Source of the DNA: Candidatus Dojkabacteria bacterium | GTDB lineage: Bacteria; Patescibacteriota; Dojkabacteria; JAOAGR01 | Direction: 5' to 3' | Length of the DNA stretch: 57,471 nt | Assembly (NCBI GenBank): GCA_026415655.1 | Contig: JAOAGR010000003.1 | Location: 1 to 57,471, forward strand | In this document: positions 1 through 57,471 of the stretch, piece after piece | Numbering within the stretch: position 1 is the first letter of the stretch | Layout of the letters: each line of letters opens with the position of its first letter | Program-made: the position numbers and the translations under genes | The notes under the pieces: model-generated | Database searches by the model: none | The model's input: only the letters and a program-made list of their open reading frames with translations | What the model was told of the DNA's origin: nothing

Positions 1-1
1 A

Positions 2-601
2 GACGGGACTAACAATGAATTAAACTACGGTTTGATAGCACAGGAGGTAGAATCGGTATTTCCGGAGTTATCAGCGACATTAGATAATGGATACAAAGGA
101 GTGAGGTATGATAGTTATATGATGGTATTTACAATCCAGGCGATAAAGGAGCTAAATGATAAAGTAGAGGGTTATAGATATTTTGCAGTAGATGAAGAAG
201 ATACAAGTAGCATATTTACAAACAGGAATGTGAGAATAAATGGAGTGTTGAGAATAGGAGAGGTATCAATGGTATATGATGCGGAAAAAGAAGAATTAAG
301 AGTAGAAGGTAATCTGACAATAAATGAAATATTAAAAGCTAAGGGATTGGTTACAGAAAGAATTAGCATAAAAACTACACAAAATAATATAGGTACTGCG
401 GTGATCGTTGCTGGCGAGACAGAAGTGCTAGTAGAAAATGAAAATATTAATAGTGAAGCAAAGATATTTATAACAGCAATAGATACTGTAGTTGATTATA
501 GAATTGAAAAAATGGATGGAACGGGATTTAAGATAATTATTAATAGTCCTATGACTGATGATTTAAGTTTTGACTATCTCATAGTATATGCACAAGAGTA
601 G
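2..601 (+). CDS. Peptidase S74 / intramolecular chaperone domain protein, 5'-truncated
   Basis: The reading frame is open from base 2, so the gene starts outside the window. The first visible residues, NYGLIAQEVESVFPEL followed by GYKGVRYD and a helix ending IQAIKELNDKV, match the conserved core of Peptidase_S74 domains. These domains trimerise the C-termini of phage tailspikes and many bacterial surface proteins and then cut themselves off. About 145 further residues follow. They are rich in predicted beta strand and form a separate C-terminal domain of unknown function. This is unusual, because S74 normally ends its protein. The parent is probably a large exported surface protein. It ends 41 bases before efp, which has its own promoter-like box. 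The S74 call is well supported; surface location is inferred. Confidence 0.75.
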   Translation, partial: DGTNNELNYGLIAQEVESVFPELSATLDNGYKGVRYDSYMMVFTIQAIKELNDKVEGYRYFAVDEEDTSSIFTNRNVRINGVLRIGEVSMVYDAEKEELRVEGNLTINEILKAKGLVTERISIKTTQNNIGTAVIVAGETEVLVENENINSEAKIFITAIDTVVDYRIEKMDGTGFKIIINSPMTDDLSFDYLIVYAQE

Positions 602-627
602 AAATTGACTAATCTTTTTTCTGGTGT

Positions 628-633
628 TATAAA
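628..633 (+). promoter_or_regulatory. Predicted promoter -10 box of efp
   Basis: TATAAA preceded by TGT (extended -10 form). Nine bases separate it from the efp ATG at 643, so transcription would start within about 3 bases of the start codon. Confidence 0.5.
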
Positions 634-642
634 TCAATACTT

Positions 643-1212
643 ATGCTCTGGGCAAATGACTTAAGAAATGGCACTGTCTTTAAGTACGAAGGTAAAATAT
701 GGATTGTTATAAATTATGAGTTTATCAAGATGGGTAGAGGTAGCGGTACTGTAAAAGTCAAAGCGCGAGATTTGATGACAGGTGCTACTGTAGAAAAAGG
801 TTTTAGCCAACAGATGCGTTTTGAAGAAGTTAATGTATCCAAAAAGACAGTTCAGTATCTTTATCATGATGAAACTTATGCTTATTTTATGGATAATGAA
901 ACTTATGAACAATATCAACTCGATTATGAAAGAGTGAAGGAATCCTTAATTTTTGTACCGGAAGGGGAAAGAGTCATTATGATATTTGTAGAAGGAAATC
1001 CTCTTAATATCGAAATTCCCAAATCTGTCAATCTTAAAGTTACATATACAGAGCCTGCAGTAAAAGGTGATACTAGTTCTGGTGCAATGAAAAAAGCTCA
1101 GTTAGAAACTGGTCTAGAGATACAAGTACCGTTGTTTATAAATATTGGTGATGTAGTAAAGGTAAATACTGATGGTGTGACCTACTCCGAGCGGGTTTCT
1201 AAGGCTAGTTAA
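643..1212 (+). CDS. efp: Translation elongation factor P
   Basis: EF-P binds between the P and E sites and relieves ribosomes stalled on polyproline. The 189-residue length and three beta-barrel domains fit the family: an N-terminal KOW-like domain (about 1-65), a central OB domain (about 66-128) and a C-terminal OB domain with the typical GLEIQVPLFINIGDVVKVNT signature. The tip of the domain I loop, normally PGKGGAF with a modified lysine, reads MGRGSG here, so Arg32 stands at the functional position and the usual proline is Met. Arginine-type EF-P is rhamnosylated by EarP in some bacteria. No earP, epmA or epmB is in the window, so the modification state is unknown. No Shine-Dalgarno precedes the ATG. 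Confidence 0.95.
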   Translation: MLWANDLRNGTVFKYEGKIWIVINYEFIKMGRGSGTVKVKARDLMTGATVEKGFSQQMRFEEVNVSKKTVQYLYHDETYAYFMDNETYEQYQLDYERVKESLIFVPEGERVIMIFVEGNPLNIEIPKSVNLKVTYTEPAVKGDTSSGAMKKAQLETGLEIQVPLFINIGDVVKVNTDGVTYSERVSKAS

Positions 1213-1268
1213 AGTCTGATCATAATTGGGTTTAAATTTCAATATTTTTACTTTTCTTTTCTTTATAT

Positions 1269-1274
1269 TAAAAT
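1269..1274 (+). promoter_or_regulatory. Predicted -10 box of the 1281 operon
   Basis: TAAAAT, six bases before the ATG at 1281. This spacing would give a leaderless transcript covering the zinc-ribbon, RluA-type and LCP-like genes. Confidence 0.4.
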
Positions 1275-1280
1275 CAAATT

Positions 1281-2075
1281 ATGAATGAAAGTGATGTTTT
1301 AAATAATTTTCTAGCGTATTATCTGTTCTTAGATCCCGAGAAGACATCAGATACAGTCAGGTTTTATATTTTTTTAATTATACTAATAATATGGATCTTA
1401 TTTGGTTTTACCGGATTTATTGATTTTATTAAAAGATACAGTGTTAGGTCATTTTTAATTTATATATTTATTTTTATTTTGTTTGTTATATCTGGTATAG
1501 TGGGTTATTTTTTTTATCGTATTATTCGTTCTCCTTATACTATTGAGGAAAAAAATATTCTTGATTTGGAAAAAAAGTTTTTTTTTGGTGTAGCGGGGAA
1601 AATCTCTGTTTGTATTAATTGTGGCCATATATTGTTGGAAGGACACAAACACTGTACCAATTGTGGATACCAAAACAGAGTTAATTGTAAAAATTGTGGG
1701 TATGTACTTGATTATGCTCATAAATATTGCCCTGATTGTGGTGTTAATGTAGAGTTAGAGACATCAAAAATCTATCAAGGTATTGAAAGTGGTCATACAA
1801 ATAAAGAGGATAGTTTTGTAAAAAATTTATCTGTATATCTGAGTAATTTTGCTAAAAAATTAGGCGATTTTTTTAATAATTTTGATATTGATAAATATAA
1901 AAGTATCTATGATTTAAAACAAAAAATCAGGATAGATTCAGGCGTTACATCGGATGATGCAAAAAATGAAAAAATTGAAATTACCCAAGGTGAAATAAAA
2001 TTAAATGTTGAAAAAAATGTAAAAAATAATAAAAATACCAGGCGAAAAAACAAATACAAACGAAGAAACTTATGA
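1281..2075 (+). CDS. Membrane protein with double zinc ribbon
   Basis: 264 residues. Two hydrophobic segments (about 26-46 and 56-78) are followed by a cytoplasmic-type double zinc ribbon at about 110-155. It carries four CxxC-type knuckles: CINC, CTNC, CKNC and CPDC. This is the layout of zinc_ribbon_2/DZANK modules, which usually mediate protein or nucleic-acid contacts. The C-terminal 100 residues are charged and end in a very basic tail (RRKNKYKRRN). Its stop overlaps the start of the RluA-type gene in an ATGA, so the two are translationally coupled. No specific function can be assigned. A link to RNA or ribosome work is only suggested by the neighbour and the basic tail. Confidence 0.75.
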   Translation: MNESDVLNNFLAYYLFLDPEKTSDTVRFYIFLIILIIWILFGFTGFIDFIKRYSVRSFLIYIFIFILFVISGIVGYFFYRIIRSPYTIEEKNILDLEKKFFFGVAGKISVCINCGHILLEGHKHCTNCGYQNRVNCKNCGYVLDYAHKYCPDCGVNVELETSKIYQGIESGHTNKEDSFVKNLSVYLSNFAKKLGDFFNNFDIDKYKSIYDLKQKIRIDSGVTSDDAKNEKIEITQGEIKLNVEKNVKNNKNTRRKNKYKRRNL

Positions 2076-3034
2076 GATTTGAGGTGAGTATTGACGATAT
2101 TGATGTTGGTAAAAGATTGGATCTTTATTTGTCTATCAAAATACCTTATTTAACTCGTAAATACATTAAAAGCATCATTGAAAGTAATCGAGTTAGAGTC
2201 AATGAACATATCTGTTATAAGGCAGGATATAAGGTGTGTCCTGGAGATGTAATTGAGTTCCCAGATATAAAACCTGTTACAAAGAAAATTGAGCATAACA
2301 ATAAATTTGACCTAGACATTATTTATGAAAATGATGATTTTTTAGTAATAAATAAACCCGTAGGTGTCTCTGTTCATCCAACTTCAAATGTACAAAACGA
2401 CACCATTGTAAATAGACTTGTTACCCTTTATAGGGATTTACCTGGTGATATGCTTAGACCTGGCATCGTACATAGATTGGACAAGGCTACTTCAGGCCTT
2501 TTGATTGTTGCTAAAAATCCTAAATCACTTTGGTGGTTAACTCGCCAATTTGCTGAGAGAAAAATAAAAAAGAAATACTTATCAATCGGCATTTCAAAAG
2601 TTCGGATTTATGATAAAAATCAGGTTATTGAACATTCATCATATATTTATAGACATCCTGCTGATCGTAAATTGTTTGTTAGTTCTAAAGATGCAAAATC
2701 GCAAGGGAAATATGCTAAAAGTATATTTACGTTATTAGATTTCAGGATATTGAATGGCTACTATTTGTATCTTTTTGATGTACAGATACTTACAGGACGT
2801 ACTCATCAGATACGAGTACACCAAAAAGATTTAAATGTACCGGTATTGGGAGATGACGTATATATGTTTAGAAAGCTAAAAGATGAAATAAGAAGTTTTG
2901 ATATTTTGACACCCGGTAGGTTATGTTTACATGCATACTTAATTGAATTTATAAATTATGATGGAAATTTTTATAATTTCAGGGCACCTATTCCGGATGT
3001 ATTTTTAAGATATTTTGATAATATTTGTGTCTAA
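2072..3034 (+). CDS. RluA-family RNA pseudouridine synthase
   Basis: 320 residues. An N-terminal S4 RNA-binding domain (about 2-65) precedes the RluA catalytic domain (about 80-300). The active-site motif reads GIVHRLDKATSGL, the catalytic Asp lying near residue 136. The second conserved block, TGRTHQIRVHQ, is also intact. The enzyme isomerises uridines in 23S rRNA or tRNA (RluD/RluC/RluA types). The S4 domain favours RluC/RluD, but the exact target cannot be told from sequence. It overlaps the upstream stop by four bases and the next ORF begins right after it, so it belongs to a three-gene operon. Confidence 0.92.
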   Translation: MRFEVSIDDIDVGKRLDLYLSIKIPYLTRKYIKSIIESNRVRVNEHICYKAGYKVCPGDVIEFPDIKPVTKKIEHNNKFDLDIIYENDDFLVINKPVGVSVHPTSNVQNDTIVNRLVTLYRDLPGDMLRPGIVHRLDKATSGLLIVAKNPKSLWWLTRQFAERKIKKKYLSIGISKVRIYDKNQVIEHSSYIYRHPADRKLFVSSKDAKSQGKYAKSIFTLLDFRILNGYYLYLFDVQILTGRTHQIRVHQKDLNVPVLGDDVYMFRKLKDEIRSFDILTPGRLCLHAYLIEFINYDGNFYNFRAPIPDVFLRYFDNICV

Positions 3035-3039
3035 TTTTC

Positions 3040-4149
3040 ATGAAAAATTTTAATACAAAGAAAAATAAAAAAAACCTGATTTTAAATTTTTTAGGTAATC
3101 CACTCTTAGTATTTTTAAGTAATTTAAAAACAAAATCTTATATCAGGCAAAAACGTCGAATAGATTCTCAAAAGGGGCAAATTTCTGAAAAAAATCCACA
3201 AAATAAGAAAAGATTTAGACAGTATTTAATTATTTTACTTATATTATCAGCATTGATTGCAGTTGTGTTTTTTATGTATAGGCAAAGAATGTTTGAAAAT
3301 GAACTCTTTTACAGTGTGTCTTACTTTGACAATAAGTGTGATGACATTTATATTCAAAGTCCTCTAATTACTTTTCTGTTGATAGATGATATAGAAACGA
3401 AAAAACAAGCATTTTTGTATGTTATTTCTAAGACAAATAATACCTACTATGTCCTAGATATTTCAAATATTGAATTTATCATTGATAATTTTGGTAATAA
3501 GGGAAAAATTCATGATTTTATTCGGCGTAATACGGTTTATTTAGTAAAAGAAAAACTTCTGAGTGCAATCAAATACTTTGTTATAAATCAAATGAATATT
3601 AAAGTTGATTTTGTTGTTTATTCAAGAAATGAAGCTTTTTATGTTTTTATAAATCATGCAAAGGATTTGTGGCAACAAACATTTTTTTTATCTAATTCAA
3701 AATATGATTTTGATAATGAATATTTATTAGTTGATGTATGTGAAGCGAATTTTAAATATGTTGTAAGTGCACTAAACTCTTATTCAAAAAAATTAGAGAG
3801 AAAGATTAATCTAATATCTGATATAGATCTCATGAAAATCATTGATAACTTGCAGATAAAAAAAGAACAGGTCAGAATATCTATTCACGGTTATGCTGGA
3901 GTATCTTATTTACCAGACAAGTATAGAGAAATCCTTAGTAATTACGGATTAAACGTTGTTTCCGTTGATATATTTGAGGAGCAACGGAATAAGACAAAAA
4001 TTTTAGTCAGAAATAATTATATTGATAGTTATACACTAAGTGTTATTAAATACCTAATGTCTTTAAATCAAAATAAAGTTGAAATAGAGATAAACGATAA
4101 AATCTTCTCGGAGATTCAGATAGAATTGGGATCTGAAAATATTTTTTAA
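3040..4149 (+). CDS. LCP-like membrane protein with LytR_C domain
   Basis: 369 residues from ATG 3040. An in-frame TTG at 3025 lies inside the previous gene and is less likely. A basic cytoplasmic N-terminus (about 1-65) is followed by one transmembrane segment (about 66-86) and an extracytoplasmic region. The middle (about 100-250) weakly recalls the LytR-CpsA-Psr fold (SPLITFLLIDD start). I do not see the conserved arginines and Asp of active LCP ligases, so this part may be degenerate. The last 90 residues fit LytR_C (VRISIHGYAGV... YGLNVVSVDIF). LCP proteins attach glycopolymers to the wall. The role is inferred, with moderate confidence for LytR_C and low for LCP activity. Its TAA stop shares a TTAA with the convergent korB stop. 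Confidence 0.55.
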   Translation: MKNFNTKKNKKNLILNFLGNPLLVFLSNLKTKSYIRQKRRIDSQKGQISEKNPQNKKRFRQYLIILLILSALIAVVFFMYRQRMFENELFYSVSYFDNKCDDIYIQSPLITFLLIDDIETKKQAFLYVISKTNNTYYVLDISNIEFIIDNFGNKGKIHDFIRRNTVYLVKEKLLSAIKYFVINQMNIKVDFVVYSRNEAFYVFINHAKDLWQQTFFLSNSKYDFDNEYLLVDVCEANFKYVVSALNSYSKKLERKINLISDIDLMKIIDNLQIKKEQVRISIHGYAGVSYLPDKYREILSNYGLNVVSVDIFEEQRNKTKILVRNNYIDSYTLSVIKYLMSLNQNKVEIEINDKIFSEIQIELGSENIF

Positions 4150-4994
4150 ATTTTATAATGTTGTATTATTTTATTCGTATCCGGTATTTGTGGTATTTCA
4201 TCACTTGCAACCTTGCCTATACCCATTGCCTCTTCCAAACAAATTTTACTTTCTCTCCAAAATACACCAAGAGTTATTTCATCTAATTTATTACTTGTAT
4301 AAATATTGTGTAAATTATTTTCTTCCTTAATTATTTTTATTCGTTCATTAAACCATCCATAAGTATTGTGCTTATTGAAAGTTATACATGGTTGTAATAC
4401 ATCAACAAAAGAGAATCCTTTATGATTTATAGCATCTTTTAGAGTTTCCAATAAATGATGGGGATGACCACTGAATGTACGAGCTATATAGCTACATCCA
4501 ACAGAGTGGAGAAGTTTGATTGGGTGTATTGGATCCTCTAGATTACCTTCGGGTGTTGTTTTTGTTTTTACTCCTTTTTCTGTTCTTGCTGATGCTTGTC
4601 CTGTCGTCAAACCATAAAGTTGGTTATCGTGTAATATGTACGTAATGTCTATATTTCGACGACAGACATGAATAAGATGACCAATACCAAGCCCAAGTCC
4701 ACCACCATCACCGGACATTACAATCACCTTTAATTCAGGATTTACAAGTTTTATTCCTTGCGCAACGGGCAATGCCCTCCCGTGTAATCCATAGAATGAA
4801 TATACCTTAGTGAGCTCTGCGCCTTTGCTGTGGCATCCAACGTCATAAACTATTACGATTTTTTCAAGTGGTATATTTAGATCAAGCAAAGCCCTTTGTA
4901 GCATATACAATATGGGTACGTTGCCACATCCAGGGCACCATCTGCATTTTTTATTTGTATGTATATTTGTATTTTTATTTAAGTTAATGCTCAT
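4146..4994 (-). CDS. korB: 2-oxoacid:ferredoxin oxidoreductase, beta subunit
   Basis: 282 residues. The beta subunit binds thiamine diphosphate and, with KorA, oxidatively decarboxylates a 2-oxoacid to acyl-CoA while reducing ferredoxin. The N-terminal CRWCPGCGN motif holds cysteines that ligate a 4Fe-4S cluster in this family. The TPP/Mg signature is GDGGGLGLG, followed about 25 residues later by the HDNQLYGLTTGQ segment. Six bases separate it from korA upstream, so the pair is one operon. No separate ferredoxin (delta) subunit is encoded beside it. Substrate choice (2-oxoglutarate, pyruvate or a branched acid) cannot be read with confidence. Confidence 0.93.
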   Translation of the reverse strand: MSINLNKNTNIHTNKKCRWCPGCGNVPILYMLQRALLDLNIPLEKIVIVYDVGCHSKGAELTKVYSFYGLHGRALPVAQGIKLVNPELKVIVMSGDGGGLGLGIGHLIHVCRRNIDITYILHDNQLYGLTTGQASARTEKGVKTKTTPEGNLEDPIHPIKLLHSVGCSYIARTFSGHPHHLLETLKDAINHKGFSFVDVLQPCITFNKHNTYGWFNERIKIIKEENNLHNIYTSNKLDEITLGVFWRESKICLEEAMGIGKVASDEIPQIPDTNKIIQHYKI

Positions 4995-5000
4995 ATCTGA

Positions 5001-6767
5001 TTAGATAAAATTTTGTTTTTTTAAAAATTCTATAACATCTTCGGGAAAAACAGGTCTTCCGTCATATTTTAGTAATTTTCCAGTAAATTCTATATCAAGT
5101 TCGTACTCTAATATCTGTGCTAATTGACCTGTAAAATTATTTTCTACACAAAAAATCCTCTCATAACGTCCTAATGCATCTTTTATATCATCTGATGGTA
5201 ATGGAAATAACGTATTTAAAGCTATTAATTTGATATTTTGAGTGTTGAATCTTCTTATAGTTTCTAATATGCTACCAGTAGTGCTACCCCATGTTATAAA
5301 AACTGTTTCGGCGTTGGGCGATCCATAAACATTTATTTCAGGTATATCATTTTTAATAAATTCTACTTTTTTCCATCGTTTTTCTACTTTGTTCTTTCGA
5401 TTTGTGGCTGTTTCATTTGGATATCCATACTCATCAGATTCATCGCCACTAGCCAAGTGAATACCATTTTTTTGCCCTGGTATGCTTCTCATAGAAACAC
5501 CATTTGATGTTAGCTCATATCTTTTGTATTCTGATATTCTTTCTAACTTATCTTCGGTTAAAATAGTGGTTCGAGTATTGTGTATTGTTGTGTCTTTCCA
5601 TTCATAGTTTACAAAACTCTCGGACAGATATTTATCTAGTAAAATAATCACAGGTACCTGATAATTATCAGCAATATTAATAGCTATCTGTGTTATTTTA
5701 CGTGCTTCATCGTGAGATGTTGGGGCGAAAACTACTCTTGGAAATTCATCTTGCGAAGCATGCAGTACAAATTGTAAATCACCCTGTGCGGTCCAGGTTG
5801 GCATTCCTGTTGCCGGACCTGGTCTTTGGGAGAGTATTATTACTATGGGAGTTTCTGTTATTGCAGCTAATCCCAATCCCTCAACCATTAGGCTAAATCC
5901 ACCTCCTGATGTCGCTACCATGCTACGTGCACCAGCAAATGATGCACCTATTGCCATGTTTATAGCTGCAATTTCGTCTTCTGTTTGTTTGACGACTATT
6001 TGATATTCTCTTTGCCACTTTATAAAAAAGTCCAATATGGTTGATGATGGAGTCATTGGATATCCGGCATAAAATTTTAAACCGCCTTCAATCCCGCCAA
6101 TGCCAGTAAGTTCATTTCCCGATAAAAATAGGTTGTTAATGAGCGATTGGCCTTGGCTATTCGAAAAAAATCTTAATTTATACAAATTCGCACAATCATT
6201 CGTATATCTGTATATTAGATCTATTGCTGTCAAGTTTGGGTCTATATTTTGTATATTATCAAATACCAACTTACATTCTTCGATTAGTCTATTTTGTTCT
6301 ATCCCTATTAAGTTGCAAAAAAAGCTTATAAAACATAAATTTTTCATCAATTTGTGTATTTTATGCAATCTTAGTATTTGTGATACTTCAACTTCTAGTA
6401 TTTCACAAGAAATATTATTTAAATCATCTATACTTGGTTTAACTATTTTGGGATCGACTATTATAATAGCTCCTTCATTTAGCTCATGTTTATGTTCTTC
6501 AAAGGTTTTATCATCAAGACATATTAATACATCTATTAATTTTGTTGTGCTATAAACAGGATAAATGGAGTAAGTAATACGGACTGAATTGTGTCCACCT
6601 TTGATTAAAGAAGGATATTCATCATATAAGAAAACATTGTATCCATGTTTAATCAGTAACCTACTTAACAGATGGCCACCACTTTTTATACCCTCACCAG
6701 CGGCTCCTCCTATAAGAATTGTTTTTGTTAGTATATTCAATTCTTTTTTAGTGTTATTTTTTAACAT
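5001..6767 (-). CDS. korA: 2-oxoacid:ferredoxin oxidoreductase, fused gamma-alpha subunit
   Basis: 588 residues. A gamma domain (about 12-195, starting ILIGGAAGEGIKSGG) is fused to the alpha, pyrimidine-binding domain (about 215-580, with GYPMTPSSTILDF, TEDEIAAINMAIGASFAGAR and the ATSGGGFSLM run). This gamma-alpha fusion is the common KorA arrangement in anaerobic bacteria and archaea. Together with KorB it makes acyl-CoA, CO2 and reduced ferredoxin, implying anaerobic, oxygen-sensitive chemistry in the cytoplasm. The 104-base gap to the upstream yhaM-like gene may hold its own promoter: TATAGT lies five bases before the ATG. Confidence 0.93.
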   Translation of the reverse strand: MLKNNTKKELNILTKTILIGGAAGEGIKSGGHLLSRLLIKHGYNVFLYDEYPSLIKGGHNSVRITYSIYPVYSTTKLIDVLICLDDKTFEEHKHELNEGAIIIVDPKIVKPSIDDLNNISCEILEVEVSQILRLHKIHKLMKNLCFISFFCNLIGIEQNRLIEECKLVFDNIQNIDPNLTAIDLIYRYTNDCANLYKLRFFSNSQGQSLINNLFLSGNELTGIGGIEGGLKFYAGYPMTPSSTILDFFIKWQREYQIVVKQTEDEIAAINMAIGASFAGARSMVATSGGGFSLMVEGLGLAAITETPIVIILSQRPGPATGMPTWTAQGDLQFVLHASQDEFPRVVFAPTSHDEARKITQIAINIADNYQVPVIILLDKYLSESFVNYEWKDTTIHNTRTTILTEDKLERISEYKRYELTSNGVSMRSIPGQKNGIHLASGDESDEYGYPNETATNRKNKVEKRWKKVEFIKNDIPEINVYGSPNAETVFITWGSTTGSILETIRRFNTQNIKLIALNTLFPLPSDDIKDALGRYERIFCVENNFTGQLAQILEYELDIEFTGKLLKYDGRPVFPEDVIEFLKKQNFI

Positions 6768-6871
6768 TATCTACTATAGATTAATAAAATTTTAGATAGA
6801 ATAAAAGGGACTATTAGATAACGCGCTTGGCGATAATAACATAACTTTGCCAAAGCTTTCTGTTTATGTTG

Positions 6872-7900
6872 TTAGAACAGTATATTGGCGCCATCTGTCT
6901 TCGGATTGGAGCCCCGGTATAGATTTGGGTTTAATAAAATACAATTATCCAAATGAGGTAATGATTTTGTGAATTTTTCAGATTCTGGCATCTTTTTTAT
7001 TGTTTCAATGGCACCTTTCAAACTAGCATCTAAGTTGTCTAATTTGGCAATTAATATTGCTTCTGGTGAAGCGGGTAGGGTGGGAGAACCGTATTCTAGC
7101 TTACCATGATGGGATAAAATTATATTACTTAAAACTTGTAGTTTTGGTATTTTGTAATCAATGTTCAATGTAATAGCTGCTTCAATAAATATTTCGTTGC
7201 TTCTTGTTATATGACCTTTTAATGCGTATAATTCTGTTTTCTCAGCAAAATAATGTTCGTCTGTCAAATACTCTTCTATTTTGCCAATGTCTTGCAATAA
7301 TGCTCCTGCAACAAGCAAATCTTCATCTAGGTCGTAAATGTATTCATATATTTTTTTAATAGCTAGTGCTTCTAAAGCTATATTAATACTATGTTCGAGT
7401 AGCCCATACTTACCGCTATGATGATTGAATTTAGACGCTGGAAATACAATAAATGCGTTGTAATATTTCTCTAGAAATATATACGAACATATTTTTCTTA
7501 TGTTATCGTCATTGATCTGAGATATTAAATGTTTTAGTTTTATTATGTATTCTTCAGCTTTGGAATCATCCATACTCTTATGTGTGAATGTATCAGAGAT
7601 ATTTTCGGGTTTTTCCGCATTCCAAAAAAACCTTATTATCTTAGCATTTGTTTGACTATTATATTTTTCGATTGATATTTCTATACAAACAAACTTGTCT
7701 TTAATATTTTTAAACCATTCAATACCTTCATTTTTTTCTACATCAAAATATCGACCGGTAATATCATTTTTACCATCAGTAAGTGTTATTTCTATGTATT
7801 GAGAATTGTTTTTTGTTGTTCTTATATTGATATTTTTTAAATAAATAAATCCTATGTAAGTTTTACCTTCTTGTAAATTTGATAAATTTATTATATCCAT
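6872..7900 (-). CDS. YhaM-like OB-fold/HD-domain 3'-5' exoribonuclease homologue, HD motif altered
   Basis: 342 residues. An N-terminal OB-fold domain (about 1-95) is followed by an HD-superfamily phosphohydrolase domain (about 140-330). This is the architecture of YhaM, a 3'-5' exonuclease for RNA and single-stranded DNA. Conserved landmarks are GLLEHSINI, NIILSHHGKLEYGSP and the later LDNLDA. The defining HD dyad, expected as LLHDIGK, reads LLQDIGK: residue 203 is Gln, encoded by CAA, and Asp204 is kept. His is normally a metal ligand, so activity may be reduced, altered or lost. It sits one base downstream of nfo and likely shares its transcript. Confidence 0.8.
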   Translation of the reverse strand: MDIINLSNLQEGKTYIGFIYLKNINIRTTKNNSQYIEITLTDGKNDITGRYFDVEKNEGIEWFKNIKDKFVCIEISIEKYNSQTNAKIIRFFWNAEKPENISDTFTHKSMDDSKAEEYIIKLKHLISQINDDNIRKICSYIFLEKYYNAFIVFPASKFNHHSGKYGLLEHSINIALEALAIKKIYEYIYDLDEDLLVAGALLQDIGKIEEYLTDEHYFAEKTELYALKGHITRSNEIFIEAAITLNIDYKIPKLQVLSNIILSHHGKLEYGSPTLPASPEAILIAKLDNLDASLKGAIETIKKMPESEKFTKSLPHLDNCILLNPNLYRGSNPKTDGANILF

Positions 7901-7901
7901 T

Positions 7902-8735
7902 TTATTTTATTAATGAATTAACAATTTTTATATTTTCGGCGTCAGGGCCCCGATTGTCAAATCCCGGTACTTCTAATATAAAAGAATGATTTTTTAGGTA
8001 TTTATTGTTTAAAATTTTTTCAAAAGCTGTTATTCCTATTTTGCCATGACCTATGTTTTCGTGTCTGTCTTTGTGAGAATTAAATTCAGTTTTACTATCA
8101 TTTAAGTGAATTAGATCAAACTGGTCACCAAAGTAAGAAATTAGTTGATCTATAAATTCGTTGCATTTATTTGGAATGTCATAGCCTGATGCAAAAGAAT
8201 GTTGAGTATCTATACATATCTTAATTCTATTATTTTGGATAGTTTCTAATATTTCCTTTAAATGCTCGATTTGGCCCCCGATTAAGTTACCAGCTCCAGC
8301 GCTATTTTCAAGATAAAGGCAAGAATTTTCTGATGTTTCTGCAAGTATTCTTTTCAGGTTCTTTATTACTTTTTTTATTCCTTCTTCCATCGATACTTTT
8401 GCAGATCCAAGATGTACCACAACACCATGAAAACCCAGGGATGCCGAAGTATTTAATGTCTTGATTAGATTATTGACAGACGAATCTACAATATTCTCTT
8501 TTTCTGACGCTAGATTGATCAGATAAATTGCATGGGCATACATTTTTTTTATTTGTTCCTTATACCTTTCTTTAAATGCTAGAAATTCCTGTATTTCACT
8601 TGTTGAATAATCTCTAAAAATATACCTTTGGGGTGGCGAAAGAAATATTTGAAAGGCATTAGCGCCGATATTAACTGCATTTTGGAAGCTATTTTTTATA
8701 CCGCCGGCTGATGATACATGTGCACCTATTAACAT
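7902..8735 (-). CDS. nfo: Endonuclease IV (AP endonuclease)
   Basis: 277 residues, full length for the family, starting GAHVSSAGGI. The TIM-barrel enzyme uses three zinc ions to cut the backbone 5' of abasic sites. Metal-ligand landmarks are all present: the VVVHLGS strand, YLENSAGAG, CIDTQHSFASGYD, LIHLNDSKTEF with DRHENIGHG, and the ILEVPG end. It works in base excision repair after glycosylases such as the Ung encoded at 19.9 kb. Its start codon lies 37 bases from that of the divergent comEA. A TAAAAT box stands six bases before its ATG on the minus strand. Confidence 0.96.
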   Translation of the reverse strand: MLIGAHVSSAGGIKNSFQNAVNIGANAFQIFLSPPQRYIFRDYSTSEIQEFLAFKERYKEQIKKMYAHAIYLINLASEKENIVDSSVNNLIKTLNTSASLGFHGVVVHLGSAKVSMEEGIKKVIKNLKRILAETSENSCLYLENSAGAGNLIGGQIEHLKEILETIQNNRIKICIDTQHSFASGYDIPNKCNEFIDQLISYFGDQFDLIHLNDSKTEFNSHKDRHENIGHGKIGITAFEKILNNKYLKNHSFILEVPGFDNRGPDAENIKIVNSLIK

Positions 8736-8772
8736 TTGTTGATTTTATGATATTTTGATTAGATAATAAACT

Positions 8773-9429
8773 ATGTTTAAAGACAAGGTCTTTTTCATCA
8801 GAGACCGTATTTTTAAATTTTTCTCTCAAAATAAAGAAAATATTGTTTTTTATCTAAATTTAATTGTTGTCTTTTTGATTATTGTATTGGGAATTTTTAT
8901 CTTTGTAAAATATCATAAGCAGATAGAGAATGCTATATTTACCAATTCTGATACGAATTCAATAAATCAAAATACAATTAAGATAGAGAATACTCTGTAT
9001 ATTGTGATTGACATTAATGGTGCTGTAAATAAACCTGGTGTTTATACTCTTAAATCGGGAGATAGAATAATTGATGCTATTAATATTGCTGGGGGATTGC
9101 ATGAAGAAGTAGATCTTGTCTATGTTGCTCAGAAAATAAACAGAGCACAAAAGCTTGTTGACGGACAAAAGATTTACATTCCATTTCGTTTTGAAAATAA
9201 TACGAGTGTTACACAAGTTGAGGACAACGCTAACATACAGACTAATACATCAAAAATAAGTATAAATAATGCTACTCAAGAAGAATTGGAAAGATTGAAT
9301 GGAGTAGGACCTGTAACTGCACAAAAGATCATAGAAAATAGACCATATGTTACATTGGATGAATTAGTTAAGAAAAACGTAATTTCCGAAAACCTTTTTA
9401 ATAAAATAGTTGATGAGATTGAACCTTGA
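8773..9429 (+). CDS. comEA: ComEA-like DNA-uptake protein (SLBB plus helix-hairpin-helix)
   Basis: 218 residues. An N-terminal membrane anchor (about 27-48) is followed by an SLBB/ComEA N-terminal domain (about 75-140; DINGAVNKPGVYTL, DAINIAGGL, GQKIYIPF). The C-terminal double helix-hairpin-helix domain (about 158-218; INNATQEELERLNGVGP) binds double-stranded DNA without sequence preference. ComEA is the extracellular DNA receptor of transformation and passes DNA to ComEC. Its 3' end overlaps the start of comEC by 17 bases, as in the classic comE operon. The ATG is preceded by an AT-rich GATAAT-like box rather than by a ribosome binding site. Confidence 0.93.
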   Translation: MFKDKVFFIRDRIFKFFSQNKENIVFYLNLIVVFLIIVLGIFIFVKYHKQIENAIFTNSDTNSINQNTIKIENTLYIVIDINGAVNKPGVYTLKSGDRIIDAINIAGGLHEEVDLVYVAQKINRAQKLVDGQKIYIPFRFENNTSVTQVEDNANIQTNTSKISINNATQEELERLNGVGPVTAQKIIENRPYVTLDELVKKNVISENLFNKIVDEIEP

Positions 9430-10381
9430 AATCTGGAATCAGATACGTTATTCATACATTTCTACTTATGCTTTTTGGTTTTATTTTAGTTTTATATTAT
9501 TTTTTGTAGGTTTGTATTTTGCTTTTTTCTTTTTATGTACTTTATCAATATTGATATCTGTTTTTATTGTTTTCAAGATGATTCAAGTTAATTCTAAATT
9601 TGCTCTAGTAATATTTTTAATTTTTCTTTTTCTCTTTATGTACATTAATTTATATGTTTTTAAATACGAAATTAATTTTGGTTCAAAATATGATTATATC
9701 TGTGGTTTGATACGAGATATAGATTCAAGATACATTCACTTAGTTTTTGCATATTCAGAAAAAGGAGTTTTCGCAGTGCCAACTAGATTGCGTAAGGATG
9801 ATGTATCAAAAATTGTTGAAAATCCTATTAAATTAAGTAGTTTATGTATCAAAAATGAATTCTTTGTTAAGAATTTTCGAACGAATGAAATCATAATAGA
9901 ATTTGATGAAAATATAGAAGTAGAATACGAAGATAATTTTCTATCTTTGACTTTAGATAAAATGCGAAATTTTCTTGTTCAAAATGTTTCTTTATATTTG
10001 GGCGAAAATACCAAGTATTTTTTGGCTATTGTTTTTGGAATACAAGATTATTTGGACTCTGAGGATAAAAAGAATTTTGATGAAGTTGGTTTGGCTCATG
10101 TGTTGGTCGCTAGTGGGGCTAATATACTTTTGGTGATTATGGTCATAAGAAAGATTGTATCTATGCTCAGATTAAAAAATAACAAATTATTTATTGAGTT
10201 AATTGCTGTTTTAATTTATTTATTGTTAGTTGGATTGGAAGGTTCTTTGACTAGGGCTTTTTTGTTTTTCGTTATAACAGTGATAAGTCTATCAAGCTCA
10301 AGACCTATAGGGATTTTGGATAAACTTGTTATCACTATTTTCTTTACGGTTCTTTTTATTCCATCTTTTTTAATACAATAA
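9413..10381 (+). CDS. comEC: ComEC/Rec2 competence channel, N-terminal part (frame-interrupted)
   Basis: 322 residues from ATG 9413 to a TAA at 10379. An in-frame TTG at 9410 is an alternative start. Two N-terminal hydrophobic segments and an OB-like soluble region (about 90-180) lead into the competence domain. Its signature reads FDEVGLAHVLVASGANILLV and then GSLTRAFLFFVI. ComEC forms the inner-membrane channel through which single-stranded DNA enters. The frame stops in the middle of the competence domain, and the missing continuation is found in the -1 frame directly downstream. The break lies at a T6A run, so this is a programmed frameshift, an authentic mutation or a sequencing error. 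Confidence 0.85.
   Translation: MRLNLEIWNQIRYSYISTYAFWFYFSFILFFVGLYFAFFFLCTLSILISVFIVFKMIQVNSKFALVIFLIFLFLFMYINLYVFKYEINFGSKYDYICGLIRDIDSRYIHLVFAYSEKGVFAVPTRLRKDDVSKIVENPIKLSSLCIKNEFFVKNFRTNEIIIEFDENIEVEYEDNFLSLTLDKMRNFLVQNVSLYLGENTKYFLAIVFGIQDYLDSEDKKNFDEVGLAHVLVASGANILLVIMVIRKIVSMLRLKNNKLFIELIAVLIYLLLVGLEGSLTRAFLFFVITVISLSSSRPIGILDKLVITIFFTVLFIPSFLIQ
10366..10372 (+). other. In-phase T TTT TTA heptamer at the comEC frame break
   Basis: The heptamer sits in the zero frame as T-TTT-TTA, the same X-XXY-YYZ slippery sequence used by HIV-1 gag-pol. A -1 slip moves translation directly into the frame that encodes the rest of ComEC and avoids the TAA seven bases downstream. I saw no obvious Shine-Dalgarno enhancer upstream or strong stem downstream. 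Confidence 0.5.
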
Positions 10382-10920
10382 GTTTTAATCTTTCTTTATG
10401 CGCATCATTTGCTGTTATCTTTGCTTCCGATATTGTTGCTACCTTGCAGTTAAATAAATATGTGGCCTATATAATGCAAAATTTTATCATTGTATTTATA
10501 ACAAGTTGTCTAACAGCATTTTATTTTAGAAATTTTAATTTGACAGGTATGTTTTCGAATTTAATCGTTTTACCGATTATTGAAATAATGGTTATTTTGG
10601 GAGTCACATCATTTTTGATAGTATTTTTATCTTCGTTACCTTTACTGGGCTTTGTGATAAATTTATTTTTTATTGTGCAAAACTTATTAATTAATTTTTT
10701 ATTGTTGATTATGAATCTTATAGAAGATATATTTAGCAATGCTCTGTATTTTAAGTTTAATCTAAATATTGTTGATTTGGTAATATTTTTTGTTATTTGG
10801 ATAAGTATTTGGATATATTCGGCCTATAAAAAACGATTGAATTTGTATAAGGAGACATTATCTAAATTTGATGATATTTCGTATAATGAATTCATTTCAT
10901 TTTTATTAAATAAAAAATAA
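10372..10920 (+). CDS. comEC: ComEC/Rec2 competence channel, C-terminal part (-1 frame)
   Basis: This frame continues the competence domain with SFNLSLCASFAVIFASDIVAT, matching the 'FQLSFLAV' region of ComEC, and adds several more membrane segments. Its first possible independent start is TTG 10444, which would lose that conserved stretch, so it is better read as a continuation of the upstream frame. The end of the competence domain (ILGVTSFLIVFLSSLPLLG) is present. There is no C-terminal metallo-beta-lactamase domain, so this is a short-type ComEC. It ends six bases before ruvC. Confidence 0.8.
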   Translation, partial: NTISFNLSLCASFAVIFASDIVATLQLNKYVAYIMQNFIIVFITSCLTAFYFRNFNLTGMFSNLIVLPIIEIMVILGVTSFLIVFLSSLPLLGFVINLFFIVQNLLINFLLLIMNLIEDIFSNALYFKFNLNIVDLVIFFVIWISIWIYSAYKKRLNLYKETLSKFDDISYNEFISFLLNKK

Positions 10921-10926
10921 TAATTT

Positions 10927-11406
10927 ATGAAAATATTAGGGATAGACATCGGTTATGATCGTTGTGGCTATGCAGTTTTTGATTTGCGTAGTCCTATCGG
11001 ACCAATTGACTATGGTTTAATAGTTACTGAAAAGAATGTTGAAATGAGACTCCGGCTTAGAAAATTAAAAAATGCTTTATATGAAAATTTATCTTCTCAT
11101 AATATAGAATTGGTGGTGTTAGAAAAGTTATTTTACAATAGAAAAAATACAGTTTTTGAGAAGATATGTATGGCAAAAGGAGTAATTATGGAATTTTTTG
11201 CTGATATAAAAGTAATAGAACTAGAGCCTAAAAAAGTAAAAAAAGACATACTTGGTTCGGGTGATCTGAACAAAAGTGATATAAAAAGAATATTAAAACG
11301 AATAATACATGTTGATAATATGGATCGACTTAAAGATGATGTTATTGACGCAATCTTGCTAGGTTATTACGGAGTAAGATTAGTACAATTTTATGGTATA
11401 AAATAA
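10927..11406 (+). CDS. ruvC: Holliday junction resolvase RuvC
   Basis: 159 residues, standard length. The RNase H-fold nuclease cuts Holliday junctions symmetrically as a dimer, directed by RuvAB. The acidic active site is intact: Asp7 in LGIDIGYDRCG, Glu66 in VVLEKLFYN, and the DDVIDA cluster at about 137-142. It lies between comEC and ruvA in one transcriptional direction with 6- and 11-base gaps, an arrangement that ties DNA uptake to recombination. No ribosome binding site is visible before the ATG. Confidence 0.95.
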   Translation: MKILGIDIGYDRCGYAVFDLRSPIGPIDYGLIVTEKNVEMRLRLRKLKNALYENLSSHNIELVVLEKLFYNRKNTVFEKICMAKGVIMEFFADIKVIELEPKKVKKDILGSGDLNKSDIKRILKRIIHVDNMDRLKDDVIDAILLGYYGVRLVQFYGIK

Positions 11407-11417
11407 AAATTAAATAA

Positions 11418-11984
11418 ATGATTGGGTATTTGAAAGGTAAAATATTATTTTCTGATGGTGAGAATGTTATTTTTTTGGTAAATGATATTGGTTATGAAGT
11501 TATTTTTTATAATAATATTCCCAGAAGTGATTGGGATAAGATAATTGATTTATTTGTTGTTACTAAAATTAGTGAGTATAGTCAACAACTTTATGGTTTT
11601 GGTACTTATGAAGAAAGAAAAATCTTTTTATCTTTAGATATCAGCGGTGTTTCTTCAAAAATTATCGCAAAAATATTATATATATTGAATATAAAAAAAA
11701 TTGAAGATCTAAAGCGAGTAAATTTAGATGAACTTACAAAAGTACCTGGAGTGGGTAAGACTACTGCTATAAAAGTAATGTTTAGAATTTCTGAAATACT
11801 AAAAAAGGATAATTTTTTTGAAGATATAAATTCTAATTATCCTAAATCTTTTGAAGAAGCTATCTCATATTTAGTAAAGCTAGGTTTCAATAAAGATGTT
11901 CTGATTGCGAAATACGATCCAAATTTATTTGCTGACTTAACTACAGAGGAGATTATAAAAATATTGATAAGAAATAAAAATTAG
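11418..11984 (+). CDS. ruvA: Holliday junction DNA-binding protein RuvA
   Basis: 188 residues. It has an N-terminal OB fold (about 1-62, starting MIGYLKGKILF), a tandem helix-hairpin-helix domain (about 70-130, including LDELTKVPGVGKTTAIKVM) and a C-terminal domain III (about 145-188) that contacts RuvB. The tetramer holds the four-way junction open for RuvB-driven branch migration. The first hairpin (SLDISGVSSKIIAKIL) departs from the usual GVGPK pattern, as is common in reduced genomes. Two bases separate its stop from ruvB. Confidence 0.93.
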   Translation: MIGYLKGKILFSDGENVIFLVNDIGYEVIFYNNIPRSDWDKIIDLFVVTKISEYSQQLYGFGTYEERKIFLSLDISGVSSKIIAKILYILNIKKIEDLKRVNLDELTKVPGVGKTTAIKVMFRISEILKKDNFFEDINSNYPKSFEEAISYLVKLGFNKDVLIAKYDPNLFADLTTEEIIKILIRNKN

Positions 11985-11986
11985 AA

Positions 11987-12988
11987 ATGGATAATTCGTC
12001 AATAAAAAAGGGTTACGATGAGATAGAAATTACCCTAAGAGCAAAGAGTTTTAGCGATTTAATAGGTAGGGATGAATTAAAAAGGAAAATTAGGGTTTTA
12101 ATTGATGCAGCAACGAGTAGGGGGGATGTATTGGAGCATATACTTTTTTATGGTCCGCCCGGTCTTGGCAAGACAAGTTTTGCCTATGCTATCGCATCAG
12201 AAATGAAATCTAATATTGTCGTAACTTCGGGTCCTGCATTAGCTACGAAAGCGGATTTAATTTCTATTTTTAGCAATATAAATAGGGGAGATATAGTATT
12301 TATAGATGAAATACATAGGCTAAGTAGAGTATTAGAAGAGTTTATTTATCCTATTTTAGAGGATTTTGTAATGGATTTTACTCTGGGTAAAGGAGCACTG
12401 GCTAAGGTAATTAGGATAGATGTACCGAAATTTACTCTAATTGGTGCAACTACTCAAATTGGACTTATAAAGGGGCCTTTGAGGGATCGTTTTGGTGTGG
12501 TGTTTAAGGTTGATTTTATGGATATAAAAGATTTGACGAAGGTTGTCTTACATGTTGCAAAAAGGATGAATTTGAAGATAGATCAGGAAGCAGCGTTAGA
12601 AATAGCAAAACGTTCACGCGGTACTGCAAGAATCGCTATAAAATATTTAAAAAGATGTCGTGATTATGCTCAGGCTATTTTTGGGGCGGATCGCATAGAT
12701 CTCAATCATGTATATAGTACTTTTGAAGATCTGGAAGTTGATGAACTTGGTATAGATAGTCAGATGAGACATTACATGAGAATTCTAAATATGAATTATA
12801 ATAATGGACCTGTCGGCTTATCGAATCTAAGTATGAGTATGTTTGAGGATGCTAGAACAATAGAGGAATTGTATGAACCTTATCTCATTAAATTAGGATT
12901 TGTGAAAAGGACAACAAGAGGAAGAGTATTAACACAAAAAGGAATAGATTATATTCAAAATATATTTTCACAAAAAATATTATCATGA
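11987..12988 (+). CDS. ruvB: Holliday junction branch-migration ATPase RuvB
   Basis: 333 residues. The AAA+ motor has Walker A GPPGLGKTS (about 55-63), Walker B DEIHR (about 107-111), a GATTQ sensor 1 and the RDRFG arginine-finger segment. A C-terminal winged helix follows (about 265-333; YLIKLGFVKRTTRGRVLT). Hexamers pump duplex DNA through the RuvA-bound junction. It completes a contiguous ruvCAB set, and its stop overlaps the start of the next membrane-protein gene (ATGA). Confidence 0.97.
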   Translation: MDNSSIKKGYDEIEITLRAKSFSDLIGRDELKRKIRVLIDAATSRGDVLEHILFYGPPGLGKTSFAYAIASEMKSNIVVTSGPALATKADLISIFSNINRGDIVFIDEIHRLSRVLEEFIYPILEDFVMDFTLGKGALAKVIRIDVPKFTLIGATTQIGLIKGPLRDRFGVVFKVDFMDIKDLTKVVLHVAKRMNLKIDQEAALEIAKRSRGTARIAIKYLKRCRDYAQAIFGADRIDLNHVYSTFEDLEVDELGIDSQMRHYMRILNMNYNNGPVGLSNLSMSMFEDARTIEELYEPYLIKLGFVKRTTRGRVLTQKGIDYIQNIFSQKILS

Positions 12989-13764
12989 AATTTTATATAA
13001 ACAATTTTTTACTAAATCTTGGTACACTGATCTTGATAACTTTATTTTTAAGAGTAGGTAGGCTAGATGATAATGCTGTTTATCTTTTTTCCATATTGAT
13101 GGGCTTTGTTTACTATTTTTTACTTTATTCAATTTACAATTTTAACATTACACCAAAAGCTTATTTTACTGTTCTTTTAATACCGTCCATTTTTGTTTCT
13201 GCATTTGTATTACTTTATAACTTTTTAATTCTGGATTTTCAATTTCTCTTAGAAATAATTATTTTGAGCTTTTTCTTTTTGATAATGTATCTATTCGTTC
13301 AAGTACAAAAAGTTATTAATGAGAATTATTCTTCATATGTACGGGAATATAAATCGAATTTAACTTTCAATGCATTTCTTATGATATTGAGTCATTTTTT
13401 GTTATCTCTTGCTCTTTTTAATCTTCCTATTAACAATAACATCTTGTCTTTTACAATTTCAGTTTTATTTAGCGGGACTCTACATATAGTGGTTTTATTC
13501 TTGTTACATGAAAAATATAGAAGTATGATTTTAGCTTTATTGGTGTATTTTTATTTTGTAATATGCACATCTTTCTTATATATAGTTGGGTTCATAAATC
13601 CAGAAAAGATAGTTTTTATTATTTTTGGCTTTACATTGTTATTTAAATTGCTGCAAGACTCAATAATATATGATGGAAAAATGAAATTAAAAAGATCAGC
13701 CTATATTGAGATATTGTTGCATTTATCGATAATCACTATTATTTTCGTATATTCTGCTTTTTAA
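12985..13764 (+). CDS. Polytopic membrane protein of unknown function
   Basis: 259 residues with about eight hydrophobic segments from end to end and very few charged residues outside short loops. I recognise no family. It overlaps ruvB by four bases, so it is co-translated with the ruv operon. The layout (short basic loops, no large soluble domain) fits a small transporter-like or assembly membrane protein, but no role can be assigned. It is the last gene before the 750-base gene-free stretch. Confidence 0.7.
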   Translation: MKFYINNFLLNLGTLILITLFLRVGRLDDNAVYLFSILMGFVYYFLLYSIYNFNITPKAYFTVLLIPSIFVSAFVLLYNFLILDFQFLLEIIILSFFFLIMYLFVQVQKVINENYSSYVREYKSNLTFNAFLMILSHFLLSLALFNLPINNNILSFTISVLFSGTLHIVVLFLLHEKYRSMILALLVYFYFVICTSFLYIVGFINPEKIVFIIFGFTLLFKLLQDSIIYDGKMKLKRSAYIEILLHLSIITIIFVYSAF

Positions 13765-14012
13765 AAAATTTACAGAAATCGAGTAGGGAGTGGGAGATAT
13801 TTTAATATTCGTGTTTATATATTCTGTTATTCTTCTCTTTCTTCCCCTATTACCCTACTACTTTATTATTCTGGCATTTATTATTGATTGCATCAATAAA
13901 AATTTATATTAGTAAAAACTTCGAAAAGTGCGTAAAACCAAATGGATGTGTAGTGGAGATTAGAATGTTTTAAAATTTTTAGTGTATAGCGGGCTTTTTC
14001 TTGTAAATATAA

Positions 14013-14042
14013 AACCGAGTATAATATCCCTTATACTCGGTT
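14013..14042. other. Perfect 12-bp hairpin with 6-base loop
   Basis: Arms AACCGAGTATAA and TTATACTCGGTT flank a TATCCC loop. No T-run follows on the plus strand. On the minus strand the stem runs into TTTATATTT, so it could end leftward transcription. It may also be a protein-binding palindrome. Confidence 0.5.
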
Positions 14043-14329
14043 AGTGATGTTAAACTAGGGAGAAGTGATGTTTTCTGTATTTCTCTATTCTTTTTTATGT
14101 TTTTTTTATTTTTGTTATTCATTTTTAAATTTAATTAAAATTAAGAATATTTTTTATTGAATTAGATTAAAATTTGTTTGTATGTATCTTTGGGATTTTA
14201 TTTTTTTGTTCATACCTTTTAATAGTTTAATAAGTTTATTTTATTGAGATTATATTGGTCAAAGATATATTTGAATAATTTAGTAGGATAAAATCAATAA
14301 ATTTTGACATATTAATAAATATAAAAAAT

Positions 14330-14374
14330 GCTGTATACATATTGCCGGGGCAGCGTGGCAACTTTGTATACAGC
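14330..14374. repeat. Compound inverted repeat upstream of the recombinase gene
   Basis: Outer arms GCTGTATACA (14330-14339) and TGTATACAGC (14365-14374) are perfect. Nested inside are TTGCC (14342-14346) and GGCAA (14357-14361) around a GC-rich 10-base loop. The inner part is far more GC-rich than its surroundings. It could be a structured RNA element or a recombinase or regulator binding site. Nothing in the sequence decides between these. Confidence 0.55.
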
Positions 14375-14502
14375 TTGAAATGTTTATATATTGAAACAAA
14401 TTAGAAATATTCTGTCAAGTGTTTAGACCCTGTGATTAAAATAAATGTACAAAATGTGTTGTAAATTTATTTTCATAAATAAATTTTTGTTTTATTCTAA
14501 GC

Positions 14503-14511
14503 TGGTATAAT
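14503..14511 (+). promoter_or_regulatory. Extended -10 promoter of the recombinase gene
   Basis: TGGTATAAT, consensus TATAAT at 14506-14511 with a TG one base upstream. Seven bases separate it from the ATG at 14519, predicting a leaderless mRNA. Confidence 0.55.
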
Positions 14512-14518
14512 TTAAAAT

Positions 14519-15559
14519 ATGATATATCTACTGCCCTACAAAAAAGAATTCTTGCTTGAGATACAAAATAATAATTTCAGCTTAGAAACCGTATACAATT
14601 ATCGTCGGGATTTAACTATCATTGAAGTATTTTTAAATATTTATAATGTTGATTTTCATCAATTACGCAAAAAGCATATCACATTTTTGAAAGGCTTTTT
14701 AATGGATCCTGATTATTTAGAAAAAATAGTTAATTGGTGGGATGAAAAAAAGAACGAATTAGACGAAACTGAAAGGAAGGAGTGTCAAGACTTTTTTGAC
14801 TCATTTACAAACAGACCATCCAGACGTGAGAAAAATAAACCTCTCACAGCACGTAGTATTAATAGAATTTTGTCTTGCTTTCGCACTTATTTAAAATATC
14901 TTGCTGATTTTGATCTTTTGGATGTGTTACCAATATCTTCTGACAGTATAAAATTAGTTAAGCTAGAAAAAAAGAAGATACAAGTTGCTGAACTTGATGA
15001 ATTAATTAAGCTAATGGAGTTTCCTTCTATCTATGAAAAAGATGAACTTGTTGCTAGTCGTAACAGAGCTATTTTAGAACTTTTATTTTCTAGCGGTTTG
15101 CGTATTTCAGAACTTGTTAAACTAAATCGTGCAGATATAAATGATGAAGGAAAAGTCTATATCCAAGGTAAAGGGAAAAAACAAAGATTTATTTATATTA
15201 CTCCTAGAGCTATGTATTACATCAAGGAATATTTGAAAAAAAGAACCGACAATCTACCTGCTCTTTTTGTACCCACACGGGGTGGCCGTAATGGGTCTAA
15301 AAATCCTAGAATTTCGACTAATTATATTCAGGAAAAGATTGCACTTTATAGAAAACTTTTAGGTATTGTAGTGCCTACATCACCACATTCATTTAGACAT
15401 GGCTTTGCTACATATTTGGCAGAAAATGGTGCAAGTCCAGCGGCAATACAGATATTGCTTGGTCATGAATCTTTAAATACTACAGATAGGTATGTTCATG
15501 CGGGTGATAAATTTGCACAGGAGACACATAGAAAATATCATCCGCTTTATAATCAATGA
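14519..15559 (+). CDS. Tyrosine recombinase, XerC/XerD-like
   Basis: 346 residues. An N-terminal SAM-like core-binding domain (about 5-145) is longer than in XerC/D and contains a charged insertion near 70-110. The catalytic domain (about 160-340) has the full R-K-H-R-H-Y set: Arg in SSGLRISEL, Lys in KGKKQRF, His and Arg in HSFRH, His in LLGHESLNTT, and the nucleophile Tyr in RYVHAG. It could be the chromosome-dimer resolvase or a mobile-element integrase. The neighbouring accessory genes, tRNA and inverted repeat fit either. I found no clear dif core site next to it. Confidence 0.9.
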   Translation: MIYLLPYKKEFLLEIQNNNFSLETVYNYRRDLTIIEVFLNIYNVDFHQLRKKHITFLKGFLMDPDYLEKIVNWWDEKKNELDETERKECQDFFDSFTNRPSRREKNKPLTARSINRILSCFRTYLKYLADFDLLDVLPISSDSIKLVKLEKKKIQVAELDELIKLMEFPSIYEKDELVASRNRAILELLFSSGLRISELVKLNRADINDEGKVYIQGKGKKQRFIYITPRAMYYIKEYLKKRTDNLPALFVPTRGGRNGSKNPRISTNYIQEKIALYRKLLGIVVPTSPHSFRHGFATYLAENGASPAAIQILLGHESLNTTDRYVHAGDKFAQETHRKYHPLYNQ

Positions 15560-15600
15560 TTGTTATATTTAAAGGAAGACAAATATGTGGGCAGAATATT

Positions 15601-16408
15601 TTACTGTCTTCTTTGTGGACATCCTGCAATGGCCATAATTATGTGTTTATCTATCATGAGACCATTACGTTCCATCAAAGCATCATTATCAATTGGTCTT
15701 GCCCATATGTTTTCGGTATTTACCGTAATATTACAACCATTTTTTTCTAGTGATTCTACCACTAAATCACGTTCATAATCTTGAAAAGTAGTTATTATGA
15801 TTAATCCTTCAGGATCAATGAATTTGAGAGCTGTTTCGAATGTGTTACATTCTGATATATTTGGATGTCTCACGACTATTACTTGAAAAGGTGTTAGTGT
15901 ACTGAGGCATCTCGATGAAAGAGCATTTTCTCTAACAAATCTAAATTGTTCAGGTATTCTTCTGGTCTGAAAATCGGTATATAATCTGATTGATTGATTG
16001 ATTGATTGATTGATCGTCAATATCTATACCTGTAATATATACATTTTCGCTGAATGAACCGAACGGTTTCCGACCGAAATATGCATTTAAGACGGGAGCT
16101 TCTTTACAAACACCACAACCTATATCAATTATATGGACTACTTCGTGCTTGTAGTCAAAGCCGCTCTTGGGCATATAACTCACTAACATATTCCAGAAAT
16201 GGGCTCGATCGATACCTAGGCGGCTTGATTCTTCTGCAGCCCTACGTAGTCTGTCATCCGCTATTGAGTTAAGATCAGGTATCAAATTTTCAGGATTCAC
16301 AAAAGTATAGGGCGATCCTTCTTTATTCCCTGGGGCAATTGGCTTTATGAATTTATTCATATTTTTGTCAGTATACTTTTTTAAATTAATCATTGCAAGA
16401 TATATCAA
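15601..16408 (-). pseudogene. Class I SAM-dependent methyltransferase, out of frame at a (TGAT)7 tract
   Basis: Two overlapping minus-strand frames make one protein. The upstream frame (16408 to 15950) holds motif I, HIIDIGCGVCKEAP, and the acidic end of the next strand, ITGIDIDD. The second frame (16020 to 15601) carries the rest of the Rossmann fold, including FQVIVVRHPN and DPEGLIIITTF. They meet in seven TGAT units (15987-16014), read as ATCA repeats that encode QSIN repeats. With six or nine units the frames fuse correctly (GIDIDDQSINQSIRLYTD). With seven they do not. This is the pattern of a phase-variable gene now OFF. No DPPY-type motif is visible, so it is not a typical DNA methylase. 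The substrate is unknown. An ATG at 16393 is an alternative start. Confidence 0.75.
15987..16014. repeat. (TGAT)7 tetranucleotide tract
   Basis: Seven perfect TGAT units inside the methyltransferase gene. A unit change of one shifts the frame, since four is not a multiple of three. Six or nine units restore the full-length protein. Confidence 0.95.
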
Positions 16409-16500
16409 AAATACCTTGAAAGTTTATTAATAAATCAAAAAAACTTGTAAAATGTGGTAATTTAGCATAGAATCTTGTAAATATTATATTAGTTTTAGAT

Positions 16501-16578
16501 GGTGATAGTAGCTCAGTTGGTTAGAGCGCCTCTCTGTGGAAGAGGAGGTCGCGGGTTCGAGTCCCGTCTTTCACCCCA
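16501..16578 (+). tRNA. tRNA-His (GTG anticodon)
   Basis: A full cloverleaf is visible. The acceptor has eight bases on the 5' side including an encoded G-1 that pairs with C73, the histidine-tRNA identity element. The D-arm is GCTC/GAGC, the anticodon stem CCTCT/AGAGG with loop CTGTGGA (GTG = His), and the T-arm GCGGG-TTCGAGT-CCCGT. CCA is encoded at 16576-16578. One T-T mismatch occurs in the acceptor at position 5-68. Confidence 0.95.
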
Positions 16579-16706
16579 TTTTGATTTTTTAATAAAAATA
16601 GATCCTTATATACTTTGTTTTTATAGGATATTATAGCGTAGAATAAAAATTAAAAGAAAATACAATAAAAAACTAAAAAATATTTTATATCAGATTGCAG
16701 TATCAA

Positions 16707-17108
16707 ATGATTTTTATTATTCTTGTAGATTTCATACAAGAAGATGTAACAGACAAAGTGCATTTGACGATTTTTTATGGATTGCGAGGTACTACAGATA
16801 TAGAAGACATTAAAGATTATTTAGAGAAAATCAAAAATATTAAAAAATGTTTAAAAATAAAGAAATTGGTTTTATTAGAAGGTTACAAGGGACTTTATAA
16901 AATTATAGTGTTAGAGATTGATGATGAAGATAAGACATGAGCAGAGCTATCAAATACATTTAAAAAATATGATTATGAGGAAAAAGCCCAAAGAGAACGT
17001 TTTTATCCTCATGTCACTTTGGCTTACGTAAAGCCAGATTACATATTACCACAGGTACAAATAGGAGGTTTAGACTTGGAAGTTAGTAAAATTTACTTGA
17101 GTTTCTGA
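16707..17108 (+). pseudogene. 2H phosphoesterase (LigT/2'-5' RNA ligase-like), interrupted by an in-frame TGA
   Basis: From ATG 16707 the frame runs to TGA 16938-16940 and then stays open, with no shift, to TGA 17106-17108. Both halves of a 2H phosphoesterase are present: the first HxT motif in KVHLTIFYGL before the stop, and the second in FYPHVTLAYVKP after it. The family hydrolyses 2'-3' cyclic phosphates or related bonds on RNA and nucleotides. Versions this small (133 codons) occur often in phages and mobile elements. One nonsense mutation, stop-codon readthrough or a sequencing error could each explain the TGA. UGA is a normal stop elsewhere in the window. An in-frame TTG at 16695 is a weaker start. 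Confidence 0.7.
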
Positions 17109-17162
17109 GATTTCTAAATAAAATAAACATATTTTTATACATATTTTTAGATGTTAATACTT

Positions 17163-18043
17163 TTAGCTCCGTCGCCTTTTTAATTCATCAAGCGTTTTCC
17201 CATCTTTATTTTTCCAATGCAACCATCCGTTTGTAGCTCCACCTTTTACAAAACCAGAAGCAGCACTAGGAGAAGAAAAGATCAATTTTCTTTTAACAAC
17301 ATTGTTTCCATTTTCTTCGGGCACCAAACTACCATCTTCTATAGTTTTCTCTCTTCTTTTTAATCTACCATATTCATATTTTTCAAATGACGGACTGTGT
17401 TTTCCTGAGACGATAGATCCCTCAAGAATAATAAATCCTTCATCTGTATAAAGCCCTATTGCATCGTAGTTTTTGCCTTTACAATAAAGTATTTCTTCCT
17501 GTTCATCTAGCTTGTCATTGAAATTTTCTAAAAATGTAAAACCGAGTGCTGAGGCTAGAATTTTCATATTTTCATAAAATTCATCCATCTGGTGTATATC
17601 TGTTCTAGGTAGTTTTGGCAGAGGTGGCACATTTTCATTTTGTAGTTTAACTGTATTGTTATTTTTTATTTGTTGAACTATTTTACTTTCTAAATATTTC
17701 ACATGTGCTTTTGTAAGATTATCATCCTTGGAGGTAAATACCATAACGAGATTCCAGAAATCTTTATTATTTTTATTATATGACGTATTATGCGTTTTGA
17801 AAATTCTTCGGCTTCCCCGACGTATACTGTTTTTTGATTTTCTTCTGAGTCACCAATCAGAAAATATACACATTGAGAGTTTAGATTTTCTCGGTTTTCG
17901 GGATTGTTTAATGTATTTTCTAACCTATTTCTAGGTATTAGATAAGCAATACCAGTCCAGTTTGATAACTCTACAATCTTAGTGCCAGTCGGTTCTCCAT
18001 CGGCTAGAGATATTTTTATGGTTTTCGGTTTCTGATTGTTCAT
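17163..18043 (-). pseudogene. GIY-YIG nuclease-like protein with DUF4357 domain, frameshifted
   Basis: The upstream frame (18043 to 17699) starts TIKISLADGEPTG and holds the GIY-YIG core as CVYFLIG...VYVGEAEEFSKRI. It then runs out of frame after HII. The second frame picks up in NNKDFWN and continues SKDDNLTKAHVKYLESKIV, with the DUF4357-type end GGATNGWLHWKNKDG. One lost or gained base in the A-rich stretch near 17765-17790 explains the break. Intact relatives are about 300-residue proteins of unknown role often found among restriction and mobile genes. A strong Shine-Dalgarno (AAGGAGAT) precedes its ATG, inside the end of the peptidase gene. That is rare in this window and may point to transfer. 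Confidence 0.75.
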
Positions 18044-18047
18044 ATTT

Positions 18048-19826
18048 TTATCTCCTTTTTATCTCCTCAAGGTAAATATTATTATTTTCAAGTCCGATTC
18101 TCCAAAAGTTTTCATCCTCTACATCTAATCCTATTTCGGAAAATATATCCTTGACATAATTAGAACATCCGGCCGACAGTACATGTTTTACTTTATTGAT
18201 ATTTTCTCTATTTTCTTTGTACAAAGTTTGTAAAGTCTTAGAAATTATCAGACCACTAGCGTAACTATATACATAAAAGAAATATCTTATGTGATTGATG
18301 TATACCCAATATTTCTCAAATCCTTTCATATCTACACTATTACCTAGATAATCGGACATTTCTTCTATAAACATCTGATCAATATCTTTTGAGGATAAAT
18401 AGCCTTTATTTTTAAATTCTTCATGTAAACGTCTTTCAAAAGAATAAATAGCTATTTGTCTATGAACTGAAGATATAAAATCATCTAACTTATTAACAAT
18501 AAAAGCAATCTTATCATCATCCCTTTTCATATCACCCAGGACAAAATCAGCAACCAAATCTTCAAAAAAGGTGCTGGCAACTTCTGCTATGGCTGTACTG
18601 TAGTCACAATAAATCCCCGGTTGATTTGCTCTAGTTAGTTCAAAATGTATTGCGTGACCTGTTTCGTGTGCAATTGTCGAAATATCATTGATTGTGCCGG
18701 TATAGTTTAATAAGATAAATCCTGGTATTTGTTTTGCAAATCCCATAAAAAATGCTCCACCTCTTTTGCCTTTTTTCGGTAAAAAGTCGATACGACCATC
18801 TATCAGCATCTGTTCAAATATTTGACCATATTCTGCTCCTATCTCATTCAAACCTTTATGTACTAAATTAATAGCCTCACCTGATGAAAATCTCTGTTGT
18901 ACATCACCATATTTTAATAATCTTTCATTATATTTGAGTTTTCTTTTACCTAATAGTTTAGCTTTGGTTTTATAATATTCCCGTGAAAACGAGTAATTAT
19001 TTTTTACAGCATTAATGAGCGAATTAACAAATTGTTTTGAGACTTCGTCATAAAAAAGTCTTTTTTCTTCAGGATCTGAATATTTTCTAAGTTCATCAAT
19101 AGTTTTTGAATATTCAAGTACGCTATTGATTTCTGTCTCTATGACTGGACTCCATTTTTCAAAAATCTTATTTAGTGCGTAAACTGCCTTGTCCCTTTTA
19201 ATTTTAGATGTATCTTTTGTTGATATAGTAAGTAGTTCTTCGAAAGTATATTCTTTTTGTTCACCATTGTCTTTTATCTTCCCTGTTGACGTTGATAGTA
19301 GTCTGCTTGTTAGATCTTTCCAATTCGATAAGACAGTTTTGGATAGTGCAAAAATAATATTTTCTCCCTCTTCAGAAAGCTTATACTTTGATTCTTCGAG
19401 CATTAGTTCCAAGAAATGTTTGTATTTCGCAAATTTTGAATCTTTTACTATATCTGGATTTTCTTTTAGGTATTTGACTATTTTCTGACGGTAAGATTCA
19501 AAGTTTTGTTGTATGTATTTTTCAATATCAAAGATTTTATTTTCTAAAGATTTAGCTTCATTATCTTCACTGTTTAGTGAAAGTCTTAGACTTGTGTATG
19601 CTGATGCTACTAGATATTTACCATGATCTTCCAAAATTCTATTGAATTCGTCGAGATATTCTAGAAGTGTTTCGATATTCTCAACTATATTTTTTATATT
19701 CCATTTATTGAAAAAATCGGTGTATTTTTGATTTTCTTGTGATATCAGAGATTCTATAGATTCTGCATGGAATTTATTTAATATAACATTAAGATTCCAC
19801 TCGGTATGATATTTTTTTGATGACAT
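18048..19826 (-). CDS. pepF: Oligoendopeptidase F, M3 family zinc peptidase
   Basis: 592 residues from ATG 19826. The TTG six bases upstream abuts the -10 box and is unlikely. The zinc motif HETGHAIHFE lies near residue 385, and the third ligand Glu is in the EVASTFFED helix some 25 residues later. The N-terminal helical lobe (about 1-200) and length fit PepF, a cytoplasmic enzyme that trims peptides of roughly 7-17 residues. It may recycle signal peptides or imported peptides for a cell with limited amino-acid synthesis (inference). The promoter TATAAT (19838-19833) lies six bases before the ATG. Confidence 0.93.
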   Translation of the reverse strand: MSSKKYHTEWNLNVILNKFHAESIESLISQENQKYTDFFNKWNIKNIVENIETLLEYLDEFNRILEDHGKYLVASAYTSLRLSLNSEDNEAKSLENKIFDIEKYIQQNFESYRQKIVKYLKENPDIVKDSKFAKYKHFLELMLEESKYKLSEEGENIIFALSKTVLSNWKDLTSRLLSTSTGKIKDNGEQKEYTFEELLTISTKDTSKIKRDKAVYALNKIFEKWSPVIETEINSVLEYSKTIDELRKYSDPEEKRLFYDEVSKQFVNSLINAVKNNYSFSREYYKTKAKLLGKRKLKYNERLLKYGDVQQRFSSGEAINLVHKGLNEIGAEYGQIFEQMLIDGRIDFLPKKGKRGGAFFMGFAKQIPGFILLNYTGTINDISTIAHETGHAIHFELTRANQPGIYCDYSTAIAEVASTFFEDLVADFVLGDMKRDDDKIAFIVNKLDDFISSVHRQIAIYSFERRLHEEFKNKGYLSSKDIDQMFIEEMSDYLGNSVDMKGFEKYWVYINHIRYFFYVYSYASGLIISKTLQTLYKENRENINKVKHVLSAGCSNYVKDIFSEIGLDVEDENFWRIGLENNNIYLEEIKRR

Positions 19827-19832
19827 AGTCAA

Positions 19833-19838
19833 ATTATA
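19833..19838 (-). promoter_or_regulatory. -10 box of pepF
   Basis: Consensus TATAAT on the minus strand, six bases upstream of the ATG at 19826. This predicts a leaderless transcript that may continue into the GIY-YIG gene four bases beyond the pepF stop. Confidence 0.5.
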
Positions 19839-19862
19839 AAGAAATTAAGTAGAAAATACTAA

Positions 19863-20525
19863 TTATCCCCATTTAATAGGTTTTTGATTTATGGATTCTA
19901 ATATTTGGTTTATTTTGCTAAAAGGTTTTGACCCTAAAAATCCTCGATTGGCAGATAATGGTGATGGATGAGCGGACTTAATAACAAAATGTCTACTTGT
20001 ATCTATCAATATTTCCTTTTTTTGGGCATGACTTCCCCACAAAACGAAAATTATCTGATTTTTCTTTTCTGAAATTATTTTAATTACACTATCAGTGAAA
20101 ATTTCCCATCCTATATTTGCATGAGAAGTCGGCTTATTGGCCTCTACAGTGAGTATAGTATTTAGAAGTAGTATCCCCTGCTCTGCCCAGTCTGAAAGAT
20201 TAGTTTTCCGTCTTTTGATATTCAAATCGCTCTCTAATTCTAGAAATATATTCTTAAGCGATGGTGGAGTTGCGATCCCATCGGGTACTGAAAAGGCCAA
20301 CCCGTGCGCTTGATTTGGACCGTGATATGGATCCTGACCTAATATTACCACTTTGAGTTTATGAAATGGACAGTGATTAAAAGCATTAAAGATATTGTTG
20401 CCTTTAGGATAGATTGTTTTTGTTTTGTATTCTTTTTTTAAAAAATTAGCTAGATTTATAAAATATGCCTTTTCAAATTCTTCTTTCAACACTTCATACC
20501 AGCTAGGTTCTATTTTTACTTGCAT
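19863..20525 (-). CDS. ung: Uracil-DNA glycosylase, family 1
   Basis: 220 residues, typical length. It removes uracil from DNA at the start of base excision repair. The water-activating motif VILGQDPYHGPNQAHGLAFSV is intact, as are the uracil-binding LLLNTILTVE and FVLWGSHAQ strands and the DNA-minor-groove loop HPSPLSA. Nfo at 7.9 kb would process the abasic product. Its ATG lies only 18 bases from the ATG of divergent dprA, so both promoters are packed into or overlap this gap. Confidence 0.97.
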   Translation of the reverse strand: MQVKIEPSWYEVLKEEFEKAYFINLANFLKKEYKTKTIYPKGNNIFNAFNHCPFHKLKVVILGQDPYHGPNQAHGLAFSVPDGIATPPSLKNIFLELESDLNIKRRKTNLSDWAEQGILLLNTILTVEANKPTSHANIGWEIFTDSVIKIISEKKNQIIFVLWGSHAQKKEILIDTSRHFVIKSAHPSPLSANRGFLGSKPFSKINQILESINQKPIKWG

Positions 20526-20528
20526 AAA

Positions 20529-20540
20529 TATAAAATTCTA
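20529..20540. promoter_or_regulatory. Back-to-back -10 boxes of ung and dprA
   Basis: Plus strand TATAAA at 20529-20534 lies nine bases before the dprA ATG. Minus strand TAGAAT at 20540-20535 lies nine bases before the ung ATG. The two boxes abut inside an 18-base intergenic space. Confidence 0.45.
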
Positions 20541-20543
20541 TCT

Positions 20544-21620
20544 ATGGATTATCTTAAATTCAATTTACTAACATTAAAAGCCTTGAATGGTATAGGTGAT
20601 AGAACGATTTTGTATTTGTTACAAAATAAAAGAGATGATCTCAATCAAAATTTAAATTATGATCAATTGAAAGAGTTAATACCTAAAAGACTGAATAAAT
20701 TAACCAAAGACGATTTTAATAAAGCTTGTAAAATTGCAGAGAAATATCATGAATATGACCTAGTTACTTATTTAGATTCTATATATCCTGATGCTCTGAA
20801 ACAAATATATAGTCCTCCACCAGTTTTGTTTTTCAAAGGAAATCTTGATTATGCATATCTCAAATCTTTGGCGATAGTTGGTATGCGTAAAGCTACAAGT
20901 TACGGTATCAAAACGGTTAAATATTTTGTACAAGGTTTTTCATATATGAAAGACTTTACAATTATTTCTGGGCTTGCGTATGGGATTGATTCTATTGCTC
21001 ATGAAGAATCATTGGTTCACGAATTAAAATGTGTAGCAGTTTTAGGTTCTGGATTGAATAATATTTACCCACTATCAAATAAAAAATTAGCACAAAAGAT
21101 TATTGATCAAGGTGGTGCGGTTATTTCTGAACTTTTTCCTGATACTGAACCACAACCTCATTATTTCCCATTAAGAAACCGAATTATTGCAGGATTGTCT
21201 AGAGGTGTTTTAGTTATAGAGGCTGGAGAAAAAAGTGGGTCTTTGATTACTGCAAAATTGGCTTTTGATGAAGGAAGATTTGTCTTTTCTGTCCCAGCGG
21301 ATATATTTCGTGAAAGTTATAAAGGTAACAATTTATTGATCAAAAATAATATATCAAATCTTGTACTTTCAGCGGATGATATATTGACAGCTTATGGATT
21401 TGATCGACAAAATTTAAGTTTTCAAAACAAATCCGAAATACAATTTGAGGATCCAAGATATAAAGTTATCTTAGATTTATTAAAGTCGGATTATTTATCG
21501 GCAGATATAATTTCCTCGAAAACTGGAATAGATATTTCAGAGGTAAATGTTATCTTACAAGAATTAGAAATTCTGGATATTGTCAGAATCAATGAAAGAG
21601 GCGAATATCAGATTTCATAA
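20544..21620 (+). CDS. dprA: DNA processing protein DprA
   Basis: 358 residues from ATG 20544. The TTG at 20520 overlaps the ung start and is rejected. An N-terminal helix-hairpin-helix/SAM-like region (about 1-75) is followed by the DprA Rossmann domain (about 80-290), with GMRKATSYG, SGLAYGIDSIAH, GSGLNNIYPLSN, PLRNRIIAGLS and EKSGSLITA. A C-terminal winged helix follows (about 300-358). DprA binds incoming single-stranded DNA and loads RecA during transformation. It is the cytoplasmic receiver for the ComEA/ComEC/pilus system encoded in this window. No SD is visible. Confidence 0.95.
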   Translation: MDYLKFNLLTLKALNGIGDRTILYLLQNKRDDLNQNLNYDQLKELIPKRLNKLTKDDFNKACKIAEKYHEYDLVTYLDSIYPDALKQIYSPPPVLFFKGNLDYAYLKSLAIVGMRKATSYGIKTVKYFVQGFSYMKDFTIISGLAYGIDSIAHEESLVHELKCVAVLGSGLNNIYPLSNKKLAQKIIDQGGAVISELFPDTEPQPHYFPLRNRIIAGLSRGVLVIEAGEKSGSLITAKLAFDEGRFVFSVPADIFRESYKGNNLLIKNNISNLVLSADDILTAYGFDRQNLSFQNKSEIQFEDPRYKVILDLLKSDYLSADIISSKTGIDISEVNVILQELEILDIVRINERGEYQIS

Positions 21621-21622
21621 AT

Positions 21623-22843
21623 CTATTGAGGCATTCCAATAGCAGTTGCAAGATTAAATATTGGTAAATATACTGCTATAGCAAGACCGCCCACCACAAC
21701 ACCCATCAAAATAAGAATCATTGGTTCCATGAGTTTGTTTAAGTTATTCACTAAGTTATCAACCTCTTTTTGAAATTGTACGCCAACTTTGAAAGTCACC
21801 TCATCTACTTTACCTATTTCTTCACCTACTCTAATCATATGACCTAGAAGTGGTGGAATATCAGGATTTGCTAATAAAGGTGCTGATAGTGGTATACCTT
21901 TTTCCACCTTCTTGGCGCATTCTTCGATAGCATCTTGAAATGTTTTATTTGAAAGGGAATTTCCAACCAAATTTAGAGCATCTACTATTGGTATACCTGC
22001 ATTTAAAAGCATGGAAAATGTATTTGCAAATGAAACAACTTGTGATTTACCAATAATTTCACCTGCTATTGGTATTTTTAACACAAGCTTGTCTAAAACT
22101 TTCTTTCCTGATGGCGTACTGTAATAATAAAACAATGATCCAAATGCAAATAATATCGCTACAAGTAATACTATACCTCCCCAACTTGTTATAAATTTGC
22201 TTATGTTTACAACAATTTGTGTGGCTAGTGGGAGTTCTAGATTCATTGATTCGTATAATTCAGACATTTGAGGAATCATTGAAGTCATAAGCAAAATCAC
22301 GACTACGATTATAATTATCAATACAATTGCAGGATACATCAGGGCTCCTTGTACTCGAGCTTGAAAGTCAGCTTTTTTCTCAAGTTCATCAGTCACTCTT
22401 GTTAGTATTTTATCTAGATTACCGGATTCTTCACCTGCTTTTATTAAATTAATTTCTAATGGATCAAATATATCAGTATATGCTGATAATGCTTTAGATA
22501 ATGTACTACCCCCTTCAATGGTTTCTTTGATTTTCTTTACAACATCCTTAAAATAAAGATTGTTTATTTGTTCGCGAGAGATTTCTAGGGCTTGCACTAA
22601 AGGTATACCTGCTTCGACCATAAAAGCAAGCTGCCTTATGAATGTGACTTTTTCTTTTAATGGTATACCGCCAATATTAATTTTTTGTAATGTTTCTAAA
22701 TCTATTCCTTTCTTTTTTAGTTGAAGTATAGTTAGATTTTGTGATAACAAAAAATCTGATGCCTGTTCTAAATTTTCAGCTTCAATCTCACCATATCTAA
22801 TTTGTTTTTTTTGGTCAATTACTTTGTAATTGAATATAGCCAT
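21623..22843 (-). CDS. pilC: Type IV pilus inner-membrane platform protein PilC
   Basis: 406 residues. Two T2SSF domains (about 70-195 and 275-395) each contain the helical core, with FIRQLAFMVEAGIPLVQALE and FANTFSMLLNAGIPIVDALN as the repeated signature. Three membrane segments lie near 170-190, 220-245 and 375-398. PilC sits under the pilus and couples PilB and PilT motors to pilin insertion and removal. It is the last gene of a pilB-pilT-pilC operon, 11 bases after pilT. Its stop lies two bases from the stop of convergent dprA. Confidence 0.96.
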   Translation of the reverse strand: MAIFNYKVIDQKKQIRYGEIEAENLEQASDFLLSQNLTILQLKKKGIDLETLQKINIGGIPLKEKVTFIRQLAFMVEAGIPLVQALEISREQINNLYFKDVVKKIKETIEGGSTLSKALSAYTDIFDPLEINLIKAGEESGNLDKILTRVTDELEKKADFQARVQGALMYPAIVLIIIIVVVILLMTSMIPQMSELYESMNLELPLATQIVVNISKFITSWGGIVLLVAILFAFGSLFYYYSTPSGKKVLDKLVLKIPIAGEIIGKSQVVSFANTFSMLLNAGIPIVDALNLVGNSLSNKTFQDAIEECAKKVEKGIPLSAPLLANPDIPPLLGHMIRVGEEIGKVDEVTFKVGVQFQKEVDNLVNNLNKLMEPMILILMGVVVGGLAIAVYLPIFNLATAIGMPQ

Positions 22844-22854
22844 ATTTATCTTAT

Positions 22855-24828
22855 TTACATATTAATTTTTAGCATTTTTTGTAGTTCATTGGGGCGTATT
22901 GCATACTCAAATGCTGTATCTACAGTTATTGCACCTGCTCTAATTAGTTGAACCAATGACTTTTCAAGTTGAATCATTCCCAAATCAGCACTTGTCGCTA
23001 TTACATTGTCAATTTGAAATACCTTTCCTTCTCTAATAAGATTTTGGATTGCCGGCGTCACAATCATTAACTCTATCACTGCTTTTCTACCCCCGCCAAT
23101 AAGTGGAACTAGTCTTTGACTAAGTATACCCTTTAAGACTCCTGCTAACTGATTTTTAATTTGTTCTTGTTGGTGTGGTGGAAATACATCAATTATACGG
23201 TCTATTGATTGAGCTGCACTGTTTGTGTGTAATGTTGCAAAAACTAAGTGTCCTGTTTCCGATAAAGTAAGAGCTGATTGTATAGTTTCTAAGTCTCTTA
23301 ACTCACCTACCAATATGACATCAAGATCTTCTCTTAATGCACTGCGCAGAGCAATGTTCCAATCATGTGTATCAGTACCGATTTCTCTTTGACTGACGAA
23401 TGCTTTTGCTTTAGGATATACATATTCAATAGGATCTTCGATTGTAAGTATATGTTTGGCTTCTGTTTCATTGATATGTTGAATCATAGCAGCAAGAGTT
23501 GTTGATTTTCCTGAACCTGTAGGCCCTGTAACCAAAAATAATCCTTGTGAGTATTTTGTAAATTCTAGCAATATATTAGGAAGACCAAGCTCTGCTAACG
23601 ATCTAATACGTTGAGGAATCAGACGATAAGCAGCAGCATATGAGTTTCTTTCGAAGTAAGCATTTATCCTGAATCGTGCCTTATCTTCATGTTGATAAGA
23701 GAGGTCAACCTCTTTATTAATTTCCAATAATTCTTTATGGCCTTGTGATAATGATTGAAAGACAAAATTTTTGACTTCTTCTTTTGTGAGCGGATCACCA
23801 ACTGGCTTTAAAATATCATCGACGCGTATTGTGGGGGGATATCCAGCTGCTATATGAAGATCCGATCCTTTTAATTCTAAAACTTTATCTAATAATTCAG
23901 AAATACTTCTAAACTGTTCTTTTTTAATAGTGGTATTCGTTTTAACATCATAAATATTTTGTGCATTTAGTTCATCAGTAGTATTTATATTTGGATCGGG
24001 TGAATTGTTTGTATTTATGTTCACTGAATTATCTAATGTTTCTGATTGGTTAAATATGTTAGGATTTTGATTAGAATATAAATCGGAAGAATTATTTTTC
24101 ATTTGATTGGCGTTTGCCATTGCAACGTTGGTGTTAGAATCTAACTGTATTGAATTCGACTCTATTCCATTAGGGATATAACTATCTGTATTAATATTGA
24201 CTTGTGAATTAGATGATATATCGGTATTTGAAACTTGTTGGTTGGATAGTTGTTGAACGTAAGGGGAAACATAACCGCCTATCGATGTTGTAAAGTCGTT
24301 TTGGGGATTTTGGCTGTTAGGGAGTTGTTCAAAATTATTGGATGATTCGTAATTATCAGTTTGAGATTGTTCCAAATTGTCTTGGTTCGAATTGAATTGT
24401 AAATTAGATGCTATGTCTTGTGTGTTAAAACTTATGTTATTTTCGGAATTGTTTGGATAGAAATTTGTATTATTGTTATAATCAGCTGAGCTTAAATACT
24501 GTTGTTGATTAGAAAAGCTTTGGTTATTAACAAATTGATCAGGCTGGTTCTGTGAATTATCTTGTATTGATTGGAAGGAGTGTTGAAATACTTCACTAGT
24601 TCTATTTTCATTTGAGATTTCAAAGTTTTGATTATCTATGGTCTGTCTATCACTATTTGCATTGGGCTGCTGTTTGGGTTGATTTTGCTGCGTTTGTTGG
24701 AATTGTTGAAAAGTTTGAATTTGTTGTTGAGGTTGAATAGTTTGTGTAGTTTGTTGTTGACCTGTTGGTGTGAAAAAGTTATTCATTTGCTGTTCCAGAA
24801 ATGGGCTCATTAGATTGTTGTCGTTCAT
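22855..24828 (-). CDS. pilT: Type IV pilus retraction ATPase PilT with long Q/N-rich N-terminus
   Basis: 657 residues from ATG 24828. A TTG at 24852 is in frame but weaker. The last 350 residues are a complete PilT: an N-terminal PAS-like domain beginning SISELLDKVLELKGSDLHI, Walker A GPTGSGKST, Asp box IEDPIEYVY, Walker B VGELRD and His box HTNS. The hexamer powers pilus retraction, which pulls DNA in. The first 300 residues are nearly all Gln, Asn, Ser and Thr, with runs such as QQQIQTFQQFQQTQQNQ, a prion-like low-complexity sequence that PilT normally lacks. Its function is unknown. It follows pilB by 36 bases. Confidence 0.93.
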   Translation of the reverse strand: MNDNNLMSPFLEQQMNNFFTPTGQQQTTQTIQPQQQIQTFQQFQQTQQNQPKQQPNANSDRQTIDNQNFEISNENRTSEVFQHSFQSIQDNSQNQPDQFVNNQSFSNQQQYLSSADYNNNTNFYPNNSENNISFNTQDIASNLQFNSNQDNLEQSQTDNYESSNNFEQLPNSQNPQNDFTTSIGGYVSPYVQQLSNQQVSNTDISSNSQVNINTDSYIPNGIESNSIQLDSNTNVAMANANQMKNNSSDLYSNQNPNIFNQSETLDNSVNINTNNSPDPNINTTDELNAQNIYDVKTNTTIKKEQFRSISELLDKVLELKGSDLHIAAGYPPTIRVDDILKPVGDPLTKEEVKNFVFQSLSQGHKELLEINKEVDLSYQHEDKARFRINAYFERNSYAAAYRLIPQRIRSLAELGLPNILLEFTKYSQGLFLVTGPTGSGKSTTLAAMIQHINETEAKHILTIEDPIEYVYPKAKAFVSQREIGTDTHDWNIALRSALREDLDVILVGELRDLETIQSALTLSETGHLVFATLHTNSAAQSIDRIIDVFPPHQQEQIKNQLAGVLKGILSQRLVPLIGGGRKAVIELMIVTPAIQNLIREGKVFQIDNVIATSADLGMIQLEKSLVQLIRAGAITVDTAFEYAIRPNELQKMLKINM

Positions 24829-24864
24829 ATATATCAGATTAAAATATTTCAAATTTTTTGTCTA

Positions 24865-26661
24865 TTATGTATGAATTACTCTTTGTACCTCTTCGATGGT
24901 AGTAATTCCTTCCAGCGCTTTAAAATATCCATCCTCTACCATTCTTATCATACCCTCACTTATTGCTTGATTTTCGATCTCGCTAGTACTTGCATGTTTC
25001 ATCACAAGGGCTCCGATTTTTTCTGAAACTTTAAATACTTCAAATATACCGATTCGACCAGTATATCCAGTAAAGTTGCATTTTTCACATCCTCTTCCTT
25101 TAAATAAGAATATGTTATTTGATTCCAAATTTGTATTTTCAATAGGGATTTTTTCTGTCTCAATGAGTTTAGATTGAAATTGTAAATATTTGTTTTCATC
25201 TAAATAAGAAGTATGACTTAAGACTCTTCGTAACTCTAATATTTCTTCTTCTTTGGCATGATAAGCATACTTGCAATTTTTACAAATTCTGCGACAGAGC
25301 CTCTGTGCACAACATATACTTACTGTGGAAGCCACAATGTATGGTTCAATCCCCATATCCAGAAGTCGTGGTAGTGTTCCTGCGGCACTATTTGTGTGTA
25401 ATGTTGAAATTACCAAATGTCCTGTTAATGAAGCTTGTGCCGCTAACTCTGCAGTTTCTTGATCTCGTATTTCTCCCACAGATATAATGTCGGGATCTTG
25501 TCTTAAAAACGCTCTTAATGCTGACGCAAATGTTAGACCTGCTTCTTCATTTACTTGTACTTGGTTGATGCCTGGGATGCGTATTTCAACAGGATCCTCA
25601 ATAGAGACTATATTTACATCTGGCTTGTTTAATAGAGACATGCTAGTGGCAACTGTGACTGTTTTTCCTGAACCTGTAGGACCTGTTACTAGGATAATAC
25701 CTGTAGTTGCTTTTAATCCTTCTTTAAATACCTTAAGGGCATTACCTCGCATACCTGTATCCTCAAGATTTAAAATACCCAGATCTTTCCTAAGTAAACG
25801 TATCACAATTTTTTCTCCCCATACTGTTGGTAAAGACGATATACGTAGGTCTATTTCATTTCCCTCGTATTTTATCTGTGATCGCCCGTCTAAAGGTTTT
25901 CTTTTTTCGTCGATTGGCATTTTACCGAGTATTTTGATCCTAGAAACTAAAGCTGGACCTAATGCTGGTGGAATAGTGATCTTTTCTACCAAAATTCCAT
26001 TTATTCTGTAACGAACCCTTATTATGTTTTCTTGTGGTTCAATATGAATGTCTGAAGACTTTTCAATTATTGCTGTTTGGATTATGAGAGTAACTAGTTT
26101 TGCGATAGGAGTATTTTTTAGATCAACATCATTAAGTTTTGTATCTTCGATTTTAGAAATGTCGATTATATCTTCGTCAGATTTTGCTTTTTCTATGACA
26201 TTTGAAAATTCAGAACTTATCTTGGTGTCTGTGAATTGGCTTAGGACCGATTTTATATCGCTTTCATTTGCTATAAATAATTCTAGTCTTCCATTTATCT
26301 TTTGTTCAATGAGTCTTAAATATTGTAGATTAATTGGATTGGCAATGGCTGCTTTATATGTATTACCGTTTTTCTTTTCAAAAATTATAATCTTATTTTT
26401 TTCGCATTCATCTATTGGCAGTAAGGATATGATATTTTTATCAATTTTGATTGATTTAATATCAATAATAGGTAGGCCATAAAGAACTGATTTAGCATGT
26501 GTTATTTGTTCTTCGGTTACTAATTTGTGTTCTAATAGAAGTTTTTCTGGTGAAATCTTTTTAATTAATGATTCATTTTTAATTTGTTTATATGTATCAA
26601 TTGAGATTATATTTTCGTTTACGAGGACATCTAAAATACTTGTTATTACACCAGCCGGCAT
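24865..26661 (-). CDS. pilB: Type IV pilus assembly ATPase PilB (GspE family)
   Basis: 598 residues. An N-terminal MshEN/T2SSE_N domain (about 1-150) leads to the GspE ATPase (about 180-560). Walker A is GPTGSGKTVTVA, the Asp box SIEDPVEI, Walker B SVGEIRD and the His box HTNSAAG. A tetracysteine zinc knuckle is seen as CRRICKNC and CEKCNFTG, as expected for PilB. The hexamer drives pilin polymerisation. It heads the minus-strand pilB-pilT-pilC operon and is divergent from the delta'-like gene with 40 bases between. Confidence 0.96.
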   Translation of the reverse strand: MPAGVITSILDVLVNENIISIDTYKQIKNESLIKKISPEKLLLEHKLVTEEQITHAKSVLYGLPIIDIKSIKIDKNIISLLPIDECEKNKIIIFEKKNGNTYKAAIANPINLQYLRLIEQKINGRLELFIANESDIKSVLSQFTDTKISSEFSNVIEKAKSDEDIIDISKIEDTKLNDVDLKNTPIAKLVTLIIQTAIIEKSSDIHIEPQENIIRVRYRINGILVEKITIPPALGPALVSRIKILGKMPIDEKRKPLDGRSQIKYEGNEIDLRISSLPTVWGEKIVIRLLRKDLGILNLEDTGMRGNALKVFKEGLKATTGIILVTGPTGSGKTVTVATSMSLLNKPDVNIVSIEDPVEIRIPGINQVQVNEEAGLTFASALRAFLRQDPDIISVGEIRDQETAELAAQASLTGHLVISTLHTNSAAGTLPRLLDMGIEPYIVASTVSICCAQRLCRRICKNCKYAYHAKEEEILELRRVLSHTSYLDENKYLQFQSKLIETEKIPIENTNLESNNIFLFKGRGCEKCNFTGYTGRIGIFEVFKVSEKIGALVMKHASTSEIENQAISEGMIRMVEDGYFKALEGITTIEEVQRVIHT

Positions 26662-26686
26662 TGCATAATAGTTTTATTAAATTTGA

Positions 26687-26692
26687 TATGAT
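26687..26692 (+). promoter_or_regulatory. Predicted -10 box of the delta'-like gene
   Basis: TATGAT, nine bases before ATG 26702, inside the 40-base gap shared with divergent pilB. Confidence 0.4.
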
Positions 26693-26701
26693 TGTCAAAT
26701 A

Positions 26702-27283
26702 ATGAAGCTAATATACATTGGAAATCAGAATTCTTTTTTAAAGAAATATGGAGAAAAATATCTAAAATTTTATTTTTTATCTCCCCAAGAGGATAGTTAT
26801 ACAGTTGAATATGTTAAACATTTAATAAAAACATATTTTTTTTACAATAATATTACACTAGATGAGTGTATTGTGTTTTTAAAATCTGAGACATTTACTC
26901 CCATTGTCCAAAATATGCTATTGAAGCTAATCGAAGAAACCGAACGTAATATAGTTTTTATTTCTAAAAAAAATATTTTTCTGAAAACAGTTCTATCAAG
27001 GATGCAGATAGAATATGATAAAGATCTCGAATTGATTCAGGAACAAACTGTAAGCAAGCTATTTCAAAATACTCACGAGCTTGTAAATACTGTCAAATCA
27101 AAGGATAAAAAAGATAGGCAGGCTTATTTAGAGAGTGTTGAGTATCTTATATCCCAATGTAAAGACGTTAATATAATCATGTTGTTAGAAGATGTGTATA
27201 GAAAGATAAAAGCGAACTGTAATATTGATTCTGTTATAATTGATTTTCAATTTAAACTAAGGAAAAATGAGAAAAAAATTTAA
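26702..27283 (+). CDS. DNA polymerase III delta'-like clamp-loader protein, short form
   Basis: 193 residues. The middle matches the conserved part of HolB/delta': IVQNMLLKLIEETERNIVFI and then ILxxVLSRMQ, corresponding to the 'NALLKtLEEPP...SRC' signature. There is no Walker A, as in true delta', and the protein is about half normal length, with the AAA+ N-terminal strand region shortened and the collar domain reduced. It probably assists clamp loading, but a degenerate remnant is possible. It overlaps def by 17 bases, so the two are translationally coupled. Confidence 0.65.
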   Translation: MKLIYIGNQNSFLKKYGEKYLKFYFLSPQEDSYTVEYVKHLIKTYFFYNNITLDECIVFLKSETFTPIVQNMLLKLIEETERNIVFISKKNIFLKTVLSRMQIEYDKDLELIQEQTVSKLFQNTHELVNTVKSKDKKDRQAYLESVEYLISQCKDVNIIMLLEDVYRKIKANCNIDSVIIDFQFKLRKNEKKI

Positions 27284-27821
27284 TAAAATCTTACAGTACC
27301 CGGATCCTAAATTAAAACTTGTTTCTAAAGAGATTACATCAATTGATGCTGACGTTATTAGGCTTCTTGATGATTTAGAAAGATTATGTAGGAAGACATC
27401 AAAAGATGTCTTGATCGTCGGTTTATCAGCGGTGCAGGTGGGCTGGAATGTAAGGGTGTTCGTTGCTTTTGATTTAAATAAGGACAGATTTATTCGAGTC
27501 ATTAATCCTAAAGTGGTAGAATTAGATGAAAAACAATCGACAATTTGGGAAGGATGTGCATCGGTAGGTACTGGAGAAAATTCATTATTTGGTCCGGTAA
27601 AAAGACCGATGAGAGTTGTGTTAGAATTTCTTGATGATAATGGTAAGCCAAATAAAAAAGAGTTTAAAAATGAAATGAGTCATATAATTTTGCATGAGAT
27701 GGACCATCTCGATGGTATTATATTTCTTGAGAGAGTTGAGGATCATTCGAAAATCATTACAGCAAAAGAATTGGATAGGTATATGGCTTTACATGATGGC
27801 CAGATGCCACCTGTCGATTAA
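27267..27821 (+). CDS. def: Peptide deformylase
   Basis: 184 residues. It removes the formyl group from nascent N-termini. Motif 1 is GLSAVQVGW (a variant of GxGLAAPQ, with the catalytic Gln kept), motif 2 is WEGCASVG with the metal-binding Cys, and motif 3 is LHEMDHLDG with both metal-binding His and the catalytic Glu. The substitutions in motif 1 resemble divergent, type-III-like deformylases. Activity is likely because all metal and catalytic residues remain. It overlaps the delta'-like gene. Confidence 0.93.
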   Translation: MRKKFNKILQYPDPKLKLVSKEITSIDADVIRLLDDLERLCRKTSKDVLIVGLSAVQVGWNVRVFVAFDLNKDRFIRVINPKVVELDEKQSTIWEGCASVGTGENSLFGPVKRPMRVVLEFLDDNGKPNKKEFKNEMSHIILHEMDHLDGIIFLERVEDHSKIITAKELDRYMALHDGQMPPVD

Positions 27822-27874
27822 ATTAATAATTGGTTTTGATAAAAATTTATAAGTTTCAATAAAAATAATTGTTG

Positions 27875-27880
27875 TATAAT
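27875..27880 (+). promoter_or_regulatory. -10 box of gyrA
   Basis: Consensus TATAAT, seven bases before ATG 27888, predicting a leaderless gyrA mRNA. Confidence 0.5.
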
Positions 27881-27887
27881 CAAATCA

Positions 27888-30479
27888 ATGTCACAGATTC
27901 AAAATATAAAAGTCGTACCAGTCGAAGAAGAGTTGAAAAAGTCATACATCGATTATGCGATGAGTGTCATCGTTGCACGTGCACTTCCTGATGTACGTGA
28001 TGGATTAAAACCTGTTGTGAGAAGGATTCTTTATGCAATGTACAAAGATCGGATTCTACCCGATGGATCGTATAAAAAGTCGATGGGAGTTGTAGGTGAG
28101 GTATTAAAGAAATATCATCCTCATGGGGATGCATCCGTTTATGACGCATTAGCTAGGTTAGCCCAGGATTGGGTGATGAGATATCCGCTGATTGATGGAC
28201 AAGGAAATTTTGGATCTATTGATGGTGATTCACCGGCTGCTGCTAGGTATACTGAGGTTAGACTTGCCAAAATTACTACTAAGTTTCTTGAGGGTATAGA
28301 AAGCCAAACAGTCAATTTTGTACCGAACTATACTGGTGATGAATTGGAACCGTCAGTGTTACCTACACAGATACCAAATTTACTTATCAATGGTGCAGAT
28401 GGTATCGCTGTAGGTATGGCAACAAAAATACCTCCTCACAATCTTACTGAAATTGTTGATGCACTTATTTATTTGATTGATATTTATCTAAAAACTGTAG
28501 GGGTAAATTATTCTTTTTCCCAATATATAGCTAAAGATTATTATACTGCTAGAGATGCACAATTATCGGATATGTCTATTCCCTATCCTGATTTTGTGGT
28601 TGATGTAACTACCACTGAATTAATGAAGTATGTCAAGGGTCCTGATTTCCCTACTGGCGCAGAATTTATAGATGATGGGGGGTTGTTGCAAGCTTATGAA
28701 ACTGGTCGTGGACGGATTATCATGAGGGCGATTACCAAACTTGAGGAAACGACGAAGGGTCGTGTTCAAATAGTTGTAACAGAACTACCATACCAGGTAA
28801 ATAAGGCAAAATTGGCTGAAAGAATACATGATCTTTTAAAGGAAGAGAAAATTGATGGAATAAGTGATATACGAGATGAAAGTAATAGTAAAGAAGGCAT
28901 TAGATTAGTTTTAGAACTAAAAAAAGGTATCAATCCTCATGTACTTCTTAATAGGTTGTATCGCAATTCAGAAATGCAATTAGCATTTAATATAAACATG
29001 GTGGCTATTGTTGACGGGGAGCCTCATACACTGAGTCTTAAGAAAATATTGGAGTTATTCTTAAAACATAGAATAGAAATCGAAATAAGGTCCAAACTTT
29101 ATGAGGCTAATCAGAATGTCCAAAGAGAGCACATTTTCGAAGGATTGAAAAAAGCATTAGACTTTATTGATGAAATTATTGGTATTATTCGTAATTCACC
29201 AAATGCAGATATTGCAAAATCAAATTTAATGGATCGATTTGGTTTTACCGATGTACAAGCACAGGCTATATTGGATATGCAACTAAGAAGATTGGCTGCT
29301 CTTGAAAGAGCTAAGGTTGAAGAAGAACTGAATGAAGTAAGAAATTCTCTGGAACAAGCGCGAATATTTTTAGATTCACCAAATTTGATATTAAGTTATA
29401 TCAAATCCAATCTCGAAAATATAAAAAAACAGTTTGGTGATGAGAGAAAAACAAGAATAGTAAAACAAGATCAGAATGGACAATCAGATGAATTTGACCT
29501 AAGCCTAGTTGAAAAAAAAGATGTTATTGTTACTATATCAAAGGCCGGTTATATAAGACGAGTTGATATAAAAGAATTTAAATCACAATCACGCGGAGGA
29601 AAAGGAAGTGTTGGGGCTGTGACTAAAAAAGATGATTATGTAGAACACATCATTTACTGTGATACGCATAGCGAGCTTATTTTGTTTTCAAATAAAGGTA
29701 AAGCGTATACTCTAAAGGTAGCGGATATACCTGAGCAACAGAAAAAGTCAAAAGGAACACCTGTAATCAATTTTGTTTCCATAGACACTAATGAAACTAT
29801 AACTGCCGTATTAGTGAGACAGTTAAACAAAGAGATTATTGACGAAGACCAATCTCAAGAGGGAGAAATATTTGATAAAACTAAGTTTATTTTAATGTGT
29901 ACAAAACGTGGAATTGTCAAGAAAATAGATAAAAATGAAATATCGGAAATACGTAGAAACGGTATAAATGTAATAAATTTAGACGATGGTGATGAACTAA
30001 CTTTTGTGCGTAACATTGATGAAATTTCTGATGTTATTATTGTGACTAAACAAGCAAGAGCTGTGAGATTTAATAGTAAATCTGTGCGTGTAATGGGTCG
30101 TACGGCAAGAGGAATCACAGGTATTCGTTTGTTAAATAACGATATCGTAATCATGATGGACGTTGTAAGAATTAATGAAGATCGCATACTGACTGTTACG
30201 GAGAAAGGCTATGGAAAAATGACTTCGTTGTCAGAATATCCTACCAAAGGAAGAGCCACAAAAGGAATGCTTGCACATAAAATTACTCCCAAAACGGGTT
30301 ATATAAAATCAGCTCGTATCATAGATCATCCAGATAGAGATCTTTTAATATTATCAGTACAAGGTAAATCAATCAGAATAAATGTAAAAGATATAAAAGA
30401 AAGTGGACGTGTGACGAGTGGGGTGATTTTGTTTAAATTGGATGAGGATGATCGTGTTGCATCTATTGCAGTGATATGA
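27888..30479 (+). CDS. gyrA: DNA gyrase subunit A
   Basis: 863 residues. The breakage-reunion domain (about 1-530) has the DALARLAQDW region and the catalytic Tyr121 in SPAAARYTEVRL. The C-terminal beta-pinwheel (about 545-863) wraps DNA. The gyrase signature GyrA-box appears as QSRGGKGSVG, which separates gyrase from topoisomerase IV. An insertion near 195-225 (YFSQ-like segment between EIVDALIYLID and PDFVVDVTTTE) lengthens the tower region slightly. GyrB is encoded 12 kb downstream on the same strand. Its stop overlaps the next gene (ATGA). Confidence 0.97.
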   Translation: MSQIQNIKVVPVEEELKKSYIDYAMSVIVARALPDVRDGLKPVVRRILYAMYKDRILPDGSYKKSMGVVGEVLKKYHPHGDASVYDALARLAQDWVMRYPLIDGQGNFGSIDGDSPAAARYTEVRLAKITTKFLEGIESQTVNFVPNYTGDELEPSVLPTQIPNLLINGADGIAVGMATKIPPHNLTEIVDALIYLIDIYLKTVGVNYSFSQYIAKDYYTARDAQLSDMSIPYPDFVVDVTTTELMKYVKGPDFPTGAEFIDDGGLLQAYETGRGRIIMRAITKLEETTKGRVQIVVTELPYQVNKAKLAERIHDLLKEEKIDGISDIRDESNSKEGIRLVLELKKGINPHVLLNRLYRNSEMQLAFNINMVAIVDGEPHTLSLKKILELFLKHRIEIEIRSKLYEANQNVQREHIFEGLKKALDFIDEIIGIIRNSPNADIAKSNLMDRFGFTDVQAQAILDMQLRRLAALERAKVEEELNEVRNSLEQARIFLDSPNLILSYIKSNLENIKKQFGDERKTRIVKQDQNGQSDEFDLSLVEKKDVIVTISKAGYIRRVDIKEFKSQSRGGKGSVGAVTKKDDYVEHIIYCDTHSELILFSNKGKAYTLKVADIPEQQKKSKGTPVINFVSIDTNETITAVLVRQLNKEIIDEDQSQEGEIFDKTKFILMCTKRGIVKKIDKNEISEIRRNGINVINLDDGDELTFVRNIDEISDVIIVTKQARAVRFNSKSVRVMGRTARGITGIRLLNNDIVIMMDVVRINEDRILTVTEKGYGKMTSLSEYPTKGRATKGMLAHKITPKTGYIKSARIIDHPDRDLLILSVQGKSIRINVKDIKESGRVTSGVILFKLDEDDRVASIAVI

Positions 30480-31255
30480 AAGGTATTTTATCTAAAATTT
30501 TAGTTTTAAATATTAATGTTCTTGTTCTTTTGTGTATTTTATATTTTCTATTTAGCAATAATATTTTTGCCTCTGATAAATTAGGAAATTTTCAAAATCA
30601 GACTAATTTTGAATCAGTAAGTTATGTTGATCACAATGATTATGTTGACAAATTAGTTTCATATTTAAAGGTACAACTTGATCAAAATGTAGATAAAAAA
30701 CAAGATAATAATGCAAATACGGAAATTGAGTACAAATCTCACACTCCAAAACAACCGATATCATCAACAAATAACAGATCATCTCAAAATAAGACTAGCC
30801 CAAACAAGACCACAAATAAAACAACGAATAAAGTAAGCTTAACTCCGAGTGTGACTTTATCCCCTACTCCAGCTACAGGCGAATCACAAGATGCTACTGA
30901 CAATGCAGAAGCAAAAAGATCACGTGATGATGATAGAAAGAAAATTATTCTAGTTTTATTAAAACAAATTGAGAGTTATAGATATTTTTATAATCATCTG
31001 CCAGAGCTTTATATAAACAAGTCATATGCCACAAATATGGGAACACCTTCGAATAAAATATATTTGTACACAAGTAGGATTAATACCAGTGATACCTTGG
31101 TAGTAGATATATCTCCTACTGAGTATGAATTTTTAAGAGTAGAAAATTGTAGTGAGTATACAGATAAGAGCCATATACAATATGTTTTTGAACCTGATGG
31201 ACGGTTATATCTTTGTGCGGAGTATGATAAATCAAAGATTTATATAGAGCCATAG
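30476..31255 (+). CDS. Membrane-anchored pseudopilin-like protein
   Basis: 259 residues. A signal-anchor (about 8-29) is followed by a Thr/Ser/Asn/Pro-rich linker (about 80-140) with repeated NKTTNK units. A C-terminal domain opens with a helix (KKIILVLLKQIESYRYFYNHLPEL) reminiscent of the alpha1-C helix of pseudopilins, where an 'I..AL..Y...NG.YP' pattern is usual. Two cysteines (near CSEY and YLCAEY) may form a disulfide. No prepilin cleavage site is visible. It overlaps gyrA by four bases. The pilin link is tentative and rests on the helix pattern and the nearby pilus genes. Confidence 0.5.
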   Translation: MKGILSKILVLNINVLVLLCILYFLFSNNIFASDKLGNFQNQTNFESVSYVDHNDYVDKLVSYLKVQLDQNVDKKQDNNANTEIEYKSHTPKQPISSTNNRSSQNKTSPNKTTNKTTNKVSLTPSVTLSPTPATGESQDATDNAEAKRSRDDDRKKIILVLLKQIESYRYFYNHLPELYINKSYATNMGTPSNKIYLYTSRINTSDTLVVDISPTEYEFLRVENCSEYTDKSHIQYVFEPDGRLYLCAEYDKSKIYIEP

Positions 31256-31262
31256 ATTTTGA

Positions 31263-31268
31263 TATAAT
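31263..31268 (+). promoter_or_regulatory. -10 box of tRNA-Pro
   Basis: TATAAT ending nine bases before the mature tRNA, as expected for a start a few bases upstream of it. Confidence 0.5.
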
Positions 31269-31277
31269 AAAAATGAT

Positions 31278-31354
31278 CGGGGTATAGCTTAGTTGGCTAA
31301 AGCGCAAGGCTGGGGGTCTTGAGATCAGCAGTTCGAGTCTGCTTACCCCGACCA
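31278..31354 (+). tRNA. tRNA-Pro (GGG anticodon)
   Basis: A full cloverleaf: acceptor CGGGGTA/TACCCCG with seven pairs, D-arm GCTT/AAGC, anticodon stem CAAGG/TCTTG with loop CTGGGGG (GGG = Pro), T-arm AGCAG-TTCGAGT-CTGCT, discriminator A and an encoded CCA at 31352-31354. Confidence 0.96.
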
Positions 31355-31378
31355 ATTATCATTAGCTATTTCTTGTCA

Positions 31379-31813
31379 ATGAAAAGTTCAAATATTTATA
31401 AGTTTAAAAAAAGAGAAGAATTTATAGAAAAACAGAAGAAAATAAATTCTTATCTTGCTACTATTTTCTTTTTGCTTACGTGTGGTATTTTCACCTATGC
31501 AATTTTGTCTATGTTGGGCATATTTAATACCACAAGACAGGTTGTTGATCAGCCTTTTAAAACTGCGGAAAGGAAAATTCAGAATGATATTTTTTATCAA
31601 GCGGAACAGTATGCAAAAAATAATATACCTTATTTTGATCCTGATGGGAGATTTTCGATAGAATTTTTTACGCCTGCTGTAAGTGATCATGTGGTTGTTT
31701 ATATATTTGATAGAGAAAATCCAGATAGAGCAAAAGCTGATGCTGATTCCATAATCGAATTGGCTAAAAGAAATGTAAAAATAAATAAGGTTACTTATAT
31801 TCAATCGGAGTAA
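31379..31813 (+). CDS. Small single-pass membrane protein, unknown
   Basis: 144 residues from ATG 31379. Longer in-frame starts would run through tRNA-Pro and are rejected. A basic N-terminus (about 1-22) is followed by one transmembrane segment (about 25-47) and an extracytoplasmic domain of about 95 residues with mixed alpha/beta character. I recognise no family. It sits 24 bases after the tRNA and directly before the prepilin cluster. A role in pilus assembly is possible but unproven. Confidence 0.6.
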   Translation: MKSSNIYKFKKREEFIEKQKKINSYLATIFFLLTCGIFTYAILSMLGIFNTTRQVVDQPFKTAERKIQNDIFYQAEQYAKNNIPYFDPDGRFSIEFFTPAVSDHVVVYIFDRENPDRAKADADSIIELAKRNVKINKVTYIQSE

Positions 31814-31837
31814 TTCTTGCATTGAGATCAAGAATTT

Positions 31838-31843
31838 TATATT
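31838..31843 (+). promoter_or_regulatory. Predicted -10 box of the prepilin cluster
   Basis: TATATT, six bases before ATG 31850. A second TATAAT (31846-31851) overlaps the first ATG itself and cannot serve that start. Confidence 0.4.
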
Positions 31844-31849
31844 GTTATA

Positions 31850-32587
31850 ATGATGAATATTAATTTGAAGGGATTTACACTTATAGAAATAATTGTCGTA
31901 ATGACCATAATTGTCTTTTTGACTGCATCAACGATTGCGGGGGTATTTTATATACAAGATGCCTCACTTTTAGATAATGCGGTACGTGAAATACGTTCTT
32001 TTTTGCTTGGGGCTCAGTCTGTAGCTCAGAGTAAATTTGTTGTTGCTGATGGAGATATATTTGCGAATAATAATGGAGTTGTTATAGGGACTTATGTCAA
32101 GATAGATAATCAACAAGGGGCATCAGAGATAAGGTTGGTTCGAGGTGTGATATATTTTACCCCATTAAGAAATACTTTTGCTCCAGAAAAGGTCGCCTCT
32201 GAAATACAAAAGTTGTTTAATACTACTAGTGCAATAAGTCTTTCATGTACCAGCAGAGATGATTTTCGAGTTAACAGTAGTACATATAAGATTCGTGCAG
32301 TTATTAATGATTTAACACCTTATGATGCAAAATGTAAAGAATCAAGTGACTTGGACGTGTTTCTGGAAAAAACAATTAAAGGTGTACGGTATGATTCTTC
32401 CTCATCAACTTGTGGTGGTTATATATTTTTTTCAGCTGGTTATACAAAGATCCTTGCTAAGGATATAAATATAAATACAAACGGATCTTGTGCCATCAAG
32501 ATAAAGACTAATTCTATTTTAAGTGTTGTAAATACTATAAATATATCAAAAGATGGCTATATAAGAATATGTGGTTCGGGTTGTTAA
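31850..32587 (+). CDS. Type IV prepilin-like protein
   Basis: 245 residues. A short basic leader ends in a type III signal, LKGFTLIEIIVVMTIIVFL: Gly before the cut, Phe at +1 and Glu at +5, then a hydrophobic helix. It should be processed and methylated by a prepilin peptidase, which is not in the window. The long globular domain (about 30-245) has four cysteines and ends ICGSGC. This looks like a GspH/FimT-type minor pilin rather than a short major pilin. Its stop overlaps the next prepilin gene by 19 bases. It is the first of four linked pilin-like genes. Confidence 0.85.
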   Translation: MMNINLKGFTLIEIIVVMTIIVFLTASTIAGVFYIQDASLLDNAVREIRSFLLGAQSVAQSKFVVADGDIFANNNGVVIGTYVKIDNQQGASEIRLVRGVIYFTPLRNTFAPEKVASEIQKLFNTTSAISLSCTSRDDFRVNSSTYKIRAVINDLTPYDAKCKESSDLDVFLEKTIKGVRYDSSSSTCGGYIFFSAGYTKILAKDININTNGSCAIKIKTNSILSVVNTINISKDGYIRICGSGC

Positions 32588-33213
32588 ACAAAAAACTGAA
32601 TAACTGCTTGTTTAGTAAATTAAAAGCATTTACGCTTGTTGATCTGTTGGTCGGTATGGCTGTGAGTAGCATTGTACTTACTACAGTGGCAGTTTTTTCT
32701 ATTAGCATTTATCTAAAGGCGGAAACTAATACGGTGCGTGAGGCATTAAACCAAATCATCAATATTTTAGCAGAACAACAGAAGTATGTATTTGATGTAT
32801 TAGCGTACGCAAAACAACAAAATTTGCCAAACAAGGATCGACTTCGAGTTCAATTCTTTCCTAATCAGCAAAATACAATAGATGACTTCGATACATTTTG
32901 TAATAGTACAGATTCAGTCCATTACTCTATGTTTATTGATAATAATATAATCAATAATTCGAACAATTCATTAACTATTAGGTTTAGTAAGTTAAATTCT
33001 ACTACTTATGCAAACTATCAAGGTCCTGTCTTTGCGGGAGTACGCAATTCTCGTATTAATACTAAAAATATAAAGCTATTAATTGAGAGAAAAAGAGAGA
33101 ATAATAACTATTTAGTTTTGATCACAAATGTAATATATGAATACGATACAGTTCGTAAAGTAACAGTGCCAAGCTATCAATTGAGAATAAACAGAAATTC
33201 GGTATGCGATTAA
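32569..33213 (+). CDS. Type IV prepilin-like minor pilin with Asp at +5
   Basis: 214 residues. The class III signal reads LKAFTLVDLLVGMAV. Ala replaces Gly before the cleavage point and Asp replaces the invariant Glu at +5. Both are tolerated in some minor pilins of the GspJ/PilW kind; GspK is the classical pilin lacking Glu5. This may mark the tip of the filament, where the Glu5 salt bridge to the next subunit is not needed (inference). It overlaps both neighbours and is translationally coupled. Confidence 0.75.
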   Translation: MWFGLLNKKLNNCLFSKLKAFTLVDLLVGMAVSSIVLTTVAVFSISIYLKAETNTVREALNQIINILAEQQKYVFDVLAYAKQQNLPNKDRLRVQFFPNQQNTIDDFDTFCNSTDSVHYSMFIDNNIINNSNNSLTIRFSKLNSTTYANYQGPVFAGVRNSRINTKNIKLLIERKRENNNYLVLITNVIYEYDTVRKVTVPSYQLRINRNSVCD

Positions 33214-33833
33214 ATCTTGCATTAAAAACTAATTTATTACATAAAAAAATATCTGGATTTTCACTTATTGAGCTTTTGATATCTATGGTTATATTTATGG
33301 TGGTTTTATTGGTTTTGTCTACACTTTTTATGCGAGTTTTGGATTTGTCTGTAGCTCAGGATGCTAAAAATTCTTTTTTAACTCAGATACAAAATATAGC
33401 GTTAAACATAAAAAATACATTTAGAAATACAAAAAGTTTTGTTGTCTGCTCCCAAAATAATAATATGAGTAGTAATGCTGCTATAGTCATGAGCTTAAAT
33501 AACGATGATATAAAGATAGTAAGGTATGCAAACCGCAGCTTGGAAGAGAAAACAATTAGTGTAACACGTGATTTAGGTGGAAGTAGTAATTCATCTAATA
33601 ATAGTAGTTATTGTGATTATAATTCATCTATGTCGCGGATGCATGCTGCTAATGTTCAAATAAATTCATTTCTTATAAATGTCAAATCGGATATACCTAG
33701 TATACAAATAATTTACATTACAATAAATGCCTGTTCTAGAGATTTATTACCAAGATTGAACTTATATCATTGTGACGGTAGTAATTCTTCTGAATATAGA
33801 TATTCTTTTGCGGTTGTTGCAAGAAATAAATAA
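33204..33833 (+). CDS. Type IV prepilin-like minor pilin
   Basis: 209 residues. A 16-residue basic leader ends in KISGFSLIELLISMVIF, a canonical prepilin cleavage site with Glu at +5. The globular domain carries an Asn/Ser-rich loop (about 125-145) and several cysteines. It most resembles PilW/GspJ-type minor pilins by position and length. It overlaps the upstream gene by ten bases and is followed 20 bases later by the PilX-like gene, so the four form an operon. Confidence 0.82.
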   Translation: MRLNLALKTNLLHKKISGFSLIELLISMVIFMVVLLVLSTLFMRVLDLSVAQDAKNSFLTQIQNIALNIKNTFRNTKSFVVCSQNNNMSSNAAIVMSLNNDDIKIVRYANRSLEEKTISVTRDLGGSSNSSNNSSYCDYNSSMSRMHAANVQINSFLINVKSDIPSIQIIYITINACSRDLLPRLNLYHCDGSNSSEYRYSFAVVARNK

Positions 33834-33853
33834 ATTAGTCAAAATATTTGTAA

Positions 33854-34705
33854 ATGCTAGACATCAAAATTTATTTAAACAAAAAGTTTGCTGGTAATGC
33901 GCTTCTTCTGATATTGATAATTAGCGTAGTTATGGTAGCTATACTACTTAGCATATCCGATAGACTTATCAATACAGAGTTTAGTATAGCACGTACTTCG
34001 GAGTATGAAAGATCCTTGCTATATTCAGAAGGTTTTATTAATAACATAGTTTCTCTGTATGACAACATTCAATTTAAAAACTGCATAAGCAATACCGTGC
34101 CAGGCCTTGAATTTACTGATATTTCCGGTTGTTTCAACACTCTGGGTGGTGTAAATTTAGATAATCAACAATTAAAAGTTTATGCTAAGGCAACTCAAGA
34201 TAATCGTGTGAGTATCTCTCGTGGGCAGACTTTGATTTTGAGATTGGTTGAATCACTTGGTAATCCTCAAAATGCACCTATTATCGGGAACGTTGTTGCA
34301 AATATACAAAATTGCGGTAACAACGGTCTGAGAGACTTCATTTTTACAAGAGTTGGTTGGTACAATAATCGGATAATTGTCGGTAAATACAGGGGTACCG
34401 AGTCGACTATTCCACATATAAGCTGGATACATGTTGTGGACAAACGACAAACACCAAATCAGCCCAGTTACCCTACCCTTTATATTTCGGCCAGATATAT
34501 TGGTACTAGTGCAAATTGTCAGATAGGTTTTGATGTGTATAATAATTCTAATAATCAAGTTATCGCTTCAACTCGATCTTTGGAAATACTTTTACAGTCT
34601 AATGTTTATTTGGGAGCAAATTCTTTAGTATATTTCAGATTGCCTACTGGCGGTAGAACTCTGGTTACTGATAGTATCTATGATTATGTGTATTTTGAAC
34701 AATAA
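33854..34705 (+). CDS. PilX-like minor pilin
   Basis: 283 residues. The N-terminus KKFAGNALLLILIISVVMVAIL is a pilin-type helix with an Asn where most pilins have Glu, as in PilX/GspK-like proteins that often read 'G.ALI..L.....'. The rest is a large beta-rich domain with paired cysteines. In pilus systems PilX-like proteins bind the PilY1 tip adhesin. Here a 1272-residue secreted protein follows after one intervening gene, matching that order. The assignment is by pattern and context. Confidence 0.6.
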   Translation: MLDIKIYLNKKFAGNALLLILIISVVMVAILLSISDRLINTEFSIARTSEYERSLLYSEGFINNIVSLYDNIQFKNCISNTVPGLEFTDISGCFNTLGGVNLDNQQLKVYAKATQDNRVSISRGQTLILRLVESLGNPQNAPIIGNVVANIQNCGNNGLRDFIFTRVGWYNNRIIVGKYRGTESTIPHISWIHVVDKRQTPNQPSYPTLYISARYIGTSANCQIGFDVYNNSNNQVIASTRSLEILLQSNVYLGANSLVYFRLPTGGRTLVTDSIYDYVYFEQ

Positions 34706-34708
34706 ATA

Positions 34709-34737
34709 TTGACATGGCTATTAAAACTAGATAAATT
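34709..34737 (+). promoter_or_regulatory. Promoter of the response-regulator gene
   Basis: Consensus -35 TTGACA (34709-34714), exactly 17 bases, then TAAATT (34732-34737). Eight bases separate it from ATG 34746. It is the clearest two-box promoter in the window. Confidence 0.6.
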
Positions 34738-34745
34738 AATCTTAT

Positions 34746-35156
34746 ATGAATCAAGATAATAATGTCTTTGATAAAAAAATTTTCATACTTGATGATGAGG
34801 AGGATATATTGGAAGTATTGACTGAGGCCTTAAATAGCGCTGGATTTCATGATATTGATACTGCAATTCGTGGTGAAGAAGCATTAGAAAAAATAGCTCA
34901 AAAAAAGTATGACTTACTGTTGCTAGATATAATGATGCCTGAAGGGATAAATGGTATTGATGTACTAGATAAGGTCAAAACGAATCCAGATAAATATGGG
35001 ACTCCGATCGTTATCATGTTAACAAATGTGGGTATATCGAGTACTATCAAATATGCATTTGAAAAAGGAGCTGATGCGTATTTAAATAAAATGGCAATGT
35101 CAAACAAGAGCATAATCGAAAGTGTAAAAAAATATCTAAACGGATTTAGGGTATGA
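34746..35156 (+). CDS. Stand-alone response regulator receiver protein (CheY-like)
   Basis: 136 residues, a single REC domain with no output domain. The phosphorylation pocket is complete: the acidic pair in LDDEEDI near residue 16, phospho-acceptor Asp61 in LLLDIMMPEG, the IVIMLTN strand, and Lys near 115 in YLNKM. No histidine kinase is encoded in the window. Standing between minor pilins and the large secreted protein, it may control pilus function by protein contact, as PilG/PilH/CheY do elsewhere (inference). Its stop overlaps the next gene start (ATGA), so the two are translated together. Confidence 0.9.
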   Translation: MNQDNNVFDKKIFILDDEEDILEVLTEALNSAGFHDIDTAIRGEEALEKIAQKKYDLLLLDIMMPEGINGIDVLDKVKTNPDKYGTPIVIMLTNVGISSTIKYAFEKGADAYLNKMAMSNKSIIESVKKYLNGFRV

Positions 35157-38100
35157 AAGAATGTATAAAAATCTTAATGTTGTTTACTTTCTTTTGTTTC
35201 TTATATATATTTATTGGTATAAGTTATAGTGCAGATGCTCAGATCTTACAGGATCCTCCTCCTTCTGAAAGATTGGCTAACGGATTAACGCTAAATTCTC
35301 GAAATAATAACATTTTAGGAATTGATAAAGTAAGGACAGGTAATAGTTCAAATCCCGAGACAATATTAGGAGTATTTGGTGAACGAAATTTTTCGAACTC
35401 AACATTATCTACTTTCATAAGAATCAGGGAGTTTAATGGTAGTAGTTGGATATCTCCCAGCACTAACGTTCTAGTGGATCTACAATATGATAATGACGGA
35501 TATGCATTTTATAGCCTTGTGATAGTCAATGATTTTGATAACGATCCTAACAACTCAATAGGTGGAGGTTTTATAACTGTTGGACGAACGACATTGAATG
35601 CTCCTTATCATCTGATTATATATTATTTTAATAATGGGGTTTTGAACAGTCAACTAAAAAATATCCAATCTGATATATTAGGTAATGATCGCAGTGGTGC
35701 TCAAGAGTTCTGGCATACATTTAAACATGTCCAAAACGGTGTAGAATATTTTGTTGCTACTTTTTATGATGGTAAAAGTTCAAAATCGAGTAATCAATTA
35801 TGGTTTAAGATTAAAGAAATACTAAATTCGTCTGGAAATATTAATTTAAATGCTTTGTATATTAGACGCTGTCCAAGTATTGGAACTAATCCGTCAGTTG
35901 TTTGTCGCTTGCGTTCTTTTGTTAATGGTATCGCTAACGATAGAAATGTAACAGTAAAATGGGATCATCTTATTAATGTTATAGATTCATCTGAAGATAA
36001 AGATAATATGGTGACTTATATAGCCTATACTTATGCTTATGGTGAAGGAGATCGTAATACGAATACAGTACTTCGCATTGCTACAATTGATAATATTGAT
36101 GATAACTTTGGAATAAACATAACGTCTATTGTACCCAACTCATTTCAATTTGAATATAATCTTTTAATTGGTGAATATGTAACAGGTGTGTCATTATACT
36201 TTAGGAATAATTATTTATACGTTTTGTACTCTTCACGACATAGGAATGGAGGTTTAGGTTATGATCGAATAGCTCTTGCAGTTTATAACAGAAATAATCC
36301 GGCTTGGCAAAAATATGAAGTTGGTTTTGGACCTGTGATTACTAGTGATATTTCAATTGGTGATTTTTCTATTATTGAAAATAACTTATATTTTTCTTAT
36401 TATTTTGATGATCAAAATGGTGCTCCCGATCGTTGTAATGGTTATAAGTGGTATAGAATCAATCCCTCAACAAATCCACCATATCAAGTACATGATATAA
36501 ATTGTAATAATAATGAGCAGATACCTTATGGGGGTGTATTTCTCATTGTGATGAATAGCAAATATTATTATTTTGTGGGTAACAATTTTCGAATGTTTGA
36601 AAAGGATATGGGTTATATAGCTCCGCACAATGGTGAAGGTATGGCTACAAATGTATATGCGGTATGGCATTATGTATATTTGTCTATACCTGATTCGTGT
36701 GAATCTATGACTATAACTTATACACCGATAAATGAAAATCAGCAGTCTACTATAGTGGTTAATGCTAGATCTAGCGCAAACACCATGACATTACCCAAAC
36801 CGGGTACTCCAATAACAATTTCTTCAGTACGTCATCTCAATGCGCCAAACTTTAGTACATTTTGGATGAGGCCAGCAAATCTAACAGATACACAGTTAGA
36901 TGATAGGTGTAATTATTTTCTGATATACTCCAACACTACATATCCCACAGTAACAATAACCACAAATGGAAATACAACACGTGCTAATTTTATGTTACCG
37001 GATAATATTTATTCTTCGGGTTTAATGACAAATCAGAACGGTTGTAATAGAGTATTGGATTTTTTACAAGGAATTGTTTTTGGAGTGAATTATGTGGATT
37101 GGGTTAATGGTAATAGATGGTGTAGAAATGCTGGGCCATCTATATCGGATGCTACTGTGTACCAAGTTTCAGGAAATCGATCCATACAAGTGAATCCAGT
37201 TCAAAGATGTAATAACTATTGTGTTATTGTAGCAAGTTATAGACCAAGCACTAAGTGTGAAGTCACTTCACCAACAGGTAATGTAAACCTGTTAACTTCT
37301 GGTTTATCTATTTCTTTTCATATCAAAGATGCAGTATTTTCGAATATCAGTTCTATTATTAGATATTCTGTTGATTTAAGCAATATCTCGATACAAGACG
37401 ATAATTTTAATGATAGCACTCTACGAATCGTAAGGGGAGCAACTTCTGCGGAGTTAAACAATAATTCATATCAAACTAGTTTTATAAATGACGGTTTAAA
37501 TCTACATTATAATATCAATATACCATCTTCGATTTTTGCAAGAACAGAGTTTAATGATTTAGCGGGTACTGGTAACATTCCCATAGTTTTAAAAGTAATA
37601 ACAAATAATCAATTAACGCTTAATTGTAATTTTGTTGGTTCGGGTCCGCCAGGTAGTCCACCAGGAACAGGGACAGGAACGTTGACTAGTTTGCCAAGTT
37701 TTCAAATCTCTCATAATTGTATTACTCCATACAGATGGAATGTTACAATTATACCACAGGGAGGTTCAGTCGAGAGAATTTATTATAGATTTAATAATTC
37801 TGCTCCATTGACAGGTATTACTAATGAAATGGATGATCAAGAAATAACACGGTTATTATATCCACTAATATCATCGCAAGAGAATCCGCTTGTGAGGGTA
37901 TCGCAAGATGGACCTAACTATCAAATAGATGCGACTAGATTAACGGATAATAGTTTAACTCTTTATGTCATTGTTCGTGACGGTTTTGGAAGACGGAACG
38001 TGAATTTCATACAAAATAATATTACATTGGTAGGACAACGCATCAGTAATTTTTCTGATAGATTTAGTCAAAATAGTATTTGTATGAATCTATTTTATAG

Positions 38101-38971
38101 CACTCAAAGAGGTGATGCTGCAATAAAAAATACGATAGGTAATCCAAATAGTGGACACAAAATTTTTGATTATATAGTAAACAGTAGTTCTGTAGCTTCA
38201 GTATTGATGGTTTTAGGTGCTGATGATTATCGCGTGAATCAAGATAATAATACATATATTCATAATATTCAGACACAGTTATCAAACTTGCAAAATAATC
38301 TGGGTAGTATAGTTGAAACGGGGACGATTACGAGTAATAATGTAACAGTTCTTGAACCAAAATCAAATATCGTAAGATTATATGCGCCTTCAGACATAAA
38401 CAGTAGCTCTCCATTTACTCTAATGTATCCTGATACCAATAAGGAATCACAAGGGGGAATGATTATTGTTTATTGTCCGAATTGTACTTTGAGAATTAAT
38501 CCTCATATTACTATATCTGGATCTAATTATGAACAGAACCAATTATCTATGGTTTTGAATTATCCTGATAATCCTTCAGAGACCAAATATATATTTTTTG
38601 CTAACAAAATAGAGTTTATTGGTACTGGTTCATATAATTTAAGTAATAGTGTAATTAATTTTAGTAATCAACCTACTTTTAATTTGTACAAAGGCATGTT
38701 TATAGCAAAAGATTCATTGACAACTGATTATAGTACTACAACAAATATTGTTTATGGTAGTGTTTATGTTGGATCGGGGCGGATAATTCAAAGACCAGCA
38801 GAGGGAGAGTGTAGTAATCGTCCTCGTCGTTGTTTTATATATCAAAATCCTAACTTGAATGTTCGCTATCCTTATATTCATATTATGTACGATCCCATAT
38901 TGGCTTTGAGAGCTGGAGAGTATATAGGTTCTGATCCTTCTAGATACAATCGTTCGATTGTGGGGTTATAG
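35153..38971 (+). CDS. Large secreted protein, candidate pilus-tip adhesin (PilY1-like by position)
   Basis: 1272 residues. A signal peptide (about 1-27, ending SYSADA) precedes a long extracytoplasmic region rich in Asn, Ser, Tyr and beta strands. The first 480 residues show recurrent 'YIAYTY... LRIATI' strands that suggest a beta-propeller. Scattered paired cysteines suggest disulfides. A Gly/Pro linker (GPPGSPPGTGTGT) lies near 830, and a C-terminal domain at about 1080-1272 has right-handed-helix-like strands. There is no transmembrane anchor or sortase motif. I cannot match a named family. Position after the minor pilins and a PilX-like gene, and before pilMNO, mirrors PilY1. Confidence 0.6.
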   Translation: MKECIKILMLFTFFCFLYIFIGISYSADAQILQDPPPSERLANGLTLNSRNNNILGIDKVRTGNSSNPETILGVFGERNFSNSTLSTFIRIREFNGSSWISPSTNVLVDLQYDNDGYAFYSLVIVNDFDNDPNNSIGGGFITVGRTTLNAPYHLIIYYFNNGVLNSQLKNIQSDILGNDRSGAQEFWHTFKHVQNGVEYFVATFYDGKSSKSSNQLWFKIKEILNSSGNINLNALYIRRCPSIGTNPSVVCRLRSFVNGIANDRNVTVKWDHLINVIDSSEDKDNMVTYIAYTYAYGEGDRNTNTVLRIATIDNIDDNFGINITSIVPNSFQFEYNLLIGEYVTGVSLYFRNNYLYVLYSSRHRNGGLGYDRIALAVYNRNNPAWQKYEVGFGPVITSDISIGDFSIIENNLYFSYYFDDQNGAPDRCNGYKWYRINPSTNPPYQVHDINCNNNEQIPYGGVFLIVMNSKYYYFVGNNFRMFEKDMGYIAPHNGEGMATNVYAVWHYVYLSIPDSCESMTITYTPINENQQSTIVVNARSSANTMTLPKPGTPITISSVRHLNAPNFSTFWMRPANLTDTQLDDRCNYFLIYSNTTYPTVTITTNGNTTRANFMLPDNIYSSGLMTNQNGCNRVLDFLQGIVFGVNYVDWVNGNRWCRNAGPSISDATVYQVSGNRSIQVNPVQRCNNYCVIVASYRPSTKCEVTSPTGNVNLLTSGLSISFHIKDAVFSNISSIIRYSVDLSNISIQDDNFNDSTLRIVRGATSAELNNNSYQTSFINDGLNLHYNINIPSSIFARTEFNDLAGTGNIPIVLKVITNNQLTLNCNFVGSGPPGSPPGTGTGTLTSLPSFQISHNCITPYRWNVTIIPQGGSVERIYYRFNNSAPLTGITNEMDDQEITRLLYPLISSQENPLVRVSQDGPNYQIDATRLTDNSLTLYVIVRDGFGRRNVNFIQNNITLVGQRISNFSDRFSQNSICMNLFYSTQRGDAAIKNTIGNPNSGHKIFDYIVNSSSVASVLMVLGADDYRVNQDNNTYIHNIQTQLSNLQNNLGSIVETGTITSNNVTVLEPKSNIVRLYAPSDINSSSPFTLMYPDTNKESQGGMIIVYCPNCTLRINPHITISGSNYEQNQLSMVLNYPDNPSETKYIFFANKIEFIGTGSYNLSNSVINFSNQPTFNLYKGMFIAKDSLTTDYSTTTNIVYGSVYVGSGRIIQRPAEGECSNRPRRCFIYQNPNLNVRYPYIHIMYDPILALRAGEYIGSDPSRYNRSIVGL

Positions 38972-38973
38972 AT

Positions 38974-39000
38974 TTGACATTTATCTTAAAAATCTATAAT
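38974..39000 (+). promoter_or_regulatory. Promoter of pilM
   Basis: TTGACA (38974-38979), 15 bases, TATAAT (38995-39000), then nine bases to ATG 39010. The upstream in-frame TTG at 38974 is this -35 box, not a start. Confidence 0.55.
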
Positions 39001-39009
39001 TTAATAAAT

Positions 39010-40053
39010 ATGGCTCTACCGTATTTTGGTCTAGATATAGGAAATCATTCTATAAAGGCGATAAGGTTAGATAGTACGGATATTAATACACGGCTTGTGG
39101 GTTATGCCTATGGTTCTACTCCTGCCGGTGTATTGACAGTACAGGATGATGAAAGTTTTAAGAGGCTTGCTAAAGCTATAAAAGATATTTTAAATAGTTC
39201 GAATCTTGCTTCAGTAAAACAAGTGATTTTTGCTGTACCGGAGAGTCATGTAATTAGACAACTGATGCACCTACCGTATATGAATGATGAAGAATTAGAA
39301 AATGCGGTGATTTTTGAGATGAAAAAGTGGATAAATGCCCCTATTGAACAAATGAGGATAGATAAAGTGGTTATTGGAGAAAAAATAGTTGATAACCAAC
39401 GGATAATCGATGTACTAGGCGTAGCAGTTAGGATTGATTATTTGGATAGATATGTGGAGCTTCTTAGTAGTATAGGTCTGGAGCCAATAGCTGCAGAGAC
39501 TGAGGGTATTGCCACAGTCAGAGCTATATATCCTCAGGCTACAGATCTTACCTCAACATATCTTATTGTAGACGTTGGGTCACAAAGTACTGATGTTAGT
39601 GTTGCTTTTAAGGATAAACTTCTCTATTCCGATTCAATTCCTTATGGTTCAGATAGTGTGACAAAAGCCATTTCTCAAACATTTTCGTTGGATTTGATAA
39701 AAGCAGAGGCTTATAAAAAAACGTATGGGATGATTCGAGGTAACTTTGGTGGTAAATTAGCTGATGTTATAGAACCTGTCGTAGATGTGATATTAAATGA
39801 TGTAAGAAGATCAATTGATTTCTTTCGCACGGAGTACAGTGAAATTCCCCCTCAAAGAATTTATTTAACTGGAGAAGCTTCAAACATGCCGGGCTTTTTA
39901 GAGTATTGTAAAGAAAAATTAATGATTGATGTTGTCATCACAAATCCATGGCAAAATATAGAAATTAATAGTGCAGATGCCGCTAATCTGAAAAAAAATT
40001 CTTTTGCTTATACCGTGGCAATAGGTCTCGCTCGTAAATCAGATGTTTTTTGA
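39010..40053 (+). CDS. pilM: Type IV pilus assembly protein PilM
   Basis: 347 residues from ATG 39010. The actin-like ATPase fold is clear: phosphate 1 motif GLDIGNHSIKAIRL, connect and phosphate 2 region LIVDVGSQSTDVSV, and the adenosine motif IYLTGEASNMPGFLEY. PilM binds the cytoplasmic tail of PilN and forms a ring on the inner membrane face that links motors to the PilN/PilO alignment complex. It starts a pilM-pilN-pilO operon. No pilP or pilQ follows, consistent with a cell lacking an outer-membrane secretin. Confidence 0.95.
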   Translation: MALPYFGLDIGNHSIKAIRLDSTDINTRLVGYAYGSTPAGVLTVQDDESFKRLAKAIKDILNSSNLASVKQVIFAVPESHVIRQLMHLPYMNDEELENAVIFEMKKWINAPIEQMRIDKVVIGEKIVDNQRIIDVLGVAVRIDYLDRYVELLSSIGLEPIAAETEGIATVRAIYPQATDLTSTYLIVDVGSQSTDVSVAFKDKLLYSDSIPYGSDSVTKAISQTFSLDLIKAEAYKKTYGMIRGNFGGKLADVIEPVVDVILNDVRRSIDFFRTEYSEIPPQRIYLTGEASNMPGFLEYCKEKLMIDVVITNPWQNIEINSADAANLKKNSFAYTVAIGLARKSDVF

Positions 40054-40062
40054 TTTTTTTTT

Positions 40063-40731
40063 ATGAGTAGAGGATTAAATCTAATAAGAAAAGAATATCA
40101 GGAACAAAAAATATTAAAATCTGAAATTAACTGGTATAAAATTTTAAATATTGCTCTGGTGATTTTATCAATAGTTTTAGGAGTAACAGGGTATTTAACA
40201 AAATTATATTTTGATGGAGAATTAGATAAAAAACTTAATGAAATATACAGAATTGCTCGGAGTGCTAATGGGTGTTACTCAGATTCACCTTCTAGTGTTT
40301 CTGATTGTACAAGGTCCAATGTTTTACATCAGATCAATGTAATCAATGATAAGGCTAGGCTATTAGAACAGCTTGCTGATAGAAATTTTTTATTTAATGC
40401 TTTTTATGATAGATTGAGTAAAATTTATCCTAAAGCAAAGATTAATTCTTTTGATATAGCTAGAGATTCACAAGATGTAGAAGTTTCTTTGGAAATAAAT
40501 GAAAATGGTTATGAAGAATTGCCATCATTTATCACTGCTATTAGAAATAATTCGGATTTTGGTGGAAATGTAGAATTAGTTACTTTTTCTTTTGTGAACG
40601 ATTATGCAGTTTCGGCATCTGAGTTTTATTCAAACAATCAAATATTTAGATCTACAAAACTAAATATCATAATTAAAGTACCGATAGTCAAATTCAGTTC
40701 AGGACAATTATCAAATCAAAATGAACAATGA
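40063..40731 (+). CDS. pilN: Type IV pilus assembly protein PilN-like
   Basis: 222 residues. The N-terminus SRGLNLIRKEYQ matches the PilN motif (INLLP-like) that inserts into PilM. One membrane segment (about 28-48) is followed by a coiled region and a ferredoxin-like fold (about 95-215). It forms heterodimers with PilO. A Cys pair at about 70-80 (GCYSDSPSSVSDC) could form a disulfide loop. It starts nine bases after pilM without an SD and overlaps pilO by four bases. Confidence 0.85.
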   Translation: MSRGLNLIRKEYQEQKILKSEINWYKILNIALVILSIVLGVTGYLTKLYFDGELDKKLNEIYRIARSANGCYSDSPSSVSDCTRSNVLHQINVINDKARLLEQLADRNFLFNAFYDRLSKIYPKAKINSFDIARDSQDVEVSLEINENGYEELPSFITAIRNNSDFGGNVELVTFSFVNDYAVSASEFYSNNQIFRSTKLNIIIKVPIVKFSSGQLSNQNEQ

Positions 40732-41852
40732 ACAGTGAGTTGCAAAAATTGAATATTGAAAAACAAGATTTGAGTCAGAATGATGATCCAATAAGTTTAC
40801 AGAAAAAACAGGTAGAAGAAGAAAAATATAAATTAATTTTAAAAAAGGTAAGAGAAAATAAATTTGTATATTATGGTTACCCAATATTTGTTATTCTTCT
40901 TTTTGGACTATCTATTTTTTATTTTGTATTACCAGCATTAGAGTCTTATTTCAACTATAACAGTTATTTTGTTAAATATACCGAAGACAAAAAAACTCTC
41001 GATCAAAATTTTTCGAATCTTGTACGAGCACAATCAAATTATAGTCTTTTAATGGACTATGAAAATAAACTTACTGAGATTTTACCTGAAGAGATATTAA
41101 TAGGTAATTTGATAGATCAGATACAGAAAAAAGCGGATTATTATGGTTTGGAAAGAAATATTGTCCAAGATAGACAATCGGATGAACAACTGGGGAATTC
41201 TGATCAAGATAGCAACACTGTATTGGACCGTGCTAAGTTTACAAGACTTGATTCTGGTGAATATGAGTTTGTGCCTGATTTTGTTACAAATAACCGAAGT
41301 GTAGGACGATTAATAAAAATTAACTTAGAAATTACTGGACCTAAAGAAAAATTTTTAGAATTTATGCGAGATATTGAAAATAGTACACCCATTTTGAATC
41401 TAATATTTTTGGAATATAAAGAAGATGATAGTGGTAAAGTAAGTGTTAACGCTACGTTTGAGACTTATAGTTTAAGATCTAACGATAATTTAAATCCGAA
41501 AATCTATCTTTTAAATATACCCGCTGATTATAAACTGATCAAAGATTTTTCTTTTTCTATAGAAGACTTCGAAGTTGATAATGTGGTAATAAATGTTTTA
41601 GAGAAGATATTTGCTAGAGTTAGATCAAATAATTCCTCCCCACCCCAAACAAGTCAAGATATGTTTTCGGGTTATAATAGTCCAAATTCTGGTTCTAACC
41701 TCGATTCTACCAATGAAAATAATACAAAAAATAATGAAACAAATTATGTTGATGAATTGAACAATGATGATGAAATAATTGATAATGAATATTATGAAGG
41801 TGGTATCTATGATGAATTATATGATGAATTATATGATGAAGTGGTTGAGTAA
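40728..41852 (+). CDS. pilO: Type IV pilus assembly protein PilO-like with acidic C-terminal extension
   Basis: 374 residues. A charged cytoplasmic N-terminus (about 1-45) is followed by a membrane helix (about 46-66), a coiled-coil stretch (about 75-115; LVRAQSNYSLLMDYENKLTEILP is PilO-like) and a ferredoxin-like domain. The last 75 residues are an unusual Asn/Asp/Glu-rich tail ending in YDEL repeats, encoded by a 12-base tandem repeat (41808-41841). PilO pairs with PilN to align the pilus machine. The tail is outside the membrane and its role is unknown. Confidence 0.82.
   Translation: MNSELQKLNIEKQDLSQNDDPISLQKKQVEEEKYKLILKKVRENKFVYYGYPIFVILLFGLSIFYFVLPALESYFNYNSYFVKYTEDKKTLDQNFSNLVRAQSNYSLLMDYENKLTEILPEEILIGNLIDQIQKKADYYGLERNIVQDRQSDEQLGNSDQDSNTVLDRAKFTRLDSGEYEFVPDFVTNNRSVGRLIKINLEITGPKEKFLEFMRDIENSTPILNLIFLEYKEDDSGKVSVNATFETYSLRSNDNLNPKIYLLNIPADYKLIKDFSFSIEDFEVDNVVINVLEKIFARVRSNNSSPPQTSQDMFSGYNSPNSGSNLDSTNENNTKNNETNYVDELNNDDEIIDNEYYEGGIYDELYDELYDEVVE
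41808..41841 (+). repeat. 12-base in-frame tandem repeat in pilO
   Basis: Two exact copies of TATGATGAATTA and a partial third encode YDEL repeats. Copy-number change would keep the frame and only alter tail length. Confidence 0.8.
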
Positions 41853-41903
41853 ATAGAATAATTTGTGAAAAGATTTTGACTTTATTTATTAATCTTTATG
41901 AAG

Positions 41904-41909
41904 TAAAAT
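41904..41909 (+). promoter_or_regulatory. Predicted -10 box of gyrB
   Basis: TAAAAT, six bases before ATG 41916. Confidence 0.4.
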
Positions 41910-41915
41910 CAAACT

Positions 41916-43832
41916 ATGAAAGACAATAATGTATTTTATGATGCTAGTAGGATAACTGTCCTTGAAGGTCTGGAGGCCGTACGAAAAAGGCCCGGAATGT
42001 ACATTGGTGGTACCGGCCTTGATGGTCTATATCAACTCTTCAAGGAAATTCTGGATAATGCAATTGATGAGTCGCTTGCTGGTTATTGCAATAAAATAAT
42101 GGCCACAATTTTACAAGATGGAGCCATTGCTATAGAAGATAATGGTCGTGGAATTCCAGTGGATATACATCCTAAAACAGGAAAATCAGCTTTAGAAACT
42201 GTACTTACCTATTTGCATGCCGGAGGCAAATTTGGTGATGGAGGCTACAGAGTTTCGGGTGGTTTACATGGCGTGGGGTTAACAGTCACAAATGCCCTTT
42301 CAGAATACATGACTGTTGATGTTTTCAGAGATGGTAAGCATTATTCTATTGGCTTAAATCGAGGCAAAGTGACGAAGGAATTCCGTGTTTTGGGAGATAC
42401 AGATCAAAGAGGCACACGTGTAACGTTTCTACCAGACAAGGAAATTTTTGAAAATACGTATTGGGACTATAAAAAAATAGTTACGATGATTCGACAGAAA
42501 GCATTTTTGGTAGGTGGATTAAGATTTGTCTTACGAGATGAGAGGATGACAAATCCATATGATTATGAATTTTATTATGAGGGTGGTGTTCGTTCTTATG
42601 TAAGTTATATGATGCAAAATGAAAATGTACTCAGTGATATTTTTTATGTAAAAACACAACAAGAGAATACCGAGGTTGAAATTGGTTTTGCTTATGGGGA
42701 GAAGTATGACACTAATATTCTCTGTTTTGCGAATCTCGTTATTAATCCAGAAGGAGGAACTCATTTAAATGGATTTAAAAGTGCTATCGTAAAGGTCATT
42801 AATGAATATGCGCGTGAGAAAGAATTTCTAAAAGAAAAAGATGAAAATCTTATAGCAGATGACGTTTTGGAAGGAATAAATGCAGTCATTTCTGTAAAAC
42901 TCGAAAATCCTCAATTTGAAGGACAAACCAAAATAAAATTGAATAATACAGAAGTTGCTACTCATGTACGAAGTGTAATTCAAGAGCACTTTAAAGATTG
43001 GTTAAATGAAAATCCCAAGATTGCCAAATTAATTGTTGATAAATGTATTTTTTCGTATAAAGCCAGAAAAGCCGCAAAAGCCGCTAGAGATAGTATTGTT
43101 AGAAAAAGTATATTAGAAAGTGGTGGACTGCCAGGTAAACTAGCCGACTGTACCTCACGTAATCCTGAGGAGTGTGAACTGTTTCTTGTAGAGGGAGACT
43201 CAGCAGGCGGTTCTGCCAAGCAAGGTCGTGATAGATTTACACAAGCAGTATTACCTCTTCGTGGTAAACCGATAAATACAGAAAAACATAGAATAGACAA
43301 AGTATTGGCAAATGATATTTTAAAGGACCTTGTTCAGGCACTTGGGTGTGGTATCGGTGAACTTTTTGATATAAATAAATTGCGTTATCACAAAATTATT
43401 ATTTTAGCTGATGCTGATGTTGATGGATCACATATACAGACTTTGCTTATGACATTTTTTTATAGACATTTAAGACCTATTATAGAAAAAGGGTTTTTGT
43501 ATATAGCACAGCCACCTTTGTATAGATTGACGATTGGAAAATCTGAGTATATTTATGTCAAAGATGATGCAGAAAAAGAAAAGGTTATTGCAGAATTGTC
43601 TCAAAAAAATAAAAAAGTTACTCAAATACAAAGATTCAAAGGACTTGGTGAGATGAATCCACAGCAGCTTTTAGAAACAACAATGGATAAAAATACTAGG
43701 ATATTAAAACAAGTTACTATCAATGATGCTGAGGAGGCTGATAGAGTTTTTGAAATGTTGATGGGACTAGAAGTTGCTCCAAGGAAAAGGTTTATTCAGA
43801 TGTATGCAAAGTTAGCTAATTTAGATGTATAA
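41916..43832 (+). CDS. gyrB: DNA gyrase subunit B
   Basis: 638 residues. GHKL ATPase motifs are present: EILDNAIDESLAG, DNGRGIPVDIHP and GGLHGVGLTVTNALS. The transducer domain follows, then the TOPRIM domain with EGDSAGGSAKQGRDR, PLRGKPINTEK and DADVDGSHIQTLLMTF, and the C-terminal QRFKGLGEMNPQQL. It pairs with GyrA (27.9 kb) to supercoil DNA. The QTRELNK-type insertion of Gram-negative GyrB is absent, giving the compact Gram-positive length. Confidence 0.97.
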   Translation: MKDNNVFYDASRITVLEGLEAVRKRPGMYIGGTGLDGLYQLFKEILDNAIDESLAGYCNKIMATILQDGAIAIEDNGRGIPVDIHPKTGKSALETVLTYLHAGGKFGDGGYRVSGGLHGVGLTVTNALSEYMTVDVFRDGKHYSIGLNRGKVTKEFRVLGDTDQRGTRVTFLPDKEIFENTYWDYKKIVTMIRQKAFLVGGLRFVLRDERMTNPYDYEFYYEGGVRSYVSYMMQNENVLSDIFYVKTQQENTEVEIGFAYGEKYDTNILCFANLVINPEGGTHLNGFKSAIVKVINEYAREKEFLKEKDENLIADDVLEGINAVISVKLENPQFEGQTKIKLNNTEVATHVRSVIQEHFKDWLNENPKIAKLIVDKCIFSYKARKAAKAARDSIVRKSILESGGLPGKLADCTSRNPEECELFLVEGDSAGGSAKQGRDRFTQAVLPLRGKPINTEKHRIDKVLANDILKDLVQALGCGIGELFDINKLRYHKIIILADADVDGSHIQTLLMTFFYRHLRPIIEKGFLYIAQPPLYRLTIGKSEYIYVKDDAEKEKVIAELSQKNKKVTQIQRFKGLGEMNPQQLLETTMDKNTRILKQVTINDAEEADRVFEMLMGLEVAPRKRFIQMYAKLANLDV

Positions 43833-43870
43833 TTTAATAGATTCTACATTGATATATTGTATATAAGATC

Positions 43871-46800
43871 ATGTTTGTTTTTTTTAGAAAAATTAATTCT
43901 TTTTTGCTTGTTATTCTGATTGGTCTTTTTTATTATTACTACGGTATATATGAAGGCCAAATAGGTTTATCAGTGTATTCTAGTGAAATTGATATAGAAG
44001 AATTTTTAAATGCAAGGTTTCAAAGTACAGAAATAATATACAATGAATATAATGTTAATCTGGATAATTCTACATATACAGCATATTTTTTGAGCGACGG
44101 ATTTAGTGGGTCTGTTCCTGATAAGGAAAATATAAAATATACTCTTCCAGTAAATATAGAAACTACTATAGCTAAAGCTACCTTGCGGACTCCCCCATCC
44201 CCTATGATTACAACTCTTAATCTTGATGTTCCCAGGACCCGTGACCGTGTTTTAGGTTGTTATGTAAAAGAAGCAGAAGCAAATAGTGAGTGTTTGCGTA
44301 ATGTTAGCACGCTTTCTTTACAAAATGTTGTTGCAAATGATTTAACATTTGAAAATACCGACGTTCGTTCTAATACTAATCCTTCTCAAAACAATAATAA
44401 TTCTGTTAATACAAGTCCATTAATTTCTTTTCTTGATACTGTCTTAGCGCCGATAGTCAATCTGGCAGAGACATTTACTAATAATTCTAATATAGAACTA
44501 TTTGGAGTTCGTACAGTCACAAATGTAGGACAGGTAGTAAAAGACATATCAACGGTGGGATCAAATTTTTTATGGGGGCATGATGACATACAGCAATTTG
44601 TGCCCGTTGAAGGAAAATCAGGTGGAAAAAAAGCGGTGCTTCCTGTAACAATAGAAGTACAAGGATACGGTGGACAATCAAATGAAAATGCTTTTGTAAA
44701 TAGTTTTGGAAATTTGACTCTTGAAAGTACGGAGATATTTAGATTGCCAAACATGGGTATTGGTGGTGGTAATACAGAGGTGAAAGGAAAAACCTTATCA
44801 GCTTTTGCCATTTATGATCCTTTTACCACGATTGTAGATCCAAATCAGCAAGTCGAACAAGGAGCAACGGCAAAGGTTGTTAACTTTATTTACAATCTAT
44901 TCGCTAATATAGTCCAAACTAATCAAGTGGTTCCTACAAACTACTCAAGGTTTGGTATTCCAAATCCTATAAGAAGTATTACAAATGCGAAAGAAATAAA
45001 CTATGCTTATAATCTTGATAAAATTGTTAGATTTGCTAATCCCGCACCTACACCCTTACCAAATCCTTTTCCTCCACCAGATAATTCTTGTCGAAATGAG
45101 TATGCAGGGGAGCTAGAACAAAATGGATGTAATAATCAAAATAGCAATGTTGAAATATGTAAGCAAATTGAAGATCAAATAGAAGAGTGCAAAGAAAAAA
45201 GAAATAAGTATTACTATGGTTATAATAGGTTACCTAGTTCAACCAAACAGGCATTTGCAATAATCAAAGAATTTGTTGCTGAGGACCAGCTAAAAGCCTG
45301 TATTCAGTCCCAGATTGATGGACAAGGTTGCGATTTGCTTTCTGTTGAGGAGGGCAATAATGTTATTGGATATCAAAGTAAAAGTATACCTGTTGGATCA
45401 ACTCTTGCCTCGCAACAGAATCTGAGAGATTTATGGAATGATAAGTCATTTAACGATCCTTGGATAAATTACCTTTCTCCATCGTGGTGTTCCGAATATA
45501 CGGAGTTTGGGAGAATTAAAGCGACGGGTGAATCGGCCTCTGGGGTTTATAGGGTACAACTGCAAGATATTGAGAGAAAGTTATCTGTAGAGGCACAAGA
45601 TATACAGGAATCAATGAACAGAGATGACAATGTACCAACAACAAATCAGGGTACACGTAATGTTAAAGATACTAGAGGAAATGTGCTTGCTGTAGATTTT
45701 ATGTTGACACATTGTGTTATTGCGGGGGGGTTGCAAAACTATGTTGTTAGTCAAGCTTTAAACTATGCCAATTATTCAACCGATTCTGAGTTAACTGGTA
45801 AATGGAATGTTCCAAGAGCAGGGCTGACTTGTGATAAAAAAGAAGTTGCGATTCATGGAAAACCTATAAAGACTAATGTTCCAACAAGAGATTCTATACC
45901 ATATACGCTTATTGGGGATTTAGATAGAGCAAAATCTCGTGGTCATGCTCTCGGCATACAGTACGATAATAATTATTGGGATTTAACAGCAATTTTTTCT
46001 AAGGATTACGGAGAGCTAGGATTGCGTTATCCGGACTATAATGTTTATGAATATGCCGGACAAGATATGGTCTTGATTTTAGATACTCTAGGTAATCCTC
46101 GATATGTTGTTGGCAACTTAAATAAACCTGGACCAGATAATACTACAGGCGAAGTTAAACCTTTTATTTGTTATATACCTCCACAAGAACAACTAGCACT
46201 TATGACCTATCTTATACAAAGATTTACTAATTCTGATGTGCTATGCAGAGTTTTGTTAGAAAATAGTGAATATTTTTCATTAGTTCAATTTGCTTCCTAT
46301 CAAAGATACATTGTTGACATGAATCAAGATGATAAAATGGAAAATTTTGATGTGATAAATATTATTTCAAAAGGAGATAATATGCGTGTTTTCCAGCTGA
46401 TAGTGCCTGTTGTAACAGAGTTTGGGGTAGACTTTCCCGTAGTAGCTAAAGGAAGTGTAAATTATAAGGATATTCTAACCAAACCCGATCAATGGGATTT
46501 TGATGAATCGGGCGGACAAATATACGGTATAGCACGTAATGAAAATAATTTAATTAAAATATATAAAATCACAAATGTATACGATATAAATCTAAGAAAT
46601 TATATTCTTAATATAAATGAAGTTTCTTCTAATGATTGCTTTGGTATCAAGGTTTGTAATTCGGAATATGTGTTTTTGAAACTATTTACAGGTTCTAATA
46701 ATATGTATGCCACATTAACTTTTGCAGGAGATCGAGAAGATTATGATTCGTTTAGCTTGGGGTACCTATTAGAGATACCATATTCTGTTTTTGATTCTAA

Positions 46801-49237
46801 TACTAATGTAAGAGTAATGATGTTTCCAATACCGCAAGTAAATGGATTTAACGGTAGAGTCAGTGCGATAAATATTGGAAGTATAACCACTTTTAGATTT
46901 AGAACACTAACACTCGATATTTTTTTAGTACCCTCAGGATCGTTAGTTAGAGTTATACTATCACAAATACCTTTAGAAGGTGGTGAGATCGTTTCTAATT
47001 CATATCCAGCATTAATTTATCATTGGCGATATGCAGCTTATACGACTGACTGCACGAATTATTTGGGGCTTGAGAAATTTAATAGTTGTGGTTTTCCCCC
47101 AATGGATCCTATAAATACACCAACTATATTTAGTTTTACTGACAATGGTGGGAGAATAGTTGGCTCATATGAACATAAGTATGATATTAGTGGAATGACA
47201 TTTTATTCACCGGATATTTTATATGGGATGACTCCACTATATATGAAAGTTGCAAATAGTGGTAATGCAGAGATGTATTCGAACTTATTTGTAATATCTG
47301 GAGCTGATGGTACGAACCCCATAGTAAATCCTGTAAAATCTGATAGTATCCCCTCTTCGTTAAAGCGATATATTCCAAATGACGCAACTAGCCCTCTTTT
47401 GAAACGTTTTGGATTTGTGCTATATGATAATCCCATGTATAACCCAGCGAAGTGGAATTGTTTGGTTAAACTAAATAAAATCATTACTGGTGAGGATCCA
47501 TTAACGAGATTATTTGGTAAGGAGGTTGAGATAAATCTGTTACCATTCAATTTACAGGATATGATTATGGATGGTAGTTCATCATCAGATGGCGATTATT
47601 CCTCTGATGATTATTCTTCGGAAAACGATGGATCATACTGTGAAGCTACTTGGTGTATAAGTAATAGTACTCCTTTTGTGGATAATAAGTTTTCTAATTC
47701 TGATCCTAATAATCAGGAAGTAAATCAGGAAATAGAAGAACGCATATTATCTTCTGTAATGAGAAGAAAATCTGGAACAGTTAACGAAAATGTTATACGT
47801 AGTAGGGTTAGATATATGTGTCAAAAGACCGCTGAATACAACGTATCTTGTGCATTCATAGCTGCGATTTGGTTTCAGGAGAGTACTTTTAGTCTTTCGG
47901 AGAGTGGAAAGCATATTTTTGGTTGTTTTTTAGATGGAGCTGATTCTTGGCAAGCACAAATTGATTGTGCAGTTGTATCCGTGAGAAATCGGTTTAATGA
48001 GTATCGACAATATTCTGAGGTAGGAAGAAAAGAGTTTGATATACCATTTAAAGGGCAAGATGGGGGTACTTGCAAGGTTTCTAATGCATTTGTATATACA
48101 ATGGAGAGGTATACTCCAATTGATTCTAAAAGAAGAGGAGATCCAAGAAATGACTGCAATAGAGGATTGGTTAGAAGGGTACCTTTAAATAGACTAAGTG
48201 ACTATACAAGCAATCCTACGAGGTATACCGTAACTTTTGCGGACGTGGGTCTTAGAAAACCGAGCATACCAGATCCGGATATTGCTTTTGATCCAAATAC
48301 TGAACCATTTTGTGTTAGTGACTCCGTGAGTTCTAAATTGTCATATTTTCATAACCAAAAACCAGACTGGTCGAATTCTAGACTAATGGCGGCGTGGCCG
48401 AACATTGAGACTATCTTAAAAGAAATTAACGATCCAAGGCTGCAAATAACTAAAAATTGCTTTGCTTCAAATCCTAGCTCGTCAAGTTCATCTCAAGATA
48501 TTAATCAGATAGACGAAGAATACGTGATGGTAGAGGGAACATCTTTTGAGTATAAAATGTCGTTATATAACACGGGTCCAGCGTCCGCTTCTCAATATCT
48601 TGCTTTAGTCAATCGATGGGATAAAACAACAGGCAGACCAGATGCCGGACCCTTAGTTGGTATACACGTTATACCTCCTGGTGGGGATTTTTCTATGGTC
48701 AGGAGAATGGGATATTTCAATACTACTCATCTCTCTCACCTTTATATATCAGGTTCTGATAAGGGTATACCCATCACAGGGGTAGAGGTACCATGGGCTA
48801 AAGGTAGAGTATTCGCAGATCCAAGTGTCGGAGATACACCGGGTGGTGGAATGTGTGAAATTGCTACTGCTATAGCATATACAGTTTCAAAAGTTGGTAC
48901 ACCTTTAGATGAGAGTAATATTATAATGAGACCGACTCCAGGAAAAATCAATAACAGAGATGGTTTTGTAGGAAATGTAAATTTTATAACTCATACATAT
49001 AGGGTTGGAATGGTTCAGCTTTATAATGGTTTAGTTGCAAAGCATGGTTCACAGCAAATGGCAGACAATACAATAGATCGGGAATTTCCACGGACTATGT
49101 TTGTATCATTTTGGAGTCCAACCAATGATTTGCTTATTAAAAATCCATCAAGTAAATATCATCTTATTATTCGAATAGATTTTAATGAAAAGGCAAATAT
49201 TGTTACTTACCAAGCTTATTTTGCTAGAAAGAAATAA
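43871..49237 (+). CDS. Giant secreted protein with lysozyme-like and VanW-like domains
   Basis: 1788 residues. An N-terminal signal or anchor (about 8-25) precedes a long extracytoplasmic region. A Pro-rich linker (PAPTPLPNPFPPPD) lies near 390, followed by a Cys-rich stretch (about 405-440). At about 1297-1450 is a segment resembling transglycosylase/lysozyme folds: the helix FIAAIWFQESTFSLS contains the expected catalytic Glu-Ser pair. A Ser/Asn linker leads to a C-terminal VanW-like domain (about 1557-1788), with GGGMCEIATAIAYTV as its core. VanW domains occur in wall-associated proteins; their biochemistry is unsettled. It likely remodels or binds peptidoglycan at the surface. Domain calls are by motif only. 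Confidence 0.7.
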   Translation: MFVFFRKINSFLLVILIGLFYYYYGIYEGQIGLSVYSSEIDIEEFLNARFQSTEIIYNEYNVNLDNSTYTAYFLSDGFSGSVPDKENIKYTLPVNIETTIAKATLRTPPSPMITTLNLDVPRTRDRVLGCYVKEAEANSECLRNVSTLSLQNVVANDLTFENTDVRSNTNPSQNNNNSVNTSPLISFLDTVLAPIVNLAETFTNNSNIELFGVRTVTNVGQVVKDISTVGSNFLWGHDDIQQFVPVEGKSGGKKAVLPVTIEVQGYGGQSNENAFVNSFGNLTLESTEIFRLPNMGIGGGNTEVKGKTLSAFAIYDPFTTIVDPNQQVEQGATAKVVNFIYNLFANIVQTNQVVPTNYSRFGIPNPIRSITNAKEINYAYNLDKIVRFANPAPTPLPNPFPPPDNSCRNEYAGELEQNGCNNQNSNVEICKQIEDQIEECKEKRNKYYYGYNRLPSSTKQAFAIIKEFVAEDQLKACIQSQIDGQGCDLLSVEEGNNVIGYQSKSIPVGSTLASQQNLRDLWNDKSFNDPWINYLSPSWCSEYTEFGRIKATGESASGVYRVQLQDIERKLSVEAQDIQESMNRDDNVPTTNQGTRNVKDTRGNVLAVDFMLTHCVIAGGLQNYVVSQALNYANYSTDSELTGKWNVPRAGLTCDKKEVAIHGKPIKTNVPTRDSIPYTLIGDLDRAKSRGHALGIQYDNNYWDLTAIFSKDYGELGLRYPDYNVYEYAGQDMVLILDTLGNPRYVVGNLNKPGPDNTTGEVKPFICYIPPQEQLALMTYLIQRFTNSDVLCRVLLENSEYFSLVQFASYQRYIVDMNQDDKMENFDVINIISKGDNMRVFQLIVPVVTEFGVDFPVVAKGSVNYKDILTKPDQWDFDESGGQIYGIARNENNLIKIYKITNVYDINLRNYILNINEVSSNDCFGIKVCNSEYVFLKLFTGSNNMYATLTFAGDREDYDSFSLGYLLEIPYSVFDSNTNVRVMMFPIPQVNGFNGRVSAINIGSITTFRFRTLTLDIFLVPSGSLVRVILSQIPLEGGEIVSNSYPALIYHWRYAAYTTDCTNYLGLEKFNSCGFPPMDPINTPTIFSFTDNGGRIVGSYEHKYDISGMTFYSPDILYGMTPLYMKVANSGNAEMYSNLFVISGADGTNPIVNPVKSDSIPSSLKRYIPNDATSPLLKRFGFVLYDNPMYNPAKWNCLVKLNKIITGEDPLTRLFGKEVEINLLPFNLQDMIMDGSSSSDGDYSSDDYSSENDGSYCEATWCISNSTPFVDNKFSNSDPNNQEVNQEIEERILSSVMRRKSGTVNENVIRSRVRYMCQKTAEYNVSCAFIAAIWFQESTFSLSESGKHIFGCFLDGADSWQAQIDCAVVSVRNRFNEYRQYSEVGRKEFDIPFKGQDGGTCKVSNAFVYTMERYTPIDSKRRGDPRNDCNRGLVRRVPLNRLSDYTSNPTRYTVTFADVGLRKPSIPDPDIAFDPNTEPFCVSDSVSSKLSYFHNQKPDWSNSRLMAAWPNIETILKEINDPRLQITKNCFASNPSSSSSSQDINQIDEEYVMVEGTSFEYKMSLYNTGPASASQYLALVNRWDKTTGRPDAGPLVGIHVIPPGGDFSMVRRMGYFNTTHLSHLYISGSDKGIPITGVEVPWAKGRVFADPSVGDTPGGGMCEIATAIAYTVSKVGTPLDESNIIMRPTPGKINNRDGFVGNVNFITHTYRVGMVQLYNGLVAKHGSQQMADNTIDREFPRTMFVSFWSPTNDLLIKNPSSKYHLIIRIDFNEKANIVTYQAYFARKK

Positions 49238-49249
49238 AATACTTACTAA

Positions 49250-49855
49250 TTAGTTGTTTTTGATAATATTGGATGGAGCTGATGGTCCAGTCTGGAATTT
49301 AATTTTATTGTAATAAATCTGCTGATGAGATTTTTTTATTTTATCTTCTCTATTTTTAGACATGCTTTGAAATACCACAAATGTCAAATATGAGATAAAT
49401 ACTACAACGTATGCGATTATAAAATTGTTTTCATTTCTTAGGTTATTTATCAAGAATAATGTTTTGGGTTCGATATTTTGATAATTTAACATTAGATAAA
49501 ACATCACAGATGTTGCCAATAAACTACCAAGAATCGATGGTAAGTATATTATCGGATGTCGCCCGAAAAATATTATTGATAAATATACTATAATAAAAAA
49601 TATTACTGTGTAGATAAGCATTGAATGTTGTATATTTGCTTCAGGATATATATAGATTTCTTTATTGTTTACAAGTGATGTTTGTTTTATGATCTTCTCA
49701 AAAAGTATAGGTGAAAATTGATCAGGATATTCTAAGTTGCTATTTATAAAGTCTGATGATATTTGGGGCTCAGGCAATGGGGCCGATAAGATTTGTATAC
49801 CGATTGATAGATAAAATGATAAAATAGTTAAAATAATGGCAATAAAAAACTTCAT
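49250..49855 (-). CDS. Small polytopic membrane protein, unknown
   Basis: 201 residues from ATG 49855. The earlier in-frame start at 49897 would overlap glyA and its promoter. An N-terminal hydrophobic segment may be a signal peptide (MKFFIAIILTILSFYLSIGIQILSAP). Three further membrane segments lie at about 80-100, 107-125 and 142-162, and a basic tail follows. I recognise no family. It is divergent from glyA, with 25 bases between the two start codons. Confidence 0.6.
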   Translation of the reverse strand: MKFFIAIILTILSFYLSIGIQILSAPLPEPQISSDFINSNLEYPDQFSPILFEKIIKQTSLVNNKEIYIYPEANIQHSMLIYTVIFFIIVYLSIIFFGRHPIIYLPSILGSLLATSVMFYLMLNYQNIEPKTLFLINNLRNENNFIIAYVVVFISYLTFVVFQSMSKNREDKIKKSHQQIYYNKIKFQTGPSAPSNIIKNN

Positions 49856-49864
49856 AATATCAAT

Positions 49865-49872
49865 ATTATAAC
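49865..49872. promoter_or_regulatory. Overlapping divergent -10 boxes (glyA and 49855 gene)
   Basis: Minus-strand TATAAT occupies 49870-49865 and lies nine bases before ATG 49855. Plus-strand TATAAC occupies 49867-49872 and lies eight bases before glyA ATG 49881. The two share four bases. Confidence 0.5.
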
Positions 49873-49880
49873 ACACTAAT

Positions 49881-51173
49881 ATGTTATTCGAAAACATTAA
49901 AAAACAAGATAAATTACTTTATGATTTACTGCTCGGTGAAATCAAAAGACAACAGGATGGTGTAGAACTTATAGCTTCAGAAAATTATGTGTCTAATGCG
50001 GTTTTGGAAGCTATGCGAACTGTTTTCACAAACAAATACTCGGAAGGTTATCCTGGTAAGAGATATTATGGCGGTCAAGATTTTACGGATCAAATAGAAA
50101 GAATTGCTATTGAAAGAGCATGCAACCTTTTTAACTGTGACCATGCAAATGTTCAACCGTTATCAGGTGCTATTGCCAATATTTCAGTACTAACTGCATA
50201 TTTAGAACCTGGTGATACAGTTTTGGGGTTTGAATTATCTCATGGTGGCCATTTGACTCATGGAAGTCCAGTTACATTTATGTCTAAGGTTTACAATTTT
50301 GTACGTTACACGGTCAAAGATTTTGAAACTGGACAGTTTGATTTTGATCAAATAAGAGATTTGGCGATTAAACATAGACCTAAGATGATTTTAGTTGGTT
50401 ATTCAGCATATCCGCGAGATATCGATTATGCAAAATTTGCAGAGATCGGAAAAGAAATCGGTGCAATGCTATGGGCCGATATTGCGCACATTGCAGGATT
50501 GATATCTGCAGGAATTATGCGAAATCCTTTTGATTTTGGATTTCATGTTGTTTCTAGTACGACTCATAAGACATTAAGAGGACCTAGAGGAGGGTTAATT
50601 CTTTCAAAGGGTAAAGTTAGTAATCCATTGAAAAAAGTTAAAAAAAGTATAAAAAATTTACCCACTCTTGTTGATAGGGCTGTTTTTCCTGGCATTCAAG
50701 GAGGTCCAATAATGAATTTGATATATGCAAAGGCGGTAGCGTTTGGCGAGGCATTGCAGGAGTCTTTCAAGGAATACGCAAAACAAATAGTGAATAATGC
50801 AAAAGTATTTGAAAAGGTTTTCAGAGATAATGGGATAATAATGTATACAGGTGGCACTGATAATCATATGATTATATTTGACAGTGTTAAATCATTTGGG
50901 TATTCGGGAAAGACTATACAAGAAGCTTTAGATGAGGCTGGTATTACTGTGAGTAAAAGTACTATACCTTTTGATACACGTTCTCCAGTAAATCCCAGTG
51001 GAATTCGTATTGGAACTCCAGCTATTACTACTAGAGGATACAAAGAAAAAGAGGTGGAGTTTTTAGCTGAATGCATAATAAAAATATGTAAGAATCCTAA
51101 AGATGATAAATTGAAAAACAGAATAAAACATGAAATTGCTGAACTAAATAAGAGATTTCCTATACCATATTAA
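49881..51173 (+). CDS. glyA: Serine hydroxymethyltransferase
   Basis: 430 residues. This PLP enzyme converts serine and tetrahydrofolate to glycine and methylene-tetrahydrofolate, the main source of one-carbon units. Motifs are intact: IELIASENYVS-type (GVELIASENYVS), NKYSEGYPGKRYYGG, the PLP-lysine segment VVSSTTHKTLRGPRGG, and FPGIQGGP. The length and order fit family members throughout. Its stop codon shares TTAA with that of the convergent helicase gene, so no separate terminator exists between them. Confidence 0.97.
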   Translation: MLFENIKKQDKLLYDLLLGEIKRQQDGVELIASENYVSNAVLEAMRTVFTNKYSEGYPGKRYYGGQDFTDQIERIAIERACNLFNCDHANVQPLSGAIANISVLTAYLEPGDTVLGFELSHGGHLTHGSPVTFMSKVYNFVRYTVKDFETGQFDFDQIRDLAIKHRPKMILVGYSAYPRDIDYAKFAEIGKEIGAMLWADIAHIAGLISAGIMRNPFDFGFHVVSSTTHKTLRGPRGGLILSKGKVSNPLKKVKKSIKNLPTLVDRAVFPGIQGGPIMNLIYAKAVAFGEALQESFKEYAKQIVNNAKVFEKVFRDNGIIMYTGGTDNHMIIFDSVKSFGYSGKTIQEALDEAGITVSKSTIPFDTRSPVNPSGIRIGTPAITTRGYKEKEVEFLAECIIKICKNPKDDKLKNRIKHEIAELNKRFPIPY

Positions 51174-53311
51174 TGTCTATATTTTCTTCTTGAGCTATTT
51201 TTGTATCTTTTTTTATTTCTAATGTACAATTTATTATGTTTTTTGTTTAGTTTCTGTCTAATTATTTTTTGATAAAGTTTTGGAGATAATTTCTGAATTA
51301 TTTTTATATCAAGAGAATGAGCTATACGTACACTATAAGATGGTGAATACTGATAAATATCATCTATTTGAATGATCTCATTTGTAATTAGTAAATTTGT
51401 ATTCGTATTCTGATATAAGACACTGCCTGGATTTATTTTTACAACCATATTTTTATGGTTTAATGCCTTAAATTTATTTTTGCCAATTTTGATAAGTAAA
51501 TTATGTTTGAGTGTTTTAAAAAGAACAAAATCTATTTTCTGTGAATAAAAATTAATCTTTTTATTAATATGAATATTATTTTCTTCAGCTAGTTTGAGCA
51601 GATCATCACGTATCTTAATACACTCTAATAGTGCTTCACCATTCACACCATAAAGATCACACCAATCTGTAGAATAATTGTGGTAAGATAGCTTGTTTAT
51701 TAATTTAATATAGGTTAGATAGTCTGATTTTGGATTTATTATACTTTCTCTACTTCTGCATATATGATCTACTAATTCTTCTTGACTATTAAATTTATCA
51801 ATATATTTTTCATATATTTTACTCAATATTGTCTCATTTAGTTCATAAAATAATGGTTTAGAATCGAAAAATGGAATTAAAGTACATATTTCGTATACAA
51901 TACCTTCATTTTGAGCCTCTAATATTATATTACCAATAAATGGATCTAATGGCATTGATAACAATTTTAGTCCCTTGTCTGTTATTATTCTTTTTTTAGT
52001 TATAGCACCAATAAATACCAACTCTTCGATAGATTTCTTGATAAATGAATTTTTGGGTTTATCTATAAAATGAAAATTCTCTATTTCTTTTATTCCTAAA
52101 GATATTAGTAACAAAGTTATTTCATTAAGTTTGGATCGTAAGATTTCTGGGATAGAATATTCTAAAAAATTGTTGTATTGACTTTTTGTAAATAAACCCA
52201 AATATACTCCATGACAAATTCTTCCCGCCCTACCCCGTCTCTGAAGTATTCCATGCTTTGAATGATAATGTGTTTTTAGTGATTTAATTCCACTATTAGT
52301 GTCATATTCCATTGATTTGATAAGTCCTGTATCAATAATATATTTGACATTTGGTATAGTGAGTGAAGTCTCTGCAATATTTGTTGCTAATATGGCAGTC
52401 GTTCTTGTAATTTGTTTGAAAATCTCGTTTTGTTCTTGAATTGGTAATTCTGAATGTACGGTTAAGACATCAATATCACGAATTTGTTCTTGAATAAAGT
52501 TTTTGGTCAGATTTATTTCTCTCTTACCTGGTAAGAAAATTAAAATATTGTTATGTTTATGTGAAACATCATTGTTTTCGATACTTCCTTTTGTGCTAAG
52601 AGTTTCATCATGTATGAAAGTAGATGGTATTCTATTGTTGATAACATATTTTAGAGTTGTTACTATCTGTTTATAGATATCATTTACTTCTTCTTTTAAT
52701 AAATAAGCATCAACGTCATAATTACGACCTGGTACTCTTATAATCTCTGGAGGATATATAGCATTTTCTTCGAAAAATTTAATAAACTTTTCTTCTTCCA
52801 ATGTCGCTGATGTAACAATTATTTTTAGTGGTTTATAGTTTTTAGTATTGCGTTTGTTCTGTATTTGTACTAATAAACCAATTAAAAAGTCTGTATTAAT
52901 ACCTCTTTCGTGTGCCTCATCGACCATTATGATGTCATATTTCAAAAGTAAAGGATCAAATAAACATTCTCTCAGTAAAATGCCATCTGTTGCAAAAAGT
53001 AATTTTGTATTTTCGCTTTTTTTCTCTTCAAATCTTATTTTGTATCCGATTAAATCTCCAGGTATAGTGAGAGTCCACTGTGAAAGATAATCACAAAGAG
53101 ATGTTGCTGCTATCCTGCGTGGCTCTGTCACAACAATTTTTGCATCAGAGAATTGATTTATTAATATTAATGGTATCTGAGTAGTTTTTCCTGATCCAGT
53201 ATCACCTACTATAATTATGTTATGTGCGGTTTTAAGTTTTTCTATAATTATCTCTTCATGCTGTGCAACAGGCAAATTATAATCTAATTCAAATTTTTTA
53301 TGAGTATTCAT
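51170..53311 (-). CDS. DEAH-box ATP-dependent helicase, HrpA/HrpB type
   Basis: 713 residues. Helicase motifs in order: I GDTGSGKTTQIPL, Ia TEPRRIAA, II DEAHERGINTDFL, III SATLEEE, IV NILIFLPG, V ATNIAETSLTIPN and VI QRRGRAGR. A winged-helix/HA2 domain (about 420-530) and an OB-fold segment (about 600-690) follow, with a basic tail. DEAH/RHA helicases unwind RNA or mRNP. HrpA has a role in rescuing stalled ribosomes, and HrpB is less understood. The short length does not separate HrpA from HrpB, so no symbol is given. Confidence 0.9.
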   Translation of the reverse strand: MNTHKKFELDYNLPVAQHEEIIIEKLKTAHNIIIVGDTGSGKTTQIPLILINQFSDAKIVVTEPRRIAATSLCDYLSQWTLTIPGDLIGYKIRFEEKKSENTKLLFATDGILLRECLFDPLLLKYDIIMVDEAHERGINTDFLIGLLVQIQNKRNTKNYKPLKIIVTSATLEEEKFIKFFEENAIYPPEIIRVPGRNYDVDAYLLKEEVNDIYKQIVTTLKYVINNRIPSTFIHDETLSTKGSIENNDVSHKHNNILIFLPGKREINLTKNFIQEQIRDIDVLTVHSELPIQEQNEIFKQITRTTAILATNIAETSLTIPNVKYIIDTGLIKSMEYDTNSGIKSLKTHYHSKHGILQRRGRAGRICHGVYLGLFTKSQYNNFLEYSIPEILRSKLNEITLLLISLGIKEIENFHFIDKPKNSFIKKSIEELVFIGAITKKRIITDKGLKLLSMPLDPFIGNIILEAQNEGIVYEICTLIPFFDSKPLFYELNETILSKIYEKYIDKFNSQEELVDHICRSRESIINPKSDYLTYIKLINKLSYHNYSTDWCDLYGVNGEALLECIKIRDDLLKLAEENNIHINKKINFYSQKIDFVLFKTLKHNLLIKIGKNKFKALNHKNMVVKINPGSVLYQNTNTNLLITNEIIQIDDIYQYSPSYSVRIAHSLDIKIIQKLSPKLYQKIIRQKLNKKHNKLYIRNKKRYKNSSRRKYRH

Positions 53312-53340
53312 TATTTTTATCTTACACGTAATTAAATCAT

Positions 53341-53375
53341 ATTAAAGTGCTAAATAGAACACTTTAATCTATAAT
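53341..53375 (+). promoter_or_regulatory. Promoter with adjacent 9-bp palindrome upstream of 53383
   Basis: ATTAAAGTG (53341-53349) and CACTTTAAT (53360-53368) form a perfect inverted repeat with a ten-base spacer, ending two bases before TATAAT (53370-53375). Seven bases then lead to ATG 53383. The palindrome covers the -35 region and so may be an operator. Confidence 0.5.
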
Positions 53376-53382
53376 TAACTCT

Positions 53383-54012
53383 ATGCAACAGCAAACAGGT
53401 AAAAACAAAAACTTTTCATTAAAAAATAGACTAATATTTGGCACATTGTTTATCATTTTAATTCTATTTATTATATTGACTTTTTCTTTGTTTTTTATGA
53501 TTAATGCTTGGCTTTATACCTATCAGGTATTTACACAAGAAACAGAATTAGCTGAAATTGAAATATCGGAAAGGGTAATCAAGGACGGTATACCTACATT
53601 TCATCTAAAATATACATCAAAAAATCTAGCAAAGAATTATATTTTTTATAAAACAGAGGTCAATGATAATAATCTATCGTTAAGTTCAGAATTTAGAGGT
53701 GACAAATTTATGATTGAGGCTATTTTTGTGAAGTGGAAAGATATATGTGTGATGTTGGGATTAAAACCAATGTTAAAAGTATATCGAATACAATCAGACT
53801 ACATTAAAAAAGATAAAAATTATCCAAATGATTATATCGACATAAATGGAGGATTTGATAAAACTTTTTATGATTTTTATGAGAATAAATATCTAGATTC
53901 TTGTGTGGATACTGTATTTATATCAGGTGCTGGAAATCAGGTAATTAATGAAAAAAGAAAATATGTACTAATAGCGACAGAGGATGCCCTAGTTATTAGA
54001 AAAAAAGACTAA
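53383..54012 (+). CDS. Single-pass membrane protein, unknown
   Basis: 209 residues. One membrane segment (about 21-45) is followed by an extracytoplasmic domain of about 160 residues with alternating strands and a conserved-looking VFISGAGNQVI segment near 185. I considered a sortase, but no TLxTC active-site motif is present. No family is recognised. The gene has its own promoter with a flanking palindrome, unlike most genes here, suggesting specific regulation. Its stop overlaps that of convergent rodA (CTAA). Confidence 0.6.
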   Translation: MQQQTGKNKNFSLKNRLIFGTLFIILILFIILTFSLFFMINAWLYTYQVFTQETELAEIEISERVIKDGIPTFHLKYTSKNLAKNYIFYKTEVNDNNLSLSSEFRGDKFMIEAIFVKWKDICVMLGLKPMLKVYRIQSDYIKKDKNYPNDYIDINGGFDKTFYDFYENKYLDSCVDTVFISGAGNQVINEKRKYVLIATEDALVIRKKD

Positions 54013-55325
54013 AATTTGAATTTTCTTTCAGTTTCTTTTTGGTATATTTTTTGGCATATTCCTATTCCAATAAAAAACGTCACTAAAGATGATCCCCCAG
54101 CACTTATAAATGGTAATGTACTACCTCCGATTGGTATTAATCCTATATTCATCGATATATTTAATATTGATTGTATTCCAATCAAAAATGCAAATCCTAT
54201 AAAAAATAAAAAATGTTGTTTTTGTTTTGATTGATATGCCATATAAATGAGTCTACAAATTAGAATTAAATACAATATTGATAATATCAATGTACCAATA
54301 AATCCAAATTGTAGAGCATATATTGAAAATATGAAGTCAGTCGCGGCTTCTGGAGTGAGAGTGCTTCTATTTAGACTTATTGGAGTTATTCCTTGACCAA
54401 ATATCTGACCACTTCCTATATTTATTATTGCGGTTTTGGATTGAAAAATATCACTAGGTTCATTTAAGAAATTTATAAGCCGATTTTTTTGATAATCTGC
54501 TAAAAGATTGTTCCATAAAAAAGGAAATATTATTGATGTCATTGAGATAATAAATATTGTATACAGGAATAGTTTTAAAAGATTTTTCTTGTAAATTAAA
54601 TAAAATAATAGTACACAAGATGTCGTCATACCGATGTAAAAAAATGTGTTATTAAAGTTTGCTATGTTATTAATTTCTAAAGTGAATAAAATCATAGATA
54701 TTATGTTTATAAGTAGAGTCGTTGTTATAAACTTATTTTTACTATTGTATATAAAAATGATTAAACTGGTCACTAGAATAATTATGGTGTTGGTTAAAGA
54801 TTTTTGGATAAATACAGAGAATGTTATTCCTAAAACTATCAATATTGAAAAAATGTAGCTTTGATTATTTTTTAAGAAGAATAAAAGCTTGGTTTGAAGA
54901 GAATATCCTTTAATTTGTTTTTTAGGTTCGTTGGAAAGCAGGCTTGATATTAGGTAGATAGTAAAAATTTTACTAATTTCTGATGGTTGAATGGTAATGC
55001 TTCCTATGCTTATCCAACGGCGTACGCCGTTTATTTCACTACCAAAAAATGATGTAAATAGATTTAAGAAAAATACTGTGAAAAAAATAAGTATTAAAAA
55101 TTTTTTTTGATTATAGGGAAGTTCGAATTTCATAAAAATAAATATAAATAGAAGTATTATTGATGCAACAAGAAAAATAGATTGGCTTTGAAATTCTTTG
55201 ATATATCTGGATGTATTTATGTTTTCTTGTAATGTTAATGTGTAGAGTGTGATTATACCGATTAGAGATAGAATAATTGGCACTATAAGAAGTATTAGAT
55301 CTATTGTTGGTAAAGATCTCTTCAT
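54009..55325 (-). CDS. rodA: SEDS-family peptidoglycan glycosyltransferase RodA/FtsW
   Basis: 438 residues with about ten membrane segments. SEDS landmarks are present: GVRRWISIGSITIQPSEISKIF (with the WI..G...QPSE core), the LINFLNEP..IF loop leading to IGSGQIFGQGI, TDFIFSIYALQFG, and the end NIGLIPIGGSTLPFISAGGSS. SEDS proteins polymerise lipid II into glycan strands with a partner class B PBP. RodA serves elongation and FtsW division. The family position cannot be fixed with certainty, but the absence of a division cluster favours RodA. It overlaps yidD by four bases. Confidence 0.9.
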   Translation of the reverse strand: MKRSLPTIDLILLIVPIILSLIGIITLYTLTLQENINTSRYIKEFQSQSIFLVASIILLFIFIFMKFELPYNQKKFLILIFFTVFFLNLFTSFFGSEINGVRRWISIGSITIQPSEISKIFTIYLISSLLSNEPKKQIKGYSLQTKLLFFLKNNQSYIFSILIVLGITFSVFIQKSLTNTIIILVTSLIIFIYNSKNKFITTTLLINIISMILFTLEINNIANFNNTFFYIGMTTSCVLLFYLIYKKNLLKLFLYTIFIISMTSIIFPFLWNNLLADYQKNRLINFLNEPSDIFQSKTAIINIGSGQIFGQGITPISLNRSTLTPEAATDFIFSIYALQFGFIGTLILSILYLILICRLIYMAYQSKQKQHFLFFIGFAFLIGIQSILNISMNIGLIPIGGSTLPFISAGGSSLVTFFIGIGICQKIYQKETERKFKF

Positions 55326-55600
55326 ATTTTTTTTATGAATTCGAATCCCTTGGGGATTCTTATTTCGGGTACGGGATCATATCTTGATTTTGTCAGGGGA
55401 TGACATCTCAATATTCTTTTTATTGCCAGATAGCTACCTATTATGCTTCCATATTTTTTTATTGACTCATAACCATAAGCAGAGCAGCTGGGATAATGTA
55501 TACATATTCTTATACCATGGAAAATTTTACTTGGTATGCCGTGGTCAAATGAGAATAAATATTGATATATTTTAATCATTAATAAAAGTATATATTTCAT
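55322..55600 (-). CDS. yidD: Membrane protein insertion efficiency factor YidD
   Basis: 92 residues. The conserved core is clear: an N-terminal amphipathic helix (LLMIKIYQYLFS), then CIHYPSCSAYGYESIKKYG, AIKRILRCHPLT and a DPVPE end. YidD is a small peripheral membrane protein linked to YidC-assisted insertion of membrane proteins. It is normally found between rnpA and yidC, so its pairing with rodA here is unusual. Only 40 bases separate it from the divergent hibernation-factor gene. Confidence 0.95.
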   Translation of the reverse strand: MKYILLLMIKIYQYLFSFDHGIPSKIFHGIRICIHYPSCSAYGYESIKKYGSIIGSYLAIKRILRCHPLTKSRYDPVPEIRIPKGFEFIKKI

Positions 55601-55628
55601 ATCAGTTTACTTACAGATTATAAAGTAC

Positions 55629-55634
55629 TAAAAT
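55629..55634 (+). promoter_or_regulatory. Predicted -10 box of the hibernation-factor gene
   Basis: TAAAAT, six bases before ATG 55641. Confidence 0.4.
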
Positions 55635-55640
55635 GTTATC

Positions 55641-55916
55641 ATGAATCTTCAGATTTTATTTGAAAATATACATTCATCGCCAGAATTGGAAAGTTTAGTA
55701 AGATCTAAGTTTGCAAAGTTAGAAAAGTATAATCATAATTTTGATATTACTGTTACATTCTTGGTACAGGACAAGAAAAACTCAATTAAAATCAAAGTTC
55801 ACATCCCACATAATAGATATAAGGTTATTACGATCTATGGTAAAGATTTTTATAAAATGATACCAAAGAGTGTTCAAGCTACTTCAGAATTATTCAAAAA
55901 GCTTATAAAGAAATGA
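55641..55916 (+). CDS. hpf: Short ribosome hibernation-promoting factor / RaiA family protein
   Basis: 91 residues, one S30AE/RaiA domain with a beta-alpha-beta-beta-beta-alpha pattern (start LQILFENIHSSPELESLVRSKFAKLEKY). Short HPF binds the 30S decoding centre and helps ribosomes enter an inactive state. The sequence is divergent and lacks the C-terminal dimerisation domain of long HPF. It ends four bases before the convergent surface-protein gene. Confidence 0.8.
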   Translation: MNLQILFENIHSSPELESLVRSKFAKLEKYNHNFDITVTFLVQDKKNSIKIKVHIPHNRYKVITIYGKDFYKMIPKSVQATSELFKKLIKK

Positions 55917-55920
55917 TTCA

Positions 55921-56886
55921 CTAATTCTTATTTTTTGTATTTTGTCTGGATTTTTTGATAAATAAAACTATTGAGATAAAGGATATGATTGTTATTACTA
56001 ATAAATAAACAAAACTTTCTGGTATTACCAAAATTTCAATTTTTTCTAATTCCAAAATATCATCATCAACATTTATAAAAGTATGAACTTTTATTTGTTT
56101 GGGCGTAAAACTTTGTATTAGATCAGTGTTTTTAAAAATATCAAAGCTTTTTTTAAAATCAATATACTGGCGTGGATAAAAATCTAATTCAGGGCTTTCG
56201 CGAATACTAGATTTAATTAGTATTTTGTCTTGGTTATCATTGATTATTACTTCCCCTCCTAATAGAAATATATATTCGTGAGGATTTATAATTTCTAATC
56301 GGTAATCGATTTTATTGTTAAAGTTGATTTTGTTTATTTGATGTAGTTTAAACTTGGGATATATTTTTTGATTGTCCTCTAAACTGAGATCGGTGATGTT
56401 AATTATTATTGGTATTTCAAATTTTGTTTTTAGATTGGTATTTTCGGATTTGGTGTTTACTAAAATTGTAAGTTTGTAAATATTTAGTGGTGTATTGAGC
56501 TTGTTTGTATCAACAAAAATATCAATTGTTTTTTTATCGGCACTTGTGGTGATTTTGATCAAATCGCCAGGTAGATTTATCTCTACATAGTTATTTGTGT
56601 GAAAGGATTCCTTTTTGAAAATTTCTATAGCGATATCATTTATTTCTAAATTTGTAGAAATATCTATTTTTTCATTAAATCCTGATTCTTTTTTTAATCT
56701 TTTATAAATTTTTGCAGGACTTATGGTGATTCTATTATCATTATTTTTATTTTCTGTATTATTTTGAGAATTATTTGATTCTTCATGAGTATTTGATTCT
56801 GCTTTAATAACTTCATATTGTAATTGAATAATAAGTGACAATACTACTAAGACGCTATAAACAAGGATGAGTAGCTTTCCTCGCAT
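55921..56886 (-). CDS. Surface protein with signal peptide and C-terminal anchor (DUF916/WxL-associated-like)
   Basis: 321 residues. A signal peptide (about 8-29) leads to an Asn/Glu-rich linker (about 30-52), two beta-sandwich-like domains, and one C-terminal membrane helix (about 288-308) with a basic tail. The opening RITISPAKIYKRLKKESGF and the pattern of a C-terminal anchor recall DUF916-type proteins that accompany WxL surface proteins in Gram-positives. The match is by layout and not by firm signature. It lies 12 bases downstream of the partial surface-protein gene on the same strand, so they form a likely pair. Confidence 0.55.
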   Translation of the reverse strand: MRGKLLILVYSVLVVLSLIIQLQYEVIKAESNTHEESNNSQNNTENKNNDNRITISPAKIYKRLKKESGFNEKIDISTNLEINDIAIEIFKKESFHTNNYVEINLPGDLIKITTSADKKTIDIFVDTNKLNTPLNIYKLTILVNTKSENTNLKTKFEIPIIINITDLSLEDNQKIYPKFKLHQINKINFNNKIDYRLEIINPHEYIFLLGGEVIINDNQDKILIKSSIRESPELDFYPRQYIDFKKSFDIFKNTDLIQSFTPKQIKVHTFINVDDDILELEKIEILVIPESFVYLLVITIISFISIVLFIKKSRQNTKNKN

Positions 56887-56898
56887 ATCTTCTAAAAT

Positions 56899-57471
56899 TT
56901 ATATAGCTTGTGCAGTAAATGTCAAAATATCATTGTAGTCATTAGATGATGGCGTATCACCGGCGACGTTGCTTTTCGCTCGAGTTCTGATCACATCTGG
57001 ATTTCCGCTACTATGTGGATCGTTGTATGAAGAAAATAACGTTGGTGCTGTACTCAATTGTCCTACATATGTTGAGTTCCTGCCTGTAAGTGTTTCATCA
57101 TACGTATTGGCAACAGTGCCAGGACCAGATATTTTGGCTGCCCCAATGCCGTATCTGTTTGTTCCTATTACACTGTTTAAATTGCCTGAGTAATTTGATG
57201 GAATTAGAAAAGTCTTAGAGGAAGAATATAATCCTGCATTTGTATTATCACCTTGGCTTTGTACATAAAGGTTGTATCCGTATTGATTATTTGTTTCTAT
57301 GTCTACATCAACATAATTACTTAATGTGGTACTGTGAGTATTTATTCCTATTAAATTTATATTTTGAGTGCTTAGATTCAGTGTTAGGTATAAATTTCCA
57401 GTTGGAAATGTGGCATATGGACCTGGCTCGCTATTAGTCAGATCACCATTCATTGCAATCGCTCTTATATA
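56899..57471 (-). CDS. Secreted beta-rich surface protein, partial (5' end beyond window)
   Basis: The frame is open to the window's right edge (codons upstream of ATG 57453 read on as YIRAIA), so the true start is outside. The 190 visible residues are Asn/Ser/Thr/Gly-rich and beta-strand rich. NNQYGYNLYVQSQGDNTNAGL and the ending YNDILTFTAQAI resemble the terminal domain of WxL-like surface proteins, but the WxL tripeptide itself is absent. It pairs with the next downstream DUF916-like gene. A wall-surface location is inferred. Confidence 0.6.
   Translation of the reverse strand, partial: YIRAIAMNGDLTNSEPGPYATFPTGNLYLTLNLSTQNINLIGINTHSTTLSNYVDVDIETNNQYGYNLYVQSQGDNTNAGLYSSSKTFLIPSNYSGNLNSVIGTNRYGIGAAKISGPGTVANTYDETLTGRNSTYVGQLSTAPTLFSSYNDPHSSGNPDVIRTRAKSNVAGDTPSSNDYNDILTFTAQAI

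Follow-up and report, generated by a model that had tools for sequence, protein, structure and literature searches.

A long disordered N-terminal arm on the type IV pilus motor PilT in the class Dojkabacteria

In type IV pilus biology it is still an open question by what means PilT is recruited and how it alternates with PilB on PilC. In the product of the pilT gene in the 57,471-nucleotide stretch of contig JAOAGR010000003.1 from a Candidatus Dojkabacteria bacterium (the window), nearly half is a glutamine- and asparagine-rich sequence placed ahead of the motor. The initial annotation described this half as a prion-like domain that might cluster motors or set their location. We therefore asked whether the extension is a genuine part of the protein, which of its properties are kept among relatives, and what role would fit these properties best.

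The pilT gene and its product

The pilT reading frame (22855-24828) lies on the minus strand, which the initial annotation did not state, and runs from an ATG at 24828 to a stop at 22855. Its 657-amino-acid product consists of an N-terminal extension of 306 residues (residues 1-306, 23911-24828, minus strand) with 37% Q+N and a PilT core of 351 residues (residues 307-657, 22858-23910, minus strand), both within one uninterrupted frame, so that the described fusion of a roughly 300-residue Q/N-rich half to PilT was confirmed. An in-frame TTG at 24852 is an alternative start that would add eight amino acids, and since no Shine-Dalgarno-like site was visible ahead of the ATG, the exact start of the gene is uncertain.

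The ATPase behind the extension is complete, as had been claimed. Residues 309-648 matched the TIGR01420 pilT_fam profile along its length (profile positions 2-343 of 343, E 5e-134, 446.9 bits against a cut-off of 319.1), and the core carries the Walker A (GPTGSGKST), Asp box (TIEDPIEY), Walker B (VILVGELRD) and His box (GHLVFATLHT) motifs as well as AIQNLIREGK as its version of the AIRNLIRE-type motif. The key columns of these motifs are invariant or nearly so among relatives. The best profile for the core was PilT and not CpaF/TadA. The nearest solved proteins are the PilTs of Aquifex and Geobacter, none of the solved PilT structures spans the extension, and the modelled core superposed on Geobacter PilT4, the top Foldseek match, with a TM score of 0.94 on target length. 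The gene for the extension ATPase PilB (24865-26661, minus strand; MshEN and T2SSE domains) lies directly upstream and that for the inner-membrane platform protein PilC (21623-22843, minus strand) directly downstream; the order pilB-pilT-pilC (21623-26661) recurs in relatives. Profile, motor motifs and linkage to pilB and pilC all place the protein among the PilT/PilU retraction ATPases and, by homology, it is the sole PilT retraction ATPase of this cell with its 882-kb genome. A short PilT paralogue beside the long form was absent from this genome and was found once in the class (G014).

A second type IV pilus block at 31850-41849 is set apart from pilB-pilT-pilC by gyrA. It contains pilin-like genes with N-methylation motifs (31850 and 33204), a response regulator (34746), a 1272-residue protein without a Pfam match (35153-38968), pilM (38974-40053, plus strand; PilM_2), an adjoining pilN-like gene (40063-40731, plus strand) and a weakly PilO-like gene. 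PilM is a candidate docking partner on the cytoplasmic side. The pilN-like gene had no Pfam match, and its putative identity comes from its position and the form of its N-terminus, MSRGLNLIRKEYQ. Elsewhere in the window, a 1788-residue protein without a Pfam or NCBIfam match is encoded between gyrB and a 215-residue gene (43871-49237), and a small protein (17163-17744) shows a DUF4357 domain and weak RAMA similarity.

The initial annotation had named a conserved internal start behind a non-coding Q/N region as the finding that would speak against the fusion. No ATG occurs in the window from 30 codons before to 12 codons after the core start, and across 13 related pairs the extension showed an excess of third-position substitutions and pN/pS values of 0.21-0.59, so that this objection fails. 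The core of the same pairs had values of 0.01-0.15; pS was near saturation in most of the 13 pairs, with a dS of 0.40 and a dN of 0.07 in the closest (G051/G052). By these substitution patterns the extension is coding and under purifying selection, and an internal start yielding a normal PilT was rejected for the window. Among relatives, scattered ATGs and a few Shine-Dalgarno-like sites lie near the core start, and a second, short PilT product may therefore exist there.

In an AlphaFold2 model built on an alignment of class relatives, residues 2-289 had pLDDT values nearly all below 50 and the core mostly values above 90. The extension, in which no Pfam domain was found, is thus predicted to be intrinsically disordered, and in the model this arm leads into the PilT domain without an intervening three-helix bundle.

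Distribution and conserved features of the extension

PilT was read in 81 of the 86 class genomes; one f10 gene was cut by a contig end. Extensions of at least 50 residues were present in 66 of these 81 proteins and of at least 100 residues in 59, with a median length of 178 and a maximum of 678 residues among the 66. Extended PilTs occur in 15 of the 17 families. No extension is present in the sister families f11 and f12 or in genus g15 (family f6), and in f16 three of the four members add just some 30 residues, from which it follows that the arm is not essential to PilT as such. A quick tree of PilT cores, whose root is without firm support, places the window's family on the deepest branch of the class and f11 next to f12 as its sister; on this tree, the distribution of the long arm requires six changes. 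The simplest reading is that the ancestor of the class Dojkabacteria probably had a long arm, which was lost later in some lineages.

The PilTs listed outside the class in a search of the phylum were open reading frames of about 350-400 residues. The one exception (G377, C4, L144) is a reading frame of 507 residues with a 152-residue extension rich in P, S, T and Q, which is probably an independent case. Named PilTs from Clostridia, Gemmatimonadota, Lentisphaeria and others carry at most about 50 extra residues; the named genomes scanned included a single close Dojkabacterium, and the nearest relative in the genome set was G001 (Dojkabacteria KatS3mg084). Within the literature searched, no paper on a PilT with a long disordered extension was found. 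The long arm is a class-wide PilT architecture, established by sequence, of which we found no earlier description. Polar low-complexity tails were also seen at the start of PilB in two genomes (G028, L238:6287-8227; G011, L237:9417-11258).

Within its own genome, the extension stands out in composition. It contains 51 Q, 63 N, 36 S, 24 T and only 7 K+R, and its Q+N share of 37% compares with 10.3% in the open reading frames of this genome, nearly all of which was read (binomial about 1e-35). For yeast-type Q/N-rich prion domains we took at least 30 Q/N in 80 residues as the threshold. With the Q/N count per 80-residue window as our measure, the best window of the extension reached 38, above this threshold and rank 2 among the 765 reading frames of the genome, with a genome median of 12. 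The extension is also the longest polar, low-hydrophobic stretch among the reading frames without a transmembrane-like segment, and 43% of this stretch is Q/N, against a median of 20% for comparable stretches of the genome. An AT-rich genome composition alone is therefore insufficient as an explanation: other disordered-type stretches have half the Q/N of the arm, although the share of asparagine is indeed linked to GC among the class members. No tandem DNA repeat was found under the extension, and an origin from expanded repeats was rejected. The earlier wording of poly-Q-like runs is an overstatement, as no run of Q or N exceeds three residues. In genome G000, disordered Q/N tails recur on secretion-type proteins: a VirB4/TraG-like ATPase (C13, L156:18157-20000) has a Q/N-rich N-terminal tail, a PrgI-family protein (C12:21023-22963) has a Q/N-rich stretch, and a reading frame in G001 (C1:579320-581548) resembles the VirB4/TraG-like ATPase in start and length.

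Across the relatives, the presence of the arm (66 of 81) and its disorder held up, but its composition did not. The Q+N share of the class extensions ranged from 6 to 46%, and the threshold of at least 30 Q/N per 80 residues was reached by only five of the 66. Asparagine dropped as GC3 rose (Spearman -0.60), P+A+G climbed (0.52), and P, S, T and acidic residues abound in the extensions of many relatives, while Q/N-rich arms recur in seven families (f1, f4, f5, f6, f7, f15 and f16). The features that do persist are the low hydrophobicity and the length of the arm, together with short motifs specific to families.

These motifs are best defined in f15, whose tip reads MDNNTAQ...[FL]xYP[DS]F; TAQ or TAP stands near the start in 26 of 26 aligned sequences, with TA invariant. 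Most f15 members also share the block IMPxxKKPKAMxRxPKxxNLAxP, which was found in 20 of 69 extensions and in none of 200 shuffles. An amphipathic LxALAxKLxxLK segment marks f13, f14, part of f15 and f17 (eight matches, none in shuffles), and a tip of the form MP[FL][IV]x[IL] marks f2, f3, f4, f5, f7 and f8 (12 matches, at most one in shuffles). Common to the window's family is GY[VM]SPY, whose central copy, GYVSPYVQQ at residues 185-193 (24250-24276, minus strand), appears as GYMSPYANQ in G001; an N-terminal copy, NLMSPFLEQQ at residues 5-14 (24787-24816, minus strand), resembles in form both the residue-186 copy and the sequence at residue 30 in G001. The targeted patterns were written after the sequences had been viewed, and the shuffle figures are therefore a guide only. 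We relied on patterns for individual families because an unbiased gapped-motif scan in a reduced alphabet barely exceeded its shuffles (nine genera against seven to eight). Because the motifs vary from family to family, there is no one docking site common to the whole class, and in a low-confidence AlphaFold model of an f15 PilT the conserved block was not confidently docked. Judged by its sequence pattern, the extension is conserved as a disordered arm that bears short motifs specific to families, and not as a prion-like domain.

Candidate roles of the arm

The extension shows short conserved motifs between linkers that evolve fast, a pattern typical of docking arms, and we therefore favour a role in recruitment or regulation at the pilus base. 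We consider it reasonably probable that the extension serves there as a flexible arm for docking or regulation, with a putative partner at this site. Homologues of PilT form hexamers and act on PilC (PMC6858323); by analogy, a PilT hexamer would present six disordered arms from its N-terminal domains around the ring. The arms would serve as flexible tethers bearing short linear motifs, and we infer that these bind a partner at the pilus base, such as PilM/PilN, PilC or a regulator. Such binding could concentrate PilT locally or control when it is exchanged for PilB.

The observations that define the extension can also be read in other ways. A Q/N arm could self-associate and thereby cluster PilT hexamers at pilus sites or store them, and the 38 Q/N in its best window, the high Q/N content of its longest polar stretch and the Q/N-rich arms of seven families all point in this direction. 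However, few of the class extensions reach the threshold, asparagine tracks GC3, many relatives are rich in other residues, runs are short, and such a role would not require the conservation of motifs, for which a docking arm appears to account better. Condensate or prion behaviour is possible in the window's species and is not a class-wide property; as a conserved function, prion-type self-assembly is not supported, and overall we regard this explanation as unlikely. A prion-like call made from one AT-rich genome can mirror the local flavour of disorder and not a conserved prion behaviour. Quite unlikely, in our estimate, is that the arm is a near-neutral spacer: a disordered tail that drifts fast and does little by itself, as on other proteins of these AT-rich small genomes. 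Its rapid divergence (36-50% identity in several pairs where the cores share 82-96%), its absence from f11, f12 and part of f6, and the other Q/N tails in the genome would all fit, but pN/pS was below one in 13 of 13 pairs, the extension is kept in 15 of 17 families, and the f15 tip and its IMP...KPKAM block are strongly conserved.

A more specific form of docking would let the tip of the arm imitate the N-terminal PilN peptide that binds PilM, so that PilT docks on PilM. PilM binds a short cytoplasmic part of PilN (PMC4471445), and it is present in 86 of 86 class genomes. The PilN N-termini of these genomes (INLIPP, INLVPI, FNLLPK) resemble several PilT tips (INLSYP, VNLNYP, MPFVNLT, MPLININ), and [ILVFM][ND][LIVF] occurs within the first 25 residues in 25 of 66 extensions (shuffles: mean 10.3, maximum 23). 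However, the motif is very short, its enrichment is modest, and the window's own tip (NNLMSPF) fits poorly. We hold this mimicry to be improbable, and likewise doubt the wider proposal that a disordered multivalent arm with a PilN-mimic tip wires PilT to the pilus machine across most of the class. If it were true, competition for PilM would control retraction, a kind of motor recruitment that we did not find described for type IV pili. In f15 and relatives, PilN-like proteins (L246-L257) carry a polar leader before INL[IV]P that is longer than the usual few residues. For a docking or regulatory arm in general, the armed class beside its arm-less sister families offers a natural comparison, and the conserved motifs point to candidate binding sites.

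Comparison with known systems

Canonical PilTs (TIGR01420; Aquifex, Geobacter PilT4, Pseudomonas PilT) share the full set of core motifs, the pilB-pilT-pilC context and the best fold match with the window's protein, but the solved ones have about 356-390 residues and no long disordered N-terminus. The Clostridium botulinum Rho prion-like domain is likewise a Q/N-rich low-complexity segment in a bacterial protein (PMC4703818), whereas the Q/N richness of PilT is not conserved in relatives. In its main text, a 2015 survey of prion-like proteins in bacteria makes no mention of PilT. PilB, GspE and PilF likewise have an N-terminal extension ahead of the motor, and their GSPII (MshEN) domains dock the motor to PilM or GspL-type proteins (PMC6325625); these domains are folded, while the PilT arm is predicted to be disordered and has no Pfam domain.

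The nearest known case, by analogy, is the disordered N-terminus of about 79 residues on CpaF, the class II CpaF/TadA motor of the Caulobacter Tad pilus, which belongs to the same motor superfamily. Truncation of this region lowered pilus extension and retraction, but not ATPase activity, and the authors suggested protein-protein interactions (PMC12019362). In the hands of another group, CpaF without residues 1-78 kept wild-type phage sensitivity (PMC11300603), which argues against a docking arm. CpaF is a bifunctional motor of another subfamily, in which a three-helix bundle separates the arm from the motor; the window's protein has no such bundle and PilT as its best profile, and thus falls outside class II. 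The PilT arm of the Dojkabacteria is typically two to eight times longer than that of CpaF and joins the PilT N-terminal domain directly.
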